A DNA stretch of 64,000 nucleotides. Source: Nitrospira sp. BO4 (lineage in GTDB: Bacteria; Nitrospirota; Nitrospiria; Nitrospirales; Nitrospiraceae). Position numbers and translations under genes: made by a program. Of this stretch, positions 1 through 64,000 are shown piece after piece. Within the stretch, counting starts at the first letter, position 1; each line of letters begins with the position of its first letter. The stretch lies in contig JAMPUU010000017.1 in the NCBI GenBank assembly GCA_030144965.1, positions 558,001 to 622,000 on the forward strand, given 5' to 3'. A model generated the notes under the pieces. That model saw only the letters and a list, made by a program, of their open reading frames with translations, searched no databases and was not told where the DNA came from.

Positions 1-98
1 GGAATGCACTAAAGGTATTGGTGGATCACACGTCATCGCTTCGGAGAAGCAGACTAGTCCCAGAGCAACAGTTCATGTCATGAAGACAGTTCCACTGC

Positions 99-929
99 TC
101 AGGCAGCTTTTTCTCGTTGGTGGGAATCCTTTTCCTGCCTAGACTGATCACCGGATATTTCTGTGTTATGACTGGCGAAGACATGTTGACGAAGTACAAG
201 CCATATGAATTTCGGAGCAGACACAAAGTTTCGCTGCCACATCCGGCGAGGCTCGAGGATAAAGCGGTATGCCCACTCAAGGCCAATATCGCAAATCCAT
301 TTCGGAGCTCGCGAGTACGTCCCGGCATAAAAGTCGAAGACCGCCCCGATCGAGCCGATCACGGGAACATTGAGCTGCCGTCGATTTGCCTCGACCCATT
401 TTTCCTGCTTTGGGGCAGTCATTCCAACCCAAAGGACATCCGGCTTTGCATCGTTGATCACTCTCACCATCCGTAGGTTTTCAACCTCACTCCATGTTCC
501 AAACGGTGGAGACAAGACACCACAGAGTGTCAAAGATGGGAAATCGTCAGCAAAACGTTTTGCAATAAGGTCCAGAACGCGCTGCGACGATCCACAGAAA
601 AACACTCGTCCACCCCCGGACTCCTGAAGTGCGGCTAGAACTCCATAAAAATAGTCGGTTCCCGTAATTCTGGGACCGACCTCAACGCCAGTCACACCCG
701 CCATCAGCGTCACACCTATGCCATCTGCCACTACGAAGTCTGCCGCCGTTAAGGCCGACCGAAAACTCTCATCGTACTGTGCGACCACCAGCGAATGTGG
801 ATTCGCGCAAGCAAACACAACCTGTGGTCTCTTTCGGTGAATTGCTCGGAGTGCTCCCTCTGCTCCCTCCAGAAGAGATCCTCTATCGATTGGGATGCTG
901 AGCAAACAGCCTACGTTTCTCAACGCCAT
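99..929 (-). CDS. WecG/TagA/CpsF family glycosyltransferase (GT26)
   Basis: Cytoplasmic or membrane-peripheral transferase that typically adds a second sugar (for example N-acetylmannosaminyl) to an undecaprenyl-PP-linked sugar during surface-glycan assembly. The 276-residue protein has the family hallmarks: NPHS near 43-46, ADG at 68-70, TGTD at 89-92, PKQE at 173-176, the GAVFDFYAG stretch at 195-203 and GLEWAYR at 216-222 followed by EP. Length is normal. The ATG at 929 has a GGAGA-type ribosome site upstream and lies 15 bases after the stop of the preceding GT4 gene, so the two are co-transcribed. It is the last gene of the polysaccharide cluster visible here. Exact acceptor and donor are unknown. 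Confidence 0.93.
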   Translation of the reverse strand: MALRNVGCLLSIPIDRGSLLEGAEGALRAIHRKRPQVVFACANPHSLVVAQYDESFRSALTAADFVVADGIGVTLMAGVTGVEVGPRITGTDYFYGVLAALQESGGGRVFFCGSSQRVLDLIAKRFADDFPSLTLCGVLSPPFGTWSEVENLRMVRVINDAKPDVLWVGMTAPKQEKWVEANRRQLNVPVIGSIGAVFDFYAGTYSRAPKWICDIGLEWAYRFILEPRRMWQRNFVSAPKFIWLVLRQHVFASHNTEISGDQSRQEKDSHQREKAA

Positions 930-944
930 CTCTACGTCTCCTGA

Positions 945-2174
945 TCACGTAGGATCATCCATTACGTCCTGATAGATCGCCATTAGACTCTCATAGTTTT
1001 TCGCATCTGAAAATCTTTCATCAAATCTTTGCCTGGCGATTCGGCGCATCGATACCCGTAGAGCTGGATCCTTCCATACCGCCATGACTTTCCCTATCAA
1101 ATCCTCAACATTGCCCGGTCTAAATTTCATCCCGGTTCGGCCATCTTCGACAATCTCATCAAGACTTCCTATGCGCGATGCAATGATGGGCGTCCCACAG
1201 GCATAGGCTTCTACGATCACCATGGGAAACCCTTCGTACCACTCCGAGGGAACGATCTGAAATGCTGCATTACTTACAACACCCGTGGCAATATCTCGCG
1301 CACAGTAACCCATAAACTCAACAGGTAAGTTCTCTCTTTCTACCACTTCCTCTAGCTCTTCTCTCAGAGGCCCCTCCCCAAGTATCTTGAGCGGAATAGT
1401 TTTCAAACCACGCCAAGCGGCTATCAAGGTGCGAACTCCCTTTTCCTCACTCAAACGACCAACATATACGACATATCCCCCGTCACCACTGCCAGGACTC
1501 GGAGCATCAATCATGCAGTTGGGCTTTATAACGATTCGTTCCTTTGGAAGCCCACCCTGGACCAAACGATTGGCTGCAAAGTGAGTCAGTGCTACATAGC
1601 GACTCACGAGTTTGTTGTACGATCCCTTCCGCCGATTGCGCTGTAACATCCAGACCACTGCCCCTGTCGCAAGAATAGAGTCCCTGTAGCAGCGGTGTTT
1701 CAGGGCCGGCAACAGGCTTGTACCAACACAATCCTCGCAAGGATGTCCCCCTCTTTGTAGAAGTCCTCCCGGACAGATCAGACGGAAGTTATGCAAGGTT
1801 TGAACGACGGGCACACCGTTATCACGGCAGGCGGCATAGGCACTGGGAGATATCAACGGAAACGTATTATGGAAATGTGCTATATCAGGTCTCACATTCT
1901 TCAAGATAATCGAGAGGTCACGATAGACTGTCGGAGACCACGAACAGGCCGTTGCAACTTTCAACCTCGATACCAGTGTAGTGTCATCTATTTCATCATT
2001 GAACCGCTCGAACGAAACCACTTCATGACCATGACGCGAGAGAATGGCCCGTTCATTGGCAAACACCGTATTTTCCCCGCTCGGCGCCGAAGAGCGGTAG
2101 AAATTATGAGAGAGAAGTATCTTCACAACCTTCACACCTGTGACATTCAGTTTGTTTGATGCTATTTCCCCCAC
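945..2174 (-). CDS. Glycosyltransferase family 4 protein
   Basis: GT-B fold retaining glycosyltransferase, expected to transfer a sugar from a nucleotide donor to the growing lipid-linked glycan on the cytoplasmic face. In the 409 residues an N-terminal acceptor domain (SGENT near 32-36, HNTF near 102-105) is followed by the C-terminal donor domain with GRLSEEKG at 239-246 and the E-x7-E motif EGFPMVIVE at 314-322. A CxxC pair sits near 146-149. The first dozen residues look like a non-conserved leader, so a start at the GTG for Val14 is possible. Preceded by a 158-base gap and followed 15 bases later by the WecG-type gene. Sugar specificity cannot be read from the sequence. Confidence 0.93.
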   Translation of the reverse strand: MGEIASNKLNVTGVKVVKILLSHNFYRSSAPSGENTVFANERAILSRHGHEVVSFERFNDEIDDTTLVSRLKVATACSWSPTVYRDLSIILKNVRPDIAHFHNTFPLISPSAYAACRDNGVPVVQTLHNFRLICPGGLLQRGGHPCEDCVGTSLLPALKHRCYRDSILATGAVVWMLQRNRRKGSYNKLVSRYVALTHFAANRLVQGGLPKERIVIKPNCMIDAPSPGSGDGGYVVYVGRLSEEKGVRTLIAAWRGLKTIPLKILGEGPLREELEEVVERENLPVEFMGYCARDIATGVVSNAAFQIVPSEWYEGFPMVIVEAYACGTPIIASRIGSLDEIVEDGRTGMKFRPGNVEDLIGKVMAVWKDPALRVSMRRIARQRFDERFSDAKNYESLMAIYQDVMDDPT

Positions 2175-2332
2175 ATCGTCCGGTCATCGGCGATCTACAA
2201 CCTCACGGCAAGCCTGACAAGAAAGGCAATTCACTTTTCCAACCATCCTCTCACGAGTGCGTAGTATGGACCAATTATTGCCTCTAACCAATCACCGGAG
2301 GTGCCGCAACTATTCGCAGAACGAAGCTGAAG

Positions 2333-3022
2333 TTATTTGTGACGACCGTCACCACCACCAGCGGGAAACAACTCATGCTCTTTCATTGCATGAATCCAAT
2401 AGGCCATGGAGAAATACTCCTTAAATGGAATGGGAAGCACGTTCCAAGCCCTATTCATAACCGCTCCAGCTTTCCCTCTGATTTTTGGCAGGTGGTAAAT
2501 GATCTGATTGACTTTAAATCCTGTAACTGACAGGAGCTTGCAGGCATTTCTAACTGTGAAAGCGTATAGGTGAGTTCCATTGAAGTAATCATGACGGACG
2601 ATCTGACGAACAAGACAATTCTCAATTGGCAAGCCCAGCATCAAGGTTCCAGCCGGCCGCAATACTCTATTAATCTCTCTCAATGCTCGAATCGGTGCAT
2701 CGATATGTTCCATCACATGAGAAAACAGCACTGCATCGTACAATGATGATTCTTGGCGTCCTAGTCCTTCGATTACGTCGCATTGCTCGACTCGCAGGCC
2801 TCTTCGCCGGGCCCGCTCGACTAACTCTGGAATCTGTTCAAGCCCCAGGGATTGGGACGACAGATGCTGAAGATAAAGCCCGTCGGAACATCCGATATCG
2901 AGAACCTTTTTATCTCTTAAATATGGGAGCACTAACGGCCATGAACCCATTTCACCAAATGCTCCGGCCATTCTTTCCAAGGCATACAATTTGTAACTGC
3001 TCTCCAAATTATCGGTTAACAT
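2333..3022 (-). CDS. Class I SAM-dependent methyltransferase
   Basis: Probable small-molecule or sugar methyltransferase of the UbiE/Methyltransf_11 type. The 229-residue protein has the SAM-binding motif I VLDIGCSDG at 40-48, an acidic residue at the end of strand 2 (VEQCD region), and the post-motif pattern LFSHVMEHID with an LRPAG turn, all usual for the family. It lies inside the polysaccharide cluster between the O-antigen polymerase-like gene and a GT4 gene, so it may methylate a sugar hydroxyl or cap a chain. This target is inferred from context only. Confidence 0.9.
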   Translation of the reverse strand: MLTDNLESSYKLYALERMAGAFGEMGSWPLVLPYLRDKKVLDIGCSDGLYLQHLSSQSLGLEQIPELVERARRRGLRVEQCDVIEGLGRQESSLYDAVLFSHVMEHIDAPIRALREINRVLRPAGTLMLGLPIENCLVRQIVRHDYFNGTHLYAFTVRNACKLLSVTGFKVNQIIYHLPKIRGKAGAVMNRAWNVLPIPFKEYFSMAYWIHAMKEHELFPAGGGDGRHK

Positions 3023-3105
3023 CCGCTCCTCCAGTGTGACAACTCAATCTCATGGCTCCTGCCACGGATATGATCTTCAACGGCAACGGTCCACTGTTGA
3101 TACGA

Positions 3106-4506
3106 TCACGATGTTCTTGGAGATGTTAATAATGGGTATTTCCTTTCAGGCTGGTGAACGGTCGTGTTCGCAAGCTCTGGCGCACAATGTTGTCCGAAAC
3201 ACTCGCTGCTCGGCACAAGCGCCCTAGCCATGGCAATAATAAGCATTAGCAATACCAGGTTAATGTTGTAGTCTTGAAATGTTGGCCCCGTCATACTCCT
3301 CGTCATGACAATGATATAGATAGAAGTGAGCTGCAGCCACACAAGCTTTTCTTGCGAAGAAGTCCAGACACGGGGCCTACTCAAATAAAGCTTGTAGGCC
3401 ACACCGCCCAGCGGAACGAGCATCACCAGTAATCCGACAAAGCCTAATCCTACGAGAATCTGCAAGTAGGTATTGTCTACTGAGAACACACTAAGTATTA
3501 TTCTCTGCGCATAGAACCCATGTCCAAGAAGAGGCGCCTGAAGCACAACCTCCCAAACTTCACTCCAATAGGAGGTCCTTCCAGTCATGCCATAGAATGC
3601 CTGTTCCGTTTGTCCTCGAAGGATATAAGAGGCCAGGATTTCCCTCGCACCGATTAACATCCCGAAAACAACACCGAGCCCTGTCAGGATGGCAGCAAGG
3701 AAATGTCTTCCCATGACAAGTATCACGCTACAGGCGATCAAGGCGGCAAAAATTGATGTTCGACTGTGCCCCAAGATAAGTACAATACCGCCAAGGCCAA
3801 GAGTGGCCATGAGTCCTATTTTCCTTTTTTCTGAGCCGGCGAGGACCTGACAAAGCGTAATTGAGACCAATAGAGCCGCGAACTGTGTTACCGAATTCGG
3901 ATAGATGGCGGGCATAATGCTTTGCGCTCCGGATACAATCGAGCCGCTCATCCCCTGTGATGTCGGTAATGCCAGTGACGGCGCCAGGATCACACTAAAA
4001 ATAACGCTCGCCGCAAAATAGAGCATCGCCATTCCCACAAGATCAATGCCCCACTGAATATCTTCTATAACAGTGAAGTACCTGGTCAGATAGATACCCA
4101 GTGTCACAAAGACGAGAACTTCGAATCCCTTCCAGAGGGAAACGATCGGGCTGATCGAATAGATAGAGGACAGCATCGCCAAGAGAGAATAGATGAGCAT
4201 CCAATGTGAGGCTTGCCCTCCTCGCGTGAGGCTCGATGGATTGGCCAGAATTCCGGCTATGGACGCCATGAAAATGAATCCAAGAACAATTGCACGAAGA
4301 GTCCGGCCAGTGTCCGGGGATGCGCTCGTAGCCCCGCCAGGTTCGCTACTACCTATAAAGAGACTGCCCATGGCCAGAAATACCAGGAATGCCGCCCATT
4401 TTCTCGGGAGCACTGCGTGCTTCGATCTTCGAACGATCCCACCGCTCGTCAGAACAGCCACGGTTCCAAGCGATCCCAGTACAATGAACAGATATGTCAA
4501 GTCCAT
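3106..4506 (-). CDS. O-antigen polymerase/ligase-like membrane protein (Wzy/WaaL family)
   Basis: Polytopic inner-membrane protein that probably polymerises or transfers lipid-linked oligosaccharide on the periplasmic side. I place the start at the ATG at 4506 (466 residues beginning MDLTYLF). The frame is open further upstream, but that extension is charged, lacks a membrane segment and overlaps the beta-helix gene. About 11 to 12 hydrophobic segments are visible. The Wzy_C signature includes HSRTS near 247-251, GRTSYW near 309-314, GHGF at 328-331 and DNTYLQ near 344-349. A polymerase role fits a Wzx/Wzy cluster with the flippase at 9829-11136, but polymerase and ligase cannot be told apart from sequence. 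Confidence 0.88.
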   Translation of the reverse strand: MDLTYLFIVLGSLGTVAVLTSGGIVRRSKHAVLPRKWAAFLVFLAMGSLFIGSSEPGGATSASPDTGRTLRAIVLGFIFMASIAGILANPSSLTRGGQASHWMLIYSLLAMLSSIYSISPIVSLWKGFEVLVFVTLGIYLTRYFTVIEDIQWGIDLVGMAMLYFAASVIFSVILAPSLALPTSQGMSGSIVSGAQSIMPAIYPNSVTQFAALLVSITLCQVLAGSEKRKIGLMATLGLGGIVLILGHSRTSIFAALIACSVILVMGRHFLAAILTGLGVVFGMLIGAREILASYILRGQTEQAFYGMTGRTSYWSEVWEVVLQAPLLGHGFYAQRIILSVFSVDNTYLQILVGLGFVGLLVMLVPLGGVAYKLYLSRPRVWTSSQEKLVWLQLTSIYIIVMTRSMTGPTFQDYNINLVLLMLIIAMARALVPSSECFGQHCAPELANTTVHQPERKYPLLTSPRTS

Positions 4507-4528
4507 GTAACTTCTCGTAACCCGACGC

Positions 4529-5920
4529 CTATCGAAGCACTCGTGGTCCCGTATCAGATTGGCATTGCGCCCGTTCAGGCTTCCGCAGAAGCAAACCGGT
4601 GGTATCCGGTTCTCGTGATAAATAGAGATCGGGGCCGTTTTGCGTTCCACACACAACGTTGTCGATTAACTGAATGCCTCTCATTTCATCTTCCTTGTTC
4701 CCCTTAAGATCAAGGCCGCCTGCTGCCCGATCGACATACCTGCCTGGATCAGAAAACGAGACGTAATTGTCCAGGATCTCATTTCCTTTGACGATGACTC
4801 CCCCGCTCCGTCGCACACTGAGTCCGCTGACATTGCCTTCTCCCGCCAAGACTGCCTTCTTGCCATTTCGATACACTCTGTTGCCAATGGCCGAAGACCG
4901 ATGCGATAGAATTCCGATTAAGATACCGCCATAGTAATTGTCATGAACGTCGTTTCCCTCTATCGTCGTCTCCGGAGCGGTGTATGCGATCAGGCCTGGA
5001 TCGCTATCGGGGCCGCCATTGTAGGCGACTTCATTGTCGATGATACTATTGCCAACATTCACGCCGACTTCGCCGATTGCGATACCCGATCTGTCCCCCT
5101 TTTGCCACGGAGGCCAATTTCCATTGTGGAGTGCCTTGCAACCTATGATCGTATTGTTCGCAGCGTTGTTTAAGAGGTACACACCTTCACGATTGTGCTC
5201 AAATACGCTCGCCTCAATGAAATTGTGATGGCCACCTCGAATTTGGAGTCCTCGCGCGTGCCAGCGAGCATGGATCCTTCTGATGATATTATTGCTTCCT
5301 TTATCGATTCCGATGCAGGCGCCCTGACCAAGCCAACACTCAAAATCTTCAACGATGACCCACGAGTTACTACCAAGCTGTATCCCTCCTCCGTTGGCCG
5401 CGCGCCAGACATCATGGTCACGTGGATCCCCCGTGGTCGGCCGGTAAAACAGCTCGCCGCTCTCCCAATACCAGTTACCATCAACGCATGCGCGTGTTCT
5501 TGCCGGTGTGAGGGGTCGCTGATCCTCCATCAATAGAATTGGCTTCGCGCTCGTCCGGATATGCCAGACTCTTTCGATATCGGAAGACCTCCAATTCGAT
5601 TCTTTGAGTCCGCCTGTAATGACCGGCAAACTATCTTGGTGCTCTCCTCTGAACACAATCGGATTTCCCTGTGTACCTGAATGCTTCACTGGCAAGTATT
5701 GGTAGGGCTCTCTGCCTTTTCTGATAATCACCAAATCGCCAGCCCGTGCGGTTTCGCCCGCATGCTCCAAAGTACGCCACGCCTGCTCCCAGCTGAGACC
5801 GTTGTTTGCGTCGTGGCCATCCTGTGAAACATGGTAGACGCCGGCATGCGCTATGCCCCCTTGCGTCCACACGAGAGTGACAAGAACTCCAATCAAGTTG
5901 CGTGTAATGAAGTCATGCAC
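4529..5920 (-). CDS. Secreted right-handed parallel beta-helix repeat protein
   Basis: Exported protein: residues 1-26 form a signal peptide (short charged start, hydrophobic core, GIAHA before the likely cut). The mature 437 residues open with YHVSQDGHDANNG and a WRTLEHA segment, typical of the start of pectate-lyase-like helices. They then run through NxI/NxV rung repeats (NNIIRRIHA, NTIIGCKALHN, TTIEGNDVHDN, NRVYRNG). Such folds occur in polysaccharide lyases, C5-epimerases and glycan-binding proteins. Its position between the fusion glycosyltransferase (28-base overlap with the start) and the polymerase-like gene suggests it trims, modifies or binds the exported polymer. No catalytic residues can be assigned. 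Confidence 0.85.
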   Translation of the reverse strand: MHDFITRNLIGVLVTLVWTQGGIAHAGVYHVSQDGHDANNGLSWEQAWRTLEHAGETARAGDLVIIRKGREPYQYLPVKHSGTQGNPIVFRGEHQDSLPVITGGLKESNWRSSDIERVWHIRTSAKPILLMEDQRPLTPARTRACVDGNWYWESGELFYRPTTGDPRDHDVWRAANGGGIQLGSNSWVIVEDFECWLGQGACIGIDKGSNNIIRRIHARWHARGLQIRGGHHNFIEASVFEHNREGVYLLNNAANNTIIGCKALHNGNWPPWQKGDRSGIAIGEVGVNVGNSIIDNEVAYNGGPDSDPGLIAYTAPETTIEGNDVHDNYYGGILIGILSHRSSAIGNRVYRNGKKAVLAGEGNVSGLSVRRSGGVIVKGNEILDNYVSFSDPGRYVDRAAGGLDLKGNKEDEMRGIQLIDNVVCGTQNGPDLYLSREPDTTGLLLRKPERAQCQSDTGPRVLR

Positions 5921-8900
5921 ATATCACCTCTGGAAGCCGAATCCTCACTCCACGGATCCACGCGATCGTAGAGAGCACTAACAACTGCGGCTTTCCTCGA
6001 CCACAAATAGTGCTCTTCCACATGTTTTCTGCCACACATACCCATCTTTTTCTGCAAGTCGGGGTCAGCAATCAGGCGGGAGACGGCATCACAAAGGCCG
6101 GCTACGGTGGTCGTCCAATCTTGAACAGGCACTTTGATGCCACAGGCATCAGTGACCATGGTCCCTGGACCCCCATAATCTAAACACACGACCGGAAGGC
6201 CCGAGGCCATGGCTTCCAACACCACCATCCCCGCTGCTTCCATGCTGGGAAACAAAAAGATGTGTGCTTCACTCATGAAACGGGATACCGCATGAAGTGG
6301 CTGCCAGGTCACGAACTTCACCCGCTCCTGCCAGCTGTATCCCTCAATCCTCCTGCGAAGGCGTAATTCTTCTGGACCGCTACCAAGCAAGGTCAACTTA
6401 GCATTCGGGTGCTTTGACGCCAGGAGCCCAAAGGCATCCAATGCGAGGTGTGCGCCCTTCATCGTAACGAGCCGTCCGACAAACAGGATCTCCGTCTGAG
6501 GTGAAGGCAACCGATCTGGCCATTTGTCTACCCGATCTACTCCTATCGCCGACTGGATTTGAAGCTTGTATTGTCCTAACCAGCGTAGAGGAAACGTCCT
6601 GGACAATTCATGATTGATCACAACAACCTGTGAAGCACGAAACAAGGAAATCCAATACAATGGTTCAAACGAACGCCCCAGCAACTGGATAGTGACACGT
6701 AGAAAGTCCTTACAGCGGACCTTCATATCCGGAAGCAGTTGCTGGGGAAATCGCGGGGTGTTGCCGATTGGTCCCCAAATGAATGGACCGGGCAAGAGTC
6801 CGAGGAAAGTCCCCATCCAGGCATTCACAAACGTGACATGATGGCTGAGATGAAAGCGCATGCGACGGTGCAATGAGTATCCTCTGACCAACGCAGCGAA
6901 TTGCCACAAATAGTAATATGTTCTGATCCCTCGCTGTTTCCGCTTCCAAAATGCCAAACAACGCGGCAAATCCACGTATTCGAAACGCAGGTTTGCGTTG
7001 GAGGTTGGTCTCTGCGCTGCTTCGATGGCGGACTTATTATTGCTTCGGGTGATCACCCACGTTTCATTCTCTCTTGAAATTTCTTGCACCCAATGCCAGC
7101 CGACTCCTGGTTCCGAGCCTTGATTAGGCTCACACGCATACGCCGCAACCAAAATCCGCCGCCTGTGTGACGGATGGCGCATGCGAATTAGGAGATCGCC
7201 CAGACAATCCTTCAAGTAGGAAGAAGCTTGGCCATGGCTCTCGAACTCACGAGTGAGGATCTCAACCACATATAGTGCCAGATAAGCTGGCAGCAGATTT
7301 TCAGCAATTCCCGTGCGGCGTATCACAGGCCCCAACACGGGACAGGCAGCCAGTCGCATGAGCTTATCGATCGCGGCTCCGGGAGAGAGCCCTTGAACCA
7401 ATCTGGAAGGCATCATGACACGGTGGAAAAGATCGTTTAGGATCGGAGCTCTGGGAGATGAATATTCCCAGTCATACACGTACAACTTCGATTCATTGAG
7501 CATCTGTGTATTCCACGGAGCATAGTCTCCGTGTGAAAGACCCACAACAATACCTGCCTGCTGCAAAACATTGGTTACCGACTCAACAGCATGTGTGACG
7601 GCAACAGCTAGGCGTGGATCTTCGTCACGAAACCTAGCGATCAAGGCTTCATACCCAAGACCGCGAAGATAACCTCTTACACTCAGCTCCTGACGAGTTT
7701 GTTCTAGCATCGCCACCAAGAAACGTGCGTCATTATTATCTGGGATAATGGATCGAGGCTTTCCTGGAAGCGCAGGAGCGGATAGGTACAGAAAATACCG
7801 ACCACCGATCGCGGAGAATTGTCGAACCTTTGGCACGACAATTCCGTCTAGCTCAAGATTAGAGACATTCTCCAGGCCATCCCGTTCTCCTTCGAGAAGA
7901 GCCTTGACCTGAGGTCCATCACCGATCTTGACATAGGCAACGTTGATTCCAGCTCGGCTTACCTGTCCGGTAAGTTTCTGATGCTTCCCGGCCGCACCGA
8001 CAGAAAAACTGGTGACGAGTTGACGCTCCGAAAGTGTGTCACGGATGACAGAGTGATACCTAACAAGTTCGGAGATCCTCCCTTCACGGGTCCTACTCTT
8101 TAAAATACATAGTGAGACCCAATTTGGGAAAATGCATAGAATCCATTTGACAAGTCGTCCTCTCCTAGACGACGGCTGATAAAGACGTAACGCATTCTTC
8201 ACGCTATCCTGCACACTGATCCAAACTTTGACGGGGCCGTACAGTGGAAACGGAGCCCACAACGCTTTCCCGCCATCGCTTGGAGCAACGGAACGGTCTT
8301 TACCTCGACCAACTTCAATTCGCCTCGCGATTTCACTCACGACTGAGTGAATTCCACCGTCAGTTTCAACCACACATGAATGAGGCCAATTCCGTAGCTC
8401 TTCCTCAAGTAGCGATAATTGCTGAGCTATACAATGGAGCGGCAGTTCTGGTTTTCGCATGTAGACCACTTGCGGTTCGGCTTTCAGCAATACGACCAAA
8501 TCTGGAGATGGGATCCAAGCGCGAGCCGACCGCAACAACCAACGAGACACATCGAACCCATACCGCTCAGGATGAACGACGACATCCATGTAGTACCGTT
8601 CGCCAATAATCAACTGCCCTCGAAGTTTTCTCGGGAAAATCTTTACCCAGTAGCCTACGATAAAATCGATCCAATAGTAGACGAATCTCGCCAGAGAAAT
8701 TATGCCTGTATACTTTGATGAATGAGGAGGACTACTCATGCCTTGATTGCTGTTCTCCGAGCGGGCGCCTATGATTGGACGACCAAGCTTGGGCAACAAC
8801 CCCGGGCGCCAGTGAAATCGCCAAGCTTCTGGGAATCGATCCTGGAGCTGTGCGATGAGGGCATCCGCTACAGTAGACTTTCCACTGCCATCAGGGCCAA

Positions 8901-8949
8901 CAAGAACGACAAACATTCCTGATCCCACGCTCGAACCGGCTCTAATCAA
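5893..8949 (-). CDS. Three-domain fusion: thymidylate kinase-like P-loop, APH-like kinase and GT4 glycosyltransferase
   Basis: The 1018-residue protein joins three enzymes. Residues 12-215 are a thymidylate-kinase-like P-loop domain with Walker A GPDGSGKST at 18-26. Residues about 300-570 form an aminoglycoside-phosphotransferase-like kinase with an intact catalytic loop HGDYAPWN at 473-480 and the metal-binding DWE at 493-495. Residues about 595-1010 form a GT4 domain opening with RILVAAYACEPN, with FVGRL in the donor half and the E-x7-E motif EAAGMVVLE at 904-912. The start is the GTG/ATG region at 8949, overlapping the upstream gene by 8 bases. The kinases may phosphorylate a sugar or lipid acceptor before glycosylation; this is inference. 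I see no frameshift, so the fusion appears genuine. Confidence 0.88.
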   Translation of the reverse strand: MIRAGSSVGSGMFVVLVGPDGSGKSTVADALIAQLQDRFPEAWRFHWRPGLLPKLGRPIIGARSENSNQGMSSPPHSSKYTGIISLARFVYYWIDFIVGYWVKIFPRKLRGQLIIGERYYMDVVVHPERYGFDVSRWLLRSARAWIPSPDLVVLLKAEPQVVYMRKPELPLHCIAQQLSLLEEELRNWPHSCVVETDGGIHSVVSEIARRIEVGRGKDRSVAPSDGGKALWAPFPLYGPVKVWISVQDSVKNALRLYQPSSRRGRLVKWILCIFPNWVSLCILKSRTREGRISELVRYHSVIRDTLSERQLVTSFSVGAAGKHQKLTGQVSRAGINVAYVKIGDGPQVKALLEGERDGLENVSNLELDGIVVPKVRQFSAIGGRYFLYLSAPALPGKPRSIIPDNNDARFLVAMLEQTRQELSVRGYLRGLGYEALIARFRDEDPRLAVAVTHAVESVTNVLQQAGIVVGLSHGDYAPWNTQMLNESKLYVYDWEYSSPRAPILNDLFHRVMMPSRLVQGLSPGAAIDKLMRLAACPVLGPVIRRTGIAENLLPAYLALYVVEILTREFESHGQASSYLKDCLGDLLIRMRHPSHRRRILVAAYACEPNQGSEPGVGWHWVQEISRENETWVITRSNNKSAIEAAQRPTSNANLRFEYVDLPRCLAFWKRKQRGIRTYYYLWQFAALVRGYSLHRRMRFHLSHHVTFVNAWMGTFLGLLPGPFIWGPIGNTPRFPQQLLPDMKVRCKDFLRVTIQLLGRSFEPLYWISLFRASQVVVINHELSRTFPLRWLGQYKLQIQSAIGVDRVDKWPDRLPSPQTEILFVGRLVTMKGAHLALDAFGLLASKHPNAKLTLLGSGPEELRLRRRIEGYSWQERVKFVTWQPLHAVSRFMSEAHIFLFPSMEAAGMVVLEAMASGLPVVCLDYGGPGTMVTDACGIKVPVQDWTTTVAGLCDAVSRLIADPDLQKKMGMCGRKHVEEHYLWSRKAAVVSALYDRVDPWSEDSASRGDMCMTSLHAT

Positions 8950-9832
8950 GGTTGAGCCTTCTATCTCGGAAATAGCTCACGATTTCCTTTTCGCATGTTG
9001 AAACATTGACATTCCCGGACAGATTCAAGTCGGCCAATAAAGCACTGGGAACCGCACATATTTCCGACATCAATCGAGACCGCAGACACCCGGCGAGCAT
9101 TCCGTGTCGTCTAATACCCCGTGATTGAGAAAGATATATCAGCAGAGCACTCTCATTAAGGATCGAGGGACTGGCTCCCCCAATCATCAAGCCGGTAGGT
9201 CGCCAAAAACGCCGCAAATAATGAACGGCGCAGCTTACTGCACCGCACAGAGAACTCAGCGGCTGCTTCATGATCAAGTCTAGAAGCCACTTCTTTCTCT
9301 GACGGCAGTTCATAACCGAAAAGCCGTGCCTTTCCATGGATGTTCGATACTTCTCTGCCCCACTGTAGGCATTCTTGATCGCCCACGCGATCTCCACTGC
9401 AATCTTCTCCGGAAAAACCTTAAACCCACTGTTCGAATCCACTGTGCTATGCGCTAACAATCGATCGACCTCCAGCAAGGGCACACCTTTATAGTGCAGC
9501 TTCCAGGTTACATCCAATCGCTTCATCATCCTCACACCGTCCCCAAGGAATAGGCGAGTTCCACCGTAAGCGCTCGCCGCATAAATCAGCATCCCTGACT
9601 TTCGAATCCTTTCGAAACACCTCTCCCTATCGCGTTCCGAGAGCAGGAGATCAATATCCCCCTGGAGTGGGATAGCTATGGATTCCAAGCCTCGCGCTAC
9701 GGCGTAATCAAGGCCGGAAAATAATTCGAGCAAGACTCTCGTCCATTCTCTGTTCTCTGTCGAAATACATGAATCACCGACATTTGGCGTCATAGAAACG
9801 TGCCCATAAATACACGTCTTGCCATTCATCAC
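8942..9832 (-). CDS. Nucleotidyltransferase-fold-like protein of glycan cluster
   Basis: 296 residues, soluble. The motif GDIDLLL at 58-64, preceded by a hydrophobic strand, resembles the hG-x-D-x-D metal-binding motif of the nucleotidyltransferase fold, and the following region contains KRLDVTW, which could supply the third acidic residue. The C-terminal half is helical and unassigned. It overlaps the flippase gene by 4 bases (ATGA) and the kinase/GT4 fusion by 8 bases, so the three are translationally coupled. Proteins of this kind are often found beside thymidylate-kinase-like proteins in polysaccharide loci, which supports a shared reaction. Substrate unknown; family assignment rests mainly on the one motif. 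Confidence 0.72.
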   Translation of the reverse strand: MMNGKTCIYGHVSMTPNVGDSCISTENREWTRVLLELFSGLDYAVARGLESIAIPLQGDIDLLLSERDRERCFERIRKSGMLIYAASAYGGTRLFLGDGVRMMKRLDVTWKLHYKGVPLLEVDRLLAHSTVDSNSGFKVFPEKIAVEIAWAIKNAYSGAEKYRTSMERHGFSVMNCRQRKKWLLDLIMKQPLSSLCGAVSCAVHYLRRFWRPTGLMIGGASPSILNESALLIYLSQSRGIRRHGMLAGCLRSRLMSEICAVPSALLADLNLSGNVNVSTCEKEIVSYFRDRRLNLD

Positions 9833-11136
9833 ACTTCAGGGACAAGAACGCGATTAAGCACCGCCGACTTCGATAATGCCCCACGGATTACATAATAGAC
9901 ATAGACCCCTGTCCACGTAACTTGTACGGCAACAAATCCTAAGGCAGCTCCAGCAACTCCAAACTGACTGATCAAGGGGTAGGCTATCAGCGATGACACG
10001 ACAGCCGCCACAAACTGCGCGGAAAACCCGACCTGCGGCAATTCGGCCGTCCTAAATGCAGCTACCAAGACGGTGTTCACAGCACGAAAGATATAGCTGA
10101 AGCCGATGATCTCAATCAGATAGGCAAATCCAGAATAGTTTTCGCCGTAAGTCATGCGAAGGAGGGGTTCAGCCAGTACCGCAACCACTCCCCAGAGCGC
10201 AAGAACGGCCGCAATAAGCCGAAACCCAACTGACTTCAACCAATTCACCCAAGCTTCATAGTTCCTATTCAATAAGCGATCGCGAGCGACAGGAATCGCA
10301 AATCCCATGACACCGGACAACAGAACATTAATGAGGTTGAGCACCGCGAGCGCAGCATTCAAAGCGCCTGCCGAGCGGGCATCGATAATGAGTGCGGTCA
10401 GATATAGATACAGTTGAGAAGAGACGGCATATGCAAGTGCTTCAACGAGAATCCACTTGCCGTAAGCCCAATTCTCGAACGACCGAGATAATAAATCGAG
10501 CCTACCAAACGGAAGAGAACGATATGGAAACAGAAATGCCCCGGCAGCGAGGGCGCTTGGAATGGCTATTCCAAGGAACAATGTATTTGTGGTCAGCCTA
10601 TCTGTGAGCGCGAGAATCCCTAAGAGTAGAAGGCGACCGCAATGAGTCCAAAGATCCAAAGACAACAATGAAACAACCGATAGCTTTGTCGCCAGTATCG
10701 TGCGTGCAAGCTCTTGGAGCTGAACAAAAAAGACACAAAGTGGAAAGCTGACGCCTAATGAACTTGACCCGAACGTGCCGGATACAAGCATTCCGGCTGA
10801 CAGCAGAGATGTGAGCCCACCTAACGCAAGCTGAAGCCAGCATTGCGTCTCGAAATACCCTGGGTCTTGACTCCCGTTCTTTGCAACCCCGAACACTCTG
10901 ACAGGACCACTAATAAGCGCGTTCTGTATCCCTAAGAACACCAGTAGAGTTACGTAAAAGAGCGAGAAAATCCCGAACTCATCAAGCGTCAACGTCCTTG
11001 CCGCTACAACACTCGTTAAGAAGTTTGAAAGAGAAACAACACCTTGATCGAGGATCGAGACTACAACCCCTTTAGACACGGTGGAGGTGCGAGAACTCTT
11101 CGTGCTGACTTCAGAAGCAACTTGAGAGGCGATCAT
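9829..11136 (-). CDS. Wzx-like oligosaccharide flippase (MOP superfamily)
   Basis: Inner-membrane protein of 435 residues with about 12 to 14 hydrophobic segments and few charged residues between them, as expected for a polysaccharide transporter that flips undecaprenyl-PP-linked repeat units to the periplasm. The first membrane segment follows a 25-residue Ser/Thr-rich N-terminus (VVSILDQGVVSLSNFL). The ATG at 11136 has a GGAAG ribosome site about 9 bases upstream. It is the first gene of the left polysaccharide operon and is preceded by a 537-base non-coding stretch that probably holds the promoter. Next gene overlaps by 4 bases. Confidence 0.88.
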   Translation of the reverse strand: MIASQVASEVSTKSSRTSTVSKGVVVSILDQGVVSLSNFLTSVVAARTLTLDEFGIFSLFYVTLLVFLGIQNALISGPVRVFGVAKNGSQDPGYFETQCWLQLALGGLTSLLSAGMLVSGTFGSSSLGVSFPLCVFFVQLQELARTILATKLSVVSLLSLDLWTHCGRLLLLGILALTDRLTTNTLFLGIAIPSALAAGAFLFPYRSLPFGRLDLLSRSFENWAYGKWILVEALAYAVSSQLYLYLTALIIDARSAGALNAALAVLNLINVLLSGVMGFAIPVARDRLLNRNYEAWVNWLKSVGFRLIAAVLALWGVVAVLAEPLLRMTYGENYSGFAYLIEIIGFSYIFRAVNTVLVAAFRTAELPQVGFSAQFVAAVVSSLIAYPLISQFGVAGAALGFVAVQVTWTGVYVYYVIRGALSKSAVLNRVLVPEV

Positions 11137-11673
11137 TACATTCTTCCATTTCCAGTGGAACTCCTCGATTTCTATAGACGTTGACGTCAGATAGGGTACC
11201 GCTGAACACTAACCGTCTAGCAGCGACATCCAATCGTTCTACGATCGCTTTCTTGCTATGACGTATCTGCTCCGACAATCTGTCCCTCATGGACAAAACT
11301 CAAATGGCCTGACGGACATCGCAAACACCCATGCGAATCAACGCTGACCTGGGAACTACGGGTGTGATTAGGAAGGCTTTTGTGATGGTATTGACTGAAC
11401 CTACATGTGGCAACTTAAAACGCTTTTACAACAGCAAGACTCGGTCCATGTAGCGAACTCCAAATGACGTGACGAATCAGTAGGTTGGGAAAATGATCTG
11501 GGATGTTGCAGTGTGTTAACGGAGGTAAGAGGATACAGAAACGTTCGAATTGGTGCAGACAAAAACGCGGGAGCTATTCAGCGCTGTGCTTCCAGGATCG
11601 ATTGACGGACCACCAGATTAGACCTAACCTGACTGCCTATAAATTAAAGGCTCTACAGAACACGAACCACATA
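11137..11673. other. Non-coding gap upstream of the wzx-like operon
   Basis: This 537-base stretch lies between the start of the flippase gene and the remnant of an epimerase gene. It looks AT-richer than the flanking gmd/fcl genes, has stops in all frames on the minus strand, and the plus-strand open frame here has no recognisable product. An imperfect palindrome-like stretch AAAACGCTTTT lies near 11417-11428. It most likely contains the promoter of the minus-strand polysaccharide operon and decayed sequence; I cannot name a specific promoter. Confidence 0.5.
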
Positions 11674-11835
11674 TCACTCATTACGCAACACTCGCTCCAA
11701 GCACTCGACGATCCGCTCGGCTGCGTTGCCGTCCCATTTAGAAGGAATCGCTCCTGTCTTCCACTGTCCGGCCATCAATCGAGCAGAGTCAGACATGGCA
11801 GGCCCACCACCGGCATTTCTTCGACTTAAACTCAG
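11674..11835 (-). pseudogene. Remnant of a UDP-N-acetylglucosamine 2-epimerase gene (C-terminal end only)
   Basis: Reading the minus strand from 11835 to the TGA at 11674 gives a 53-codon open stretch with no start codon of its own in a sensible place. Its end contains the segment IPSKWDGNAAERIVE, which closely resembles the characteristic C-terminus of non-hydrolysing UDP-GlcNAc 2-epimerases (WecB type, IP-x-x-WDG-x-AAERI). A stop codon precedes it at 11836-11838, and fcl ends only 30 bases further upstream, so at least 300 codons are missing. I infer a deletion that removed the body of a wecB-like gene formerly placed after fcl. Confidence 0.65.
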
Positions 11836-11864
11836 TTAGAACGGAGCAGAACGGCCGGAAGTAG

Positions 11865-12836
11865 CTAGAAGTGCACTTCGCGGATCGGCTCGCGGTTGGT
11901 TCGAAACCATTGGACGGTTTTCTTCAGCCCGTCGCGCAAGCTATGTCGCGCTTGAAATCCGAAGAGCTGTTTGGCCCGGCTCACGTCAAGACACCGCCTC
12001 GGCTGGCCGTTCGGTTTGGCGGTATCCCACTGAATCTCACCGGAGAATCCCACCTCGGCGGCAATCATCCTAGCCAGATCGCGAATGGCAACCTCTTCTC
12101 CGGTTCCCAAATTGATGGGCAGATCGCCCTGGTACTGTTCCGCTGCGAGAAGGATCCCCTCAGCAGCGTCCTCGACGTACAAGAATTCCCGCGTGGGGGA
12201 TCCATCTCCCCAGAGGGTGATCGACGCGTGTCCCGCATCTTTTGCCGTCGCACATTTCCGTACGAGCGCCGGAATGACGTGAGAGGTCTCCAGATCGAAG
12301 TTGTCACGCGGTCCATACAGATTGACGGGAAACAGCACGATCGAATTAAACCCATACTGTTGGCGATAGGCCTGCGACTGGACCAGCATCATCTTCTTTG
12401 CCAGCCCATACGGGGCATTGGTTTCCTCAGGATAGCCGGTCCACATATCGTCTTCTTTGAATGGGATCGGAGCGAACTTGGGATAGGCACAAATCGTCCC
12501 GAGTGCGACAAACTTCTTGAGCCCCCGTTGACGGCCTACCTCGATCAGCTGCGTGCCCATCATCAGATTATCGTAAAAGAACCGTCCCGGATTGGCTTGG
12601 TTTGCGCCGATTCCGCCCACACGAGCCGCCAGATGGATCACCATATCGGGCTTCGCGTCGCTGTACAGTTGCCGTACGGCATCCATCTGCACCAGATCGT
12701 AGTCCTTGCTACGCGGGACAATGACTTGCCGACAGCCTTTTACTCGCAACTGCTCGACGACGAACGAACCGAGGAACCCGGCACCACCCGTCACGACAAC
12801 ACACTGATCTTCCCAAAATGAGGTTTTATTCGTCAG
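11865..12836 (-). CDS. fcl: GDP-L-fucose synthase
   Basis: Converts GDP-4-keto-6-deoxy-mannose to GDP-L-fucose (epimerase and NADPH reductase activities of one short-chain dehydrogenase). Visible features: the Rossmann motif [19 protein letters not shown], the catalytic-site pair GTICAYP and YGLAK, and the family end [14 protein letters not shown]. The first ordinary start is GTG at 12794, but this would remove the first beta strand (QCVVVTGG). I therefore extend to a CTG at 12836, which has AGGGGG six bases upstream; the start is uncertain. It directly follows gmd in the same reading frame, separated by a TAG. The product feeds fucose into the neighbouring polysaccharide pathway. Confidence 0.93.
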
Positions 12837-12848
12837 AACACACCCCCT

Positions 12849-13856
12849 CTAGGTTCGTTTTCTCGTCCCATCCAACTTTTCTTTTTCCGCCGCCAAATCC
12901 GCATCGACCATCATGGCGATTAACTCTTCGAACCGTACCTTGGGCTGCCACCCGAGTTGTTTCTTGGCTTTACTCGCATCCCCGATAAGCAGATCGACTT
13001 CGGTCGGTCGATAATACTTCTCATCGATCTTCACATGTTTCTTCCAGTCCAATTGGAGCCGGTCAAAGGCCAGCTCCAACATTTCCTTGACCGTATGGGT
13101 TTCACCCGTTGCGATGACATAGTCTTCAGGCTGTGGAGCTTGGAGCATCATCCACATGGCTTCGACATAGTCGCCGGCGTACCCCCAGTCGCGCTTCGCA
13201 TCGAGGTTTCCCAGGAACAAATCGTGTTGGGTCCCAAGCTTGATGCGCGCCGCCGCTTTGGTGATTTTCCTCGTGACGAAGGTTTCACCCCGTCGCGGCG
13301 ATTCATGATTGAACAGAATTCCATTGCATGCAAACAGATCGTACGCCTCCCGATAGTTCACTGTAATCCAATAAGAATAGACCTTCGCCGCCCCATACGG
13401 GCTCCTGGGATAGAAGGGAGTCGTTTCCTTCTGCGGGACCTCCAGCACCTTGCCGAACATTTCGCTGGACGACGCTTGATAAAACTTCGGTTTGAGCCCC
13501 GATTCGCGGATGGCCTCGAGAAGCCGAATCGTGCCGAGCCCCGTGATCTCTCCGGTGTACTCGGGAATATCGAAGCTCACACGGACGTGACTCTGAGCTC
13601 CGAGATTATAGATTTCATCGGGTTGGACGGTGCGCAAGATCCGATTCAGCGAACTGGCGTCGTTCAGGTCTCCGTAAATCAAGTGGAGGCGCCGGTGAGG
13701 TACATGCGGATCTTCATAAATCGGATCGATGCGGCCTGTGTTGAAGGAGCTGGAGCGGCGGATGATGCCGTACACTTCGTAGTCTCTGGCGAGCAGAAAT
13801 TCCGACAGATAGGATCCATCTTGTCCCGTAATTCCGGTGATCAGTGCTTTCTTCAC
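12849..13856 (-). CDS. gmd: GDP-mannose 4,6-dehydratase
   Basis: NADP-dependent short-chain dehydratase making GDP-4-keto-6-deoxy-D-mannose, the precursor of GDP-L-fucose. I choose the GTG at 13856 (335 residues, starting [17 protein letters not shown]), which has AGGGGGA about ten bases upstream; the frame continues upstream without a conserved segment. Motifs: [10 protein letters not shown] nucleotide-binding loop, SSSEMFGK with the active-site Ser/Glu region, [10 protein letters not shown] containing the YxxxK pair, and the [17 protein letters not shown] segment typical of Gmd. Length is as expected. Together with the next gene it forms the complete two-step GDP-fucose pathway. Confidence 0.96.
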
Positions 13857-14014
13857 GCGCGAAGTCCCCCTTAAGCTTGGAATGAGGAGCGGATTATTGC
13901 GTGCTTCCATCCATTTGTCTACTCTTCATGCGAAAGGACCGTTGGTAAAAGATTCTTGCGGCCAACGGCAGTGTCCGGGTACGATGCAAGACTAGAAGGG
14001 AGAGAGGCAATACC

Positions 14015-14935
14015 TTGGCCGCATTACCTCCGCAACACGCGCGTCGCGTCGGAATGTTTCTCTGTATGGTTGTGTGCGGTCTGCTCATCGCGCACTCAAT
14101 CAATGCCTTCGTTGCCGAGGCACTATATGTGATCCCCGAGCATCCGTCTGGCTCCGACAGCGGTGGATTTCCGGGCTCTCCGGTGCTGGCATCCTATTCA
14201 CCGACACAGGCGGTGGACGATGTGCAGACCAGCGGTCTGTTCCTTCTCCCTCCTACACCTCAGAACGGACAGACGAATGCGACGAATTCTGATAGACGCG
14301 GTCTCTCCGGAACTCCGGTTCGCGCGTCCCTCGGGTTGGCGGCAAGGATTCGTTTGATCGGTATCGTGTTCGGCGATCAGCGCGGCATCTTTGCGATCGT
14401 TGAAGAACTGTCGTCCAAGCAACAATCGTTATATCGCCTCCATGATTCAATTCTCGATCTGGGAGAAGTGAGCGAGATTCGTCGAAACGGACTTCTGGTC
14501 CGTCAAGGCAATGTCGAGGAGTTGTTGGAACTGGCGGTAACCGACAACCCGATCGCACCGGCCGGTTCTTCCGGCACGGTTCCTACTGCCGCCCAGGCAC
14601 CGACACCCGGCGCTCCTCTGCGAAAAATCGTCGACCGCCGTGAAGTGGAACAAGCCATGAATGATCTGCCGAAACTCTTGTCGCAGGCCAGAGCCGCCCC
14701 ATTCATGGTGAACGGGACTATAAACGGATTTCGCCTGGACTACGTCGCTCCGGCCAGCTTCTATGAAAAAATCGGGGTTCAGGCGGGGGACGTGCTGCAA
14801 CGGGTCAATGGCGTCGATATCCGTGATCCCAGCACCATGCTGAGCTTACTGCAGCAACTCAAGAATGAGCAGATCGTCAAGCTCGACGTGGTTCGAAATA
14901 ATCAACGCTCCACGATCACGTACGAGCTTCGCTGA
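14015..14935 (+). CDS. gspC: Type II secretion system inner-membrane protein GspC (PDZ)
   Basis: Links the inner-membrane platform to the outer-membrane secretin. The 306-residue protein has one membrane anchor near 14-33, a proline-rich linker, the HR domain (AARIRLIGIVFGDQRGIFAIVEE near 110-130, followed by an HDSILDLGEVSEI stretch) and a C-terminal PDZ domain containing FRLDYVAPASFYEKIGV and GDVLQRVNGVDI. The start is a TTG at 14015 with AGAGAGG seven bases upstream. It is the first gene of the plus-strand secretion operon, divergent from gmd across 158 bases. Unusually, gspD does not follow it. Confidence 0.9.
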   Translation: MAALPPQHARRVGMFLCMVVCGLLIAHSINAFVAEALYVIPEHPSGSDSGGFPGSPVLASYSPTQAVDDVQTSGLFLLPPTPQNGQTNATNSDRRGLSGTPVRASLGLAARIRLIGIVFGDQRGIFAIVEELSSKQQSLYRLHDSILDLGEVSEIRRNGLLVRQGNVEELLELAVTDNPIAPAGSSGTVPTAAQAPTPGAPLRKIVDRREVEQAMNDLPKLLSQARAAPFMVNGTINGFRLDYVAPASFYEKIGVQAGDVLQRVNGVDIRDPSTMLSLLQQLKNEQIVKLDVVRNNQRSTITYELR

Positions 14936-15049
14936 GACCATCGTTCCTGCTTCGTGTGTGTATTGTCCTTGACCCTCGCTCCTAACGGTTCTGGGCTACG
15001 GCCACTTTCAGCCCGCATTCTCAGTGATCGACAACTCCACAAGGCAGCG

Positions 15050-15066
15050 CTTAACTTTACGTTAAG
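15050..15066. repeat. Short perfect inverted repeat upstream of gspE
   Basis: CTTAAC-TTTAC-GTTAAG, two 6-base arms with a 5-base spacer, lies about 75 bases before the gspE start in the 203-base gap between gspC and gspE. It could be an operator half-site pair or a weak hairpin; there is no T-run to make it a terminator. Chance occurrence is possible. Confidence 0.3.
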
Positions 15067-15138
15067 AATGCACGGTGTCCTTGCCAGGCCGTTGGAAGGG
15101 AGAGTATCTTTACCAATTGAGGGAAAGGCCAGGCGAAA

Positions 15139-16890
15139 TTGTCTGAAACACTGCACCACGATCAACCCAGTCCGGGCTCCGGCCGACCACGGCTGGGACG
15201 CATTCTCGAAGAAAAGTTCAATTTATTGGAGTCGAAACTCGAGGAAGCACTGGCCTATCAACAGGACAAGGGCGGCCGATTGGGAGAAGTCCTCCTGCAT
15301 CTGCGCTCACTGCGGGAAGAACAGCTCTTGGAAGCACTCGCGCAGCAATTTGAGATGGCCTGGATGCCTCAGCTGGATACCACTTCTGTCGACCATGAAC
15401 TGATCAAGAGAGTCCCGATCGCCTTTTGCCGGCGATACCGCGTCTTGCCGCTCCGATCTGAAGACGGGGCCATCTTGACCGCCTCGACTGACCCCCTGGA
15501 AACCGTCGCGCTGGATGACCTTCGACTGCTGCTGGGCAAACCGATTAAGCCGGTTTTGACGACGAGCGTCGTCCTCCTTGCCTGTTTAAACCGGGCCTAT
15601 GACGAGATCGCCAACCCGGCCGGCGCCGAGCAAGTCATGGAAGATATCGCCGCCAGCAAGAGCCTCGACCAGCTGGCGCACGAACTTGATGAGCCGCAAG
15701 ACTTGCTGGACTCGACCGATGAGGCCCCGATCATCCGGTTGGTCAACTCGGTGTTGTTTCAGGCCGTTCGGCAACGAGCGAGCGACATCCATTTCGAATC
15801 GTTCGAACGCGGACTGGTGGTCAGGTATCGCATCGACGGTGTGCTGTATCCGGTTCTTACACCACCCAAGCATTTGCAAGCCAGCATTATCGCGCGCCTG
15901 AAAATCATGGCCGGCCTCAACATCGCCGAAAAGCGCTTGCCGCAGGACGGCCGGTTCGCCATTCGCACTGCCGGGAAGGACATCGACCTCCGGGTCTCCG
16001 TGCTGCCTACCTCGCACGGCGAGCGGGTCGTCTTGCGATTACTGGAGAAGGAAAACCGCCTCTTGAACCTGTCGGAGATGGGCTTCTCGAAGGAACGTCT
16101 CGCGGTAATTCATCAGCTGATCCAGCTCGCTCACGGGATCATTCTCGTCACCGGCCCCACGGGGAGCGGCAAGACCACCACCCTGTATGCCGCCCTGAGC
16201 CACATCAATGCCCCGGACAAGAACATCATCACGGTCGAAGATCCAGTGGAATACCAGCTACTCGGCGTCGGGCAAATGCAGGTGAACCCCAAGATCAATT
16301 TGTCGTTCGCGGCCGGACTGCGGTCCATCCTCCGGCAAGATCCTGATGTCATCATGATCGGCGAAATTCGCGACCGCGAAACGGCGGAGATCGCCATCCA
16401 CGCATCGTTGACCGGACATCTGGTGTTCTCCACTCTGCATACAAACGACGCCGCGAGCGCGGCCACTCGGCTGATCGATATGGGGATCGAGCCTTTTCTG
16501 GTCGCGTCATCGGTCGTCGCCGTCCTGGCTCAACGACTGCTCAGAAAGATTTGCCCGGACTGCAAACACCCCTATACACCGAGCGAGGAAGAATTGAGCC
16601 GGCTCGATCTTGCACCTGGTTCAAACATCACCCTCTATCGAGGAGTCGGATGCGCCGCATGTTCTCAGACCGGCTATCGTGGGCGCACCGGCATCTTCGA
16701 GCTCATGGTGCTCGACGACGAAATCAGACGCCTCATCGGAAGCAAGGCCGACTCGACGGCCATCAAGCACGCGGCGATCGCCAAAGGGGTCGTGACGCTG
16801 AAGCAAGAAGGCGCTGAACGTGTCATCCAAGGCCACACCACGATGGAGGAATTCATGAGGATCACTCAACAAGAGATTGAAGTCGACTAA
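15139..16890 (+). CDS. gspE: Type II secretion ATPase GspE
   Basis: Cytoplasmic hexameric ATPase that powers pseudopilus assembly. Over 583 residues: an N-terminal MshEN/T2SSE_N region (LGRILEEKF, LGEVLLHLRSL, near 19-65), the linker and N2 domain with LVNSVLFQAV and ASDIHFE, Walker A GPTGSGKTT near 339-347, the Asp box/Walker B region with LRQDPDVIMIGEIRD, the His box HLVFSTLHTND, and a zinc-binding tetracysteine domain (CPDC near 472-475 and a second CxxC near 505-508). Start is a TTG at 15139 with AGG upstream. All ATPase motifs look intact, so the enzyme should be active. Confidence 0.96.
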   Translation: MSETLHHDQPSPGSGRPRLGRILEEKFNLLESKLEEALAYQQDKGGRLGEVLLHLRSLREEQLLEALAQQFEMAWMPQLDTTSVDHELIKRVPIAFCRRYRVLPLRSEDGAILTASTDPLETVALDDLRLLLGKPIKPVLTTSVVLLACLNRAYDEIANPAGAEQVMEDIAASKSLDQLAHELDEPQDLLDSTDEAPIIRLVNSVLFQAVRQRASDIHFESFERGLVVRYRIDGVLYPVLTPPKHLQASIIARLKIMAGLNIAEKRLPQDGRFAIRTAGKDIDLRVSVLPTSHGERVVLRLLEKENRLLNLSEMGFSKERLAVIHQLIQLAHGIILVTGPTGSGKTTTLYAALSHINAPDKNIITVEDPVEYQLLGVGQMQVNPKINLSFAAGLRSILRQDPDVIMIGEIRDRETAEIAIHASLTGHLVFSTLHTNDAASAATRLIDMGIEPFLVASSVVAVLAQRLLRKICPDCKHPYTPSEEELSRLDLAPGSNITLYRGVGCAACSQTGYRGRTGIFELMVLDDEIRRLIGSKADSTAIKHAAIAKGVVTLKQEGAERVIQGHTTMEEFMRITQQEIEVD

Positions 16891-16988
16891 ATGCCGCACC
16901 GAGTCTCCGACCCCCTCCCTCGGCCATTTCCAGATTGGACTGTCGGACCGCCTTCAGTGGCGTGTGACGCCTCCGGAGCCTGCTGACC

Positions 16989-18227
16989 ATGCCCGTCTAT
17001 CAATACCACGGGTACCGCAACGACGGCGGGACCGCAGCCGGAATCATCGATGCGGAGAACGTCAAGGTTGCGCGGCTGAAGCTGAGAAAAGAAGGCGTCT
17101 ATCCGACGGATGTCGTCGAGCAGAGCCAGTCCACGGTTCGGTCACCGGACAAACCCCGTGCCACCACCGGGCGCACGATCGGACGGTCGTCCGTCCTGAC
17201 GGCCAACGACCTGTCCTTGCTGACCAGGCAGTTTGCGACGCTCTTAGTGGCCGGGCTCCCACTCGTCGACGCCCTCGGCGTGCTCGTGGATCAAGCGGAG
17301 AAGAAATCCATCAAAGCTCTCCTCGCGGACATCCGCGAGCAAATTCGCGGAGGAAAAGCCTTGAGCGCGGTCCTTGAATCCTATGACAAGGATTTTTCCG
17401 CCATCTATGTCCACATGGTACGAGCCGGCGAGGCCAGCGGCGCGCTCGATCAGATTTTATTCAGGCTTGCGGAGTTTTTGGAGAAACAACTGGCCTTGAA
17501 GAACAAAGTCACCAACGCCATCCTCTATCCTGTGCTCATGCTCATCGTCGGAATGTCGGTTCTGTTTTTCTTGGTGACCTTCGTCGTCCCGAAGATCACG
17601 GCGGTCTTTGTCAGCATGAAACAGGCGCTTCCCTGGCCGACGGTCGCCCTGATGTCGGCGAGCGGATTCCTCGCCGACTATTGGATGGTGCTGCTGACCC
17701 TGGTGGGTGCAAGCCTGTATATGACCCGGCGATTTATCCGGACCGGGCCAGGCCGAATGGTCGCAGACCGTATAATACTGAGACTCCCCTTAGTCGGAGA
17801 TGTCGCGCGCATGGTATCGATTTCCAGGCTCACGAGTACGCTGGCGACGATGCTGGCGAGCGGCGTTCAATTGCTCGATGCGCTGGATGTCTCTAAACGA
17901 GTCATGAACAATCGGGTACTTGAAGCAACAGTGGAAGGGGCCCGGCAGAATATCCGCGAGGGTGAGACCATCGCGGACCCCTTGAAGCGAAGTGGAGAAT
18001 TTCCCGCGCTCGTCACCCACATGATCGCCGTCGGTGAGAAAAGCGGTGAGATGGAAGAAATGTTGCGTCGTGTCAGTCAAATTTACGACGGCGAAGTCGA
18101 GCGAGTCATCACGCGGTTGACCTCGCTGATGGAACCGATCATGATTCTGGTCATGGGCGTCATAGTGTTTTTTATTGTCGTCGCGATTCTGTTGCCCATC
18201 TTTGAGATGGGTCAGATGATCCACTAA
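16989..18227 (+). CDS. gspF: Type II secretion inner-membrane platform protein GspF
   Basis: Integral membrane platform protein on which GspE acts. 412 residues with the usual two tandem T2SSF domains: cytoplasmic N-terminal domain starting MPVYQYHGY, a first domain with LLTRQFATLLVAGLPLVDAL, a membrane pair near 175-240, and a second domain with LTSTLATMLASGVQLLDAL, ending in a hydrophobic helix and MGQMIH. Length and order match the family. ATG at 16989 has GGAG nine bases upstream; 98 bases separate it from gspE. It belongs to the same operon as the following pseudopilin genes. Confidence 0.95.
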   Translation: MPVYQYHGYRNDGGTAAGIIDAENVKVARLKLRKEGVYPTDVVEQSQSTVRSPDKPRATTGRTIGRSSVLTANDLSLLTRQFATLLVAGLPLVDALGVLVDQAEKKSIKALLADIREQIRGGKALSAVLESYDKDFSAIYVHMVRAGEASGALDQILFRLAEFLEKQLALKNKVTNAILYPVLMLIVGMSVLFFLVTFVVPKITAVFVSMKQALPWPTVALMSASGFLADYWMVLLTLVGASLYMTRRFIRTGPGRMVADRIILRLPLVGDVARMVSISRLTSTLATMLASGVQLLDALDVSKRVMNNRVLEATVEGARQNIREGETIADPLKRSGEFPALVTHMIAVGEKSGEMEEMLRRVSQIYDGEVERVITRLTSLMEPIMILVMGVIVFFIVVAILLPIFEMGQMIH

Positions 18228-18286
18228 GATGGGCGATCTGCAACACGGTAGAGGGAGAGCTGGAACGAGACAAAGGGGGACTGACG

Positions 18287-18823
18287 ATGACTGATTCGGC
18301 AATGCAGAGCCGGGACACCACACCTGTCGGCGAAGAAAACCGACTGCTTCGCGTATTCGTCTACCTGGCCCGGCGGACTTCAAGGAACTCCGCCGGTTTT
18401 ACGTTCATTGAAATCATGGTGGTCGTGGCCATCTTGGCCATTCTTGCCGCCTTGGTGGTTCCGCGCATTATGGGCAGAACGGATGACGCCAAACGAACCG
18501 CGGCAAAGGTGCAGATTCGAAATATCGAGGGTGCGCTCCAGCTCTACAAGTTGGATAACGGCGTCTACCCCACGACCGAACAGGGCCTCAAGGCGCTGAT
18601 CGAAAAACCGTCGGTCGGGGTTGTGCCCAAGAAGTGGAAGATCGGAGGGTACCTGCCGAAACTCCCGGAAGATCCGTGGGGCAATCCCTACAAGTATCTC
18701 AGCCCGGTCCAACGGGGAGATCAAAAGATCGACTATGAAGTCACCTCCTTGGGAACAGACGGCGAAGTCGGCGGTGAAGGTGTGAACGCCGACATTACCA
18801 ATTGGAATCTGGACAAAGAATAG
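18287..18823 (+). CDS. gspG: Type II secretion major pseudopilin GspG
   Basis: Major subunit of the periplasmic pseudopilus. The prepilin peptidase site is G37 followed by FTFIE, with Glu at +5 and the hydrophobic helix MVVVAILAILAALVVPRIMG. The globular part holds the typical GspG features: LYKLDNGVYPTTEQGL, LPEDPWGNPYKY, and the calcium-site end SLGTDGEVGGEGVNADI. The leader of about 37 residues is much longer than the usual 6 to 10, and I see no good downstream start codon between the ATG at 18287 and the processing site. Mature length (about 141) is normal. Confidence 0.95.
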   Translation: MTDSAMQSRDTTPVGEENRLLRVFVYLARRTSRNSAGFTFIEIMVVVAILAILAALVVPRIMGRTDDAKRTAAKVQIRNIEGALQLYKLDNGVYPTTEQGLKALIEKPSVGVVPKKWKIGGYLPKLPEDPWGNPYKYLSPVQRGDQKIDYEVTSLGTDGEVGGEGVNADITNWNLDKE

Positions 18824-18828
18824 GCTCA

Positions 18829-19497
18829 ATGCTCAGGCGCGATGCACCATCGAATCGAAAGCGGCAGGTTCGAGGACTCAGTTGCGCCTCACGCCCTACG
18901 CGTCGCCCATTACGTTCTTCCGGCGGTTTCACTCTCCTTGAAATGCTGATTGCCCTGTTTCTCCTGGCCGGAGTCGTCGTCATCGTTCTCCCTCGGATTA
19001 GTCTCGACGAAGATTTACGTTCCACTGGAAGAAAACTGGTCGGGATCCTGCGAACCTTACAAGGTATGGCCATCACGAGTCAGACGCCCATCAAGCTCTA
19101 CCTCGATCTGGATCAGGGGAAATACTGGATGATGACCGTGGAAGGAAAGGAAGAGCGCATCCCGCTTGATCCGGGTTGGAAAACACCCCGTACACTCCCT
19201 GAATCGATCCGCTTTACGGAGGTCTCCATCGGACAAGACAAGCGCTTCTCCGGAAGAGTCGCGGTGACGTTTTTTACCAGCGGGCGTATTGAACCGGTCA
19301 CCATGTATCTGATGGACGGCAAGAGCAATCTCTTGGCATTGGCAGTCGATTCTTTGACCGGGGGAATTCGAGTCAGCGATGAACGACTCGATCCTCCACC
19401 CAACCGGATCATCCCCGACCGCGTAAAAATTCTATTGAAAGCCAGTGCGCAAGCCGGTGTCGGAGGGGCGCCGAGGGGGATATTACCCAATCAGTGA
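18829..19497 (+). CDS. gspH: Type II secretion minor pseudopilin GspH
   Basis: Minor pseudopilin. From the ATG at 18829 (chosen because it does not overlap gspG; the frame is open from 18802) there are 222 residues with a prepilin site at SGG33 followed by FTLLEML and the hydrophobic stretch IALFLLAGVVVIVLPRI. The leader is 33 residues, rich in Arg. The C-terminal part matches the GspH layout loosely (MAITSQTPIKLYLDLDQGKYW, FFTSGRIEPVTMYL). It follows gspG by 5 bases and precedes gspI by 9, so the operon is tight. Confidence 0.85.
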   Translation: MLRRDAPSNRKRQVRGLSCASRPTRRPLRSSGGFTLLEMLIALFLLAGVVVIVLPRISLDEDLRSTGRKLVGILRTLQGMAITSQTPIKLYLDLDQGKYWMMTVEGKEERIPLDPGWKTPRTLPESIRFTEVSIGQDKRFSGRVAVTFFTSGRIEPVTMYLMDGKSNLLALAVDSLTGGIRVSDERLDPPPNRIIPDRVKILLKASAQAGVGGAPRGILPNQ

Positions 19498-19506
19498 CAC
19501 GTCGCA

Positions 19507-19944
19507 ATGGGACGGAATGCACACCACCCCAATTTCGATGAACGCGGTTTCACGTTGCTCGAAGTGCTGCTGGCAATCGCCTTATTGGCGATCGCACTTC
19601 CGATTCTCCTCGGCCTCAGAAATTTCGACCTGGATCTTCAGGGTCGAGCGACCGAACTGACTGCCGCGACCCTCTTGGCCCAAGAGAAATTAGTGGAAAC
19701 TGAACTCTCTGGACAATATTCCATAGGAGAGACTGTCGGGGATTTTCCGAACCTCCCGCTCGGAGCCCAGACCACGACCCAAGCGGTCCCCAGGGCCGTC
19801 GGTTACAAATGGAAGCGTACCATCGCGCCGACCCCGCTGGAGTTGATTCGAGAGATTCGCATCAAGGTGTTTTGGCCGCGTGGCGAGCTTGAAGAAAGTG
19901 TGGAGGTGAGTACCTATGTCTTTGCCGGGCGTCTCACCTTCTAA
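19507..19944 (+). CDS. gspI: Type II secretion minor pseudopilin GspI
   Basis: Minor pseudopilin of the GspH-I-J-K tip complex. 145 residues with leader MGRNAHHPNFDERG, cleavage before FTLLEVL, then the helix LAIALLAIALPILLG and the pattern AATLLAQEKLVE, which is the typical GspI signature (A-x-x-x-A-x-x-K). Followed by a short beta domain. Its 3' end overlaps gspJ by 29 bases, indicating coupled translation. Confidence 0.9.
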   Translation: MGRNAHHPNFDERGFTLLEVLLAIALLAIALPILLGLRNFDLDLQGRATELTAATLLAQEKLVETELSGQYSIGETVGDFPNLPLGAQTTTQAVPRAVGYKWKRTIAPTPLELIREIRIKVFWPRGELEESVEVSTYVFAGRLTF

Positions 19945-20569
19945 ACAGCAAAGTGGTTTTACGCTTGTCGAGGTCTTGGTTGCCATTGCCCTGCTGGGCC
20001 TCATTGGCGCCATGGTCTTTGGATCACTCATCACGACAACGCGAACCATCGATGCCGGAAGAGATCATGCGGCAAGGGAAGAAACCGTCAGAAAGCTGTT
20101 GCGCCTTATGGCAGAGGAAATCTCACTCAGTAAGCGCAATCTCGCATACCCGTGGGTCGGGATGAACGGGACATGGGAAGGGTATCCGGCCGATACACTC
20201 GCGTTCCTCGCGATGAGTCAGGAGTTGAGTACCTCAACCGCCAAAGAGACCGATCCCATAAATATGATGAGCAAGGAGAGCGAAACCGTTCGAGTCGTGT
20301 ACACGCGGGAACGCGACCGGCTGATCCGCTTCGTCCGCAAAAACGTCTACACATTGACCGACACCAACGAATCGTTGGATCAGATGGAGTTGGCGGATCG
20401 TGTGCAAGCCTTCAACGTCCGGTACTACGACGACCAGAACCGGCTCTGGCTCGATGAATGGCCGACGGCCAGCAAAATGCCCAAGGCCGTACTGCTTGAA
20501 GTAACGTTTCAGGCTCCCGATACCGAGCCTTGGACGGTGCGGGAATGGGTGGCGATCGGAACACCATGA
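19916..20569 (+). CDS. gspJ: Type II secretion minor pseudopilin GspJ
   Basis: Minor pseudopilin. 217 residues beginning MSLPGVSPSKQQSG, then FTLVEVLVAIALLGLIGAMVF as the prepilin helix. The globular part contains MAEEISLSKRN and a long strand-rich region ending in QAPDTEPWTVREWVAIGTP, the usual GspJ ending with a W-x-R-E-W pattern. The start overlaps the end of gspI by 29 bases and its stop overlaps the gspN start (ATGA). It fits the tip complex with GspI and GspK. Confidence 0.92.
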   Translation: MSLPGVSPSKQQSGFTLVEVLVAIALLGLIGAMVFGSLITTTRTIDAGRDHAAREETVRKLLRLMAEEISLSKRNLAYPWVGMNGTWEGYPADTLAFLAMSQELSTSTAKETDPINMMSKESETVRVVYTRERDRLIRFVRKNVYTLTDTNESLDQMELADRVQAFNVRYYDDQNRLWLDEWPTASKMPKAVLLEVTFQAPDTEPWTVREWVAIGTP

Positions 20570-21450
20570 CCTTTAAATGGACTGACGCATGGAGAGAGAT
20601 CCTGGCGTGGACCGTGGGCGGAGTCTGCATCTTGGCTGTGTGCGTGATGGTCACCTTTCCGTATGGAATGCTCCAGGCCAGGTTGGTTGCGGAGCTCAAG
20701 CGAGCCACCGGTATGGATGTCCGAGTGGCCGATTGGACCCTGGGATTGCCGCTGAGCCTGGAATGGAGGAACGTCACTCTATCGAAGCAGAACTTGGCTC
20801 CCTTCCAGATGGCCGTTCTGCAAGCCAAGCTCGGAATCATGAAGGCCTTGAGCGGCGCGCTCGGACTCGACCTAGTCGTGCAGTTGGATGAGAACTCATC
20901 GCATACCAGTCTTGCCAAGGGCACGCTCACGGCCTCGTCGTTTTCGTTCTCCGGCCCCGTCACGGCAAAGGGTCAGTTTCAGCAGGTGGATCTCTCCAAA
21001 GTCGTCCGCCGCTATGTCACTCACGGCACGCTCAACGGAGATTTCTCTCATCGGGTCGACTCCGGCTTGGGAGCCGGAACCACGATGAAGGGCGAAGGGA
21101 CATGGACGGCGGACGCAACGGACCTGGTCATCGACCAGATTCCACTCGGCAACGGCCGAACCTTGTCGCTGACGTTCAGCAAAGTCTCGGCAGGGCTGGC
21201 GTGCCGGGACCTCCTCTGCGAAGTCACCCAGTTGAAGGGCGAGGGAATCGACGGCTCGTTCTCGGGCGAAGGGAACATCACCCTTCAGCAGCCGATGCCG
21301 AACAGCCAATTGCACCTCACGGTGACGGTAATCCCAGGCCCCGGCTTTGTGGCGAAAGCCGGGACACTCGGCCTCCCCTCACCGCCTCCTGGAACCCCCA
21401 TGACCGTGAAGATCGTCGGAACCTTGGCACAGGCGAGGATTGCATTGTAA
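20566..21450 (+). CDS. gspN: Type II secretion system protein GspN-like
   Basis: Inner-membrane-anchored periplasmic accessory protein. Start chosen at the ATG at 20566, which shares ATGA with the gspJ stop; the frame is open to 20530 but the overlap start leads straight into TFKWTDAWREILAWTVGG and a membrane segment near 15-36. The following repeats of strand-forming sequence (VRVADWTLGLPLSLEWRNV, LNGDFSHRVD, GSFSGEGNITL) resemble the GspN/AsmA-like fold, and the annotation rests on this plus position in the operon. Role in secretion is not well established even in model systems. Confidence 0.8.
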   Translation: MTFKWTDAWREILAWTVGGVCILAVCVMVTFPYGMLQARLVAELKRATGMDVRVADWTLGLPLSLEWRNVTLSKQNLAPFQMAVLQAKLGIMKALSGALGLDLVVQLDENSSHTSLAKGTLTASSFSFSGPVTAKGQFQQVDLSKVVRRYVTHGTLNGDFSHRVDSGLGAGTTMKGEGTWTADATDLVIDQIPLGNGRTLSLTFSKVSAGLACRDLLCEVTQLKGEGIDGSFSGEGNITLQQPMPNSQLHLTVTVIPGPGFVAKAGTLGLPSPPPGTPMTVKIVGTLAQARIAL

Positions 21451-21486
21451 AGTAGGATCCTTGTAGGACTATTCATCGAGACTGTT

Positions 21487-23070
21487 ATGTCAATCGTGAA
21501 CGAATGTGTGGGGCTGGATATCGGGCAAACGGGCTTGAAAGCCGTCCGTTTCCGCCGCCGTCTGAGCGGACGCGAAACCGTCGACTACTTTCAACACCCC
21601 ATGCCGTTTTCCCGTCCGGAAGATCTTGAACCGGCTCGACGCGTGCAGTCGCTGCGGGGATTCCTCTGGAAGAATGGACTCTATGCCACAGATCGATTGG
21701 TCACCGCGATTCCCTGCCAGGACCTCTTCGTCAGAACGCTCTCGTTTCCCTTCAAGGATTCAGCCAAGCTAGCCCAAGTCGTGCCCTTTGAAGTCGAGAA
21801 TCTTGTGCCCATGCCGCTCGAAGATCTCGCGGTCGGAAGCCTGGTCTTACCGCCTGGACAGCTGGTTGAAGGGGCTTCCCGCGAGTCCAAGGGCTCGGAG
21901 GTTCTGGTCACGGCAGCGCCAAGAGACAAGGTCGACGAGCATCTCAAGTTTTTGGCCCAAGCCGATGTGGAACCGTCGGCAATCAATGTCGATGCCATGG
22001 CGCTCTTTTCCGTCACTCAATTTCTGCAGGAAGAAGGAGCCGCCGTCCCGCAAGATTTGGCCATCATCGACGTCGGAGCTTCGAAAACCACCCTCTGTCT
22101 GGTGCAGGGGGGACGTCCCGTCATGCTCCGGACGATTCTCTGGGGCGGTAACCATGTGACGCACGCCCTGGCTGTCCGGCACGCCTGCAGCTTCGCCGAC
22201 GCGGAACGTCACAAGCGCACGATGGCCGTGGATCAAGTACACGGCATGTTGGAGCCTATCCTGAGAGAGCTTCGGATCACATTACAGGGCTATCAAGGAA
22301 ACGACCGTAGTCGCTTGACTCACTGCTGGGTATGCGGAGGAGGGTCGAAGCTCCAGGAAATCGGAGGTTACATCTCTCGTCAATTAGGACTCTATCCGGT
22401 AGGGCCGCGCCAAGGATTTGGCGCCGATACTCCGAGAGCATTTTCCATCGCATTCGGTTTGGCCATTCACCCGAAAATCATCCGACCCCGCTGGCGGTTC
22501 AAATCGTCTCCGCTAGGGCTCGCGCTTGATCTGAAAGGGGTCTCGGAAGCGGGTTCACCGGACTCCGCCATGACCAAACGAGACCGCCGGTTGGCGACGG
22601 CTGCCGGCTTGGTGATCGCCGTCTTTGCTCTCGTGGATTTCTCGATTCACTTCATGCTGCAGGATCAACGAGTGACCAGGCTGAAAACCGCCCTGCACAG
22701 CCAATATGAGCAACTCTTCGGACCAGGCGCCGCCTCCGGAGAAGAACTTGATCAAGCACAATACCGACTCGGAGTCCTCGACAAGTCACTCGGCCTTGTC
22801 GATGCTACGAACGGGAAGGCCTTGCTCACGCTCTCGACATTCGTGAAACAACTGCCGCCGGGAACGATGGTCAAGGTCCGCGAGCTGACCGTCGATGGCG
22901 CGGTTATTATCCTGGAGGGAGAGACCACGTCTTTTGACGCGGTGGAACGCATCAAACAAACCTTCATATCGAGCCCGCGGCTGACGGACGTGTCGGTGAC
23001 GGAAACGCGAGTGGGCGCGACTTCCAATCAAGTTGTGTTTCGCATGACGGTGACGGTGCAGCAACCATGA
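21487..23070 (+). CDS. gspL: GspL-like protein: PilM-type actin fold fused to a PilN-like membrane domain
   Basis: 527 residues. The N-terminal 350 residues are a PilM/FtsA-type actin-like domain (GLDIGQTGLKAVRF near 9-22, PFEVENLVP, IIDVGASKTTLCLVQGG, WVCGGGSKL). A single membrane segment follows near 371-391, then a PilN-like periplasmic part with a coiled stretch and LTVDGAVIILEGETTSFDAV. In type II systems GspL has this architecture and recruits GspE to the membrane; in type IV pili the two halves are separate PilM and PilN proteins. Position before gspM and gspK makes GspL the best call. Confidence 0.88.
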   Translation: MSIVNECVGLDIGQTGLKAVRFRRRLSGRETVDYFQHPMPFSRPEDLEPARRVQSLRGFLWKNGLYATDRLVTAIPCQDLFVRTLSFPFKDSAKLAQVVPFEVENLVPMPLEDLAVGSLVLPPGQLVEGASRESKGSEVLVTAAPRDKVDEHLKFLAQADVEPSAINVDAMALFSVTQFLQEEGAAVPQDLAIIDVGASKTTLCLVQGGRPVMLRTILWGGNHVTHALAVRHACSFADAERHKRTMAVDQVHGMLEPILRELRITLQGYQGNDRSRLTHCWVCGGGSKLQEIGGYISRQLGLYPVGPRQGFGADTPRAFSIAFGLAIHPKIIRPRWRFKSSPLGLALDLKGVSEAGSPDSAMTKRDRRLATAAGLVIAVFALVDFSIHFMLQDQRVTRLKTALHSQYEQLFGPGAASGEELDQAQYRLGVLDKSLGLVDATNGKALLTLSTFVKQLPPGTMVKVRELTVDGAVIILEGETTSFDAVERIKQTFISSPRLTDVSVTETRVGATSNQVVFRMTVTVQQP

Positions 23071-23615
23071 TACAGAGCTTCCGGGAACGATGGCATCATA
23101 TGTCACAGCGCGAGCGCGTCATCATGCTGACCGGCGGAATCGTGCTCGGACTCAGCCTGCTCTTTGTGCTGATTGTGGATCCCCTGCTGGACAAGCTCGA
23201 TCGCCTCGAACGCCAGGCGGTGCGGAAACAGAAAGACCTCGCCGAGCTGACTGTGCTCGGCCAAACCTATCTTGCCAAACGAGACCGCTTGACCAAGGTC
23301 GAAAGTCGCATGCCCGGAGCCGACAGCCATTTCTCTCTCCTCACGTTTATGGAAGAAGCGGCGACCACCGCGCACGTGCGCGAGCGAATTGCCGGCATGC
23401 AGCCGCAAGTACAGTCGCTGGCGCAAGGATATGAAGAAACAGCCGTCGATCTCCGGTTGGAAGGCGTTCAACTTCCGGAGTTACTGGCGTTACTGGTCGC
23501 CATCGATCAAGCTCCATACGACCTTCACGTTCGCCACCTGCAAATTCGCCCGAAATTCGATAATCCCGTCAATATCGACGCAACCATTCGTGTCTTGAGC
23601 TATGCCAAGAGCTGA
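23067..23615 (+). CDS. gspM: Type II secretion system protein GspM-like
   Basis: Bitopic inner-membrane protein that partners GspL. 182 residues: a short amphipathic N-terminus with MSQRERVIMLTGG, a membrane helix near 20-38, a coiled-coil-like stretch (DKLDRLERQAVRKQKDLAEL), and a small periplasmic ferredoxin-like domain with VDLRLEGVQLPELLALL. The start overlaps the gspL stop (ATGA) and the end overlaps gspK by 14 bases. Identification rests on topology and on the L-M-K order. Confidence 0.85.
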   Translation: MIQSFRERWHHMSQRERVIMLTGGIVLGLSLLFVLIVDPLLDKLDRLERQAVRKQKDLAELTVLGQTYLAKRDRLTKVESRMPGADSHFSLLTFMEEAATTAHVRERIAGMQPQVQSLAQGYEETAVDLRLEGVQLPELLALLVAIDQAPYDLHVRHLQIRPKFDNPVNIDATIRVLSYAKS

Positions 23616-24546
23616 TGAACGGGGCGTCGCGCTTCTACTGGCGCTGCTGATACTGACCCTGCTGACAGCGCTCATCCTTGAATTTGACGCGGAAGCTCGC
23701 CGTGAGTACAGAGCTGCCGCCACCTTTCGCGACGACTATAAGGCCAGCATGCTGACGCGGGCCGCCGTGCAGGCAGCGCGGGCGGTGCTGCAGCAGGATC
23801 TCATGCGCGAAAAGATGACCGGTCAAAAATACGACGGCCCCACTGATATTTGGGCCATGCCGATCAAGAATTATGCGATCGGAGACGGATTCCTGACCGC
23901 GCAAATCCAAGACGAGATGGGGAAATTGAACCTGAACGACCTCGCGTCAAGTTCGGGAAGCGAGGTGGAGCAGAAAAAGAAGGTCCTCCGGGTCAAACGA
24001 TTATTCGAACTGCTCAGGGTCAACCCGAACCTGGTCGATGCGCTCATCGATTGGGTCGACCAGGATGAAGTGCCCCAACCGACCGGCGCGGAGAGCCTGT
24101 ACTACCAATCGCTGAGGCCGCCTTACCGATCCGCCAACAGTCCGCTGCCGGGCCTAGGAGATCTGCGGCTCATCAAGGGATTTACTCCGGACATTATCGA
24201 GCGAATCTCTCCATATGTCACCGTGTACCCGTTGGAGGGTGGCGCAGCGGTGAATCTCAACACGGCTGATCCCATCGTCATCCAAACGCTCGACCCGAGC
24301 ATCAGCCAGACCGTCGCGATTGAAATCGTGCAGGGACGCCCCTACAAAACCAAGGTTGAACTCGACCGGATCGGAAACTTTCAAGAAATCGGTCGAGCGT
24401 TGAGGAACGACTACGATGTGAGGTCGGACTATTTCTCCGCGCGCCTCACCATCACCATCAACGAAACAACCAAGAGTTCCCTTGCAATCTTGAGGCGAGA
24501 CGCCGGTAAAGGCGAGAGCACCGTGGAGTACTTGCGGGTGCTTTAG
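23602..24546 (+). CDS. gspK: Type II secretion minor pseudopilin GspK
   Basis: Largest minor pseudopilin, expected to cap the pseudopilus. 314 residues starting MPRADERG, then VALLLALLILTLLTALILEF. There is no Glu at +5, which is normal for GspK. The body has GKLNLNDLASS, RLFELLRVNPNLVDALIDWVD, SLRPPYRSANSPLPGLGDLRLIKG and VNLNTADPIVIQTLD, the well-known GspK pattern with helix-hairpin-helix-like repeats. It is the last gene of the operon and converges on the minus-strand chemotaxis run. Confidence 0.94.
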   Translation: MPRADERGVALLLALLILTLLTALILEFDAEARREYRAAATFRDDYKASMLTRAAVQAARAVLQQDLMREKMTGQKYDGPTDIWAMPIKNYAIGDGFLTAQIQDEMGKLNLNDLASSSGSEVEQKKKVLRVKRLFELLRVNPNLVDALIDWVDQDEVPQPTGAESLYYQSLRPPYRSANSPLPGLGDLRLIKGFTPDIIERISPYVTVYPLEGGAAVNLNTADPIVIQTLDPSISQTVAIEIVQGRPYKTKVELDRIGNFQEIGRALRNDYDVRSDYFSARLTITINETTKSSLAILRRDAGKGESTVEYLRVL

Positions 24547-24611
24547 TGATACAGACTGAGTTTCAGGTTGCGTGTTTCTGGTTTCGCGAGGCGAGTGTTT
24601 CTCTTTTGGGT

Positions 24612-24660
24612 TCCCGTTTCTTGTTGGCGCAATACCACAAACTCGAAACATGAAACGGGA
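24612..24660. repeat. Inverted repeat between convergent operons
   Basis: TCCCGTTTC at 24612-24620 pairs with GAAACGGGA at 24652-24660 (9 perfect bases) within the 116-base gap separating gspK from the convergent response-regulator gene. The gap also repeats the word GTTTC several times. It may act as a bidirectional transcription barrier, but there is no T-run and the loop is long, so a terminator is only a guess. Confidence 0.4.
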
Positions 24661-24662
24661 GT

Positions 24663-25562
24663 CTACTCAAGCGGCACCGTAATCATCGCCTCATTCCCCC
24701 GTTCGTTGTATGTCAAGCAAGGAAAGAACGATCGGGCCAAAAAGATCCCTCGCCCGTTCGCGCCTACGGACTCACAACCGTCCTGGGATCGCGTGAGCAG
24801 ACTCCGCCACTTGAAGCCCTTTCCCTCATCGGTGATGCGGTACACCAAGTTGTTGGCACTCTTGTCGTGAAGCACATGAATGACCACCCGGCGGTCTCGG
24901 AGCCGTGATTGGGCGAGGCGGTTGGCGAGGAGTTGCTCATAGTGGCCGTTAATCAGAGCTTCCCGCTTCTCCTGATAAAAGATCTCGAGATTCCCATGTT
25001 CGATCGCGTTGAAGAGCAACTCCTGAAGGGTTCCCCGAAGATGGAGCCGTTGTATCGGAGGCAAGGTCGAGGCCGTCGTCTTGATCAACCAGGAAATGAC
25101 CCCCGGAATGTGTGTGGGGTCGGAATCGACCGTCAGTCGATATTCCGACAGGCAAAGTCCAGGCAGCTCCGCCAGGTCTCCAGGCAGTAGATCCTGAGCA
25201 CGCTGCAGCGCGCGGGCCAGTTCTTCCTCGACGATGGGCTTGTGGAGATAGTCGGCAGCCCCGACGCGAAGCGCCTCGACAATGATGGGTTCCGGCGCAT
25301 CTCTCGCCATCACGATGACCGGGCAGAGCTCATGCCGGGCCCTGATCTCTTTGACCAGTCTGAGACCGGCTGCTTCCGGAAGAAACGCGTCGGTGATAAC
25401 AATGTCCGGCGAAGCCAGATCGATCGCAGTCAGAGCGGTCGCCGGATCAGACGCGGCGACGACCGAAAATCCTCTCCCCTCCAGATGTCGGACGATACGT
25501 GCCTGCGTTTCTCGACATGGATCGATGATCAAGAGCTGGTTGCGAGCATCGAGCATGCTCAT
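24663..25562 (-). CDS. Receiver domain fused to an anti-sigma-type HATPase (RsbW-like)
   Basis: Cytoplasmic 299-residue regulator. Residues 5-125 are a CheY-type receiver with phospho-acceptor D58 (ITDAFLP) and K108 (LHKP). Residues about 145-299 are a GHKL ATPase with N-box ELLFNAIEHGN near 178-188, G1 DEGKGF and G2 GANGRGI, ending FNERGNEAMI-like strands. This is the kinase fold that phosphorylates STAS antagonists in partner switching. Its ATG overlaps the Hpt stop (TCAT on the plus strand), so it is co-translated with the Hpt gene and closes the operon. Phosphorylation of the receiver could control kinase activity toward the STAS proteins encoded nearby; that is inference. Confidence 0.88.
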   Translation of the reverse strand: MSMLDARNQLLIIDPCRETQARIVRHLEGRGFSVVAASDPATALTAIDLASPDIVITDAFLPEAAGLRLVKEIRARHELCPVIVMARDAPEPIIVEALRVGAADYLHKPIVEEELARALQRAQDLLPGDLAELPGLCLSEYRLTVDSDPTHIPGVISWLIKTTASTLPPIQRLHLRGTLQELLFNAIEHGNLEIFYQEKREALINGHYEQLLANRLAQSRLRDRRVVIHVLHDKSANNLVYRITDEGKGFKWRSLLTRSQDGCESVGANGRGIFLARSFFPCLTYNERGNEAMITVPLE

Positions 25563-25918
25563 GCGGCGATTCCCTCGTCGAGTACCCGGCGGAGCGCCGC
25601 CAGAAGGCGAAGAAGTTCGCGTTCCAACGCGTCGTAGTGTTCTCCGGCTTGCGTTAAATTTCCGGCTTTCGCCGCTTCTTCCAGGTCTTTGCAGGCGTGA
25701 AGGGCAGCCGGAGCGCAGAACTGGAGAATCGCTCCCTTCAAGCGGTGACTGGATCGCGCCAACCCTACGGCATTCTGGCCGCTCAGCGCCGCCTGAGCTT
25801 CGCCCAAGTCCTTGGGGCCATGCTCGACAAACAATTCCACCATCATCTGAAAGATCTCTCGATCGTGATCCACGCGGGCGAGGGCCTCGTCGAGGTTGAA
25901 GACGGGGTCAAGAGTCAT
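25559..25918 (-). CDS. Histidine phosphotransfer (Hpt) domain protein
   Basis: Small four-helix phosphorelay carrier, 119 residues, with the phospho-accepting histidine H58 in the motif SSHRLKGA and a second helix containing DLEEAAKAG. No other domain. It sits between a receiver-PP2C gene (11-base overlap) and a receiver-HATPase gene (4-base overlap). The natural guess is that it shuttles phosphate between those receivers or to and from CheA; the partner cannot be read from sequence. Confidence 0.9.
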   Translation of the reverse strand: MTLDPVFNLDEALARVDHDREIFQMMVELFVEHGPKDLGEAQAALSGQNAVGLARSSHRLKGAILQFCAPAALHACKDLEEAAKAGNLTQAGEHYDALERELLRLLAALRRVLDEGIAA

Positions 25919-27140
25919 GAAAGGTCTCTCTCAATTCGGAGATTTCGAGACCCATCAACGCCACATCATCGGGAAATTGTTCGTGCCCCAGCCACCCGAT
26001 CGCCGTCTCGATGGTCCCCGAGACGACCTCTTCCAGAGGGCGATCGCCGAATGAACGAATCGTCTTCTCCAGACGATCTTGCCCCCACAGTTCGCCGCTC
26101 GACGACGGCACTTCATAGAGACCGTCACTCAGAAGGTACAGGCGATCACCCGGCTCAACAGGGACCTTTTCTGTGAGGTAGGTCATCGACCCATCGAAGC
26201 CAAGCGGCAAATTTGGTCGAGCCATCCGACAGATTTCACCCGACCGGCGGTGAAGAAGCGCCCCATTGTGTCCGGCTGTCGAATAAGAGAGTGTGCGAGA
26301 GCGGGTATCGAGTCTGGCAAAGATGATCGTAAAGTAGTTTCCATCCTCCGTCAGAGGAAACTGTTTATTTGCTTCTGTCAGGATGGCGCCCGGATCGTTC
26401 GATCCGACGGCATGCAGCAGGCTGTCCCTCCGCAAAAAGGTCGAAAACGACGCGGAGCGCAGAGCCGGAGAGACACCGTGCCCGGACGCATCGAGCAAAT
26501 ACAGCCCCAGCACGTCTTCGCTCCACGGGACGACATTGAAGAGATCACCCCCCAACGCAAGCGACGGTCGATAGGCATGCACCATGCGAACACCGTGCAG
26601 GAGCGTCCCCGCAACGGGAAGGAGTGATTCGACATAGCGTGCGGCAGACTGGAGTTCCCGTTCGATGGCCTCCTGTTTTCGCTGGATTTCTTCCGTCACA
26701 TGCTCCAGCCTTCTGATCAACGTCGCCGCGCGCATCCCGGCCTGGACTCGAGCGGTAATTTCATACTTGCTTGCGGCCTTGCTGAGAAAGTCATCCGCAC
26801 CGCGGGCCAGCCCTTCAGCGATTTGCTCGGGCTGATCATGACTCGTCATCATGAGAATCTGGCTCGTCAGGAGCTCCGGATCTTGACGAACCAGTTCGCA
26901 GAAGGACGGGCCGTCCATTTCCGGCATCATCCAGTCCAAGATGGTCAGATCCGGCCGCTCGCGTCGAAGCATATCGAGTCCGGCCTTTCCATCGCCGGCT
27001 TCGATCACACGATAACCGAGCCGTTTGAGCCGAGCCGCCAATGCGATGCGCGCAACAGGCTCGTCGTCCACAACCAGAACGGTTTGCTCTTTCCCATCTT
27101 CTGAATGGCGGAGCATAGTCACGGGTAATGGAGTCGGCAT
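25908..27140 (-). CDS. Receiver domain fused to a PP2C-type (SpoIIE/RsbU) serine phosphatase
   Basis: 410 residues. Residues 20-140 are a receiver with D25/D26, phospho-acceptor D69 (TILDWMMPEMDG) and conserved Lys in LSKAA. A helical linker (EEIQRKQEAIEREL) precedes a PP2C/SpoIIE domain with the metal-binding motifs LGGDLFNVV, LDASGHGVSPAL, STAGHNGALL, LLSDGLYEV and FPDDVALM, all intact. Such proteins dephosphorylate STAS antagonists and so release them to bind their partner kinase. The gene is 79 bases downstream of the STAS gene at 27220-27570, its likely substrate. Same operon as the chemotaxis genes. Confidence 0.93.
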   Translation of the reverse strand: MPTPLPVTMLRHSEDGKEQTVLVVDDEPVARIALAARLKRLGYRVIEAGDGKAGLDMLRRERPDLTILDWMMPEMDGPSFCELVRQDPELLTSQILMMTSHDQPEQIAEGLARGADDFLSKAASKYEITARVQAGMRAATLIRRLEHVTEEIQRKQEAIERELQSAARYVESLLPVAGTLLHGVRMVHAYRPSLALGGDLFNVVPWSEDVLGLYLLDASGHGVSPALRSASFSTFLRRDSLLHAVGSNDPGAILTEANKQFPLTEDGNYFTIIFARLDTRSRTLSYSTAGHNGALLHRRSGEICRMARPNLPLGFDGSMTYLTEKVPVEPGDRLYLLSDGLYEVPSSSGELWGQDRLEKTIRSFGDRPLEEVVSGTIETAIGWLGHEQFPDDVALMGLEISELRETFHDS

Positions 27141-27219
27141 TGGGTGATGCTCTAATGAGAGAGACGTTGCGCGTCAGGAGGAACGGCCACGCGTGCCGTC
27201 AGACAATTCCACGAGCGAT

Positions 27220-27570
27220 CTAGGCTGCGCGTTGGTGTCCGGCCAATGCGTCTTGCTCGTTGTCGTAGACAGGAATCAACTTCTGAATATTCGCCAGGCT
27301 CATGATCTCCCGCACATAGCTTTGAGGCTTCAACATACTCACTTTCGCCTGACTCAACTTGAAGTTCTGCGAGACGAGGGCCAATAATCCGAGGCCGGAG
27401 CTGTCCACGAATCGGACCTCGGCCATGTTCAAGATCAAATGCCGACAGCCTTTTTGCCGGATGGTTTCCACGGCCGTCTTGAATTGTTCGCGATTGGCAT
27501 AGGTGAGATCGCCCGTCATCTCGAGAATGACACCGTTCGGCACGGGGCGCTCTTTCGTCTGCATCGACAT
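27220..27570 (-). CDS. STAS-domain anti-sigma factor antagonist (SpoIIAA/RsbV-like)
   Basis: 116 residues from the ATG at 27570, which has GGAGG five bases upstream; the upstream in-frame ATG at 27585 lies before this ribosome site and is rejected. The STAS fold is clear: LEMTGDLTYANREQFK, HLILNMAEVRFVDSSGLGLLAL. The DSSGLG loop is the canonical phospho-site of SpoIIAA-type antagonists, so it is probably the substrate of the nearby HATPase kinase and PP2C phosphatase. It shares its ending pattern (SLANIQKLIPVYDNEQDAL) with the neighbouring STAS gene, indicating duplication. Confidence 0.92.
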   Translation of the reverse strand: MSMQTKERPVPNGVILEMTGDLTYANREQFKTAVETIRQKGCRHLILNMAEVRFVDSSGLGLLALVSQNFKLSQAKVSMLKPQSYVREIMSLANIQKLIPVYDNEQDALAGHQRAA

Positions 27571-27618
27571 GGGATCCTCCTTCATTCGGATGAGTCCGGA
27601 CCAGGTTACTTGTTTCGA

Positions 27619-27957
27619 TCAAGCGGCGCGAGCATCAACCGCAGCCTGCTCGCTGGGAAATACTGCGATCATCCGGTCTATATTCGCCATCTCCAAAATC
27701 TGCTTCACCGTACCTTGCGGGTCCACGAGGCTGATGCTTCGGTTGTCCGCCGTGAGCTGCTGAGACGTCAACGCCAGGAGACCCACTGCGGCACTATCCA
27801 TGTAGGTCACCTCGTGCAGATTGACGATGAGATGCCTGCCTCCGGACTCCCTGAAATGCGTCACCGCAGAGGAGAACTCCTTGCGATTACGGTACGTGAA
27901 GACGTCGTCGATGTCTATCAATGTCGCGTTGTGTGTGATCCGTTGAGTGATCGCCAT
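27619..27957 (-). CDS. STAS-domain protein, paralogue with altered phospho-loop
   Basis: 112 residues, ATG at 27957, 13 bases after the cheB stop. The STAS core is recognisable (IDIDDVFTYRNRKEFSSAV, HLIVNLHEVTYMDSAAVGLLAL) and the C-terminus EMANIDRMIAVFPSEQAAV parallels the adjacent STAS protein. The phospho-loop reads DSAAVG where the neighbour has DSSGLG, so the second serine is alanine. It could be a non-switching binder or could still be phosphorylated on the first serine. Located between cheB and the partner-switching genes. Confidence 0.9.
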   Translation of the reverse strand: MAITQRITHNATLIDIDDVFTYRNRKEFSSAVTHFRESGGRHLIVNLHEVTYMDSAAVGLLALTSQQLTADNRSISLVDPQGTVKQILEMANIDRMIAVFPSEQAAVDARAA

Positions 27958-27970
27958 AGCGACTCCGGGG

Positions 27971-29044
27971 TCAACCGCGGCTCACGTGGGTAAGGATGGC
28001 GCCGGCAATGTCATCCAGCGGTAGAACCTTGTCGACGGCGCCCGCTTTGATCGCCTCTTTCGGCATACCGAATACGACGCAACTCGCTTCATCTTGTGCA
28101 ATCGTAAACGCGCCGGCCTGCTTCATCGTCAACATTTCCTTGGCGCCGTCGCCTCCCATTCCGGTCAAGATCACCCCAATCGCGTTGGCGCCGGCATAGC
28201 GCGCTACCGATGCAAACATCACATCGACCGACGGGCGATGACGATTGACCGGTGGCTCTTGGTTGATGCGCGCCGTGTACCGGGCCCCGCTCCTGACCAA
28301 CGTCATGTGATAATTTCCTGGGGCGATCAACGCATGTCCAGGCAATACACTGTCTCCATCTTGAGCTTCCTTTACGGAGATCCGGCAGAGGCTGTTTAAC
28401 CGATCAGCCCATGTCTTCGTAAAGCGTTCCGGCATGTGCTGCGTGATCAGGATGGGGGGTGTATGAGGCGGAAGCATTTCCAACACTTGCTTCACCGCCT
28501 CTGTTCCGCCGGTCGATGAGCCGATGGCAATGATGGTGTCGGTCGTCTTGATCATCGCGGAAGAAGAATTATATACCGTCTCTCGCCATTCACTTCTTGT
28601 CGCAGATCCTTCCGCTCCTCGATTCGGCGTTGAAGCCCGGATGCGGGCTACCGCGGCCGCTTTAACCTTGGCGATCAGATCTTGCGCGAGCTCCTCCATG
28701 CCTTCTCGAAGGTCGATCTTGGGCTTCGTAATGAAATCCACGGCGCCGAGCTCCAGTGCACGCAACGTCGTTTGACAGCCGGCTTCCGTCAGAGAGCTGA
28801 CCATCACCACCGGCAGCGGATGCCCACGCATCAACTTCTCCAAGAACGTCAGGCCGTCCATTTTTGGCATTTCTACATCGAGCGTCAGCACGTCAGGACT
28901 CAAGGCCTTAATCTTTTCTCGCGCGATATAGGGGTCAGGCGCGGCCCCGATCACTTCAATTTCCGGATCCTTCGATAAGAGAGTCGCCAGGACTTGCCGC
29001 ATCAGCGCTGAATCGTCAATCGTCAAGACGCGAATCTTCTTCAT
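27971..29044 (-). CDS. cheB: Chemotaxis protein-glutamate methylesterase/deamidase CheB
   Basis: Removes methyl groups from receptor glutamates and is activated by phosphorylation from CheA. Start set to the ATG at 29044 (357 residues, MKKIRVLTIDD), which has GAGG upstream; the longer frame adds 23 unconserved residues. Receiver domain with D10/D11, D56 (LTLDVEMPKMDG); linker; catalytic domain with the Ser in AIGSSTGGTEAV, His in ITQHMPERFT and Asp in TGMGGDGAKEM. All catalytic residues are present. Follows cheD and cheR in the adaptation block of the operon. Confidence 0.96.
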   Translation of the reverse strand: MKKIRVLTIDDSALMRQVLATLLSKDPEIEVIGAAPDPYIAREKIKALSPDVLTLDVEMPKMDGLTFLEKLMRGHPLPVVMVSSLTEAGCQTTLRALELGAVDFITKPKIDLREGMEELAQDLIAKVKAAAVARIRASTPNRGAEGSATRSEWRETVYNSSSAMIKTTDTIIAIGSSTGGTEAVKQVLEMLPPHTPPILITQHMPERFTKTWADRLNSLCRISVKEAQDGDSVLPGHALIAPGNYHMTLVRSGARYTARINQEPPVNRHRPSVDVMFASVARYAGANAIGVILTGMGGDGAKEMLTMKQAGAFTIAQDEASCVVFGMPKEAIKAGAVDKVLPLDDIAGAILTHVSRG

Positions 29045-29068
29045 CCGTACCTCGTGATTCGTGAAGCA
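29041..29068. repeat. Copy of the TTCACGA/TCGTGAA dispersed repeat at the cheB start
   Basis: The plus strand reads CGTACCTCGTGA then TTCGTGAAGC here. On the coding strand the copy runs into the cheB ribosome site (GAGGTACGG-ATG). The same word CGTACCTCGTGA recurs inside cheA near 35341-35352, and CGTGAAGCG-type words recur in other gaps of this operon. Confidence 0.4.
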
Positions 29069-29119
29069 TCTCGCTCCATCCCTGCAAGCGACGGGATCTA
29101 AACCATGCCTCACGATCGA

Positions 29120-29731
29120 TCAGAACAGTGTCACGTCCTCCGCCGGCTGTTGCTCACGTTGCTGGATGCGTGTGGCGTATTCATTTTCGCGTTCGAAGAT
29201 CGTTCGATTTTTGATCCGCTCGATTTTTTTCAAGAGCACACGCCCCGATTCGGTGAAGTAATACACCTTTCTTGGGAAGACATCCCCCAAATCGGTTTTC
29301 AACACGGTCAGACCTTCGCTCTTCAGGTACTGAATCACCCATTTCGCGTTCTTGTCTCCCACGTCGATGTGTCCGTCGTAAATTCTCCCCGCCCCAAACA
29401 GTTTGATCTCCAAGCGACTTTTGATCCCGCCGCGCTTGAGGATTTCATTGATGAGAGACTCCATGGCAAAGGAGCCATAACGAGTCGATTCCCCCCAAGA
29501 GTCATGGGCATTCTCTTTCGGTTCCGGGAGCATGAAATGGTTCATCCCGCCCACTCTGACGATCGGATCCCGGATACACGCCGAGATGCATGAGCCGAGC
29601 ACGGTATAGACGACCATCGGTTCACGGCTGACAAAGAATTCTCCAGGAAGAATCGATGCGATTTCGTGAGGGAAGCGCCTGTCACGCATCCGTCGGATAT
29701 GGGAAAATTGATCGGCTTCAGGCTGTGACAT
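29120..29731 (-). CDS. cheD: Chemoreceptor glutamine deamidase CheD
   Basis: Deamidates receptor glutamines and tunes adaptation. 203 residues with catalytic C48 in VLGSCIS, H65 in GGMNHFMLP and the downstream GAGRIYDGHIDVGDKNA. The C-terminal 40 residues beyond the CheD core are charged and end in EDVTLF, a short hydrophobic tail also seen on the CheZ-like protein at 36675-37202. Lies 75 bases before cheB and 6 bases after cheR. No CheC gene is visible in the window to partner it. Confidence 0.95.
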   Translation of the reverse strand: MSQPEADQFSHIRRMRDRRFPHEIASILPGEFFVSREPMVVYTVLGSCISACIRDPIVRVGGMNHFMLPEPKENAHDSWGESTRYGSFAMESLINEILKRGGIKSRLEIKLFGAGRIYDGHIDVGDKNAKWVIQYLKSEGLTVLKTDLGDVFPRKVYYFTESGRVLLKKIERIKNRTIFERENEYATRIQQREQQPAEDVTLF

Positions 29732-29737
29732 GCGCGG

Positions 29738-30706
29738 TCATCGCTCTCTTTGATAAATCGTCGGCTCCAAGGCTTTGAAGGCATGCTTGACCCATTGAAG
29801 GCTTTCAGAGTGTCCAATGAACAAATATCCGCCCGGTTTCAGGTACCGGTAAAATTTATTGACGAGTGTTTCTTGGGTCGGACGGTCGAAATAGATCATG
29901 ACGTTTCGACAGAAAATCAAATCCAGCGGGTTTTTGATGGGGAAATCATCATCCATCAAATTGAGTCGCCGAAAGCGGATCATGGAAGCCAAGTGCGGCT
30001 TGACCTTATAGCAACCCTTGCTCTCGCCGCACCCGCGAAGAAAATGCCGCCTCAGCATGGTCGGAGGCACGTCTCGAAATCGGTCTTCGTCGTAAACACC
30101 CGCTGATGCCTTGGCCAGAACGCGTGTCGACAGGTCGGACGCCAGAATCTTGAAATCCCATTCCAGCGGGTTATGAACGCCCTCAAAGAGCGTCATCGCG
30201 ATCGTGTAAGGTTCTTCCCCGGTCGAGCAGGCAGACGACCAAATACGGATACGTTTCTGCGGCATCAACTCCGGCAGAATGACGTCACGGAGAAAGTCAA
30301 AGTGTTTGGGCTCGCGGAAGAAATCGGTCTTGTTGGTTGAAATTAAATCCAGCATCCGAGTGAACTCTTCCTGCGTCGGATCCACCGTCACCTTGTCGTA
30401 ATACTGCGAAAAGGTCTCGAGCCCGAGCTCCCGCAGGCGTTTAGCTAACCTGGACTCCAGCAAACTTTGCTTTTGCTCGTTGAGTGAGATTCCGCTCTCG
30501 TCATAAATAAGTGTCCGGAAATGTTCAAATTCCTTGGCTGTGATTTTGTAATCCACTTGGTATGCCCCTGACTGGACCTGAAATTCAGGCTGATGAGCTG
30601 TTACGCAACCAGCCTCCGCAGTCTCGCATTGGCTGGCCCCGGCTGCCCCGTCGAATCGTATCTCGCAGCCGGCGTGATGTCCCGCGCTCAACTGAACATT
30701 GGACAT
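29738..30706 (-). CDS. cheR: Chemotaxis protein methyltransferase CheR
   Basis: SAM-dependent methyltransferase acting on receptor glutamates. 322 residues. A non-conserved 50-residue N-terminal extension precedes the all-helical CheR_N domain (ITAKEFEHFRTLIYDESGI). The catalytic domain has TNKTDFFREPKHF, the SAM site WSSACSTGEEPYTIAM, DLSTRVLAKASAGVY, FCRNVMIYFD and GGYLFIGHSESL. Either the true start is further in, or the extension is lineage-specific; the ATG at 30706 has a purine-rich site upstream. First gene of the adaptation block, 58 bases after the MCP gene. Confidence 0.95.
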   Translation of the reverse strand: MSNVQLSAGHHAGCEIRFDGAAGASQCETAEAGCVTAHQPEFQVQSGAYQVDYKITAKEFEHFRTLIYDESGISLNEQKQSLLESRLAKRLRELGLETFSQYYDKVTVDPTQEEFTRMLDLISTNKTDFFREPKHFDFLRDVILPELMPQKRIRIWSSACSTGEEPYTIAMTLFEGVHNPLEWDFKILASDLSTRVLAKASAGVYDEDRFRDVPPTMLRRHFLRGCGESKGCYKVKPHLASMIRFRRLNLMDDDFPIKNPLDLIFCRNVMIYFDRPTQETLVNKFYRYLKPGGYLFIGHSESLQWVKHAFKALEPTIYQRER

Positions 30707-30764
30707 CCGGCCTGCCGTAACCCAATCACTTCATCATCCATACTCTGAGGAGATGACCGCCTCT

Positions 30765-33167
30765 TTAAAACTCCTCAAACTCGTCCGCCTTGTCGCGACG
30801 GTCCCTGCCGCTGCCCGATGTCAGAGCGACCGGCTGATGCTCTTCGGCTGATCGGGCAGAGGTCGCCGGCCTCTTCGTCGTCTTCAGATTGTATGTGCTC
30901 ACCGCCGGCTTGGCCAGTTGTTTGCCGGCCACCGCGCTCTTCGTCGCCTCTACTGCGCGCCTGTTTTCAGACTGCTGGACCTTGAATACCTCCACTTGCC
31001 GCATCAACTCTTTGGCCTGTTCCTTCATCGACTGGCTGGCAGAGGCGGTTTCCTCGACCAGAGCGGCATTCTGCTGGGTGCCCTCGTCCATCTGCATAAT
31101 CGCCTTGTTCACCTGATCGATACCGCTGGCTTGCTCCTGTGACGCCGCGCTGATCTCGGCGATGATGTCGGTGACGCGCTTGACGGACCCGACGATCTCC
31201 TCAAGCGTCTTCCCGGACTGATTGACCAATTCGGTGCCGTCCGTAACGCGTTGGATGGACTCATTGATCAAGCCCTTGATCTCTTTGGCAGCGGTCGCGG
31301 AGCGCTGGGCTAAATTCCGCACCTCGGCTGCCACCACCGCGAACCCTCGCCCATGTTCCCCGGCTCGAGCCGCTTCCACGGCGGCATTCAATGCCAACAG
31401 ATTCGTCTGGAAGGCGATTTCGTCGATAACGGTGATGATATCGGCGATTTTTTTGCTGCTCTTGTTGATCTCTCCCATCGCATCGACCGCCCTGGTGGTA
31501 ACCGCTCCTCCCTTGTTGGCGATATCTCGCGCCGCGATGGCCAACTGATTCGCTTGCTTGGAGTTATCGGCGTTCTGTTTGACGGTGGACGTCATTTCTT
31601 CCATTGATGCGGAAGTTTCCTCCAAGGCCCCGGCCTGCTCGCTGGTCCGTTGCGCGAGATCATCACTGCCCTTGCTGATTTCTTCCGCTCCGGCTGTGAC
31701 GGCTTCGACCGCGTCGCGCACAAGCGACACCGTTTGAGTCAATTGCGTGATCGCCGTATTGAGGCTCATCTTCATCTGGTCGAACTCGCCTTGATATGCG
31801 CCCGTCATTTGCTTGGTCAGGTCGCCGGAGGCGAGCGCCGTCAAGACGATCTGCGCTTCGTGCAGCGGCTTAGAGACGGCATCGAGCAGCTGGTTAAAGC
31901 TGGACACGAGATCCTTCGCTGACCCTTGGAACCGTCCGGTATTGATTCGATCCGAGAGATTCCCTGTGGCGGCGGCGCCGATAAGTTTTTCCACCTCGTT
32001 CTGCGCCTGCTTTTGGCCGGTGATGTCGGCGGCGAACATGACAACCTTTGACACTTTTCCATCGCTGTCCAACATCGGGTTGTAGGAGGCCTGAATCCAA
32101 ATTTCCTTGCTTCCCTTCCCAACCCGGCGATAGACACCGGCATCGAACTCCCCACGGTTGAGTTTGGCCCAAAAAGCCTGATATTCGGTCGACGCGGCAT
32201 ACGCGGGCTCGGCGAACATCCGATGATGATGGCCTTTGATCTCGTCGAGGGTGTAGCCCAAACAGCTGAGGAAGTTCTGGTTGGCTGTGATAATGGTGCC
32301 GTCTGTATTCAATTCAATCACGGCTTCCGCTCGATCCAGTGCGGCCATCTTGTATTTGGACTCGAGCGACTCCTTCACATTCGATTCGATCTGTTCCCCC
32401 ATCCGGTTGAATGCCTCGGCGAGGCCGCCGATATCGTCCTTGGTCGTGATGCTTGATCGTGCCGTCAGGTTGCCCGCTCCCAGCGCTTGCGCCGCCTTCA
32501 AAATATCGCTCAATCCTCCGGCTACTGAGCGCGAGATGAGCCAACCTAAGAACATTCCTAAGAGCAGGCCGGCACCCATGATGATGATATTGGTGGTATG
32601 AAGAGTAGAGGCCATATCTAAACTGGTGTCGAACGTTTCCTTGGCTTGGACTTCGTTCTCGTGAGTCAGGCCGTTGATCGCTTCCAGAATACCGGCAAGT
32701 TTCTGGGCCAACTCGGTCCGCTGGATCTCAGCCGCACCATCTTTGCTGAAGTTCGAGCTCAGCTGCATGACTTTTGTGCGGATCTCTTTATATTCAGCCC
32801 AGCTGGTTTTGAAACGCTCATAGATCCCACGTTCCGATTCCGCGACGATAAGCGGCTGATACTCTGTTACAAAGCGATCGACATCTTCGTCGAGCTTGCC
32901 GATTTCCTGGGTCCATTTGGCCATCGTCGTCGAGTCATACGCGAGAATGTGCCAGGCCACGAGCGCGCTCATCCGTTCAGCCTGCCCATGCAGATCTCCA
33001 AGCAGCTTGAGCGAGGTCAGATTCACCTTGTAAATTACGTTCATTCGCTGATTCAGCTTGTCGATGCCGGTGATCGACAGCTCTCCGACCGCTACCAAAA
33101 GCAGCCCCACGAGCCCGAAGCTGATCAGCAGCTTGGATCTGGTCTTAAGATTCCGCAGGGTATTCAC
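30765..33167 (-). CDS. Methyl-accepting chemotaxis protein with HAMP and PAS domains
   Basis: Membrane chemoreceptor of 800 residues. Start is GTG at 33167 with GGAGGAG upstream. Order: membrane segment near 13-33, a four-helix-bundle periplasmic sensor (INKLNQRMNVIYKV-type start), a second membrane segment near 193-215, HAMP, a PAS domain near 285-395 (AVIELNTDGTIITANQNFL, GYTLDEIKGHHHRM), a second HAMP-like helical stretch, and the MCP signalling domain with the hairpin tip FQTNLLALNAAVEAARAGE near 600. The C-terminus is DEFEEF, resembling the CheR/CheB-tethering pentapeptide of high-abundance receptors. It is the only classical transmembrane receptor in the operon. Confidence 0.93.
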   Translation of the reverse strand: MNTLRNLKTRSKLLISFGLVGLLLVAVGELSITGIDKLNQRMNVIYKVNLTSLKLLGDLHGQAERMSALVAWHILAYDSTTMAKWTQEIGKLDEDVDRFVTEYQPLIVAESERGIYERFKTSWAEYKEIRTKVMQLSSNFSKDGAAEIQRTELAQKLAGILEAINGLTHENEVQAKETFDTSLDMASTLHTTNIIIMGAGLLLGMFLGWLISRSVAGGLSDILKAAQALGAGNLTARSSITTKDDIGGLAEAFNRMGEQIESNVKESLESKYKMAALDRAEAVIELNTDGTIITANQNFLSCLGYTLDEIKGHHHRMFAEPAYAASTEYQAFWAKLNRGEFDAGVYRRVGKGSKEIWIQASYNPMLDSDGKVSKVVMFAADITGQKQAQNEVEKLIGAAATGNLSDRINTGRFQGSAKDLVSSFNQLLDAVSKPLHEAQIVLTALASGDLTKQMTGAYQGEFDQMKMSLNTAITQLTQTVSLVRDAVEAVTAGAEEISKGSDDLAQRTSEQAGALEETSASMEEMTSTVKQNADNSKQANQLAIAARDIANKGGAVTTRAVDAMGEINKSSKKIADIITVIDEIAFQTNLLALNAAVEAARAGEHGRGFAVVAAEVRNLAQRSATAAKEIKGLINESIQRVTDGTELVNQSGKTLEEIVGSVKRVTDIIAEISAASQEQASGIDQVNKAIMQMDEGTQQNAALVEETASASQSMKEQAKELMRQVEVFKVQQSENRRAVEATKSAVAGKQLAKPAVSTYNLKTTKRPATSARSAEEHQPVALTSGSGRDRRDKADEFEEF

Positions 33168-33340
33168 GATACTCCTCCTTTATGGCGTCCACTCGTATGA
33201 GAGCAGCACCGGGCTAATCGCGATCCATTCCACGTGTTTCTTCCCCACCACACATCCACCTTTTCTGGCTCCATCCTCACTTCACGGTGCAAACGCACGC
33301 GTCATCCTTCGCCTTGTGATGCAGTTCCGGCCATCGATAA

Positions 33341-33859
33341 CTAAGCAGCAGCCGAGCCGCCGTTCTCCGGCAACTCTCCGTCCATCAGCAACCGGTCGAT
33401 ATCCAGCAAAGCCACGAGTTTATCGCCGGACTTCCCGATGCCGCTGATAAAGGTCACATCGACTTTGGCCCCAAATTTTGGGGGAGATTGAATCTCTTTC
33501 GCGTCGATGTTCAGGACGTCGGAAACTGAATCGACGACGAGCCCCATGACCTTGTCACGCACCACGACGACGATAATGACTGTGAAGGGTGTGTACTCGA
33601 TCGTCGGCAAGCTGAATTTGGTGCGAAGCTCGACGATGGGAACGATGGTCCCGCGCAGATTAAGGACGCCCTTGATATGGGCCGGAGTGTTGGGGATCTT
33701 GGTGACAGCGGTATACCCCTTGATCTCTTGCACGCGCAGAATATCGACGCCGTAGAATTCGTCACCCAGATTGAACGTCAAAAACTGACTGCCGTCCGTG
33801 GTCAGCCCGATCCGCTGATTGAGCTCTTTGGTCGCGCTTTCTGTCGTCGATGCTGCCAT
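33341..33859 (-). CDS. cheW: Chemotaxis coupling protein CheW
   Basis: Adaptor that joins receptors to CheA. 172 residues, SH3-like double barrel: FLTFNLGDEFYGVDILRVQEI, IKGVLNLRGTIVPIVELR, VIIVVVVRDKVMGLVVDSVSDVL. The NLRGTIVP and VD(S/A)VSDV elements are the family hallmarks. Strong ribosome site AAAGGAGGG before the ATG. Seventy-seven bases downstream of cheA and 173 bases upstream of the MCP gene. Confidence 0.95.
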   Translation of the reverse strand: MAASTTESATKELNQRIGLTTDGSQFLTFNLGDEFYGVDILRVQEIKGYTAVTKIPNTPAHIKGVLNLRGTIVPIVELRTKFSLPTIEYTPFTVIIVVVVRDKVMGLVVDSVSDVLNIDAKEIQSPPKFGAKVDVTFISGIGKSGDKLVALLDIDRLLMDGELPENGGSAAA

Positions 33860-33936
33860 CGGCCCTCCTTTACGACGAATCGTCCTGTCGAGCTATTCAA
33901 GCTCCTCGTTGATATGCCTCACTATTCGGGATGGTC

Positions 33937-36120
33937 TCACGCTGCCACCGCTTCGCCTCTACGGGCGATTTCCAGCATTCCCCGCACGTCCAGAATAAAG
34001 CCCACCGTGCCGTCTCCGAGAATGGTGGCGCCGGCAATTCCTTCGACCTTGTGGAAGTTTTGCTCCATGCTCTTGATGACGACCTGCTGCTGGCCAATAA
34101 TTTCATCCACCATCACTGCCACTCGCTCGCCCTCCGTCTCCAGGATGAGCAGAATGCTCTTCGCCGGATCCGTATACTCCGGTTGTAGATTGAATACCTC
34201 GTACAGACGCACCATCGACAGAAAGGTGCCGCGGACATTGATCAGCTCCCCTTTGCCGACGACGGTTTTCACCGCTTCTCGCTTCGGCTGAATGGACTCC
34301 AGAATCGAGAGCAGCGGCACGATGTATGTTTCTCGCCCGATCCGGACGGTCATGCCTTCGATGATCGCCAGGGTGAGGGGCAGTTTCAAGGTGAAGGTCG
34401 TCCCCTTTCCCGCCATGGTCTTGATGCTGATCGTGCCGCCCAGAGCATCGATGTTCCGCTTCACGACATCCATCCCGACCCCTCGCCCGGATACGTCCGT
34501 CACTTTCTCCGCGGTCGAGAACCCGGGTTTGAAAATGAGCAGCCAAATCTGATCGTCCGTCAGCTTGTCGTTCTCCCCGATCAGCCCTTGCTTGATCGCC
34601 TTCGCGACGATCTTCTCACGGCTCAGGCCACGCCCGTCGTCTTCCACCGTGATGCAGATATTTCCACCCTCATGAAACGCGTTCAGCTTGATCGTGCCGG
34701 TTTCGTGCTTGTTGCTGTCGAGGCGCTCCTCCGGCAGTTCCACGCCATGGTCGGCTGAGTTCCTGACGAGATGCGTCAGAGGATCGCCGATGGATTCGAT
34801 GACGGTTTTGTCCAATTCGGTTTCTTCACCCGATAAAACCAACTGAATTTTCTTCCCCATCTTCGCCGATAGATCGCGCACCAGCCGAGGGAAGCGGCTG
34901 AATGCCGTTCCGATTGGAAGCATGCGGATCCCCATGACACGCTCTTGAATCTCGCGGGTGTTCCTCTCCAGCTCCACCATTCGCTCAAGCAGCACCGGCA
35001 GCTGCCGCATCTCGAACCGTGCTCCCAGATCACTCAACATCGACTGGGTGATCACGAGTTCACCCACCAAATTGATGAGCTTGTCGATCTTGGCTGTATC
35101 CACACGAATGGACGTCGTGTCGGTTTTCTTGGCTTGAGCCGTGGATTCCTGTTGCCGCTGTTTTTGCAGCGCCTGCTCGACCTGCTGTGGCGTAGCGGCG
35201 TGTTGTTCGATGAGGATCTGGCCGACCCGCTTTTGCTGTGCCAGCGCGCTGTCCAACGTTTCGCGGGACACCACGCCGCTCTCGACCAGAATCTCTCCGA
35301 GGGGCTTCGGCTCTCCGTCTTCGACGCGTTGCTCGTCGTTCGTACCTCGTGAAGCGTTCGAATCCGAGGACGAAATACGTTTCACGGATGACGATTCACG
35401 TTCTTCAATCGTCAGCTTGCTGTCTTCCCGGACAAACTCGAATACCGCCTCAACGACTTTTCGGTCCTTGGCGGTAGCGAGCTGCATCTTCCACGTCAAG
35501 TAGCACTTCTCCGGGTCCACCTCATCCAAATCCGGTAACCTGGAGGCATCCACCTCTACTTGCAATAATGTGCCGAGATCCTGTAGCTCTTTGAAGACTT
35601 GCAGCGGGTCGAGGCCGCGCTGAAACATCCATTCTGGCGGGGTCCAGTCAATAGCAAAGAGATGCGACCCGTCAGCCGATGGCGAAGACGACGGCTTCTC
35701 CGATTCTCCTGTGGAACCGTCCGACGGAGTTTTTAACACACTGGCAGCGGTCAATTCCGTCGTGAGCCGTTGGGCCGCCTCGTTGTCCACCGACACACCG
35801 GTTTTGACGGCATCGATCAACGTCTTGAGACAGTCTATGGACCGGAGCAACAGATCGGCAATCGCCGGTGACACGGCCTTCTGCCCATTTCTGAGCAGAT
35901 CGAGCAGCGTCTCCATCTTATGGGTAAACTGTGCGACGGCGTTGAAACCGAACATGCCGCTCGTGCCCTTAATGGAGTGGGCGGAGCGAAAGATCTTGTT
36001 CAGCAGGTCTAGGTCTTCAGGATGCCGTTCCAGTTGCAGCAATCCCTCTTCGACCACCGCGAGATGTTCGGCGGCTTCTTCGAAGAACGCATCCTGAAAT
36101 TGCGCGAAATCGCTGCTCAT
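33937..36120 (-). CDS. cheA: Chemotaxis histidine kinase CheA
   Basis: Receptor-controlled histidine kinase, 727 residues. Domains: N-terminal Hpt with H48 (RSAHSIKGTSGMFGF); a second small region near 150-230; a variable linker near 240-265; a stretch with two GEILVESG/GQILIEQ repeats near 275-325 resembling the PilB/GspE N-terminal fold; dimerisation helices (KIDKLINLVGELVITQSML); the HATPase core (NSADHGVELPEER, DDGRGLSREKI, GRGVGMDVVKRN, GKGTTFTLKLPL); and a CheW-like tail. All catalytic motifs are intact. The linker segment is encoded by a copy of the repeat described at 35336-35405. Confidence 0.96.
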   Translation of the reverse strand: MSSDFAQFQDAFFEEAAEHLAVVEEGLLQLERHPEDLDLLNKIFRSAHSIKGTSGMFGFNAVAQFTHKMETLLDLLRNGQKAVSPAIADLLLRSIDCLKTLIDAVKTGVSVDNEAAQRLTTELTAASVLKTPSDGSTGESEKPSSSPSADGSHLFAIDWTPPEWMFQRGLDPLQVFKELQDLGTLLQVEVDASRLPDLDEVDPEKCYLTWKMQLATAKDRKVVEAVFEFVREDSKLTIEERESSSVKRISSSDSNASRGTNDEQRVEDGEPKPLGEILVESGVVSRETLDSALAQQKRVGQILIEQHAATPQQVEQALQKQRQQESTAQAKKTDTTSIRVDTAKIDKLINLVGELVITQSMLSDLGARFEMRQLPVLLERMVELERNTREIQERVMGIRMLPIGTAFSRFPRLVRDLSAKMGKKIQLVLSGEETELDKTVIESIGDPLTHLVRNSADHGVELPEERLDSNKHETGTIKLNAFHEGGNICITVEDDGRGLSREKIVAKAIKQGLIGENDKLTDDQIWLLIFKPGFSTAEKVTDVSGRGVGMDVVKRNIDALGGTISIKTMAGKGTTFTLKLPLTLAIIEGMTVRIGRETYIVPLLSILESIQPKREAVKTVVGKGELINVRGTFLSMVRLYEVFNLQPEYTDPAKSILLILETEGERVAVMVDEIIGQQQVVIKSMEQNFHKVEGIAGATILGDGTVGFILDVRGMLEIARRGEAVAA
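35336..35405. repeat. Dispersed repeat copy inside the cheA linker
   Basis: Plus strand holds CGTACCTCGTGAAGCG at 35341-35356 and the partner CGTTTCACG at 35378-35386, then CGATTCACG at 35392-35400. These match words found in intergenic copies at 29041, 36130-36225 and 38487-38560. Here the repeat is in frame and encodes a Ser/Arg-rich part of the CheA linker (about residues 241-261). Confidence 0.5.
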
Positions 36121-36130
36121 CTTGAATCCT

Positions 36131-36222
36131 GTCGTTCGTGAGGCTCGCCTCGACTCAGCGAGACGAGCGTCGTTCGTGAAGCGCTTGATTGATCCGATTC
36201 GGACACTTCACGCTTCACGAGA
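36131..36222. repeat. Inverted-repeat copy between cheY and cheA
   Basis: Two nested structures: a 10-base stem with one mismatch at 36143-36152 / 36159-36168 (GCTCGCCTCG with CGAGACGAGC), and GTGAAGCG at 36176-36183 pairing with CGCTTCAC at 36211-36218. The words TCGTTCGTGAAGCG and CTTCACGAGATAC link it to the other copies in this operon. It fills most of the cheY-cheA gap and could form an RNA hairpin there. Confidence 0.5.
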
Positions 36223-36235
36223 TACATGTGACCCA

Positions 36236-36607
36236 TCATGCCGGTAGCACCTTGGCAATGGTTTTCAGCAACAGTTCAGGATTAAACGGCTTCACGATCC
36301 ATCCAGTGGCCCCGGCTTCTTTCCCCGCCTGCTTCTTCTCCACCGCAGACTCGGTGGTCAGCATAAGAATGGGGGTAAACTTGAACGCCGCCAGCTTGCG
36401 CAGTTCCTTGATGAGCGTAATGCCGTCCATCTCCGGCATATTGAGATCGGTGACGACGATGTCCATCTTCGGACCGGCCGCGACCTTGTTGACGGCATCC
36501 TTCCCGTGTTCGGCCTCGACGACCGTGAACCCGGCGTTGGTAAGCGTGAACGCCACCATTTGGCGCATGGTGGGTGAATCATCGACAACGAGGGCTGTCT
36601 TGCTCAT
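36236..36607 (-). CDS. cheY: Single-domain response regulator, CheY-like
   Basis: 123 residues with D9/D10 in VVDDSPTMRQM, phospho-acceptor D54 in VTDLNMPEMDG, the Thr/Ser switch MLTTES and the conserved Lys in VKPF. It is immediately upstream of cheA and downstream of a CheZ-like gene. This sequence type (SKTALVVDDSPTMRQMV) is common beside cheA in chemotaxis operons of several phyla. It may act as phosphate sink or as a second output regulator alongside the CheY at 39985-40365. Confidence 0.93.
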   Translation of the reverse strand: MSKTALVVDDSPTMRQMVAFTLTNAGFTVVEAEHGKDAVNKVAAGPKMDIVVTDLNMPEMDGITLIKELRKLAAFKFTPILMLTTESAVEKKQAGKEAGATGWIVKPFNPELLLKTIAKVLPA

Positions 36608-36674
36608 GCTGATCCTCCACCGTCATGTGCCTGTCTTTTTTGAGGCCTTCCTGCTGGTTTCATGGGTGACTCGC

Positions 36675-37202
36675 CTAGAACAGCGTGACGGAATCGGGCT
36701 CCTTCACCGGCATGTCGACCGGCACCGGCTCTTGATAGTCGGGCGTCAACGCTGCCGTGTGAAGACGGCGTTCTTCTTCCATCGTGTAGTGTTGCTCAAG
36801 CTGTTCCAGCGCGGCGATTTCCTGCTTCGCGCTGTCGTCATCCGGTCCTCGCATCAGCGCCTGAAGATGTCGGCTCCATTGATCCAACGCTTGCCCGACG
36901 TGTTCCAGCTTTTGTCGCGTGATATCTTGAAACTGCATCGCCATCACGATTTTTGACACACAGGCCGACCTCTCGTGCGGCGAAGCCTCCACTTCTGGAG
37001 ATGCCAGCAGGTGGAGATTCAGCACTAAGTCCATCGTAGCCCGCTCGGTTTCGTCGGTGACGGCCGTCATCTGAGCTTTCAACACCGGTATCAAGCGCAC
37101 GGCGCACGCCGCAAATGCCTCCCATGCCTGTCGATGCTCGTGGAGCTTGGCGACGTCGCCCATCTCGCCGCTGCCGGCTGAACATTCAACATTGTCGGTC
37201 AT
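36675..37202 (-). CDS. CheZ-like helical protein, candidate CheY-P phosphatase
   Basis: 175 residues, all-helical in appearance, with the motif MQFQDITRQKLEHV at 89-102. D93 and Q97 match the spacing of the Asp and Gln that form the active site of CheZ (FQDLTGQ). A flexible Pro-rich tail ends in DSVTLF, comparable to the EDVTLF end of CheD. It is not the only such gene: a clearer CheZ is at 39351-39938. Located between a STAS gene and cheY. Function as a phosphatase is an inference from the motif. Confidence 0.7.
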   Translation of the reverse strand: MTDNVECSAGSGEMGDVAKLHEHRQAWEAFAACAVRLIPVLKAQMTAVTDETERATMDLVLNLHLLASPEVEASPHERSACVSKIVMAMQFQDITRQKLEHVGQALDQWSRHLQALMRGPDDDSAKQEIAALEQLEQHYTMEEERRLHTAALTPDYQEPVPVDMPVKEPDSVTLF

Positions 37203-37235
37203 CGTCTTCTGTCCAATCGTAAACCCGGCGTCGAA

Positions 37236-37538
37236 CTATTCGCTGAGCGGTTCGGAAAATCCGAGTTGAGTCAATCTTGCTTGCAGATCTCGGGAAAGAC
37301 CCGTGACAAACATCCGGCCCCGTTTCCGCGCGGCCCATAGCAACTGGATGATTGCGGTATCTGCCCGTGAGACTTTCCCAAGGTCGAGTGAAACCAGCCC
37401 ATCGTTCTGAAATAGTTTGAGCAAGTCCGCCTTGAACTCCGCCGCCTCGAAAATGGTGAGATCGCCGTCTGGAGCCAGGTGCCTGCCGTTCGGCTCTTCC
37501 GCCCGGTGTGCCTTAGATGCAATCGGTTCCGCCGTCAT
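37236..37538 (-). CDS. STAS-domain protein (MlaB/antagonist-like)
   Basis: 100 residues. Pattern APDGDLTIFEAAEFKADLLKLF followed by LVSLDLGKVSRADTAIIQLLWAA fits a STAS fold; the loop that carries serine in SpoIIAA-type proteins reads ADTAII here. It is separated from motB by 94 bases and from the CheZ-like gene by 33. STAS proteins of this sort accompany chemotaxis genes in several phyla; the partner is unknown. It may join the two STAS proteins at 27220-27957 in the same regulatory circuit. Confidence 0.82.
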   Translation of the reverse strand: MTAEPIASKAHRAEEPNGRHLAPDGDLTIFEAAEFKADLLKLFQNDGLVSLDLGKVSRADTAIIQLLWAARKRGRMFVTGLSRDLQARLTQLGFSEPLSE

Positions 37539-37632
37539 CGTGAGCTCTCTCCCCAGTAGTCACTAAGACATATTGTCGGCTGCTTCTGATCAAGACTTGA
37601 GAGTCCACCTGCCGTAAAAACCCCGAGATGCG

Positions 37633-38472
37633 CTAAGGTGTCCGGCCATTGCCGGACGTCTCCGGAGGCGGCTGCAAGGAGTTCAGCGGCCCATCATCCG
37701 ATGGCCCGGATTGATCCGTCTCATTTCCCGTCTGGAGAAGAGGCGCGGGAGGCGGCTGCTCAAGAATGACGACCTCTACTCGACGATTCTTAGCCCGCTG
37801 TTCAGGATCCAGATTGGCTGTCACAGGCCTGGTGTCGGCATGCCCCACCGCAGCGAGATGATCCGATTGGACTCCATAGAGCTCGGACAGAACCCTGACG
37901 ACCATCACAGCCCGGGTGGATGACAGTTCCCAATTGGAAGGAAATTGCGCTGTCCGAATCGGCACATTATCCGTATGTCCTTCAACGCGGGCATGTCGGT
38001 TCAATTCCAGAATGGCCCCGCTCAATCCTTCAAGAAATGGAAGAGCTTCTGCTCGTATCGTCGCTTCTCCACTGTTAAAAAGCAGTTTATCTGGGATCGT
38101 AATGACGATGTCTCCATTAACGGTCTGGACGACGGTGACGAACGCCGCCAAGTCTTTCAGTTGCTTATCCTTGATACCTTGGAACACTTGGCGGATATGT
38201 CGAATCGTGACTTCCTTGGCGTCCGTTGGATTCCTCCCCTGCTGCACCAGCCTTGCCTCACCGACGCCGAATACCCGGTTCGCACCCGAACGATTGGCGA
38301 GCGGATTCAGCGCAGCCTTGATCGATTCGCTGACGGTTCGGTACTTTCCTTCATTGATCGAAGAAATCGAGTACATGACGACGAAGAACGCAAACAACAA
38401 GGTGATGAAGTCGGCATACGACACCAGCCAACGCTCGTGGTTTTCATGCTCCTCGTGCTTGTGCTTCGCCAT
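37633..38472 (-). CDS. motB: Flagellar motor stator protein MotB
   Basis: Peptidoglycan-anchored stator subunit. 279 residues: a His/Glu-rich start, one membrane helix with the proton-binding D21 in SYADFITLLFAFFVVMYS, a plug-like region, and an OmpA-like peptidoglycan-binding domain (RVEGHTDNVPI, FPSNWELSSTRAVMVVRVL, VGHADTRPV, NRRVEVVIL). The C-terminus is Pro-rich. Follows motA across a 95-base gap holding an 11-base inverted repeat. Intact and normal length. Confidence 0.95.
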   Translation of the reverse strand: MAKHKHEEHENHERWLVSYADFITLLFAFFVVMYSISSINEGKYRTVSESIKAALNPLANRSGANRVFGVGEARLVQQGRNPTDAKEVTIRHIRQVFQGIKDKQLKDLAAFVTVVQTVNGDIVITIPDKLLFNSGEATIRAEALPFLEGLSGAILELNRHARVEGHTDNVPIRTAQFPSNWELSSTRAVMVVRVLSELYGVQSDHLAAVGHADTRPVTANLDPEQRAKNRRVEVVILEQPPPAPLLQTGNETDQSGPSDDGPLNSLQPPPETSGNGRTP

Positions 38473-38486
38473 TTATGACCGCACCG

Positions 38487-38560
38487 CGTGAAGCGTGACT
38501 CGCGAAGCGTCGTCATAGTTTCCGCTCATGACGTCGACAAGATACGAACCACGCTTCACG
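38487..38560. repeat. Inverted repeat between motA and motB
   Basis: CGTGAAGCGTG at 38487-38497 and its perfect complement CACGCTTCACG at 38550-38560 (11 bases) almost fill the motA-motB gap. The loop between contains a second GCGAAGCGTCGTC word. The same arms occur, partly degenerate, at the other repeat copies of this operon. It could form a hairpin in the mRNA and set the MotA:MotB ratio; this is speculative. Confidence 0.6.
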
Positions 38561-38567
38561 AAGGACC

Positions 38568-39338
38568 TCATTTCTTCGTTTCCTTTGTCCGCTCATTGTG
38601 CGGCAGAAAACCTTCCAGCTTTTCCTGCAGCAGTCGAGGGTTTTCCCCCTGGGCAAGTCCGACAAGTCCCATGATGACCAAATTACGGGAGCCTGCCTCC
38701 TCCTTCAGCTTCAGCTTGATCTTGTTCGCAATGGGTAAGAAGAAGAGGTTGGCGGCTCCCACACCATAGACCGTGGCGACGAAGGCCACCGCGATACCAC
38801 TGCCGAGCTTTGAGGGGTCGGCCAAATTTTCCATCACGTGAATCAGTCCGAGGACGGCGCCAAGAATCCCGACGGTCGGCGAATACCCTCCTGCGGCTTC
38901 CCACACTTTGGCCGCCAAGATGCCTTGCTCCTCATGCTGCTCCACCTCGATCTCGAGGATCTCATGCACGGCTTTCGGGTCGGTTCCATCGACAATGAGT
39001 TGAATCCCCTTTTTCATGAACGCATCATGGATGTCTTTCAGCTTTCCCTCGAGCGCGAGCAGACCTTGTTTTCGTGAGACGTTCGCGAGGTCGATGATGA
39101 GTTTGATGTTCCCCTTGTTGTCGACGCGGGGACCGGCAAAGGCGAGAGACAGACTACCGGCTGCCTTGACGATGACCGGCAAGGGACTCTGCACGCAAAT
39201 GGCGCCGACTGTGCCGCCGATCACAATGATAAAGGCGGTCAACTGCATGATCGAACCCAGATGGCCGCCTTCGAGCGCCTGGCCTCCGACGATGGAGCCG
39301 ATTGCAATCACCACTCCAAGAATTGTCGCAATATCCAT
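38568..39338 (-). CDS. motA: Flagellar motor stator protein MotA
   Basis: Ion-channel stator subunit. 256 residues with four membrane helices: two near the N-terminus (ATILGVVIAIGSIVGGQALEGG, LTAFIIVIGGTVGAICVQ) and two after the cytoplasmic loop (AAGGYSPTVGILGAVLGLIHVM, GIAVAFVATVYGVGAANLFFLPIA). The cytoplasmic loop carries the charged residues expected to contact FliG. The DIATILGV opening and PTVGILGAVLG are MotA hallmarks. Starts 12 bases after cheZ. Confidence 0.95.
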   Translation of the reverse strand: MDIATILGVVIAIGSIVGGQALEGGHLGSIMQLTAFIIVIGGTVGAICVQSPLPVIVKAAGSLSLAFAGPRVDNKGNIKLIIDLANVSRKQGLLALEGKLKDIHDAFMKKGIQLIVDGTDPKAVHEILEIEVEQHEEQGILAAKVWEAAGGYSPTVGILGAVLGLIHVMENLADPSKLGSGIAVAFVATVYGVGAANLFFLPIANKIKLKLKEEAGSRNLVIMGLVGLAQGENPRLLQEKLEGFLPHNERTKETKK

Positions 39339-39350
39339 TGCGTGAGCGCC

Positions 39351-39938
39351 TCATTTGAACCCGAATTGAGCCAAGATATCGTCGGCGACTTTTTGCTTCA
39401 TGGCCGTCGTTTTGGAGTCCTCGAGTTGTTTGAGCAAGTGGCCGGCCGTTCCGGTGGAAGTGATTTGTTCGCCGTTTTGTTGGAGCCCGAAGACGACGAC
39501 CAGTTCCATCAGCTTGTTCTGCACCTCATCAAGGATGGTCACAAGCTTCTTGACTCGTTGAGCAACAAGATCTTGAAAGGAGAGAGCGGTCATGATTTCC
39601 GTCAAGTGCTTGGCGTCCTGCGCGATCACGATGCTCACCTTCTCCAGACGTTCTGCGAGCTTCACGCAATCGATTGCCTGTAGCGTGTCGACGACGGAAC
39701 AGAGGTCCTTCGCCACTCGGTCGCGATTGTCTTGGATCATCTCGGTCAGACGCATGACCTCGAGGGTTCCGGTCTCCGTCATCCGATTGAGCTCGCTGAG
39801 ATGTGATGAGGCCGCCGGCAATTGCGCGCTGCTGGCCACGATCTGAGGACCGGCGTGCGAAATCGTCGTCATCGCCTTCTCGACAAAGCGAGCCAGTTCA
39901 CCGAGTTCTCCGTACAACTTGTGTCCCTGGTTCTCCAC
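39351..39938 (-). CDS. cheZ: Chemotaxis protein phosphatase CheZ
   Basis: Dephosphorylates CheY-P. 195 residues forming a long helical hairpin, with catalytic D123 and Q127 in LSFQDLVAQRVKKL and the C-terminal CheY-binding amphipathic peptide ADDILAQFGF, matching the DDLLDSLGF end of enterobacterial CheZ. It lies between a flagellar-type cheY (46 bases upstream) and motA (12 bases downstream), the classic partner arrangement. Confidence 0.92.
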   Translation of the reverse strand: MENQGHKLYGELGELARFVEKAMTTISHAGPQIVASSAQLPAASSHLSELNRMTETGTLEVMRLTEMIQDNRDRVAKDLCSVVDTLQAIDCVKLAERLEKVSIVIAQDAKHLTEIMTALSFQDLVAQRVKKLVTILDEVQNKLMELVVVFGLQQNGEQITSTGTAGHLLKQLEDSKTTAMKQKVADDILAQFGFK

Positions 39939-39984
39939 ACGACCTCCATCCCCGACGGCTCGGATGCCCTTTGGTCGCCCGAAT

Positions 39985-40365
39985 CTATTTGAAGATCTTC
40001 GCGATCTTTTCCTGCAGTGTCTCAGCCGTAAAGGGTTTGACGATGTAATTGCTCACTCCCGCCTGCACGGCCTCAACCAAGTTGCTTTGCTGAGCCTCGG
40101 CCGTCACCATCAGCACAGGCGTGGCCTTGAGCTTCTCGTCCGCACGGATCGCGCGAAGCATGTCGATACCCGTCATGACCGGCATGTTCCAATCCGAGAC
40201 GACGAATCCGTACGTGTCTGCCCGCAACTTTTGCAGAGCTTCCTGTCCGTTTTCCGCCTCTTCTAAATTGGCAAACCCAAGCTGCTTCAAAATGTTCTTG
40301 ACGATTCTCCTCATCGTCACCATGTCATCGACGACGAGGATCTTCATGTTCGGATCGGCTGGCAT
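39985..40365 (-). CDS. cheY: Chemotaxis response regulator CheY
   Basis: Flagellar-switch response regulator, 126 residues: [18 protein letters not shown] with D13/D14, phospho-acceptor D58 in [15 protein letters not shown], the T/A switch MVTAEAQQ, K in VKPFTAETL. The FADLEEAENG and VSNYIVKPF patterns are those of proteobacterial-type CheY that bind FliM. First gene of the long operon; GGAGGCG lies before the ATG. Probably the substrate of the adjacent CheZ. Confidence 0.95.
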
Positions 40366-40691
40366 AACGCCTCCTTTGTCTCATACGGCGGTCACAGCGG
40401 TAGTGGCCCATGGTCCGGTGATCACGCGACGATTCGGTCTTCCAGCGACCTCGCAATGCCTCGCCACATATCGGCACATTCGCCACACGACCTGACCCCC
40501 GGAAAGCTCGGTGGGTCATCGATTTCACTAGGCCTGCAGGAGATAGTCGACTTGCGTGGAGAAATGTGCGTTCCAGCGATGACAGTGCCGGCAGGATCAT
40601 GCCCACCGCTCATGTCCTGAGTACCCTCTGGAACGTGAGAGCGAAGGAATGGTCGTTCTGCCGATGAACCTGACAGCACCTCATAGAGCCA
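40366..40691. other. Promoter-containing gap upstream of the chemotaxis operon
   Basis: 326 bases between cheY and the HTH gene with no convincing gene. A possible sigma-28 site for the operon is TCAGGTCG at 40488-40495, twelve bases, then GCCGATAT at 40468-40475 on the minus strand: the -10 matches GCCGATAA in 7 of 8 positions but the -35 is poor. I regard it as weak evidence for a flagellar-class promoter. Small open frames here have no recognisable product. Confidence 0.35.
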
Positions 40692-40922
40692 CTAGCCTTG
40701 CCTGGATCGGCTGTGCATCCACTCATGAATGTCACGGCGCAGGAATCGCCAATGTTTACCGATCTTGGACGCCGGCAGTTCACCGACCCGTGCGAGTTTG
40801 TAGACGGTGGATTTCGGCACCCGTAGAAACCGCGCCACTTCCATGACGGTTAAGATTTCTCCGTCCCGGGCGGGACTTCCTTCCAGCTGGCTCGTCGTTG
40901 CTGCTGATACGTCATTATTCAT
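40692..40922 (-). CDS. Excisionase/MerR-type helix-turn-helix DNA-binding protein
   Basis: 76 residues with the HTH_17 pattern EILTVMEVARFLRVPKSTVYKLARVGELPASKIGKHWRFLRRDIHEWM, a winged helix of the excisionase family. No recombinase or phage gene is nearby, so a regulator is more likely than a true excisionase. It sits between the chemotaxis operon and the divergent MinD-like gene, with 177 bases to the latter, and could control either. Target unknown. Confidence 0.85.
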   Translation of the reverse strand: MNNDVSAATTSQLEGSPARDGEILTVMEVARFLRVPKSTVYKLARVGELPASKIGKHWRFLRRDIHEWMHSRSRQG

Positions 40923-41099
40923 GCCGACTGTGGTATCGGCGTAGCGGTTCGGAAACTTGAGCGCCCTGCCATGATCGGCTTTCCATCATGCCGTCACCTT
41001 CCTCTGGCCGCACCGGGATGGGCCGCGTCTATTCAGGATTCTCAGCCGGTTACCGAAGAAGGTGTGGTATTCACGCCGAACGAATAGGAACTGAACTCA

Positions 41100-41999
41100 A
41101 TGGCACGCATCATCTCCGTCGCGTCCGGCAAAGGAGGGGTTGGCAAAAGTGTGGTCGCAGCCAACCTGGCTCTGGTCTTAGCGCAAAAAGGCAAGCAGGT
41201 GGTCCTCGCCGACCTCGACATTGGAGGCGCCGACGCCCATGTGCTGCTGGGCCTCCCCAACCCTGCGCGTACCCTCACTGACTTTCTCAACCGTCGAGTC
41301 GAACAGCTGGACGCACTGGCTCAACAGCTTCCCATTCACCCATCGTTGCGCATTATTCCAGGGACAGGCGACACCCTTGCGACTGCCAATATGTCCTATT
41401 CACAAAAGCGGCGTCTTATTCGAAACTTCCAAGATATCCACGCCGACGTGATCGTCGTCGATATTGGGGCGGGAACGAGCTACCATACGCTGGATTTTTT
41501 TCTGATGGCCGACCATCACCTCGCCGTGGCTACGCCGGACCCCACCTCCGTCCTGGACCTCTATCGCTTCATCAAACTGGCCGCAATCCGTCGAGTCTTG
41601 TCGATGTTCTTGACGCGCGATGTCATGGCAGAAGGACTGGCGAACCGGGATTACAGCAGCGTGGAGGAAGTATTGGACGTTGCGGGCAAGACCGATGAAT
41701 CCGGCCGGTCGATTGCGGAGGCTACCTTGAGCGTGTTTCAACCGGCTCTCATCCTCAATCGTGTTACCGGGCGTGCTCGCGTCAATGTGCCGCAGCTCAA
41801 GAAGCTGCTCAAAGAATATGTGGGAGGTGACTTGACATTATTAGGCGAGATTCCCGAGGACTCCGCAATGGAGCAAGCGGTACGAGCGTACGTCCCGGTG
41901 GTTCAGCATGCGCCATCATCTCCGGCTGCCGTCGCGCTCACGAAAACCGCCGAAGCGCTGGCACAGTTGCTGCGCGGCTCCTTGCCGCAAGCAGCTTGA
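41100..41999 (+). CDS. MinD/ParA-family ATPase, FlhG (FleN)-like
   Basis: Deviant Walker A ATPase of 299 residues with SGKGGVGKSVVAANLA near 8-23, the switch DLDIGGADAHVLLG near 39-52 and VVDIGAGTSYHT near 117-128. The sequence between, with TLTDFLNRRVEQLDAL and LRIIPGTGD, resembles FlhG/YlxH ATPases that set flagellar number, in line with its place between the chemotaxis and flagellin operons. No flhF is visible. A general MinD role is the alternative. It is the only plus-strand gene in this part of the window. Confidence 0.85.
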   Translation: MARIISVASGKGGVGKSVVAANLALVLAQKGKQVVLADLDIGGADAHVLLGLPNPARTLTDFLNRRVEQLDALAQQLPIHPSLRIIPGTGDTLATANMSYSQKRRLIRNFQDIHADVIVVDIGAGTSYHTLDFFLMADHHLAVATPDPTSVLDLYRFIKLAAIRRVLSMFLTRDVMAEGLANRDYSSVEEVLDVAGKTDESGRSIAEATLSVFQPALILNRVTGRARVNVPQLKKLLKEYVGGDLTLLGEIPEDSAMEQAVRAYVPVVQHAPSSPAAVALTKTAEALAQLLRGSLPQAA

Positions 42000-42125
42000 T
42001 TCGGTTGAACGGCCTGAATGTTCCTGGCGGTGTTTCCTGTCAATCGTCATTCGTGATCTTCACATGCGGAGCCGTTCTTCCAGCGCGCGTACACTGGACA
42101 CTTGCACGGCGTTTGCGCCTTCTCA

Positions 42126-43136
42126 TCATCGAAGCCCTTGCACGATCACCGCATACCATCCGAGGCCGTCGTATTCCTGATAGCCGAGCGTTTTGGCATA
42201 CGCGACCACGTCGTGTTTGTCGTTCACGTAATGGCCTCGTTCACGTCCTTGATGTTGGAGCGCGAAGGGCAACAGTATTCCTTGATCATCGGATGCCGCG
42301 ATCACCCGCAGCTTGTTGTCCAGCAAGATCACGCGGGTACGTTTCCATGCAGCTTCGGATATCGCCGGTTCTTTTTGAACAATAATTCTGGCTTGCTCTT
42401 CCCAATCAAACACCACTCCTAGAACACCGATGATCTTTCCGTTCGGCTTCCCCTCCTTCCGAACGGCGGCGGCGTACACCGCGACCAGTTTGTCGCCGTG
42501 GAGTGAGTCATGACCGATGTCGTCGACCACGTACTGGTCGCCGTTCGTCGTCGCCATGGCTTTCTGAAACCACGCGCATCTGGTCGCATCGGCCCTGGTG
42601 ACCTTGGGAAACTTCTCCGGGTGCGAGGAGGCCATGATCTTTCCGTCGATTCCGACCAAGACAAGGTTGAGATAGACCGAATAATATCGATTGATCAGCC
42701 CGAGTCGTTCGGCTGCATGATGGAGAGCAGTTCCATCGGCAGCTTCGAGACCGTTGACCAAGGCTTCATCCATCGCCCACCACCGAACGTCGGCGGTGCG
42801 TTCGTACAGATTGCGTACGATCAACTGCACCAGTGTCTGTGCCATCTCTGAAAGGCGATCGTGTTCTTTGTCCATGAATCGCCGATTCAATTCGCTCGTT
42901 TCCTCCCGTATTGAGCTCAATGCTTTGGAGGCGTCGGCGGCTTGCGTGGCCAGGTTTTTCACCTCTGTCGCAACCACGGCAAATCCTCTGCCTGCATCAC
43001 CGGCTCTCGCCGCTTCTATGGTCGCGTTCAGCGAAAGAATGGTGATCTCGCTTGTGATTCTTGCGTTCACAAGCCGATGGTCGTCGATCCGATTCTCAAT
43101 GTTGCCGATGATCTCTTTAATATTGAGCTGGTTCAT
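42126..43136 (-). CDS. Soluble MCP signalling fragment with C-terminal double-Cache-like sensor
   Basis: 336 residues from the ATG at 43136 (the longer frame adds Arg-rich unconserved residues that overlap the PilZ gene). Residues about 20-85 carry the receptor hairpin tip ([20 protein letters not shown], then [13 protein letters not shown]). There is no membrane segment, no HAMP domain and no room for methylation helices. Residues about 95-335 look like a dCache sensor ([54 protein letters not shown]). Domain order is reversed compared with ordinary receptors. A cytoplasmic sensor that plugs into CheA/CheW arrays is a reasonable guess. Last gene of the flagellin-side run. Confidence 0.83.
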
Positions 43137-43221
43137 GAACGTTCCCTGGGTTTGTCTCCGCTCGTCCGGTGCCCCCTGGATCCCTCCGTGAGGCCCGCGG
43201 TTTCCATGAACTCTTTTTCTC

Positions 43222-43848
43222 CTAGCCGGGATGTGCACGACGTGCACGCAAGCGTTCCGCCTGTGTGTGGAGGATGTGGCGGATGAGGTGCTCCTGACCG
43301 TCCACGCTGATCTCAACAAACTCTGTGGCCAAATCCCAGCCCTGTCCCTGAGGATTCAGCGTCGATCGGATAACTTGCGCGACAGCATGCACGGGAGTAA
43401 AGGGAGGCAGGATCATCTTGACCGATAATCGGTCTCCGGCGGCGAATTCACGGGAGGACACGAAGCCCACTCCTCCTCCGCTCAGATTGATATCCATCAG
43501 CCTCGCCATCGCGACACTGGACGGCGCGATCGTCGCGAGAGAGTTGAGGATGACTCCGAGGAGATAGTCGACCTTCATCATCCAAGGCAACACCGGTGAG
43601 TCCATCAACGATTCGCCGGATCGAGCCAAAAGATCCGCTGTCGGTTTCGTCACTGCCGCCGTGATCGTGTCCGGGGTGGCGCCCCCCTCATCGACACCGG
43701 TTGCAATCACCGGCTCGTCCACCAGGCGGTATTCCATGAGCACCCGATCCTCGATTCTGATCCATTCACGCCGTTCGTCTACGGCGTGCTTGGGTTTGGG
43801 TGATGAGGGGACGGTCGGTGGTGCCATGGTCATCTTGCTTTCAGGCAT
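43222..43848 (-). CDS. PilZ domain protein
   Basis: Probable c-di-GMP effector, 208 residues. The PilZ signature is present in two pieces: RREWIR near the N-terminus (RxxxR) and [11 protein letters not shown] in the C-terminal half (N-x-S-x-x-G). Between them is an insert of about 80 residues rich in Ala/Thr/Leu. Its ATG overlaps the stop of the degenerate GGDEF gene (TAATG), so translation is coupled. In this flagellar context it could act as a brake or regulator of motor or receptor; the mode is unknown. Confidence 0.88.
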
Positions 43849-45446
43849 TATGCCGCAAGACTCAGCGAGGCCACGCATGCCAAAGCTGGCGGTTTCGGCG
43901 TATGGAGGACGACACAGTTCCGACCCTGAGCTTTGGCATGATTCAGCGCAGAGTCAGCGGCACCCATCCAATCCGCACAAGACGCAACGGCGATGTCGGG
44001 AATCGCAGCCAAACCTATGCTGGCAGTGGTACGGACTTGTCCCGCCTCGACTGCAAACAGGTGTTGCTCGATGCGCTCTCGCAACCGTTCCGCTAGGACA
44101 CGAGTCTGCCCCCGATCAGTATGCGGAAGGATGACTGCGAATGTGTTGCCCTCGTATCGACCGACAACATCAATATCACGTACCGTGTTTCGTATCACCT
44201 CGGCAGCCGTCCGGAGCACATGATCTCCGGCTGCGTGCCCAAGACGCTCGTTCACGGTCTTGAAATAATCCAGATCCAATAACAAAAGACAGGCCGGAAC
44301 TCCGTAGCGAAGCCCGACTTTCAATTCCCGTGTCAACGCCCCCTCAAACGCATGTCTGTTGAGTATCTCCGTCAGCGGATCACGCATGGCGATATCCTGT
44401 GTGCGATGATTCGCGTCGAGATTCTGCAAAGAAAGCGCGAGCGCGGTACCGACAGTATCGAGTAATTGCCGTTCCTGCTGGGTGAGGGGTTCTACGCCCC
44501 TCTTACGAACGAGGAAAAGACCCGCTTCCTGCCCAATAGCCAAACTACTTTCATGGCTGTTCGCCGGCGCCTCGATCGGCTGCGGTCGTTGAGACCCTGA
44601 ACGTGGTACGAGACGAAGATGCCGCGCGTGCGCGCGCTGATGCGGAGTCGACGGACGAGTACTCTCGGCAGGCAGGCGACCGAGGCGGCGAAGCAAATAG
44701 CGCCGTGCGCGCGCTTCAGGTTCCAGATCTTGGGTATCACACCAGACCCATACTTGTTTGCGGTTTGATCTGGCGATCCCGATCATATCCGTATCGACCA
44801 AGGTCCGTAACCCGCGGGTCAGCGTTTTGCCGATCCCATTCTCATCACGCGATGCCGCCAGTTCTTCGGTAAGTTGGTGCAGCGCCGAAAGCTGTCGGCC
44901 GTACGATTGCGGTGCACCGCGATCATGTGCCGGTTCCTGTGTGACCCGGGGCCGTTCGCCGGATAGATGCCTCACCTCGCGGATGGCACGCTGGTACGTC
45001 ACACCACGCGCTATCGACTCCGTCACTCTGGCCGCAGTGCACGGCCAGGTCAGATAGTCAAACGCGCCATCCCGTAACAGCCTGGCAGTTCGATCTGAGC
45101 CGATGGGTCCGCCGAGCAGAATGATACAGAGGTTGTGTCGCGCCTGGACCATGCGGGCGAGAGACTTACGTGCATCGGCAAAACGGGCGCCGATCTGATA
45201 GATCACGAGTGTACGGTCATCTGAGGTATCTCGGTCGAGCGAAAAGTCCTTATGCCCGTATGATTGGACCGTCACGCCCGGGCCGAGTTTTTTCCAGATG
45301 GGCGCTCGAAGGATGGTCGGAGCGGCGACAAGTAGAACCGTCGTTGAGGAGGCCGACTCTGGGCGAAGGGAGGAGGCACCGCCCTCCGAGACTTGTGGGC
45401 TGGACAACCGGGCAAGGTTGTGAAACATTTTCACATCGATGGCCAT
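43848..45446 (-). CDS. Degenerate GGDEF-domain protein with pseudo-receiver and GAF-like regions
   Basis: 532 residues from the ATG at 45446 (RBS AGGAACGG; avoids overlap with the FliT-like gene). The N-terminal 150 residues resemble a receiver (ending GAFDYLTWP, with Trp where Lys is expected), followed by a GAF-like stretch and a GGDEF domain starting DPLTEILNRHAFEGAL. The catalytic signature reads EGNTF at 432-436 instead of GGDEF, in a context otherwise conserved (GRY before, AVILP after). The diguanylate cyclase is therefore probably inactive and could serve as a binding or scaffolding unit for the adjacent PilZ protein. Confidence 0.88.
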   Translation of the reverse strand: MAIDVKMFHNLARLSSPQVSEGGASSLRPESASSTTVLLVAAPTILRAPIWKKLGPGVTVQSYGHKDFSLDRDTSDDRTLVIYQIGARFADARKSLARMVQARHNLCIILLGGPIGSDRTARLLRDGAFDYLTWPCTAARVTESIARGVTYQRAIREVRHLSGERPRVTQEPAHDRGAPQSYGRQLSALHQLTEELAASRDENGIGKTLTRGLRTLVDTDMIGIARSNRKQVWVWCDTQDLEPEARARRYLLRRLGRLPAESTRPSTPHQRAHARHLRLVPRSGSQRPQPIEAPANSHESSLAIGQEAGLFLVRKRGVEPLTQQERQLLDTVGTALALSLQNLDANHRTQDIAMRDPLTEILNRHAFEGALTRELKVGLRYGVPACLLLLDLDYFKTVNERLGHAAGDHVLRTAAEVIRNTVRDIDVVGRYEGNTFAVILPHTDRGQTRVLAERLRERIEQHLFAVEAGQVRTTASIGLAAIPDIAVASCADWMGAADSALNHAKAQGRNCVVLHTPKPPALACVASLSLAA

Positions 45447-45465
45447 TGCCCGTTCCTGATTCCGG

Positions 45466-45795
45466 CTAGACTTCCACAGACATTGTTGCAGGCGTCGAAA
45501 CAGCCGCACCAAGTCGCTGACGCAGTCCGTGCAAGCGCCGCCTTGTCGCCATGGCATCGCCCAAGAGCGACGCCAGCACGGCTTGAACAATATGCACGCG
45601 GGTACGGACTTGTTCGTCGAGTTTTAGGAGATCACCAGCTTCCCCCATCGGACTCTGCATTGTCTCCAAGAGCGCGCCGCGATCTCGATAACATTGAACC
45701 ACGGCATCCCATCGTCCCAGTTCGGCCGCCTCAACCGCAGACTTGGTCAGTCGCAAGATGTCCGCCCGACAGTCGTTTCTTGTTGGGAGTGTCAT
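45466..45795 (-). CDS. FliT-like flagellar chaperone candidate
   Basis: 109 residues, helical, start overlapping the fliS stop (ATGA). Composition and position (directly after fliS and fliD) match FliT, the export chaperone for the FliD cap, and the pattern AVEAAELGRWDAVVQCYRDRGALLE resembles the helix a1-a2 of FliT proteins. Sequence similarity of FliT is always weak, so the name is a positional inference. Confidence 0.62.
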   Translation of the reverse strand: MTLPTRNDCRADILRLTKSAVEAAELGRWDAVVQCYRDRGALLETMQSPMGEAGDLLKLDEQVRTRVHIVQAVLASLLGDAMATRRRLHGLRQRLGAAVSTPATMSVEV

Positions 45796-46181
45796 ACCCC
45801 CGCCATTCGAGCTGGTTGCGCCGCGATTTCACGCCAGCCTTCTCGTAACGTGGTCAAGCACCGTAGTGGACCATCAAGATGGTGTGCCTTGTTGCGGGCG
45901 TTCGCTGCAACCAGTTCATTGAGCATGTAGTCGTAAAGCCGGTGCAACGAATGCGCGATCTCTCCGCCCTGCTCGAAATCGAGGACGCTGTTGAGCTCTC
46001 CAATAATGGAAATGGCTCGACCCAAAAACCGGGCTTTTTCCTTCGTGTCGTTCGACTCGATCCCGGCCCGAGCCAGCTCGATCGATTGAATGGCCGCATC
46101 ATAGAGCAGCACGACAATCTGAACTCTCGACGAGGTCATTACCTGGGTCTGCTGATACTGTCTCACATTTTGAGTAAGCAT
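45792..46181 (-). CDS. fliS: Flagellar export chaperone FliS
   Basis: Binds the C-terminus of flagellin to prevent premature assembly. 129 residues with the family features: YQQTQVMTSSRVQIVVLLYDAAIQSIELA and the second half ARFLGRAISIIGELNSVLDFEQGGEIAHSLHRLYDYM. Starts 20 bases after the fliD stop and overlaps the next gene by 4 bases. Normal length. Confidence 0.94.
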   Translation of the reverse strand: MLTQNVRQYQQTQVMTSSRVQIVVLLYDAAIQSIELARAGIESNDTKEKARFLGRAISIIGELNSVLDFEQGGEIAHSLHRLYDYMLNELVAANARNKAHHLDGPLRCLTTLREGWREIAAQPARMAGV

Positions 46182-46201
46182 AGGTCTCTTCCCTGGACGA
46201 T

Positions 46202-47605
46202 TTAGTTTCCTCCCGTTAACGAGGAATTGGCCTGGAGAGAACTAAGCTGGCTCTGTTGTTCTTTCAGCAGCCCATCGAGCGCAGCGTACTGTTGGCGAAG
46301 CCGTTCTTCATACTGCGCGAGGACATCCTCTTTCCTCGTGATCTCGTCGGTCAGATCCGAAATCTGGTGGGTAAGTCCGTTCTTACGCAGTGTCACCGCG
46401 CCGGATTCAATGTCACTGAGCGTATTCACCGACGCGTTCAGGAGTTGCGCGACCCCGACGCTGCTGGTTTGATTCACGAACAAATCCTTGACGGCTGCAT
46501 AATTTGAACTGAGCGCGGCATTCAGCTTGGCCTCATCGACGCTCACTGTGCCGTCGCGCTCAGTTTTAAAGCCGATCTCACCCACTGAAGTATAGGTGGT
46601 CAATCCCGGCACGATAGAGGAGAGTGCGCTCCTCAATTGGCTGAGCACGGTCCGTACCGTCGGCTCGTTGAAAAAGATTCCGCCCTTCTTGGTGGTGACG
46701 TCATACGTGTTCCGCTCGTTGATGAACTTGACCACCTCATTGTAAGCCGTCGCCAGATCCTTGATGTTGGTCTGGACGGCCGTCACATCCCGTGAGACAT
46801 TGACGGCGACCGTACTTGAGCCTGTCGTCTTGGCCAGGGTCAATGTTACACCGGCAATAGCATCGGTAATGGTGTTGCTGCTGCGCTGAAACGTCAGCGG
46901 ATTCAGATTGGGGTCCCCCACGACGATAACGGCGTCCTGCGCCGCTTGCAGGGTATCGGTTCCTCCGGTTCCACTACCGTTCAGAAAATCGAGGTTCGTG
47001 TCGTCCGCCACAATCGTCACCCCGCTACTGGCGCCTGTAGTCGCAGCCGTCAACACCAGCCGGTAGGCGGGAGAGGCCTCGCTGCCCGCGTTGACGACCG
47101 ACGCTGTGACGCCTGCGCCGAGGTCATTGATGGCGGTTTTAAGATCCTCAATAGTCGCGGTGGCGCTCAGGTTGACGGTTTGATTGCTGCCGCTGCCGAC
47201 ACGAAACGTGAACGTCCCGGAGGCACCACTCACGATATCGGTTGTAGTGGACGCGACCGCTTTCGCGGCCTTATTCGTAACCTGATGCGACTGCGCCAGT
47301 TGTGTGACCTTGACGGTATAGCTTCCCTGAACGGCCGTGGACGCGCCCGTGGCTGTGAGAACGGTTGAGTCGCTCGCCGACACGCTGGAGCGGTCGAAAT
47401 TAGAAACCAGACGCATTTTATCGGCCGCGCTTTGCAGGGCAATCAACTTTGTGCTCAACGTGGCGTAATCGGTCGATTTCGAATTGAGATCATCCTTCTT
47501 AGAATTGAGCCGATCGACGGGTGTATGCGCCGCCTTGACGAGTTGATCGACGACCTGACCGAAGTCCAGTCCGTTTCCGAGGCCGCCAAAACTTATCGTC
47601 GCCAT
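46202..47605 (-). CDS. fliD: Flagellar filament cap protein FliD
   Basis: Filament cap that promotes flagellin polymerisation. 467 residues. N-terminal FliD_N region (FGGLGNGLDFGQVVDQLVKAAHTPVDRL), an extensive beta-rich middle (Ser/Thr-rich, with DNTLD-like turns), and the C-terminal FliD_C helices (VGEIGFKTERDGTVSVDEAKLNAAL, ISDLTDEITRKEDVLAQYEERLRQQYAALDGLL). Start ATG at 47605, 21 bases after flaG. Typical length for a short FliD. Confidence 0.95.
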   Translation of the reverse strand: MATISFGGLGNGLDFGQVVDQLVKAAHTPVDRLNSKKDDLNSKSTDYATLSTKLIALQSAADKMRLVSNFDRSSVSASDSTVLTATGASTAVQGSYTVKVTQLAQSHQVTNKAAKAVASTTTDIVSGASGTFTFRVGSGSNQTVNLSATATIEDLKTAINDLGAGVTASVVNAGSEASPAYRLVLTAATTGASSGVTIVADDTNLDFLNGSGTGGTDTLQAAQDAVIVVGDPNLNPLTFQRSSNTITDAIAGVTLTLAKTTGSSTVAVNVSRDVTAVQTNIKDLATAYNEVVKFINERNTYDVTTKKGGIFFNEPTVRTVLSQLRSALSSIVPGLTTYTSVGEIGFKTERDGTVSVDEAKLNAALSSNYAAVKDLFVNQTSSVGVAQLLNASVNTLSDIESGAVTLRKNGLTHQISDLTDEITRKEDVLAQYEERLRQQYAALDGLLKEQQSQLSSLQANSSLTGGN

Positions 47606-47626
47606 TCCATAACCTTCGTGACTGAG

Positions 47627-47989
47627 CTATGCTTTTTCACTCAGCAACAACCCTTTCGGGCTCGACAGATACTTGTCCAATTTCAACAGCTCTTCGGGGG
47701 GAATCTGGCGAATGACCTCGCCTGATTTTTGCTCGACCACTTTCACGACTACTCGCTCGGTCTCATCGTCCACTTTGATTTGCAGTTGCGGTTCCCCCAA
47801 AACCAGCATCTCGTTGACCTTCGCCGCAGCCTGATCGACCACGGCCCGATCGGCGGCTTGCTGGGATGTCGACCTATCATCCCGGTCGCTTGCCCTCGTG
47901 CCCGGCTTTTGCCCTCCGGGAGGAGATAGTTCTTCCTCGCGAACCCGCCCGACCCGTGGATCTGCCTTTGGTGTAACGCTCTGTATCAT
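47627..47989 (-). CDS. flaG: FlaG family flagellar protein
   Basis: 120 residues: a disordered N-terminal half (Pro/Arg/Asp-rich) then the FlaG core LVLGEPQLQIKVDDETERVVVKVVEQKSGEVIRQIPPEELLKLDKYL. FlaG influences filament length and is usually encoded between flagellin and fliD, as here. Separated from flagellin by a strong hairpin. Confidence 0.92.
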   Translation of the reverse strand: MIQSVTPKADPRVGRVREEELSPPGGQKPGTRASDRDDRSTSQQAADRAVVDQAAAKVNEMLVLGEPQLQIKVDDETERVVVKVVEQKSGEVIRQIPPEELLKLDKYLSSPKGLLLSEKA

Positions 47990-48009
47990 GGCAGCCTCCC
48001 TACGGCTCC

Positions 48010-48056
48010 ATCGGTCGCCGCACGCCCTCGTTCATAGGAGAGCGTGCGACGCCGAT
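48010..48056 (-). terminator. Hairpin downstream of the flagellin gene
   Basis: On the coding strand the stem CGCACGCTCTC pairs with GAGGGCGTGCG (one G-U), extended outward by ATCGGCG/CCGAT. It begins 11 bases after the flagellin stop and lies before flaG. No T-run follows, so it is probably a partial terminator or an mRNA 3'-end protector that makes flagellin mRNA more abundant than the downstream genes. Confidence 0.6.
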
Positions 48057-48066
48057 AGCTTGTTAC

Positions 48067-48891
48067 TTACCGAAGTAACGCCAACGCCTGCTGCGGCAGG
48101 GAATTCGCCTGTGCAAGCACAGCGATACCTGTTTGCACGAGGACCTGGTTCTTGGTGAACTGAGACGTCTCATAGGCAATGTCCGCATCGCGGATCCGGG
48201 ATTCGGCCGCGGTGAGATTCTCGCTGGAGATCTGCAGATTCGAGATCGTGGCTTCGAACCGATTCTGGAGTGACCCGTATTCGGCGCGAGCGGTTGCTAC
48301 GGCGCTGATGGCGCTGTCGATGTTGCTCAACGCGCTCTGCGCATTAGCCGATGTGGACACGTTCACGCTGCTGAGGCCCAGGGAGGAGATCGTCAGATCG
48401 TTCAGGTCCATCGTCAACGTGTTGCCGGTGCCGCTCTTGAAGCCCACCTGCATCGTGAAACTGATCGTGCTGCCGCTGGTCAAGGCTTGCCCGTTGAACT
48501 CCGTCACCTGCGCGATACGGTCGATTTCCGAACGCAGCGCCACAAACTCCTGATCGATGTACGATCGTTCGGTGGCGCCCACCGTTCCGCTGGACGACTG
48601 CGAAGCCAGTTCGCGGAGCCGGGCCATCAGATTGCCGATCGTGGCAGCCGCGCCGTCGGCGATCTGGGTCAAACTGATGCCGTCTGAAGAGTTCCGAACG
48701 GCTTGGTTGATGCTGCGAATGTGCGCCCGCAACGTCTCGGACAATCCAAGACCGGCAGCGTCATCCGCGGCGCGGGTGATTCGGAGACCGGACGAGAGGT
48801 GCTCGACTGAGCGTCCCAGGCTCCCTGTACTCACGCTTAGATTGCGCTGGGCCGCAATGGATGCAGGATTGTTGTTGATGATAAGAGACAT
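48067..48891 (-). CDS. fliC: Flagellin
   Basis: Filament subunit, 274 residues. Conserved N-terminal D0/D1 (MSLIINNNPASIAAQRNLSV, VEHLSSGLRITRAADDAAGL) and C-terminal D1/D0 (LQISSENLTAAESRIRDADIA, VLAQANSLPQQALALLR), with only about 90 residues between them, so the surface domain D2/D3 is minimal. Preceded by a good ribosome site (AAGGAGG) and a sigma-28 promoter. Ser/Thr residues in the exposed middle are potential glycosylation sites, relevant because a glycosylation island lies upstream. Confidence 0.96.
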   Translation of the reverse strand: MSLIINNNPASIAAQRNLSVSTGSLGRSVEHLSSGLRITRAADDAAGLGLSETLRAHIRSINQAVRNSSDGISLTQIADGAAATIGNLMARLRELASQSSSGTVGATERSYIDQEFVALRSEIDRIAQVTEFNGQALTSGSTISFTMQVGFKSGTGNTLTMDLNDLTISSLGLSSVNVSTSANAQSALSNIDSAISAVATARAEYGSLQNRFEATISNLQISSENLTAAESRIRDADIAYETSQFTKNQVLVQTGIAVLAQANSLPQQALALLR

Positions 48892-48992
48892 TGACGCGTC
48901 CTCCTTGAGACAAACACTTGATCCAACTCTTCGCCTCCGGCATCCGTGCAGAGGCGCATGCCCCGCTCATATCCATGAGCCGGCCTGGTGTC

Positions 48993-49019
48993 TTATCGGT
49001 AGAGCCGGCCGGGACTTGA
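48993..49019 (-). promoter_or_regulatory. Sigma-28 (FliA) type promoter of flagellin
   Basis: Minus strand: TCAAGTCC (49019-49012), an 11-base spacer, then ACCGATAA (49000-48993). This matches the sigma-28 consensus TAAAGTTT-N11-GCCGATAA with the correct spacing and a nearly perfect -10. Distance to the flagellin ATG is about 100 bases, giving a long 5' leader. No sigma-28 gene is in the window. Confidence 0.75.
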
Positions 49020-49080
49020 GCTGCCCGCCAATCGAGCACGAAGAGACGCTAAGGCTGTACCAACGGACACCAATCTGCCG

Positions 49081-49614
49081 TCACCACGGGATATCCAGAC
49101 GGGGTAGTATTTCATATTCCAACAGATCCGCCAGACGGACCATGTCTTGGGCCGCACGCGCCTCCAAGAGTTGCTGCACCCATGGCGCCAATGCAGAGGC
49201 GCCGGTTCCCGCTCGCATCACGATCAAAGCCTGATCCACGAACTCCAGATAATCTGCCAGCCGGCCCAGCCAGGCATCGAGCGGGGAAAGCGGCGACGGC
49301 CCAAATCTCAACTTGGGGATCAAGGCGGTTCCATCGACGCGTAGCGTCTCGGTGAATTTCCTAATGGACCCCTCGGCAGCCCGCATGAGCTCCGACATCG
49401 GCTGCGACACCGCCGTGAGCCGTTGGAAACGCACGGCGGGTTCGGCGAGAAACGCCGAATCCAGGTCTCGGTCAGTAATCGCGCGATGATCGAGCTGCAG
49501 CTTGGTCACGATACGGGCGCGGGCATGGGCCCGATCACTGACTTCCGTCAACACATCCTCCATCGTCAGGGGCGCGCCGACTTCCCAGTGATCTTGATCC
49601 AGCGTGATATGCAT
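49081..49614 (-). CDS. Uncharacterised protein upstream of flagellin
   Basis: 177 residues from the ATG at 49614, which has GAGGAG before it; an earlier in-frame start would overlap the GT9 gene. I do not recognise the family. N-terminal 60 residues look mixed alpha/beta (MHITLDQDHWEVG, LTEVSDRAHARARIVTKLQLDHRAI), the rest is helical with the end ADLLEYEILPRLDIPW. No signal peptide or membrane segment. It lies 14 bases after the GT9 gene and just upstream of the flagellin promoter, so it closes the glycosylation operon. A role with flagellin secretion or modification is only positional. Confidence 0.75.
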   Translation of the reverse strand: MHITLDQDHWEVGAPLTMEDVLTEVSDRAHARARIVTKLQLDHRAITDRDLDSAFLAEPAVRFQRLTAVSQPMSELMRAAEGSIRKFTETLRVDGTALIPKLRFGPSPLSPLDAWLGRLADYLEFVDQALIVMRAGTGASALAPWVQQLLEARAAQDMVRLADLLEYEILPRLDIPW

Positions 49615-49627
49615 GGTCGGTCTCCTC

Positions 49628-51292
49628 TTATCTGATACCGGCATACGAAGCGGGCACAATTGGGCTTGGGTTAACGGTCTCCGAAACGGACGCAAGTCGG
49701 GAGGCCACAATGCCTATCTCGCGGCGCCAGCGATGATAGGCCGCCGCGTGATGCCGCGCCATCTGTTCCAGTCCTTGCACATTGTCCTGATGCAGCAGGC
49801 GGAGCGCGGCCGTGGTCACTGGCTTTGTGGCCCACGTCGCCGTGCCGGCCATGGCGACTTTCTGACGATCCTCCGCCTGGGTCCGCTGTAGTGATTGAAC
49901 GGCTTGGACAGGAATGGGTGCTTGCCCAATAAGCGTCACGATATGGTCGGCGCGTTGGCACAGCGTGTCGAGCAGGGGCACCATGGCTCCGATGCACGCC
50001 GATGCCTCCCGGGTATCGGGAGGAAGACCGTTCAATACCGGCAGCCGGCTGGGCTGTCCGGTAAACGACGTATACCATCGGCGTCGCCAGAAAGCCGCAT
50101 ACCAGGCTATCACAGGGTCCTCGCGGCCGGAGACGAGCTGGAAACACCCCAACTGATCTTCGTCGATGCCCGATCGATACAAGCGATAACCAGGAGCAAC
50201 CAGGGGCAGCGGCCCTTCTCCCACCACATGTCGCATGACCTCGACGATGGAGTCGATCGGCAAACGGTCCTTACAGGCGTGGTGCGGACAGACCTGGTCG
50301 AAGCCGCAGGGGGCACACTCCAGATCCGGTTGCACAACCCAGTGCCCCGTTCCATACGGACCGGTTTCCTGAAAATCCACGTGGCCGACAGAAAGATCGA
50401 TAACCGGAGTCTGCACGCCGACAGCCAGGTGCATCGGTCCTGTGTCGTTCGTGAGGAGCAGCCAGCACCGCGCCAGGAGGGCGGTGAGTTGCGCCAGCGT
50501 CGTCTGACCCACGGCATTCTTGATCGAGCAGCGCCCACCCGCCTCTCGATACGTCCTGATGACATGAGCAACGGTTTCCTGCTCCGACGCTGATCCGACA
50601 AACAGGATGCCGCCGTTCCAGCGTGCGCTGAAACGGGCCAGCGTCTCGCCGAAATGCTGTGGGCGCCATGCCTTCATGACGTCGCTCGCTCCGGCCTGTA
50701 CCGCAATCCATTTGGCATCCGGTCGATTCGGGTTTGACAAAAATCGCTGCGCCCAGTCTCCGCTTTCGGCCGGTGCCGTCACATGCAGCGGCGCAAACGA
50801 GCCGGGCCCGCTCCCAGCCAGCGCATAGACATCGACGAGGTTGAATCGATTGATCCGGCGGATCTGGTGAATGTCGGTAAAGTAGGCCATCCAGGGATTG
50901 TCGATGACCGTGCCCCCATCCCACGCGCTCCGCGCCCCGCGGATATCCGGAGCGCCGACGTAGTCAGCCAGCAGCGCGCTCGGACGGTTGAACGTGAGGT
51001 TGATGATGCGGTCATACCGGCGCTCGTGCAGATTTCCTGCCCATGCCGCGACTTCTCGATAGAGCGCGACGGTGTCCTTGACGCAGGCGCGGCTCTCGTC
51101 GATCAACGCATGGAAATCATAGGCGAGGATGTCGCGCAAGCCGCTCAGCATGGAAGCCACCGGCGCGAATTGCCGGTCAACTACCAGGTCCACCGCCACA
51201 CCCGGCCATTCTTCTCGAAGGCGAGCCAACAGCGCGCCCATTTGCACGAGATCTCCCATGCGGGTGATGTTCACAATCAACACTTGCTTCAT
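49628..51292 (-). CDS. Glycosyltransferase family 9 protein (heptosyltransferase-like)
   Basis: 554 residues from the ATG at 51292, with GGAG seven bases upstream (a TTG two codons earlier would be too close to it). GT9 domain in the first 350 residues: VLIVNITRMGDLVQMGALLARLREEWPG at the start, the nucleotide-sugar region VAVQAGASDVMKAW, LLTNDTGPMHLAVGVQTPVIDL, and QETGPYGTGHWV. A cysteine-rich segment CAPCGFDQVCPHHACKDRL follows, then a helical C-terminal 200 residues of unknown role. Part of the flagellin-side glycosylation island; the neighbouring gene 53182-54333 is a second GT9. Confidence 0.9.
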   Translation of the reverse strand: MKQVLIVNITRMGDLVQMGALLARLREEWPGVAVDLVVDRQFAPVASMLSGLRDILAYDFHALIDESRACVKDTVALYREVAAWAGNLHERRYDRIINLTFNRPSALLADYVGAPDIRGARSAWDGGTVIDNPWMAYFTDIHQIRRINRFNLVDVYALAGSGPGSFAPLHVTAPAESGDWAQRFLSNPNRPDAKWIAVQAGASDVMKAWRPQHFGETLARFSARWNGGILFVGSASEQETVAHVIRTYREAGGRCSIKNAVGQTTLAQLTALLARCWLLLTNDTGPMHLAVGVQTPVIDLSVGHVDFQETGPYGTGHWVVQPDLECAPCGFDQVCPHHACKDRLPIDSIVEVMRHVVGEGPLPLVAPGYRLYRSGIDEDQLGCFQLVSGREDPVIAWYAAFWRRRWYTSFTGQPSRLPVLNGLPPDTREASACIGAMVPLLDTLCQRADHIVTLIGQAPIPVQAVQSLQRTQAEDRQKVAMAGTATWATKPVTTAALRLLHQDNVQGLEQMARHHAAAYHRWRREIGIVASRLASVSETVNPSPIVPASYAGIR

Positions 51293-51367
51293 TTCCAAGC
51301 TCCAGCAAAACGAGTTTCAAACTTCAGTCTCATGATCAATGAACAAACCAAGACGCGAAACGTTCCT

Positions 51368-53185
51368 TCACACAAGGTCCCTCGTTTCAGCGCGATAACA
51401 ATCCAACATCAGGATCAACAGCTCTTCCCTCGCCAACTTGTGGCCTGCGCCTTTCGCCTTGATCTGGGCCGCCACATCTTTGAGCTCCACACGTTGACCT
51501 GACGGAAAGCTGCGAAGCATCGCCGCAAGCTCAGGAGGCGCGTCTCCCCGCTGCGCCAATGCGCCGGCGTCACGCCCTCCACGCATGATCGTCCCGATCC
51601 GGTCAGGCTGCTGCAGACCGATCGCAGCCAACAGCTCTCTCATACGATGTTCATACGTATGGTGCGCAAGCACACAGCGGCGCGCGGCGGCAGCAATTTC
51701 ACGCCGTCCGGACATATCCGCGAGCCACGTACGGATGAGCGACGGGACCTCAGCCAGAGTGGTGAAGCGGGCCATCTCGTGGGGAGCGAAAAGGTCGGGA
51801 AAGAGCGCCCGCTCATCAACCAGTTGAAACGCGCCGCACGCCGCCAATTCAAACGTCCGCGGATTGACAAAGTCAGCCTCGGGATCGAGTCCAGCACCCG
51901 CACAGGAATGAAGATTCAAATTGATGGCTGTGGCGTTGAAGACCTTCATGCAGGTCTCGGTATCGATGCGGGCGCCGCCGCGCTGGAGAACCGGCGCGAG
52001 AGCATCCGCTCCTTCCCATTCATTGCCCCAAAGCTTGAACGACCAATCCTTCGACAGCCATGTGGGAAGGACCGCGCGACGGTTGGCATATCCTGCGCCA
52101 ACAAACGATACATCTGCGCCATACTCGGCCTGCTCGGCTGGAGTAAGCGTATGCGGCCGATGCAGGGTGGGGTCAGCCGCCATCGGCAGATAGCTGACTT
52201 GGCGTGCTCCGGCCCGTTTCAACGCCTCAAAACAGGGAGCTTGCTGGATCACGAACCAATAGTCGTAGCCGCCCGCCAATTGCTGCCAATAGGTCAGATG
52301 CCGATAATTTTCGACGAACCACATCGCCGTGAGAAATTTCTTTTTTCGCAGATGCTCGAGTACCGGGAGATTCAACGGCGCCTGCGCAAGCGCCAGCACA
52401 AGATCCGGCGGATCCTCGGCGAGATGCGTCATCACCCCCAAGCTCAGGCTATCCGCGAATCGGCTTTGCATCGTCAGACGATGCCGCGGCTCGCGATAGG
52501 ATCCGAACAGATCATAGCTCGCCTGATGGCGGCTCTGATCCAGCCAACTGACCCGATGCCCCAGCGACTGGAGCGCCGCCACCGTGTGATGGGCAATGGG
52601 AAGCGAGCCGCCGTAGATCGGCCCGACGACGGCGACATGGAGCCGGCCACCCTGTTTGCTCGCAACCAGATGTCGGAGTTTCGCGTCCAAGTCGCGATGC
52701 GCGTCGGTGTGCAGACAGGCGGCCGACGCAAACGCCATGAAGCGGAGCGGCACCGAATTCGTGACGAGTCGCTCGGCCATCACTTCCGGCGTCCCCCAAA
52801 TCCAGTCGACTGTGCTGCCCCACGCATCCATCGGTCTGGCCGACAAAGCGTCCTTGAGCACCGCCGGATCGGGCACGACGACCGCCAGTCTCACTTCCCT
52901 CGGCTTCAGAGCAACCAAGGCTTCGATGTGATAGAGCAGTCCGACACCCAGCACAACGCCGAGTTCGTCCGTCTTCCATTCGAGCAATCGGGCTTCGGCC
53001 CACGCACGGGCTTCTTTGCGCGGATCATACCCGCTGTGTACCCATCGCCCATCATACGTCGCCGACGGACTTCCTTCGCGCGACGGCGCGATCGTCAACA
53101 GTCCGCCCGGGCTATCCTGAACGGCCTGGACAAGTGCCGGAGAGAGCCGTCGAAGGCCGTCGAGATTTTTCGCCAGATAGTTCAT
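51368..53185 (-). CDS. CgeB-like glycosyltransferase with Maf-like N-terminal region
   Basis: 605 residues from the ATG at 53185, which overlaps the GT9 stop (ATGA). The N-terminal 170 residues (NLDGLRRLSPALVQAV, WKTDELGVVLGVGLLYHIEALVALKP) resemble the start of Maf/DUF115 flagellin glycosyltransferases. The rest is GT-B fold of the CgeB type: VVGPIYGGSLPIAHHTVAALQSLGH, DLVLALAQAPLNLPVLEHLR, VSFVGAGYANRRAVLPTWL, NLHSCAGAGLDPEADFVNPRTFELAACGAF. CgeB-like proteins occur near flagellin genes and modify flagellin or spore surface. Substrate unknown. Confidence 0.85.
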   Translation of the reverse strand: MNYLAKNLDGLRRLSPALVQAVQDSPGGLLTIAPSREGSPSATYDGRWVHSGYDPRKEARAWAEARLLEWKTDELGVVLGVGLLYHIEALVALKPREVRLAVVVPDPAVLKDALSARPMDAWGSTVDWIWGTPEVMAERLVTNSVPLRFMAFASAACLHTDAHRDLDAKLRHLVASKQGGRLHVAVVGPIYGGSLPIAHHTVAALQSLGHRVSWLDQSRHQASYDLFGSYREPRHRLTMQSRFADSLSLGVMTHLAEDPPDLVLALAQAPLNLPVLEHLRKKKFLTAMWFVENYRHLTYWQQLAGGYDYWFVIQQAPCFEALKRAGARQVSYLPMAADPTLHRPHTLTPAEQAEYGADVSFVGAGYANRRAVLPTWLSKDWSFKLWGNEWEGADALAPVLQRGGARIDTETCMKVFNATAINLNLHSCAGAGLDPEADFVNPRTFELAACGAFQLVDERALFPDLFAPHEMARFTTLAEVPSLIRTWLADMSGRREIAAAARRCVLAHHTYEHRMRELLAAIGLQQPDRIGTIMRGGRDAGALAQRGDAPPELAAMLRSFPSGQRVELKDVAAQIKAKGAGHKLAREELLILMLDCYRAETRDLV

Positions 53186-54333
53186 GAGCACGCCGGCTCC
53201 AATTCACGCCAAAGCGCTTCCCGCTCATGCGGCGGAACGGCTGGTTGACCGACTGGGGAATAATACGCGCCCCATCTGTCGTAGTGACTCGTCCATACAC
53301 TCCAGCCGGCCGGCGCATGGAGGCCCTGCTCCAATACTGCCGCGAGGGTTTCATCGACCGGCCACGTTCCGTCCCCCGCCACCTCGGCTTGCCACACGAC
53401 GTGGTGGAAACCATACGGCCCCGTTTCATGCACCCGTGCCCGCGCGAAATACCAGCCGATGACCGGCCTGCCGAGCGCTGAAGCAAGATGGAGTGGGCCT
53501 GTATCGGAGCCGATAATTCGATGACAGCGCATGAGAATCAGAGCCAGCTGAGGCAGCGACGTACGGCCCGTCGTATCCCAAATCCGACCCAACGCTGTTG
53601 GAGACAGATCTGCCTGAATCTCGGCCGCTCGCTCCTGCTCTGTTCCTACAAGTACGATACGGCCTTGCGGTGCTGCGGCGAGAAAAGAGGTAATCCACCG
53701 GCGCCAAACCTGTATAGGTACAATCCGCTCAGTCTCCCCTGCCCCCACAATGAGCGCGACCCACGGAGCCCCTTGCTTCCCGATGCTGTCCAGATCGTCG
53801 GGTAATTGAACCGTCGGACAATTCAGCATGACAATCCGTTCCGGCGGAGAGACTCCGCAGAGCCCACAGAACGCATCGGCAAGGTGCACACGCTGGTCCC
53901 GGCGCCGCTGCGCCACATCGCGCACGTAGGCTGCCCAGGGTGTCAGCGCCTCGTCGAGCGGCCCATTTTGCAACGGCCCCTTCACTTCCCGGCCAAGCAA
54001 GGACGCAGCCACCAGCGCACGACGGTGTTGATTGATGACATACGCACAGTCGTACCGATCCGGCGCCAGCGTCCCGAGCGCTGTGTCGACTTCGATCAGA
54101 TGTTCTGCACGCAAGTCCTGCCGGGCCATTTCAGCACGCCGTTGCCAGGCTGCTCCATCCCACTCAAGGACGTTTTTAATCCCAGGGATCAGACGTCCCA
54201 CGCCAGCGAGATGCGACGGGCAGAGCAGGTCAAGTTGTGTTTCCGGAAAACGAACGCGGAGTCCAGTGATTGCCGGAAGGGTTTGCAAGAGATCGCCCAA
54301 TCGAGCCAGTTGTATGACCAGTGCGCGTGGCAT
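53182..54333 (-). CDS. Glycosyltransferase family 9 protein
   Basis: 383 residues from the ATG at 54333, chosen because the first beta strand begins there (RALVIQLARLGDLLQTLPAI); the frame is open to 54576 with unconserved sequence that overlaps the upstream gene. Motifs: VALIVGAGETERIVPIQVWRRW, IIGSDTGPLHLASALGRPVIGWYF, HETGPYGFHHVVWQA. The GPYG element is shared with the GT9 gene at 49628. Stop overlaps the next start (ATGA). Probably adds a sugar in the same glycan; substrate unknown. Confidence 0.88.
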   Translation of the reverse strand: MPRALVIQLARLGDLLQTLPAITGLRVRFPETQLDLLCPSHLAGVGRLIPGIKNVLEWDGAAWQRRAEMARQDLRAEHLIEVDTALGTLAPDRYDCAYVINQHRRALVAASLLGREVKGPLQNGPLDEALTPWAAYVRDVAQRRRDQRVHLADAFCGLCGVSPPERIVMLNCPTVQLPDDLDSIGKQGAPWVALIVGAGETERIVPIQVWRRWITSFLAAAPQGRIVLVGTEQERAAEIQADLSPTALGRIWDTTGRTSLPQLALILMRCHRIIGSDTGPLHLASALGRPVIGWYFARARVHETGPYGFHHVVWQAEVAGDGTWPVDETLAAVLEQGLHAPAGWSVWTSHYDRWGAYYSPVGQPAVPPHEREALWRELEPACS

Positions 54334-54424
54334 TCGTTCATGCTTTCGCCTGACCGGAATGATCGAAGAGCTCGATCGGGTCAGAGGTTTGGGTAGACTC
54401 ATGCAAGCGGGATGCTGAGTCGTT

Positions 54425-57400
54425 TTAGAGATGCGCTGCTTCCACGGCAAACGCCGCTTCCTTTCCTGAGATCGCTTGCTCGAGTTCGGCCAAACCGTCA
54501 TACGTCGGGGCAAGCGCGCGCAGCGTTTCATACTCTTGGCGTGCGCCCACGATCTGTTCCCCTCGGACCAGCACACCGGTCAGCGCAAAGCGAACCGACA
54601 GGTCGGCCGGATTGCGCGAGAGATACTGACGCAAGTGCTCACCCACCTCTTGCCAGCGATTCTGTGCCGTACCGGCCCGCAGCAACCAATGGATCGCTTC
54701 GGCATCATCAGGATGCTCGGCGAGCACTTGACGGAACCGTTCCCAGGCGCCTTGTGCATAGGCCCTTCCCATCGCCGCCATCCCCATGCCCATCAGACAT
54801 TTCTTACGGTCCGCGCCTTGCCGCAGAGCCGAGGCAAATGCGGCTTCAGCCTGCTGATACTGCTCCCGCTGCATGGACAGAATGCCGCTCAGCAAGAGAC
54901 CCTCCGCATGATCGGGGGTTATATCCAGCAACATTCTCAGATGACTCTCTGCATCCGTAAAATTCCTCTGCTCAAGCAACGTGCGAACCAATGCGGCCCG
55001 CTCGGCAGGCGCATCCACCAATGCCAAATAGCGGGAGAGGAACCGCACACGTAAGACCGGCTCTTTCATCTTCTCGGCAACCATGGCGCCCCAGGACAAG
55101 ACGAATCGGTCGTTCGGCCAATCGTCGACCATCCGGAGTTCCCACTTGACCGCCGTCCAATCCTTTTTCAGCGCAGCCGCTTGCAGCGCCGCGACATGTG
55201 CCCAGGCAGCTCGATCATGCACGTCGCTCATCGGCTCCAGTTGCGTCGGGAATTTTACGTCCCGAGGGCTGCTGACTAGTTTGAAGCCGTCGGTGTGATA
55301 GTGGAGATCTTCATCCGCCAACCACCAATGAGCGCCCCATCGTTCCTCAAGCAATCGACTGTTATGCTCGTCGTGGCTGTTCCTGCCGGGGGTCTGGCTT
55401 TCCAGGTGATACAGCACACTGCGCGGCTGATAGATGACGTGATACCCTTTCTCCCGAATCTTCAGACAGAGGTCCACGTCCTCGAATCCATTGATGAAGC
55501 TTTGGTCGAAACCCAGCGCTTCCTCGAAAACATCCCGACGAATCAGCATGCAAGCCGCCGTGACTGCCAGGAATTCTCGTCGCTGATTGACGGCTGGAAC
55601 GGTACTCGAAGCCGTTCGATAGATGTGATAGGCGCTTCGAAACGATCGCATAAACACGACGCCGGCATGCTGGACGGATCCGTCCGCAAACAGCAGCTTG
55701 CTGCCCACCGCGCCGACTTCCGGATGCTTTTCCACCTCGTCAACTAACGGATTGAGCCAGTGTGGTTGTGGGACAGTGTCGTTGTTCAGAAACACCAGGT
55801 ACTTTCCGCGAGCTACCCGTGCGCCTTGATTGCACCCCTTGGCAAATCCTAGGTTTTGCTCGTTCCTGACGATTTGCACATCGCCCTTGAGGCCGGCCAA
55901 AAACTCCTTGGTCCCGTCTACGGATCCGTTGTCGACGATGATCACTTCGAACGTAACATCGGTCCCCGCAGCCGCCAGTGCAGACAGGCATTGCTTGGTC
56001 AAGTCGAGTTTGTTCCAGACAGGGATAATGATGGAGCAGGTAAACGCCGGCGCCGGCTGCAAAAGCGCGTGATATTCCTGCAAAGCCCGATCCTGCATCT
56101 CCCGGACCCCGGGGCTTGACTTCGAAACTTCACGATGCTTTTCATAGATCATCGCGGCCGTTCTCGCAAAGTCCGGACGGCGGCTGCTGGTCATGGACGA
56201 GCCGTCGGTCCGCCAAGTGAACTCCGCAGTCACCTTCTTGAGATGCTTAAAGGGATACCGGCGTGAAATCCTGATCCAGAGCTCCCAGTCTTCGTGGGAG
56301 GTGAGCGCTTCATCGAACAGACCTGCCGCTTCAAGACAGACCCGTTCATGCATCACGCTCAAGACAGGAAAATAATTGGAGATCAGCAATCGCGCAGCGT
56401 CGAAGTCGTAGGAATAGGGGATATCTCGGCTGGTTTCGACGTACCGGTCTCCCTGCATTTTTTCATGTACCCGCCAGGCATCGGTGTACGCAACACGCTC
56501 ATCATGCGTCTCTAAGTAATTGACCAGGGTCTCCAGATGATCGGGAAAAAATCGATCGTCATCGTCCAGATAGGCGATATATTTGCCGCGCGCGAGCTTG
56601 AGTCCCGTGTTGCGGGCGGCAGCCAGTCCCCGGTTGGCCGCATGCCGGACGTAGGTGATCCGCCCACCGGTGTTCATGTCGCTCAGCTCGGATTCCGCAC
56701 TGGAACCCGCGTCGTTGACCACAATGATCTCAAAATCCTGGTACGTTTGGGCCAGGACACTTGCGATGGCACACCGTAGTTGTTGGATGCGGTTATGCGT
56801 CGGCATGATAACCGACACCATCGGGAATTCTCGATTTGGTGTCTCCGATACCTTTACTGGAGAGACACCAGAAGGAGCATTCGACCGAGAGCTCTCTCCA
56901 CTGATCCGTTCGGTCTTGTGCTCGACAATCGAGGCGATCTTGCCGCCGTAGTACTGCGCATTGAAGACCATGTCTGGAACAGGATCGAGCCTGCGCAACA
57001 GTTCCTGATCATCCGCTGTTTGCCTGAGAAGAATAAACCCCTCACTCGCACCGGTCTGCCCCGTTGCAAGGCGCCGCATGACTTGAAGATTATGATCGAA
57101 TGCGCGCGGCATCTTGATCGTCTCGTGGACGAACCGAAAGCACATCTCCGCCTTGTCATGGAGGCCGAACAAGGCCAGCAGGACCCCAAGATTGTTGATC
57201 GCTTCGAGGCCATCGCCACGCTCCACAAGTGCCTGACGGAATTCCTCCACCGCGAGCTGGGGACACGGAATATTGGCCGTCAGCAAAAGCAGACCGAAAT
57301 CCACATGCGCGCCATACCGGGCCGCTTGCTGGTCCGCACACTCCGACAATTCCGGATACAACTCTTGGATCTCGACTCGCGCTCGCATGGCGCTAAGGAG

Positions 57401-58153
57401 TGTGACGGTTTCCGGCCCAGTCTTGCTGGCAGGACCGGTGGAAATACCTTGTGGATGAATGCGGTATTGGACCAACTTTTCGTCCATATATTTGAAGCGG
57501 AGGCGAGCTCCGGCCGCTTTGAGCCAGAATTGATAATCCGGACAGAAGCCAGTTTCGAAACCACCCAGGTCTTCGATCACCCGCCGTCTGATGAGCACCG
57601 TCGGATGCGGCACGATGTTTTTGCGAAACAGGGTGCGGAGCAAATTCCTCGACGTGAACGCCAAGGATTCTTGAAACCGAAAGTCGGTAACGAGTATCCG
57701 TCCTTCCGCATCGATGTGAGACCCGTCCGAAAACAGGATATCGGCGGCAGGATCGTCCTTCAACGCGGCCATTTGCGCCGAGAGCTTCCTAGGCATGAAG
57801 ACATCGTCGGCCCCGATGAACGCGACATACTCTCCGGTGACATAACCCATGCAGGTGTTCAGCAACTGGTCGAAGGCCGCCCCAGACTGCGCAATATTGC
57901 CGTGGTAAATGTATCGGATTCGCGGATCACGCGCGTACATCATGACGATGTCCCGCGTCCGATCGGTGGACCCGTCGTCGAACAGCACCAATTCCCAATC
58001 GGTGAACTCCTGGCCCAGCACCGATTGAATGGTCTGATCGAGATAGCGTTCACCGTTGAACACGGTGCAGATGACTGAAACCGTCGGCCGTTTGGTCGAC
58101 AACCGTTCCGTGTCCCGATGATCCGGTTTCTGGACGGGCCGCATCATCGTCAT
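54425..58153 (-). CDS. Multidomain protein: three GT2 glycosyltransferase modules plus C-terminal TPRs
   Basis: 1242 residues from the ATG at 58153, which shares ATGA with the upstream aminotransferase stop and has GAGG upstream. Module 1, about 25-245 (VSVICTVFNGERYLDQTIQSVL, ADDVF). Module 2, about 445-660 (VSVIMPTHNRIQQLRCAIASVL, YLDDDDRF). Module 3, about 705-960 (CSIIIPVWNKLDLTKQCL, VDNGSVDGTKEFL, FLNNDTVPQP, GFDQSFINGFEDVDLCLK). TPR-like repeats fill the last 280 residues. Metal-binding Asp residues are present in each module, so all three may be active. Such proteins build or extend oligosaccharides in one polypeptide; products cannot be named. Confidence 0.92.
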   Translation of the reverse strand: MTMMRPVQKPDHRDTERLSTKRPTVSVICTVFNGERYLDQTIQSVLGQEFTDWELVLFDDGSTDRTRDIVMMYARDPRIRYIYHGNIAQSGAAFDQLLNTCMGYVTGEYVAFIGADDVFMPRKLSAQMAALKDDPAADILFSDGSHIDAEGRILVTDFRFQESLAFTSRNLLRTLFRKNIVPHPTVLIRRRVIEDLGGFETGFCPDYQFWLKAAGARLRFKYMDEKLVQYRIHPQGISTGPASKTGPETVTLLSAMRARVEIQELYPELSECADQQAARYGAHVDFGLLLLTANIPCPQLAVEEFRQALVERGDGLEAINNLGVLLALFGLHDKAEMCFRFVHETIKMPRAFDHNLQVMRRLATGQTGASEGFILLRQTADDQELLRRLDPVPDMVFNAQYYGGKIASIVEHKTERISGESSRSNAPSGVSPVKVSETPNREFPMVSVIMPTHNRIQQLRCAIASVLAQTYQDFEIIVVNDAGSSAESELSDMNTGGRITYVRHAANRGLAAARNTGLKLARGKYIAYLDDDDRFFPDHLETLVNYLETHDERVAYTDAWRVHEKMQGDRYVETSRDIPYSYDFDAARLLISNYFPVLSVMHERVCLEAAGLFDEALTSHEDWELWIRISRRYPFKHLKKVTAEFTWRTDGSSMTSSRRPDFARTAAMIYEKHREVSKSSPGVREMQDRALQEYHALLQPAPAFTCSIIIPVWNKLDLTKQCLSALAAAGTDVTFEVIIVDNGSVDGTKEFLAGLKGDVQIVRNEQNLGFAKGCNQGARVARGKYLVFLNNDTVPQPHWLNPLVDEVEKHPEVGAVGSKLLFADGSVQHAGVVFMRSFRSAYHIYRTASSTVPAVNQRREFLAVTAACMLIRRDVFEEALGFDQSFINGFEDVDLCLKIREKGYHVIYQPRSVLYHLESQTPGRNSHDEHNSRLLEERWGAHWWLADEDLHYHTDGFKLVSSPRDVKFPTQLEPMSDVHDRAAWAHVAALQAAALKKDWTAVKWELRMVDDWPNDRFVLSWGAMVAEKMKEPVLRVRFLSRYLALVDAPAERAALVRTLLEQRNFTDAESHLRMLLDITPDHAEGLLLSGILSMQREQYQQAEAAFASALRQGADRKKCLMGMGMAAMGRAYAQGAWERFRQVLAEHPDDAEAIHWLLRAGTAQNRWQEVGEHLRQYLSRNPADLSVRFALTGVLVRGEQIVGARQEYETLRALAPTYDGLAELEQAISGKEAAFAVEAAHL

Positions 58154-59325
58154 CGTCCAGTCCTCACCGGCTGTGCATGGAGCATGGTGGCTTCGCGCAG
58201 ACCGGTCGCCACCTGTTGTTGTTCCTCCACCGTCATACCGGGAAATAAAGGAAGCAGCACCGAATGATCCCGCCTCCGTTCCGTGTACTCCAGTTCGCTT
58301 CCCTTTCGCCACGGCTGTTTCTCGTACGCCGGTTCTCGATGCGCGCACATGATCCCTCTCCTTGTCGTAATGCCGCGGTTCAAGAGTGACTCCATAATAC
58401 GTTCCTGATCACCATCTTCCGGCAGCCCGACACAATAGCTTTGCCAGTTGCTGCGAGCCCAGGCCGGTTCATGTGGTGGCACACAGTCCGTTCCTTCGGC
58501 AAGGAGATGACGATAGTGCGCGGCCAGCATGCGCCGTTGGCGAACAATCTCCGACAATTTGGCAAGTTGCACCCGCCCGATTGCCGCCTGCAGATCCGTC
58601 ATCCGGTAATTGAAGCCAAGCTCGTCATACGTTTCGAACACCACCCGGCTTGCGTCATGCCGCTGGCGATCCGTGACCGTCATGCCGTGCTGGCGCCATA
58701 GTCTGAATAACCGGTCATACTCCGGATTGGCGGTGGTCAACATGCCGCCTTCCCCTGCCGTGATCACTTTTCGGGGATGAAACGAAAAGCTGGCGATATC
58801 TCCGTGCGGCCGGCCGACACGTTCCCACCGTCCGTCCAACCAGATTTCGCTGCCGATTGCGCAAGCAGCGTCTTCAATCAACGCCAGTCGGTGGGAACGA
58901 ACGATCGGGAGAATCGCGCCAAGATCGCACGGCATACCCATCTGATGCACGCAGAGCACCGCCTTCGTCCGCGGAGTGATCGCGGCAGCGATCAACGTCG
59001 GATCGATATTGAAGCCGTCTTTTTCGATGTCGATAAAGACCGGCACGGCGCCGCAGTACCGGATGCTGTTGGCCGTGGCGATGAACGAATGGCTGACGGT
59101 GATGACCTCGTCACCCTCGCCGACCCCGACTGCGCGGAGAGCCAGATGCAACGCGGCGGTACAGTTGGAGACGGCACACGCATAGGGAGCCGAAACGGCT
59201 GCGGCGAATTCCTGCTCGAAGGCTTCCACTTGAGGTCCTTGCGTGAGCCATCCGGAGCGAAGGACGGCCTCGATCGCCGCGTGCTCCTCCTGAGTGATAG
59301 ACAATTTGGTCAAGGGAATCGGCAT
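58150..59325 (-). CDS. DegT/DnrJ/EryC1-family sugar aminotransferase
   Basis: PLP-dependent transaminase acting on a keto nucleotide-sugar. 391 residues from the ATG at 59325, which has GAGGAG nine bases upstream. Motifs: SGWLTQGPQVEAFEQEFA, NCTAALHLAL, the PLP lysine K186 in SFHPRKVITAGEGGML, and DELGFNYRMTDLQAAIG. The SFHPRK and GEGGML pattern resembles perosamine synthase/PseC-type enzymes. It starts 18 bases after an epimerase gene and ends overlapping the GT2 giant. Substrate unknown. Confidence 0.92.
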   Translation of the reverse strand: MPIPLTKLSITQEEHAAIEAVLRSGWLTQGPQVEAFEQEFAAAVSAPYACAVSNCTAALHLALRAVGVGEGDEVITVSHSFIATANSIRYCGAVPVFIDIEKDGFNIDPTLIAAAITPRTKAVLCVHQMGMPCDLGAILPIVRSHRLALIEDAACAIGSEIWLDGRWERVGRPHGDIASFSFHPRKVITAGEGGMLTTANPEYDRLFRLWRQHGMTVTDRQRHDASRVVFETYDELGFNYRMTDLQAAIGRVQLAKLSEIVRQRRMLAAHYRHLLAEGTDCVPPHEPAWARSNWQSYCVGLPEDGDQERIMESLLNRGITTRRGIMCAHREPAYEKQPWRKGSELEYTERRRDHSVLLPLFPGMTVEEQQQVATGLREATMLHAQPVRTGR

Positions 59326-59342
59326 CGTCGCGAACTCCTCGG

Positions 59343-60308
59343 TTAGGCAGCAGCCTGTGTGAGCGTACTCTGCCACCAATCGACTAAGTGACGCAGGCCG
59401 GTTTCCAAGTCTGTCTCGGCATGGAACTTGAGCAGCCGGGCCGCTTTCTCTGTGGACGCCAGTCGGCGAGGCACAGGATTGACCGCTCGTGCAGGACCAT
59501 GCTCGGGCCGTAGCTGAGAACCCATCACGGCGAGGAGTTGCTTCGCCAGATCGTTCAAGCTGGTTTCGACACCGGTGGCAACGTTGAACACCTCATCCGT
59601 CACGTCGGCTTGGGCGGCCAGGATATTGGCGCGGGCAATGTCCTCGACGTACACGAAGTCCATTGTTTGTTTCCCATCACCCAGAATCAGCGGCGACTGT
59701 CCTTGGGCGATCCGCTCCATCCATCGGATCAAGACCTCCGTATACGCGCCATACACATCCATGCGGGGTCCATAGACGTTGAAATAGCGAAGCGCGACAT
59801 AGTTGAGCCCGTGCATCTCGTGAAAGCTGCGCAACAGGCCTTCATTGAAGGCTTTGGCCGCTCCATACAATGTCCGGTTATTGTAGGGATGGTGAGCTTC
59901 GGTCGTCGGAAAGTCGTCGGCCAATCCATAGATCGATGCCGACGAAGCCGCGACCACCTTCTTCACGCGGGCTTGGACGGCGGCTTCCAACACATTGAAC
60001 GTACCGTCGGCGAGCACTTCCAACGCCAACCTGGGATCCTGGGCACAGTGAGTGATGCGAATGGCCGCTTGGTGGAAGACGAGATCGATACCCTGCATCG
60101 CGGATGCGACGGTCGCACGATCCCTGATGTCTCCCTCAATGACCTTGACGCTGCCATGTTGCAGAGCCCACGAGAGGTTGTCCCGTCTGCCACGGGAGAA
60201 ATTATCCAGCACGACAATCTCCCTGGCACCCAAACGAATCGCATGGTCGGCGATATGTGAACCGATCAACCCCGCCCCGCCCGTAATCAGCACTCTTCCC
60301 AAGTTCAT
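59343..60308 (-). CDS. NAD-dependent nucleotide-sugar epimerase/dehydratase
   Basis: 321 residues, extended SDR. GGAGLIGSH at 10-18 binds NAD, VLDNFSRG and GDIRD follow, then the active-site Ser/Tyr region (SSASIYGLADD and NRTLYGAAKAFNEG), GKQTMDFVYVEDIARA, and FNVATGVETSLNDLAK. It most resembles UDP-glucose 4-epimerase/WbpP-like proteins. It probably supplies the sugar that the adjacent aminotransferase converts. The ATG at 60308 lies 14 bases after the radical SAM gene. Confidence 0.92.
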   Translation of the reverse strand: MNLGRVLITGGAGLIGSHIADHAIRLGAREIVVLDNFSRGRRDNLSWALQHGSVKVIEGDIRDRATVASAMQGIDLVFHQAAIRITHCAQDPRLALEVLADGTFNVLEAAVQARVKKVVAASSASIYGLADDFPTTEAHHPYNNRTLYGAAKAFNEGLLRSFHEMHGLNYVALRYFNVYGPRMDVYGAYTEVLIRWMERIAQGQSPLILGDGKQTMDFVYVEDIARANILAAQADVTDEVFNVATGVETSLNDLAKQLLAVMGSQLRPEHGPARAVNPVPRRLASTEKAARLLKFHAETDLETGLRHLVDWWQSTLTQAAA

Positions 60309-60321
60309 GATTGTTCCAGCC

Positions 60322-61413
60322 TTAGGCCGCCTGCCGGCCGATTGAGGTCAAGGGAATGATCCCGCCGCTCGCCGCAGTACTGGGCAGTGGTGGAGGCTGA
60401 TCGGCGACCTTTCGCTTCCCCATCACCGCATCCACGGCTAGCTCGAAGCCCCATTCCCATCGCATACCCATCCAATCGGTGCATGGCCCGCACAGGTCGT
60501 GTGCGTCGGCATAGCGTTTCTCCAAATGTGCCTTTCGCAAACGCGCGTACTCTTCACTGTGCCAGAGCTCTCGAATCGAATGGGTCCCGATGCTGCCTAT
60601 GACTGTCTTTTCAAGCCAGTCCACGACGCAGAAGCGGATGGATCCGTCGCTGCCGATGGTAATGCGCTTCCAAAATTGCGGACATGCCCAACGCTCGACA
60701 CCGCTCATTTGATCCACGACCGTCCCGGGTTTGCTGGGAGTAAGTCCAAGATTCGTCAGATAGCCGCGAACGATCACGCGGTCCACCAACGGTGTCCAGT
60801 ACTTCACGAACTCATCCACCTCTTCCTGCGTGATATCAGGCTGCACGATGATGCTGAGCATGATCTTCGTCGGTGCTTTCATCTTGTCGCGGTGATACAA
60901 GAGCCGATGGATGTTCGACCAGACTCGATGATAGTCGGCTCCGACACGAACCCGTTCGTAGGATTCTTTCCGCGCCGCATCCAGGCTGATGTCGATGAGA
61001 TCGATCCCGATCTCCAGCAATCGCTCCATCATGGTTTTGCGCGGCAGCCGCTTCCCCTTCTCGATCGCCGGATTGTCCAGCAACACCCCGTTGGTCGTGA
61101 GACCGACCGGCTTCACACCCTTGGCCTTGGCGTATGCCGTCTGATCCAGAAACTGCGGATGGATCAGCGCCTCGCCGTCCGGCGAATAGCGCAGCAGCGT
61201 GATCGGATACTGCGAAATCTCATCGATCGCCTTGGTGTACACATCCCACGACATGTAGGTGGCATGAAAATCGGGGCGATCCGGAAACCCCTGCCCTTGA
61301 GGACAGTGGATACAACGGAGATTGCACACGTTCGTGTTCTCCAGCGTAATGATGGAAGGGAATTCCTTCGCGGCTGGAGTGGCGAAATCATAGACGGGAA
61401 GGGTTCGCGACAT
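60322..61413 (-). CDS. Radical SAM protein with SPASM-like C-terminal domain
   Basis: 363 residues from the ATG at 61413, which has AAGGAG upstream. The radical SAM cluster is C30-x3-C34-x2-C37 (NVCNLRCIHCPQG). Further elements: GLTTNGVLLDNPAIEKG, LIDISLDAARKESYERVRVG, and a C-terminal partial SPASM region with CPQFWKRITIGSDGSIRFCVVDW and LCGPCTDW for auxiliary clusters. Such proteins in glycan islands may carry out carbon-oxygen or carbon-nitrogen rearrangements or sugar epimerisation. Substrate unknown. Confidence 0.92.
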   Translation of the reverse strand: MSRTLPVYDFATPAAKEFPSIITLENTNVCNLRCIHCPQGQGFPDRPDFHATYMSWDVYTKAIDEISQYPITLLRYSPDGEALIHPQFLDQTAYAKAKGVKPVGLTTNGVLLDNPAIEKGKRLPRKTMMERLLEIGIDLIDISLDAARKESYERVRVGADYHRVWSNIHRLLYHRDKMKAPTKIMLSIIVQPDITQEEVDEFVKYWTPLVDRVIVRGYLTNLGLTPSKPGTVVDQMSGVERWACPQFWKRITIGSDGSIRFCVVDWLEKTVIGSIGTHSIRELWHSEEYARLRKAHLEKRYADAHDLCGPCTDWMGMRWEWGFELAVDAVMGKRKVADQPPPLPSTAASGGIIPLTSIGRQAA

Positions 61414-61436
61414 GACGCATCTCCTTTCAGTTCTAC

Positions 61437-62516
61437 TCAGCACTTCTGAAAACGCTTTTGCTCGAATCCGGTCTCAAACACCCCGAACGGCACCACGTAA
61501 TGCCCGCTGTAGTGCGTACGGAGTCCGTCTGAACCGAGTGCGGCAAGACGGCCTCGGTCGCCAATTATGCGCGTGACGAAATAATACGGGAGTTCGATGC
61601 TGCCCCACTGCCGCTTGTACTCGTACACACCGCAACGCTTGTTCGCGGAAGACTGCCAGTTATAGACCGTCACTCCCTGTCCTCTCGCCCACTCCATGGA
61701 ATAGTCCGTATTGAGGAAATTGGGCGCCAGCTTCTCAAGCGCGCTGTCGAAGCTGAGCATGAACACGTCCATAATTCGCCGGTGGTACACGTAGAAGCCG
61801 CCTGAGACCACCGCATCATTCATTTTGAGCAAGACGAGTTGTGCACGTCCTTTGGCCACCAAGCTACGAAACAAGTTCTCAAACAACCGGTAGTCCAGTG
61901 GTATTGCCCCGATCTCCCGGTGCCGTTTCTGATGGATGCGGTACCACTGCTCCAATTCCGCCTCGTTCTTGCAGAAACTGGCCGTAAAACCCGCCTTGCG
62001 GCCGCGGTTGACGTTGTTTCGATGGCCGTGATTGCGATGCGCCGGACGGTCGAGCGGCACGTACTGCGTGAAGTTTTCAAAGATGAAGTCGGGCGACAAA
62101 TACCGCTCATACCACTCAAGGTCATCGGTGAACGGATTCGTGATGACGCTGAGGGTGAGGCAGTGGTGAAGTTCCGCCAGCGCAAGCGCCCGTTCGAGCA
62201 GGGCTCGGTAAGTCTCTCCAATTAGCGCGTGAGACAGGCCGGGACGATGAAAGACCCCGCCCAACGGTCCCGGTTGAGGAACGGACGTCAGCACGTTCCC
62301 CGTGTCCGCCTCATACAGATAGAGCGGCAGCCCGGCCAGGTCCTGTGTTCCGTCCGTGCAGATAAGAAAGAGAGGCCTGTCCGGCCCGAGACATGCGATC
62401 GCCCGGCACCAGTCCATCGACTGTTGAATGCAGGCATCGGGACACTCGTCGAACAACCGCTCATAGCGGGCAACCGACGAGGGATCTGCCGGGTCGATGT
62501 CAATGACCTGCAGCAT
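61437..62516 (-). CDS. FemAB/GNAT-like acyltransferase family protein
   Basis: 359 residues. Two-lobed GNAT fold of the FemAB/BioF2-like type: FDECPDACIQQSMDWCRAI near the start, TQYVPLDRPAHRNHGHRNNVNRGRKAGF (with the NNVNRGRKAG pattern), LYRIHQKRHREIG-like helix, VSGGFYVYHRRIMDVFM, and NWQSSANKRCGVYEYKRQWGSIELPYYF. These proteins transfer an acyl or aminoacyl group, for example to an aminosugar. With the aminotransferase upstream it could N-acylate the amino sugar; this is inference. Start overlaps the aminotransferase stop by 17 bases. Confidence 0.85.
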   Translation of the reverse strand: MLQVIDIDPADPSSVARYERLFDECPDACIQQSMDWCRAIACLGPDRPLFLICTDGTQDLAGLPLYLYEADTGNVLTSVPQPGPLGGVFHRPGLSHALIGETYRALLERALALAELHHCLTLSVITNPFTDDLEWYERYLSPDFIFENFTQYVPLDRPAHRNHGHRNNVNRGRKAGFTASFCKNEAELEQWYRIHQKRHREIGAIPLDYRLFENLFRSLVAKGRAQLVLLKMNDAVVSGGFYVYHRRIMDVFMLSFDSALEKLAPNFLNTDYSMEWARGQGVTVYNWQSSANKRCGVYEYKRQWGSIELPYYFVTRIIGDRGRLAALGSDGLRTHYSGHYVVPFGVFETGFEQKRFQKC

Positions 62517-63639
62517 GGACCTCCCCAGCCGGCTGATGCGGTCCGCTCACCAAGCGATGCAGCGCGTCGGCTACCTCATCAACATGGCCGTCGGGCATCT
62601 CCGGATATAATGGCAATGACAGCACGGTGGCTGCCGCCTGTTCCGTGATCGGAAATGCTCCGAGCCGGTAACCAAGTGACGACGCCCATGGTTGCAGATG
62701 GACGGGAACCGGATAGTGGATACCGGTCTGAATACCGGCTTCCTGCAGCTGCGATTGCAGCCGGTCTCGATCCCGTACCCTGATCACGTACAGATGGTAG
62801 ACGTGGTCGCCATGCGCCAGACGTTCCACACGGCCGGCGGAACATTTCTTTAGCTTGGCATCATACCGGGCTGCGAGCTCGCGACGCCGCTTGCTCCAGG
62901 ACTCAAGATGGCGCAGTTTGACACGAAGGATCGCGCCTTGAATCCCGTCCATGCGGTAGTTGAACCCCAAATACTCGTGATGGTATTTCCGTTCGGCGCC
63001 CCAGTCGCGAAGGATCCGCAGCTGACGGTCCGCCTCATCATGGCGAGCCGTGACGAGGCCACCTTCTCCGCACGCCCCGAGATTCTTGCCCGGATAAAAA
63101 CTGAAGCAACCGAAATCGCCGATAGAACCAACCGGCTTTCCCTTATAGCGGGCTCCATGCGCCTGACACGCATCCTCAATGACGGTGAGTCGATGGGCTC
63201 GCGCGATATCTAGAATGGGATCAAGATCCGCCGGCTGCCCATAGAGATGGACGGGGATCACGGCCTTGGTCTTCCCCGTAACGGCCGCCGCCAATCGATT
63301 GGGATCCATCGTGAGCGTACCGGGATCGACATCCACGAACCGAGGGATCGCACCGGCGTATCGGATGGCGGCCGCAGTGGCGACAAAGGTAAACGGTACA
63401 GTGATCACTTCGTCGCCCGGTTGTATGCCGGCGGCCAAGAGAGCCAGATGCAACGCGCTGGTACCGGAGTTCACGGCAACGGCATGGCGCGATTCGATAT
63501 ATCGCGCGAAGTCCTGCTCGAACGACATGACTTCCTGCCCCAGCACATACTGGCCGCTTTGGAGAACCGCCAGGACGGCGGGTTCCAACTCTCCCTTCAA
63601 GAAGCGGTACTGCGCCGGCAAATCGGAAAATGGAATCAT
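62500..63639 (-). CDS. DegT/DnrJ/EryC1-family sugar aminotransferase (WlbE/FdtB-like)
   Basis: 379 residues from the ATG at 63639, which overlaps the oxidoreductase stop (ATGA). Motifs: PFSDLPAQYRFLKGELEPAVL, SGTSALHLALLAAGI, the PLP lysine K185 in SFYPGKNLGACGEGGL, FNYRMDGIQGAILRVKLRHLE. The FYPGKNLGA pattern is characteristic of 3-aminosugar-forming enzymes such as FdtB, QdtB or WlbE. With the oxidoreductase immediately upstream it suggests a two-step 3-keto then 3-amino route; exact sugar unknown. Confidence 0.92.
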   Translation of the reverse strand: MIPFSDLPAQYRFLKGELEPAVLAVLQSGQYVLGQEVMSFEQDFARYIESRHAVAVNSGTSALHLALLAAGIQPGDEVITVPFTFVATAAAIRYAGAIPRFVDVDPGTLTMDPNRLAAAVTGKTKAVIPVHLYGQPADLDPILDIARAHRLTVIEDACQAHGARYKGKPVGSIGDFGCFSFYPGKNLGACGEGGLVTARHDEADRQLRILRDWGAERKYHHEYLGFNYRMDGIQGAILRVKLRHLESWSKRRRELAARYDAKLKKCSAGRVERLAHGDHVYHLYVIRVRDRDRLQSQLQEAGIQTGIHYPVPVHLQPWASSLGYRLGAFPITEQAAATVLSLPLYPEMPDGHVDEVADALHRLVSGPHQPAGEVHAAGH

Positions 63640-64000
63640 GCCGCGACCTTCATGTGGTGCAATTCGATCGGTGTCCCCCGCTGTGCCAGCGACAACGTGG
63701 CAGCCTCGAGAATCTCCACGACGCGGGCACCGGCCTCGCCGTTTGTGATCGGCGTCCGCGACTGCCCGATGCAATCAAGAAAATGCCGCGCCTCATGCCG
63801 GAGCGCTTCCGTGTTATCCAGCTGTGGAGCCCACATGTCGCCCGCGCGATAGCCGACCATCATCTGATAGACTTTTTCGCTGTGCTTGCTCTGAGGCTGG
63901 CGCGTCACACCCTTGTCGTACACCTTCACCTTTTCGCTGGGCTCCACGTCGTCGTACATGATCATTTTCCTGCTGCCGCCGATCAACGTGCGACGGACTT
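63636..64000 (-). CDS. Gfo/Idh/MocA-family oxidoreductase, C-terminal part (gene runs off the window)
   Basis: The visible frame continues to the window edge (residues VRRTLIGGSRKMIMYDD and onward), so the N-terminal Rossmann domain is outside. The visible C-terminal part has SRKMIMYDDVEPSEKVKVYDKG, ALRHEARHFLDCIGQSRTPITNGEAGARVVEILEAATLSLAQRG, the usual end of NAD(P)-dependent nucleotide-sugar oxidoreductases such as WlbA. Its stop overlaps the aminotransferase ATG. A partial call, so identity is moderately sure. Confidence 0.82.
   Translation of the reverse strand, partial: VRRTLIGGSRKMIMYDDVEPSEKVKVYDKGVTRQPQSKHSEKVYQMMVGYRAGDMWAPQLDNTEALRHEARHFLDCIGQSRTPITNGEAGARVVEILEAATLSLAQRGTPIELHHMKVAA

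Follow-up and report, generated by a model that had tools for sequence, protein, structure and literature searches.

A nucleotidyltransferase (NTase) gene and its neighbour, which encodes a thymidylate-kinase-like (TMPK-like) domain, an APH-like kinase domain and a GT4 glycosyltransferase in a single reading frame, are best read as a glycan tailoring or activation module, the local form of a recurring set of four enzymes; that the module prepares or decorates the building block of a Wzx/Wzy-type exopolysaccharide we put at about even odds (roughly 0.5). The case for a module is built on the sequence or fold of each domain, conserved catalytic residues, co-occurrence, the several ways in which the domains are fused, the correlation of their trees and the exopolysaccharide setting. 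The triple fusion is one partition of a quartet that recurs in exopolysaccharide loci and is not special in itself. A phosphorylated sugar unit, given as an example in the original prediction, is a possible product. Quartet loci decide cell-surface chemistry and, if the enzymes act in sequence, they would bring to exopolysaccharides phosphate- or nucleotide-based chemistry not foreseen by present annotation.

An exchangeable exopolysaccharide cassette

The window, meaning the whole stretch of 64,000 nucleotides analysed, holds the genes listed in Table 1. The locus forms the exchangeable middle of an exopolysaccharide cluster associated with an exosortase, since a genome of the same species (G305) keeps near-identical flanks and has a different polysaccharide cassette in place of this one, with a 417-bp stretch near the right end (about 11368-11784) 73% alike in the two. 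The GDP-fucose genes (11865..13910) are common to both genomes and thus lie outside the exchanged cassette. Just outside the window the exosortase XrtD scores 547 bits (cut-off 400), and WecA-, PrsT-, export-, chain-length- and tyrosine-kinase-like genes near it have NCBIfam matches that are strong and below the cut-offs. Genes for a flippase, a polymerase, an initiating transferase, export and chain-length control are clustered as in a Wzx/Wzy exopolysaccharide locus, the flippase call combining a sub-threshold Pfam match with similarity to another flippase-like protein, and several of the NCBIfam matches standing below equivalog cut-offs.

Table 1. Features of the locus, with positions counted from the first letter of the window.
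Feature	Position	Strand	Remarks
Exchangeable cassette	1..11861	.	reaches about 110 bp beyond the window on the left
WecG/TagA/CpsF glycosyltransferase	99..929	-	
Second GT4 glycosyltransferase	945..2174	-	
SAM-dependent methyltransferase	2333..3022	-	
O-antigen ligase / Wzy-type polymerase	3106..4656	-	PF04932
Right-handed beta-helix protein	4529..5920	-	in its longest frame, shares 28 nt with the end of the fusion gene
TMPK-APH-GT4 fusion protein	5893..8949	-	1018 aa; TTG start, alternative ATG 8914-8916
GT4 glycosyltransferase domain	5938..7161	-	residues about 597-1004; N-terminal motif YACEPNQGSEPGVGW, E904, E912
APH-like kinase domain	7201..8253	-	residues about 233-583; K341, E355, HGDYAPWN 473-480, D493, E495
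Thymidylate-kinase-like P-loop kinase domain	8296..8937	-	residues about 5-218; GPDGSGKST 18-26, ERYYMD 117-122, RKPE 165-168
Pol-beta-type nucleotidyltransferase (NTase)	8942..9832	-	296 aa; D59, D61, D107; GTG start overlaps the flippase-gene stop by 4 nt
C-terminal NTase tail	8945..9190	-	82 residues after the linker LRRFWRPTG
Flippase-like protein	9829..11136	-	sub-threshold PF01943 match; L013 flippase-like protein matched at 22% identity (E 7e-11)
GDP-L-fucose synthase-like gene	11865-12794	-	307 bits; NCBIfam cut-off of 500 not reached
GDP-mannose 4,6-dehydratase	12849-13910	-	544 bits (cut-off 415)

Relatives of the quartet also sit among polysaccharide genes in the six plasmid records inspected out of nine with a TMPK match (three further Leisingera plasmid records lie outside these six), where the members are annotated 'hypothetical protein', 'phosphotransferase' or 'AAA family ATPase'; no near-identical plasmid copies were found, and 16 pattern matches on viral contigs included no relative. 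The polysaccharide context of the plasmid records and of the genes just outside the window lends no support to a role of the APH-like kinase in aminoglycoside resistance. An anti-phage or conflict system, an idea taken from the Pfam name GT4-conflict, was discarded after PADLOC gave the five proteins examined only weak matches of P-loop size, at or below 17.6 bits.

Four catalytic domains in two reading frames

The reading frame of the fusion gene is intact, with no internal stop, and encodes the TMPK-like kinase, the APH-like kinase and the GT4 enzyme in that order; both kinases have their catalytic motifs, as had been predicted. Searched against its own genome, the protein gave a single full-length match, seven further matches covering the GT4 part only. 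The translational coupling to the NTase gene that had also been claimed is only plausible, because the 8-nt overlap of the two genes depends on the TTG start, and an in-frame ATG at codon 12, just ahead of the P-loop, would place the start 25 nt past the NTase stop.

The first domain scores 24.4 bits with Pfam Thymidylate_kin within the whole protein (cut-off 27) and 30.0 bits alone, and most of its residues exceed a pLDDT of 90 in the AF2 model. With the TMPK-APH half modelled, the best structural match was dTMP kinase 2plr (Z 19.6, rmsd 3.4, 187 residues) and the two listings of 50 matches each contained TMPK matches only, the APH N-lobe falling in residues 219-404 at pLDDT below 50. Across 58 loci the P-loop lysine and R165 are invariant (58/58 each), and the DR-type motif begins with D in 53 and E in 5, its arginine being kept in 56; fold, P-loop and DR motif together are those of the dTMP kinase fold, and the best PDB matches of the family profile are dTMP kinases. 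In the APH-like domain, the HxDxxxxN and DxE motifs and the ATP-binding lysine are those of the APH / choline kinase superfamily, and catalytic residues recur in most of 40 loci (H, both D and E in 39 each, K and N in 37 each). Pfam APH finds no match in the window protein; PF01636 is matched at E<=0.01 by 9 of 12 aligned family members, the window's own domain not being among them. The GT4 domain matches PF00534 firmly (1.3e-31, 109.9 bits, cut-off 26.4) and has the EX7E pair, of which the first position in 33 loci is E in only 18, D in 10 and H in 5, the second being E in 26.

The neighbouring NTase had been singled out for its GDIDLLL motif, and this call is borne out: its three aspartates are conserved in the family (43, 43 and 42 of 44 loci). 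Like the catalytic residues of both kinases, they are nearly invariant. The model, which has a mean pLDDT of 62 and is good over about residues 20-155, shows the Pol-beta-type core fold, in which a strand after the DxD bears the third Asp. Its best structural matches include MenT1 (Z 11.8), LnuA (Z 10.4) and ANT(2'')-Ia (Z 8.7). With Pfam PF14907 (NTP_transf_5) the window NTase scores 14.8 bits against a gathering score of 31.2, and one of 12 family members matches at E<=0.01.

In fused relatives the linker LRRFWRPTG runs straight into the kinase P-loop, where the window NTase departs for 82 residues. This tail yielded no significant homology, no frameshifted kinase and no second genome copy. 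Matches of the last 96 NTase residues were equalled by 5 (L012), 3 (L064), 12 (L027), 117 (L013) and 201 (own kinase) of 300 shuffles, that to L064 consisting of the linker alone and those to L012 and L027 extending past it; the TMPK profile found nothing significant in the same residues (-1.3 bits). Across three frames of 8801-9400 the profile matched only the real kinase frame, which speaks against a frame missed at the junction of NTase and TMPK or a kinase decayed there, although the tail may possibly be a kinase remnant. An inserted or repeated element was rejected, a second copy being absent from the own genome and 28 relatives; the only repeats of the region, an inverted pair of 12 nt (8963-8974 / 9059-9070) and a direct repeat of 8 nt, are unconvincing as element ends.

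Recurrence and partitions of the quartet

The quartet occurs in several distant bacterial groups. With score limits of 40 bits for TMPK, 35 for APH, 12 for NTase and 150 for GT4 (chosen, like the 140-bit cut below, after the scores had been seen), the 58 loci that have the kinase family include 44 with NTase, 40 with APH and 33 with GT4. Among the APH calls, L014 and L031 (44 and 58 bits) were scored on fragments that had themselves gone into the profile; among the NTase calls, seven lay below 40 bits (17-39) and relied partly on position before the kinase. All four lie within 6.5 kb on the same strand in 30 loci; at least one partner is missing nearby in the other 28 (NTase in 14, APH in 18, GT4 in 25), only some of which a relaxed scan recovered as an opposite-strand APH (L119, L021) or a faint NTase (L125, L025, L031). 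Raising the TMPK limit to 140 bits leaves 47 loci, with NTase in 41, APH in 37, GT4 in 33 and all four in 30, and the 37 loci fetched after profile building, none of them a profile row, give 27, 26 and 22 for NTase, APH and GT4. At least 13 loci came from the genome-contig scan; L016, near-identical to L013, was left out of counts and trees, the short re-fetches (L001-L011, L033-L063, L081-L117, L138) were not counted as loci, and the weak-match genome G074 had no long-form fetch.

The same four domains are divided among proteins in many ways: NTase with TMPK-APH-GT4, NTase-TMPK with APH-GT4, NTase-TMPK with separate APH and GT4, TMPK-APH with GT4, APH-NTase-TMPK with GT4, and four separate genes. 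The exact triple fusion occurs once in the 58 loci, in the window. Culturable relatives include a marine Leisingera (NZ_CP035421) and Hymenobacter swuensis (NZ_CP007144), the APH-NTase-TMPK chain being of the Hymenobacter type. NTase and TMPK share a polypeptide in 40 of the 58 (34 NTase-TMPK, 6 APH-NTase-TMPK), other fusions being rarer (APH-GT4 in 2, TMPK-APH in 1); L019 joins NTase-TMPK to a flippase-like region (29% identity, E 5e-50).

Among 395 genomes of the phylum, searched at E<=1e-10, 21 have the TMPK and 11 the APH, nine having both, and the nine best TMPK genomes are the nine best APH genomes (hypergeometric P 2.6e-11, with no correction for kinship and with rows from three of these genomes, G000, G048 and G055, in both profiles). 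The module was found in none of the other genomes of the genus searched, G067 holding a weak TMPK relative, and where 17 genomes or records with other TMPK loci were searched throughout, no more than 9 gave an APH match (E<=1e-8). In the 30 four-domain loci the domain trees correlate (r 0.42-0.69, a value reached for no pair in 1000 permutations), with host kinship uncontrolled and with the GT4 row taken as the best-scoring GT4 nearby, which favours agreement. Co-occurrence, several fusion combinations and correlated trees speak for the predicted joint action of the parts, the triple fusion not being its special feature.

Proposed function and alternative explanations

We propose that the module acts on the cytoplasmic side, ahead of flipping. 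The APH-like kinase would phosphorylate a hydroxyl group on an acceptor that is either small or lipid-linked, and the TMPK-like kinase and NTase, mostly one protein, would next act on that acceptor or its phosphate, their expected chemistries being phosphoryl transfer to a phosphate and transfer of an NMP from an NTP; the GT4 enzyme might then add a sugar to the modified unit or transfer the unit itself. Fusion and adjacency could serve to hold a scarce or labile phosphorylated intermediate between active sites. More tentatively, and at odds clearly below even, the two kinases and the NTase may work one after another on a single sugar-coat precursor and so supply the dedicated GT4 enzyme with a unit linked through pyrophosphate or a nucleotide, or with a phosphodiester unit, in an undescribed pathway whose active sites would have been repeatedly re-partitioned while the set was kept. 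The partitions (NTase with TMPK-APH-GT4 as against APH-NTase-TMPK with GT4) offer a natural test of which active sites need physical coupling.

Four other explanations bear on the same evidence. LicA makes a phospho-alcohol from choline, and LicD and FKRP transfer a phospho-alcohol from a CDP-alcohol to a glycan; a phosphodiester decoration of this Lic/fukutin kind, in which the APH-like kinase makes the phospho-alcohol, the NTase transfers it from the CDP-alcohol and the TMPK-like kinase recycles CMP, is rather unlikely. Choline kinase 4r77 is the best PDB match of the APH profile, but weakly so (E 1.2e-6), and aminoglycoside phosphotransferases match too (3ham, E 2.7e-4); FKRP is among the structural matches of the NTase (6kal, rmsd 4.3, 130 residues), but at Z 7.3, in a range below 8 that by the tool's own note may reflect merely a common arrangement, and behind MenT1, LnuA and ANT(2'')-Ia (Z 11.8 to 8.4). 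It would be logical for an NMP kinase to be fused to a transferase that releases NMP, but a LicC-type cytidylyltransferase was not recognised in the ten window genes scanned.

Nucleotide housekeeping is a less probable explanation still. NDP or UMP is a by-product of sugar transferases and WecA-type enzymes, and the TMPK-like domain, whose fold would fit an NMP kinase, could recycle nucleotides released by the cluster's glycosyl- and phosphoglycosyltransferases, the APH-like domain being an unrelated sugar kinase; in L022 a bacterial sugar transferase (PF02397) forms one protein with NTase-TMPK. Against this, the genome already has a strong thymidylate kinase elsewhere (C14:151135, 169.9 bits), and the linkage of NTase and APH is left unexplained. 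Furthermore, dTMP kinases bind the nucleotide partly in the segment between P-loop and DR motif, and it is there that the five listed alignments to dTMP kinases join profile positions up to 42 to 99 or 147 onwards and leave 43 to at least 98 unaligned.

The fusion might also be an artefact or a very recent read-through, a stop having been lost by sequencing error from a true layout of NTase, TMPK and APH-GT4, which we consider slightly less probable again. The closest relatives, L012 and L064, end the TMPK before a separate APH-GT4 gene, among the 58 loci the exact fusion is confined to the window locus, and no second assembly of it was found, G305 lacking it; orthologues encoded as separate genes, named beforehand as the observation that would count against the fusion, were encountered in part, the other 57 loci having the parts separate or fused differently. 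But the TMPK/APH joint is in frame, 14 residues separating the profile borders 218 and 233, and a real fusion appears more likely than a lost stop because APH and GT4 are fused in L012 and L064 and TMPK and APH in L125, on a different branch of the kinase tree. Chain-end phosphorylation, by which the kinases stop growth at the end of the growing chain instead of acting on each unit, as WbdD does by a kinase-methyltransferase logic, is very improbable: a methyltransferase gene lies close by, but the cluster has its own Wzx/Wzy-type genes and a chain-length-determinant-like gene, and the partners of the module, whether by fusion or by adjacency, are GT4, an initiating-type sugar transferase or a flippase-like region.

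Comparison with known systems

Among the papers listed in the literature searches, which took in few subscription papers, none was found to describe the four-enzyme combination. In the portions examined, one paper has aminoglycoside phosphotransferase once, as a figure abbreviation, and neither nucleotidyltransferase nor thymidylate kinase (PMC12419801), and others have an Akkermansia capsule locus with an adjoining aminoglycoside phosphotransferase (PMC13343947), separate table rows for thymidylate kinase and sugar nucleotidyltransferase (PMC4275268) and the thymidylate kinase of a phage (PMC7432712). The window adjoins a locus of the PEP-CTERM/exosortase exopolysaccharide kind (Haft et al., 2006; PMC1569441), with XrtD above its cut-off; the word 'nucleotidyltransferase' is absent from the main text of that paper, and the module is unmentioned in the text examined.

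With thymidylate kinases (PF02223; 2plr, 5x7j and others) the window family shares the fold, the P-loop and the [DE]R motif, but it differs in the segment between P-loop and motif, unaligned in the five profile alignments listed, in its own RKxE and Asp122, in the NTase or APH fused to it in most loci and in a host genome with another, strong tmk. The APH-like family has the catalytic HxDxxxxN, DxE, Lys and Glu in common with the APH / choline kinase superfamily (PF01636, PF01633) and is set apart by a shared N-terminal region of about 100 residues ahead of the kinase core, by the lack of a Pfam match in the window domain and by its link to polysaccharide genes. The NTase has the core fold and three catalytic aspartates of Pol-beta-type nucleotidyltransferases such as ANT(2'')-Ia, LnuA and MenT1, whereas its family is usually kinase-fused, lies in polysaccharide context and seldom matches PF14907. 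The Lic phosphocholine pathway and fukutin/FKRP, like the window module, pair an APH-superfamily kinase with an NTase-fold protein on a surface glycan; the window NTase is a weaker structural match to them, and its module adds a TMPK-like kinase and a GT4 enzyme.

Domain structure of the fusion protein and its neighbour

As the original prediction held, a thymidylate-kinase-like (TMPK), an APH-like kinase (APH) and a GT4 domain share one 1018-residue protein, whose frame is intact and whose three domains can be delimited (see table); its only full-length match in a search of its own genome is itself. The preceding gene encodes a Pol-beta-type nucleotidyltransferase (NTase): the structure model, of good quality for about residues 20-155 but poor after that, matched MenT1 (Z 11.8, rmsd 2.3, 111 residues), LnuA (Z 10.4) and ANT(2'')-Ia (Z 8.7) in structural searches, and the kinase part, in a second model, matched dTMP kinases (2plr, Z 19.6, rmsd 3.4, 187 residues). 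For the NTase tail beyond the conserved linker, no significant relative was found, nor a second copy in the same genome. The translational coupling proposed for the two genes is plausible, since the fusion gene's TTG start and the NTase stop share an 8-nt overlap; an ATG 33 nt past the TTG, directly before the P-loop, could serve instead.

Features of the window and of related loci (L numbers; C17, contig of the window's own genome); hyphens join domains of one polypeptide
Feature	Position	Strand	Remark
TMPK-APH-GT4 fusion ORF	5893-8949	-	1/58 loci (window)
TMPK-like P-loop kinase domain	residues 5-218		of 1018
APH-like kinase domain	residues 233-583		of 1018
GT4 domain	residues 597-1004		of 1018
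NTase, Pol-beta type	8942-9832	-	precedes fusion gene
NTase tail	8945-9190	-	82 residues
Pseudopilin-looking genes	14015-20569	+	type II secretion-like
NTase-TMPK			34/58 loci
APH-NTase-TMPK			6/58 loci: Hymenobacter, five genomes of the Flavobacteriales phylum
APH-GT4			2/58 loci: L012, L064
TMPK-APH			1/58 loci: L125
Four separate genes			L020, L120, L128
NTase-TMPK fused to sugar transferase (PF02397)	L022:1-1932
NTase-TMPK fused to flippase-like region	L019:7179-10031		29% identity to L013 protein
APH-GT4-GH123-N-like	L064:2636-6841	-	1401 residues; PF22680, 28.2 bits vs 27
GH123-N-like	L012:2737-4566		below cut-off
GH123-N-like	L086:11391-13196		replaced cassette
GT, APH-like, TMPK-like	L076:6499-9509		APH-like 48, TMPK-like 73 bits
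GT, APH-like, TMPK-like	L077:6827-9806	-	APH-like 41, TMPK-like 65 bits
Two tandem TMPK-family stretches	C17:541546-542833 (L088:1547-2834)		80 and 70 bits to PF02223

Association and distribution of the four domains

Across 58 TMPK loci (L016, near-identical to L013, left out), with partners counted on the same strand within 6.5 kb, NTase accompanies TMPK in 44, a member of the APH family does so in 40 and GT4 in 33; 30 loci have all three partners. Seven NTase calls lie under 40 bits, and the APH calls in L014 and L031 are fragments that were themselves profile members. The 37 loci fetched after profile building, which contributed no profile rows, gave 27, 26 and 22. Against a fixed association, at least one partner is absent from 28 loci (NTase from 14, APH from 18, GT4 from 25), and among 17 genomes or records that contain other TMPK loci, 9 have an APH match at E ≤ 1e-8. 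Weak-scoring TMPK loci probably include other kinase families. Two distant relatives, L076 and L077, have the order GT, APH-like, TMPK-like, and no NTase was found in these regions.

Whole-genome searches across the window's phylum (395 genomes, E ≤ 1e-10) found APH in 11, TMPK in 21 and both in nine (hypergeometric P 2.6e-11, uncorrected for kinship). The nine best genomes are identical for the two profiles (G000, G048, G055, G191, G198, G234, G291, G311, G342), three of them (G000, G048, G055) having contributed rows to both; in G342 the two genes lie on separate contigs. For 30 loci a tree was compared for each of the four domains, and the distances correlate between trees (r 0.42 to 0.69, host kinship uncontrolled; for each domain pair 0 of 1000 permutations as high), and the choice of the best-scoring nearby GT4 as each locus's row favours such agreement.

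The first relatives came from 2 of 59 related genomes, G048 (NTase-TMPK, then APH-GT4) and G055 (NTase-TMPK, then APH, then GT4). A scan of genome contigs gave at least 13 loci, those listed being titled, by their submitters' own labels, Deltaproteobacteria (two), Prosthecobacter, Nitrospiraceae, Sulfurimonas, Acidobacteria, Vampirovibrio, Microthrix, Akkermansiaceae, Flavobacteriales, Acidimicrobiales, "bacterium" and a Nanoarchaeota-labelled bin. The Nitrospiraceae contig is nearly identical to a stretch of G055, from the same order as the window's genome. Nine plasmid records matched, and in the six examined (Leisingera, Agrobacterium, Hymenobacter, Chelatococcus, Streptomyces, Legionella) the relatives lie among polysaccharide genes. 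At E ≤ 1e-25, TMPK occurs in 12 genomes of the Prosthecobacter MAG's phylum (288 searched) and in 9 of the Flavobacteriales MAG's (345 searched).

Genuine fusion or lost stop

Among the 58 loci the exact TMPK-APH-GT4 order was found in the window alone, and for the locus no second assembly was found, so a stop may have been lost where TMPK passes into APH (profile borders 218 and 233), the explanation that the original prediction tied to separately encoded orthologues. Separate genes do occur, but the joint is in frame, and the partial fusions of L012, L064 (APH-GT4) and L125 (TMPK-APH) favour a genuine fusion. Since the window, L012 and L064 form one group on the TMPK tree, APH and GT4 were probably already fused in their common ancestor; relative to these two loci, NTase appears to have split from TMPK, and TMPK to have joined APH. 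In L064 the APH-GT4 protein runs on into a GH123-N-like region, and similar proteins occur in L012 and L086; in the window, GT4 is adjoined by a beta-helix protein.

Predicted function

Near-invariant catalytic residues suggest that TMPK (P-loop Lys and Arg165, each 58/58), APH (H, D, D and E each 39/40, N 37/40) and NTase (three Asp, 43/44, 43/44 and 42/44) are probably active enzymes; the GT4 partner is less uniform, its first Glu being E in 18 of 33. The window TMPK is unlikely to be the housekeeping thymidylate kinase, because a strong gene for that enzyme lies elsewhere in the genome. The quartet is best read as a module that tailors or activates an exopolysaccharide precursor, in which the NTase would transfer either a nucleotide or a phospho-alcohol. 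Choline kinase, the best PDB match of the APH profile, and FKRP, among the structural matches of NTase, are both weak hints towards phospho-alcohol chemistry. In L068, L071, L072 and L075, TMPK-like kinases lie near proteins starting with VVIIGIDG-type sequences, which may be alkaline-phosphatase-superfamily enzymes and would then possibly be another hint of phosphate chemistry. The NTase-TMPK fusions to a bacterial sugar transferase (L022) and a flippase-like region (L019) are further links to membrane steps of exopolysaccharide assembly.

An exchangeable exopolysaccharide cassette

The quartet sits in an exchangeable, serotype-like cassette, roughly window 1-11861, because the same-species genome G305 shares both flanks, one at 98.7% over 16.0 kb and the other at 96.5% over 4.3 kb, but differs in the centre. 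There G305 carries genes for a flippase, a glycosyltransferase, a methyltransferase and a UDP-GlcNAc 2-epimerase, among others. The two centres are alike only in a 417-bp stretch near one end (73%), and in whole-genome profile searches of G305 neither TMPK nor APH was matched at E ≤ 1e-10. In the window, the neighbours comprise a flippase-like protein, a beta-helix protein, an O-antigen ligase/Wzy protein, a methyltransferase, a second GT4, a WecG-type transferase and GDP-fucose genes. Type II secretion or pseudopilin-looking genes, so judged by the look of their translations, adjoin the polysaccharide locus, and on its left side lie two tandem TMPK-family stretches, distinct from the strong tmk on contig C14. 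Directly left of the window is the exosortase XrtD, which at 547 bits exceeds its cut-off of 400, together with WecA, PrsT, export-protein, chain-length-determinant and tyrosine-autokinase model matches, strong but below model cut-offs. The locus resembles the exosortase-associated exopolysaccharide loci described by Haft et al. (2006; PMC1569441).

Follow-up and report, generated by a model that had tools for sequence, protein, structure and literature searches.

Nitrospira sp. BO4 carries, in the 64,000-nucleotide stretch of its genome analyzed here (the window), a five-gene cassette that its sequence motifs support as being of the partner-switching type, with the motifs of kinase, phosphatase, Hpt, and STAS substrate all intact. 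The switch tracks the flagellum rather than chemotaxis itself. The best explanation, for which we see about an even chance of being right, is a flagellum-tied partner-switching cassette of the Nitrospiraceae, in which input would arrive via the receiver of the phosphatase, STAS2 would provide the output, and FlgM is the best candidate partner.

On the minus strand, the order of transcription is cheR–cheD–cheB, followed by STAS1–STAS2–REC-PP2C–Hpt–REC-HATPase (Table 1). All five module proteins score above the curated Pfam cut-offs, and the five genes adjoining cheB lie on the strand and at the coordinates given by the initial annotation. The overlapping starts that it described for three of them are also found: The PP2C and Hpt genes overlap by 11 nt and the Hpt and kinase genes by 4 nt (ATGA), and a spacing of 79 nt separates STAS2 from the PP2C gene. 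Its wording placed the STAS genes last; in transcription order, they precede the PP2C–Hpt–kinase block. A second, separate partner switch is encoded elsewhere in the same genome (C17:167.6–169.6 kb) and consists of an MHYT-PAS-PP2C-HATPase fusion and two STAS genes of its own.

Table 1. Genes of the switch and associated chemotaxis genes in the window
Feature	Position	Strand	Length	Pfam match	Remark
REC-HATPase_c_2 (RsbW/SpoIIAB/LvrC-type) serine kinase	24663..25562	−	299 aa	Response_reg + HATPase_c_2, 33.7 bits (cut-off 27.4)	
Hpt phosphotransfer protein	25559..25918	−	119 aa	Hpt, 43.1 bits	
REC-PP2C (SpoIIE/RsbU-type) phosphatase	25908..27140	−	410 aa	Response_reg + SpoIIE, 126.9 bits	
STAS2	27220..27585	−	121 aa	STAS, 68.7 bits	STAS-only
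STAS1	27619..27957	−	112 aa	STAS, 57.7 bits	STAS-only
cheB	27971..29113	−		Pfam match	13 nt upstream of the switch; neighbor, dispensable for the switch
cheA	33937..36120	−		Pfam match	Chemotaxis kinase; donor proposed by the initial annotation
STAS3	37236..37538	−	100 aa	STAS_2, 35 bits	Between motB and cheA

The module is common to Nitrospira and its sister genera. Kinase orthologues occur in 69 of 79 Nitrospira genomes, a count that leaves out two partial matches. In a genome scan, the order PP2C–Hpt–kinase is preserved in 26 Nitrospira loci wherever the contig extends, and the block is therefore not a chance arrangement. Wherever both genes were read in a Nitrospiraceae locus, phosphatase and kinase are encoded as separate proteins, and the Hpt gene sits between theirs. 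The neighborhood varies: cheB is not beside the switch in three loci (L039, L049, and L056), and in several genomes, including N. moscoviensis (L062), the module is preceded by motB or other genes instead.

Residue conservation across Nitrospira and the wider family bears out the intact phosphatase, kinase, and DSSGLG substrate motifs noted initially. The kinase keeps the Glu/Asn of the N-box as well as G1 and G2, with QELLFNAxEHGN and DEGxGF conserved and the GRG of the G2 motif retained in all 27 Nitrospira sequences; its fold model reaches a pLDDT of 85.7. The metal-binding Asp motifs of the PP2C domain are complete (GGDLF, DASGHG, SDGxYE, and DDVA), and a plasmid search with the phosphatase as query returned only generic REC-PP2C matches at ~30% identity. 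The Hpt features the motif HRLKGA, the His of which is invariant in Nitrospira (27/27). STAS2 is the best-conserved part of the module (median identity 93%), carries the phospho-site DSSGLG in all 26 Nitrospira sequences, and matches SpoIIAA-type chains among solved structures; it is the predicted main substrate of the switch. STAS1 features the site MDSAAVG, with the Ser of DSxA conserved. It was not found in 7 of the 26 Nitrospira loci of the genome scan and is dispensable for the switch.

The two receivers differ markedly. That both could take phosphate, as assumed initially, is not supported: The receiver of the phosphatase has all five catalytic residues (DD, D, T, and K) in 45 of 45 Nitrospiraceae loci, 26 of 26 within Nitrospira, whereas the receiver of the kinase has the full set in none of 46. 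The latter carries a DP pair in place of DD/DE and an Ala in place of Thr/Ser and lacks the second acidic residue and the switch Thr. Homologous kinase receivers are complete in all seven comparison cases, namely three loci of a sister family, the same-order outgroup, and four paralogues. The degenerate receiver is conserved to the same degree as the kinase domain (mean identity 73.1% versus 74.6%), which argues that it is retained rather than decaying.

A third STAS gene, STAS3, is real and was initially counted as part of the switch, an assignment that its site and distribution do not bear out. The site reads RADTA, not DSSG, with a Thr in place of the phospho-Ser; orthologues mostly have Thr, and three have Ala or Ile. 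A STAS gene adjoins cheA in 20 of 20 fetched genomes, two of them with divergent versions, and STAS3 was not found in genomes that lost cheA. As a third substrate, STAS3 was set aside on account of the non-Ser site and its absence where cheA is lost, phosphorylation of the Thr being possible. It is probably a CheS-like protein of the CheA array and not a switch substrate. It resembles CheS of Sinorhizobium/Agrobacterium (PMC12654446) in its small size, in consisting of STAS alone, and in the location of its gene close to cheA within a chemotaxis cluster; binding of STAS3 to CheA is putative.

The closest known systems are HptB–HsbR–HsbA of Pseudomonas (P. aeruginosa PA3345–PA3347) and LvrC of Leptospira. 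The Pseudomonas system has hybrid-kinase input, and its FlgM/FliA output has been demonstrated (PMC5085249, PMC6482189). It and the Nitrospira module both encode together a free Hpt, a receiver-linked PP2C, an RsbW-like kinase, and a STAS substrate, and both are located by chemotaxis or flagellar genes. HsbR unites receiver, PP2C, and kinase in a single protein; Nitrospira has two proteins with one receiver each, the kinase receiver being degenerate, and often a second STAS protein. The FlgM output shown for HsbA is, for STAS2, suggested by context. In CrsR–CrsA of Shewanella oneidensis, a STAS protein is likewise acted upon by PP2C and kinase/anti-sigma domains under the control of a receiver; however, these are fused into one protein, and the target RpoS is bound by CrsR itself (described in PMC6482189). 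SypE–SypA of Vibrio fischeri (PMC3610818) shares the opposing kinase and PP2C under receiver control and the STAS target, but SypE is one polypeptide with a central receiver, and its output is biofilm. The kinase, in which a receiver precedes an RsbW-like Bergerat domain within ~300 aa, shares its architecture with LvrC of Leptospira (PDB 9QIH; PMC13269768) and TciR of Vogesella (PMC12826045). LvrC is the best solved match over nearly the full length (profile 8e-45, fold 3e-18). In contrast to the Nitrospiraceae kinase, its receiver is canonical and phosphorylated by LvrB, and the Nitrospiraceae have in addition a separate REC-PP2C bearing the intact receiver. The LvrC structure entry uses SenB as its molecule label, a name under which no paper was found in the literature.

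By analogy, signal would enter at the phosphatase: A hybrid histidine kinase would donate phosphate, which the free Hpt would relay to the intact PP2C-linked receiver, altering phosphatase activity. As judged by the intact motifs, the RsbW-like kinase would phosphorylate the Ser of STAS2, and of STAS1 where present, and the phosphatase would take this phosphate off. The kinase receiver, having lost its catalytic residues, would no longer take phosphate normally and may be kept folded for docking or allostery. The phospho-state of STAS2 would then select the binding partner, the unphosphorylated form binding the anti-sigma factor FlgM and thereby freeing sigma-28 (FliA) for late flagellar genes; FlgM as target is modeled on the action of HsbA in Pseudomonas. 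A tentative and unlikely elaboration has the pseudo-receiver of the kinase dock onto the intact phosphatase receiver or onto the Hpt. Kinase and phosphatase would then make up a regulated complex whose two opposing activities both depend on the phosphorylation of just one receiver, i.e., a split, two-protein HsbR joined by a receiver/pseudo-receiver pair and driving the flagellar sigma factor.

CheA in general phosphorylates several receivers, whereas the usual phosphate source of Hpt proteins is the receiver domain of a hybrid kinase. The initial annotation had CheA phosphorylate the receivers directly or via the Hpt, so that chemotactic signals would set the phospho-state of the STAS proteins and gene expression. 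The frequent position of the module next to cheB and the complete phosphatase receiver are consistent with this model, which we nevertheless regard as very unlikely, given the degenerate kinase receiver and the loci at which the module does not follow cheB. Furthermore, three genomes that are 99% complete (G059, G063, and G066) lack the chemotaxis cheA and its neighbors yet keep an intact module adjoining motAB, and a further genome (G017) has an intact module with chemotaxis CheA likewise missing. Because the three near-complete genomes keep the module, chemotaxis CheA is unlikely as a required donor, and an obligatory role of the module as an output of chemotaxis phosphate is not supported. 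A hybrid kinase is the likelier donor. In a sister genus (g5, L134), a hybrid histidine kinase gene lies within the module between the phosphatase and Hpt genes. The outgroup loci L135 and L136 encode consecutively a STAS protein, an HD-GYP protein, a hybrid kinase with its own Hpt, and a REC-HATPase, and the flagellar cluster of the BO4 genome (L026) contains an HD-GYP and hybrid-kinase pair of the same architecture, with the hybrid kinase at C17:625591–628476. This candidate donor was not found in three module-bearing genomes (G017, G044, and G053).

Concerning the output, the initial annotation correctly saw no sigma factor in the window; FlgM and FliA are encoded 13 kb and 19 kb past its end. 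Among good-quality Nitrospira genomes, 45 have both module and FliA, 1 the module only, 0 FliA only, and 3 neither, and the corresponding numbers for other genera of the family are 23, 1, 7, and 8 (p=0.0008), counts that ignore the kinship of the genomes and include few genomes without FliA. Seven family genomes have FliA with no module match. Two genomes (G149 and G019) have module genes with no FliA match, the module lying near a contig end in both; the G019 kinase has altered N-box and G2 motifs, and the G149 module looks intact. In two outgroup genomes (G202 and G292), REC-PP2C and REC-HATPase genes directly follow fliA. FlgM was found in 64 of 69 module-bearing genomes. Since most flagellated bacteria have FlgM and FliA, this co-occurrence indicates a flagellar link and not a target. 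Scans for sigma-28-like promoters gave no convincing site upstream of the module, with one pattern modestly above chance (1 of 100 shuffles) and the other at chance. FlgM is, from its context, the best candidate partner of STAS2, and FlgM/FliA the likely output.

Two other outputs have to be weighed. The REC-HATPase could itself be an RsbW/LvrC-like anti-sigma factor for a sigma factor other than or besides FliA, which dephosphorylated STAS2 would free. Its best profile and fold match, LvrC, is a proposed receiver-regulated anti-sigma factor, CrsR binds RpoS directly, and the genome encodes several sigma-70-family genes. We consider this reading unlikely, as the conserved module contains no sigma gene in any Nitrospiraceae locus read, the co-occurrence points to flagella, and sigma binding by the LvrC type is itself inferred (PMC13269768). 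Quite unlikely is a nontranscriptional output in which STAS2, like HsbA-P with HsbD or like SypA, targets c-di-GMP or the motor, with PilZ/YcgR, GGDEF, and HD-GYP proteins encoded in the same flagellar cluster: Such an action of STAS2 is putative, and a GGDEF gene never directly adjoins the Nitrospira module. It would suit the extreme conservation of STAS2, the GGDEF and PilZ genes in the window, the YcgR-type PilZ and HD-GYP genes adjoining the hybrid kinase in the flagellar cluster, the HD-GYP gene of the outgroup operon, and the genomes in which the module adjoins motAB.

Nitrospira are nitrite oxidizers and major nitrifiers and grow as micro-colonies. A Nitrospira genome paper points to FleQ/FleSR-like regulators (PMC5767232), and literature searches found no paper on partner switching in Nitrospira nor any mention of this switch. 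Characterization of the REC-RsbW architecture is very recent (LvrC 2026; TciR 2025). A single order contains homologous kinases with intact receivers and others with degenerate ones, a comparative set for studying how a phosphorelay is redirected away from a kinase and toward the phosphatase that opposes it. Control of the decision to move or settle is little known in Nitrospira, and the cassette is a concrete, testable candidate for its regulator.

The partner switch downstream of cheB consists of two STAS proteins, a phosphatase (REC-PP2C), an Hpt protein and an RsbW-like kinase (REC-HATPase), with overlaps of 11 nt between the phosphatase and Hpt genes and 4 nt between the Hpt and kinase genes. 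The convergent genes on its other side are of the general secretion/pilus type (gspK/L/M-like, our naming). The window (G000:C17:558001-622000) belongs to a Nitrospira genome, and its close relatives in the genome scan are all Nitrospira or Nitrospiraceae/Nitrospirae assemblies. This single scan, with the kinase as query, recovered 26 Nitrospira loci, in which the PP2C, Hpt and kinase genes follow one another directly as far as the contigs extend. STAS2 is the best-conserved member, with a median identity of 93% and the DSSGLG motif in 26/26 loci; STAS1 was not found in seven of them. A phylum search retrieved the module from three further genera of the family (g2, g4 and g5) and looser relatives from a sister family.

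Features of the window and of related loci (C17, the window's contig)
Feature	Position	Strand	Remarks
Small MCP-like gene	42126-43319	-	partial MCP signalling domain, then weak dCache-like region (unusual order); adjoins PilZ and GGDEF genes
cheY		-	start of chemotaxis/motor run
cheZ	39351-39938	-
motA, motB		-
STAS3	37236-37538	-
175-aa protein	36675-37202	-	conserved; carries QFQDITRQ
cheA	33937-36120	-
cheW, MCP, cheR, cheD		-
cheB	27971-29113	-	end of run
STAS1	27619-27957	-
STAS2	27220-27585	-
REC-PP2C	25908-27140	-
Hpt	25559-25918	-
REC-HATPase	24663-25562	-
HD-GYP/hybrid-kinase pair	C17:624332-628480 (L026:2332-6479)		HD-GYP (DUF3391) gene overlaps hybrid kinase gene with several receivers and own Hpt; YcgR-type PilZ gene nearby
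Second, separate partner switch, same genome	C17 about 166-170 kb (L025:8311-11668)		one 776-aa protein (MHYT-like membrane domain, PAS, PP2C, RsbW-like kinase), then two STAS genes

The initial annotation had proposed chemotaxis phosphate flow into both receivers. The phosphatase receiver features both acidic residues, the acceptor Asp, Thr/Ser and Lys in 45/45 family loci; the kinase receiver features the full set in 0/46. In Nitrospira, the latter mostly carries DP or DS, with Thr replaced by Ala or Gly; in g4, the first acidic residue and Lys are gone, and in g5, all five residues. All five are present in outgroup kinases (3/3), paralogues (4/4) and some unrelated bacteria. Since the lesions differ between genera, the decay appears to have run independently or in steps following an ancestral loss. 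The acceptor Asp is retained in most loci, so weak phosphorylation may still be possible. The degenerate receiver equals the kinase domain in conservation (mean pairwise identity 73.1% versus 74.6%), and its predicted fold is good (pLDDT mostly >80), which fits a retained pseudo-receiver. Paralogous REC-HATPases with an intact receiver occur in other gene contexts in sister genera (L141:19032-19961, L138 and L139).

The kinase domain belongs to HATPase_c_2 (Pfam). The top solved match of the kinase is Leptospira LvrC (9QIH), at 8.1e-45 by sequence profile and 3.3e-18 by fold; the low whole-chain TM-score of 0.44 probably reflects a differing domain arrangement. LvrC combines a receiver with an RsbW-like domain, is phosphorylated by LvrB and has a proposed anti-sigma role (PMC13269768). 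TciR is a further protein of this type, of which its authors knew no characterised examples (PMC12826045). The kinase resembles LvrC in general but lacks its canonical receiver.

As judged by gene content, the module is associated with the flagellum. In Nitrospira genomes with a completeness of 90% or more, it agrees with FliA in 48/49 versus 43/49 for CheA, and in other genera of the family with FliA in 31/39 (mismatches mostly being FliA-positive genomes without the module); these are raw counts from manually assigned presence/absence calls that ignore relatedness. In three genomes (99% complete; G059, G063 and G066), a search found no chemotaxis CheA, and the module directly adjoins motB, the cheA-to-cheB stretch being missing. 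G017 gives no CheA match yet retains cheB, cheD, cheR and MCPs, and therefore argues less strongly. Flagellar Nitrospira genomes without the cheA-to-cheB block are represented by L082-L085, L089 and L090, with cheY kept in two and apparently lost in one. In two outgroup genomes (G202 and G292), fliA is directly followed by REC-PP2C and a REC-HATPase of the paralogous type with intact receiver; next come genes for a histidine kinase and a STAS3-like protein with DSSG, then an MCP gene and che genes.

Two genomes carry module genes without a FliA match. G019 gave no match for FliA, FlgM or chemotaxis CheA; one module copy begins at a contig edge, and its kinase is altered in the N-box and G2 motifs (NAVVHGN, DGLG). 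Another copy is broken up and rearranged (L080:7271-9823): its phosphatase is split across two frames, and a His-less Hpt remnant is fused to its kinase. This state would fit a loss of the flagellum followed by relaxed constraint. In G149, the motifs appear intact and a contig end is nearby; a missing contig and a non-flagellar role are both possible.

STAS3 orthologues sit between motB and the 175-aa gene preceding cheA, and were not found in genomes without cheA. Their phospho-position is Thr in 17/18 clear orthologues and Ala in one; in two additional copies, which are divergent, it is Ile or Ala. Position and behavior are consistent with a STAS protein of the chemotaxis array, of the type of CheS, which binds CheA (PMC12654446). 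The neighboring 175-aa protein gave zero matches in a Pfam search. Its QFQDITRQ resembles the CheZ active-site motif, and the protein may act as another CheZ-like phosphatase alongside cheZ.

In phosphorelays, a free Hpt implies a hybrid histidine kinase that feeds it. Such a kinase is encoded between the phosphatase and Hpt genes in g5 (L134), and in the sister family (L135 and L136), a STAS gene is followed in turn by genes for HD-GYP (DUF3391), a hybrid kinase that carries its own Hpt, and REC-HATPase. A pair of the same architecture lies inside the flagellar cluster of the window's genome, and its hybrid kinase has near-full-length orthologues in 63/69 module-bearing Nitrospira genomes by hand reading of the match list. 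This kinase is a predicted candidate donor; identity of the pair to the outgroup proteins is only ~33%, and hybrid kinases are abundant.

The kinase, phosphatase, Hpt and STAS motifs are intact, and the two enzymes probably share STAS2 as their target, with phosphorylation signals entering through the phosphatase. The relay would feed the phosphatase receiver and STAS2 would undergo a Ser phosphorylation cycle. The module resembles HptB-HsbR-HsbA in its way of working but lacks the one-protein architecture defining that system; no description of it in Nitrospira was found in a search covering little of the subscription literature. More tentatively, FlgM/FliA may form the output: with FlgM as partner, and the direction borrowed from HptB-HsbR-HsbA, the phosphorylated receiver would turn the phosphatase on and FliA would be freed.
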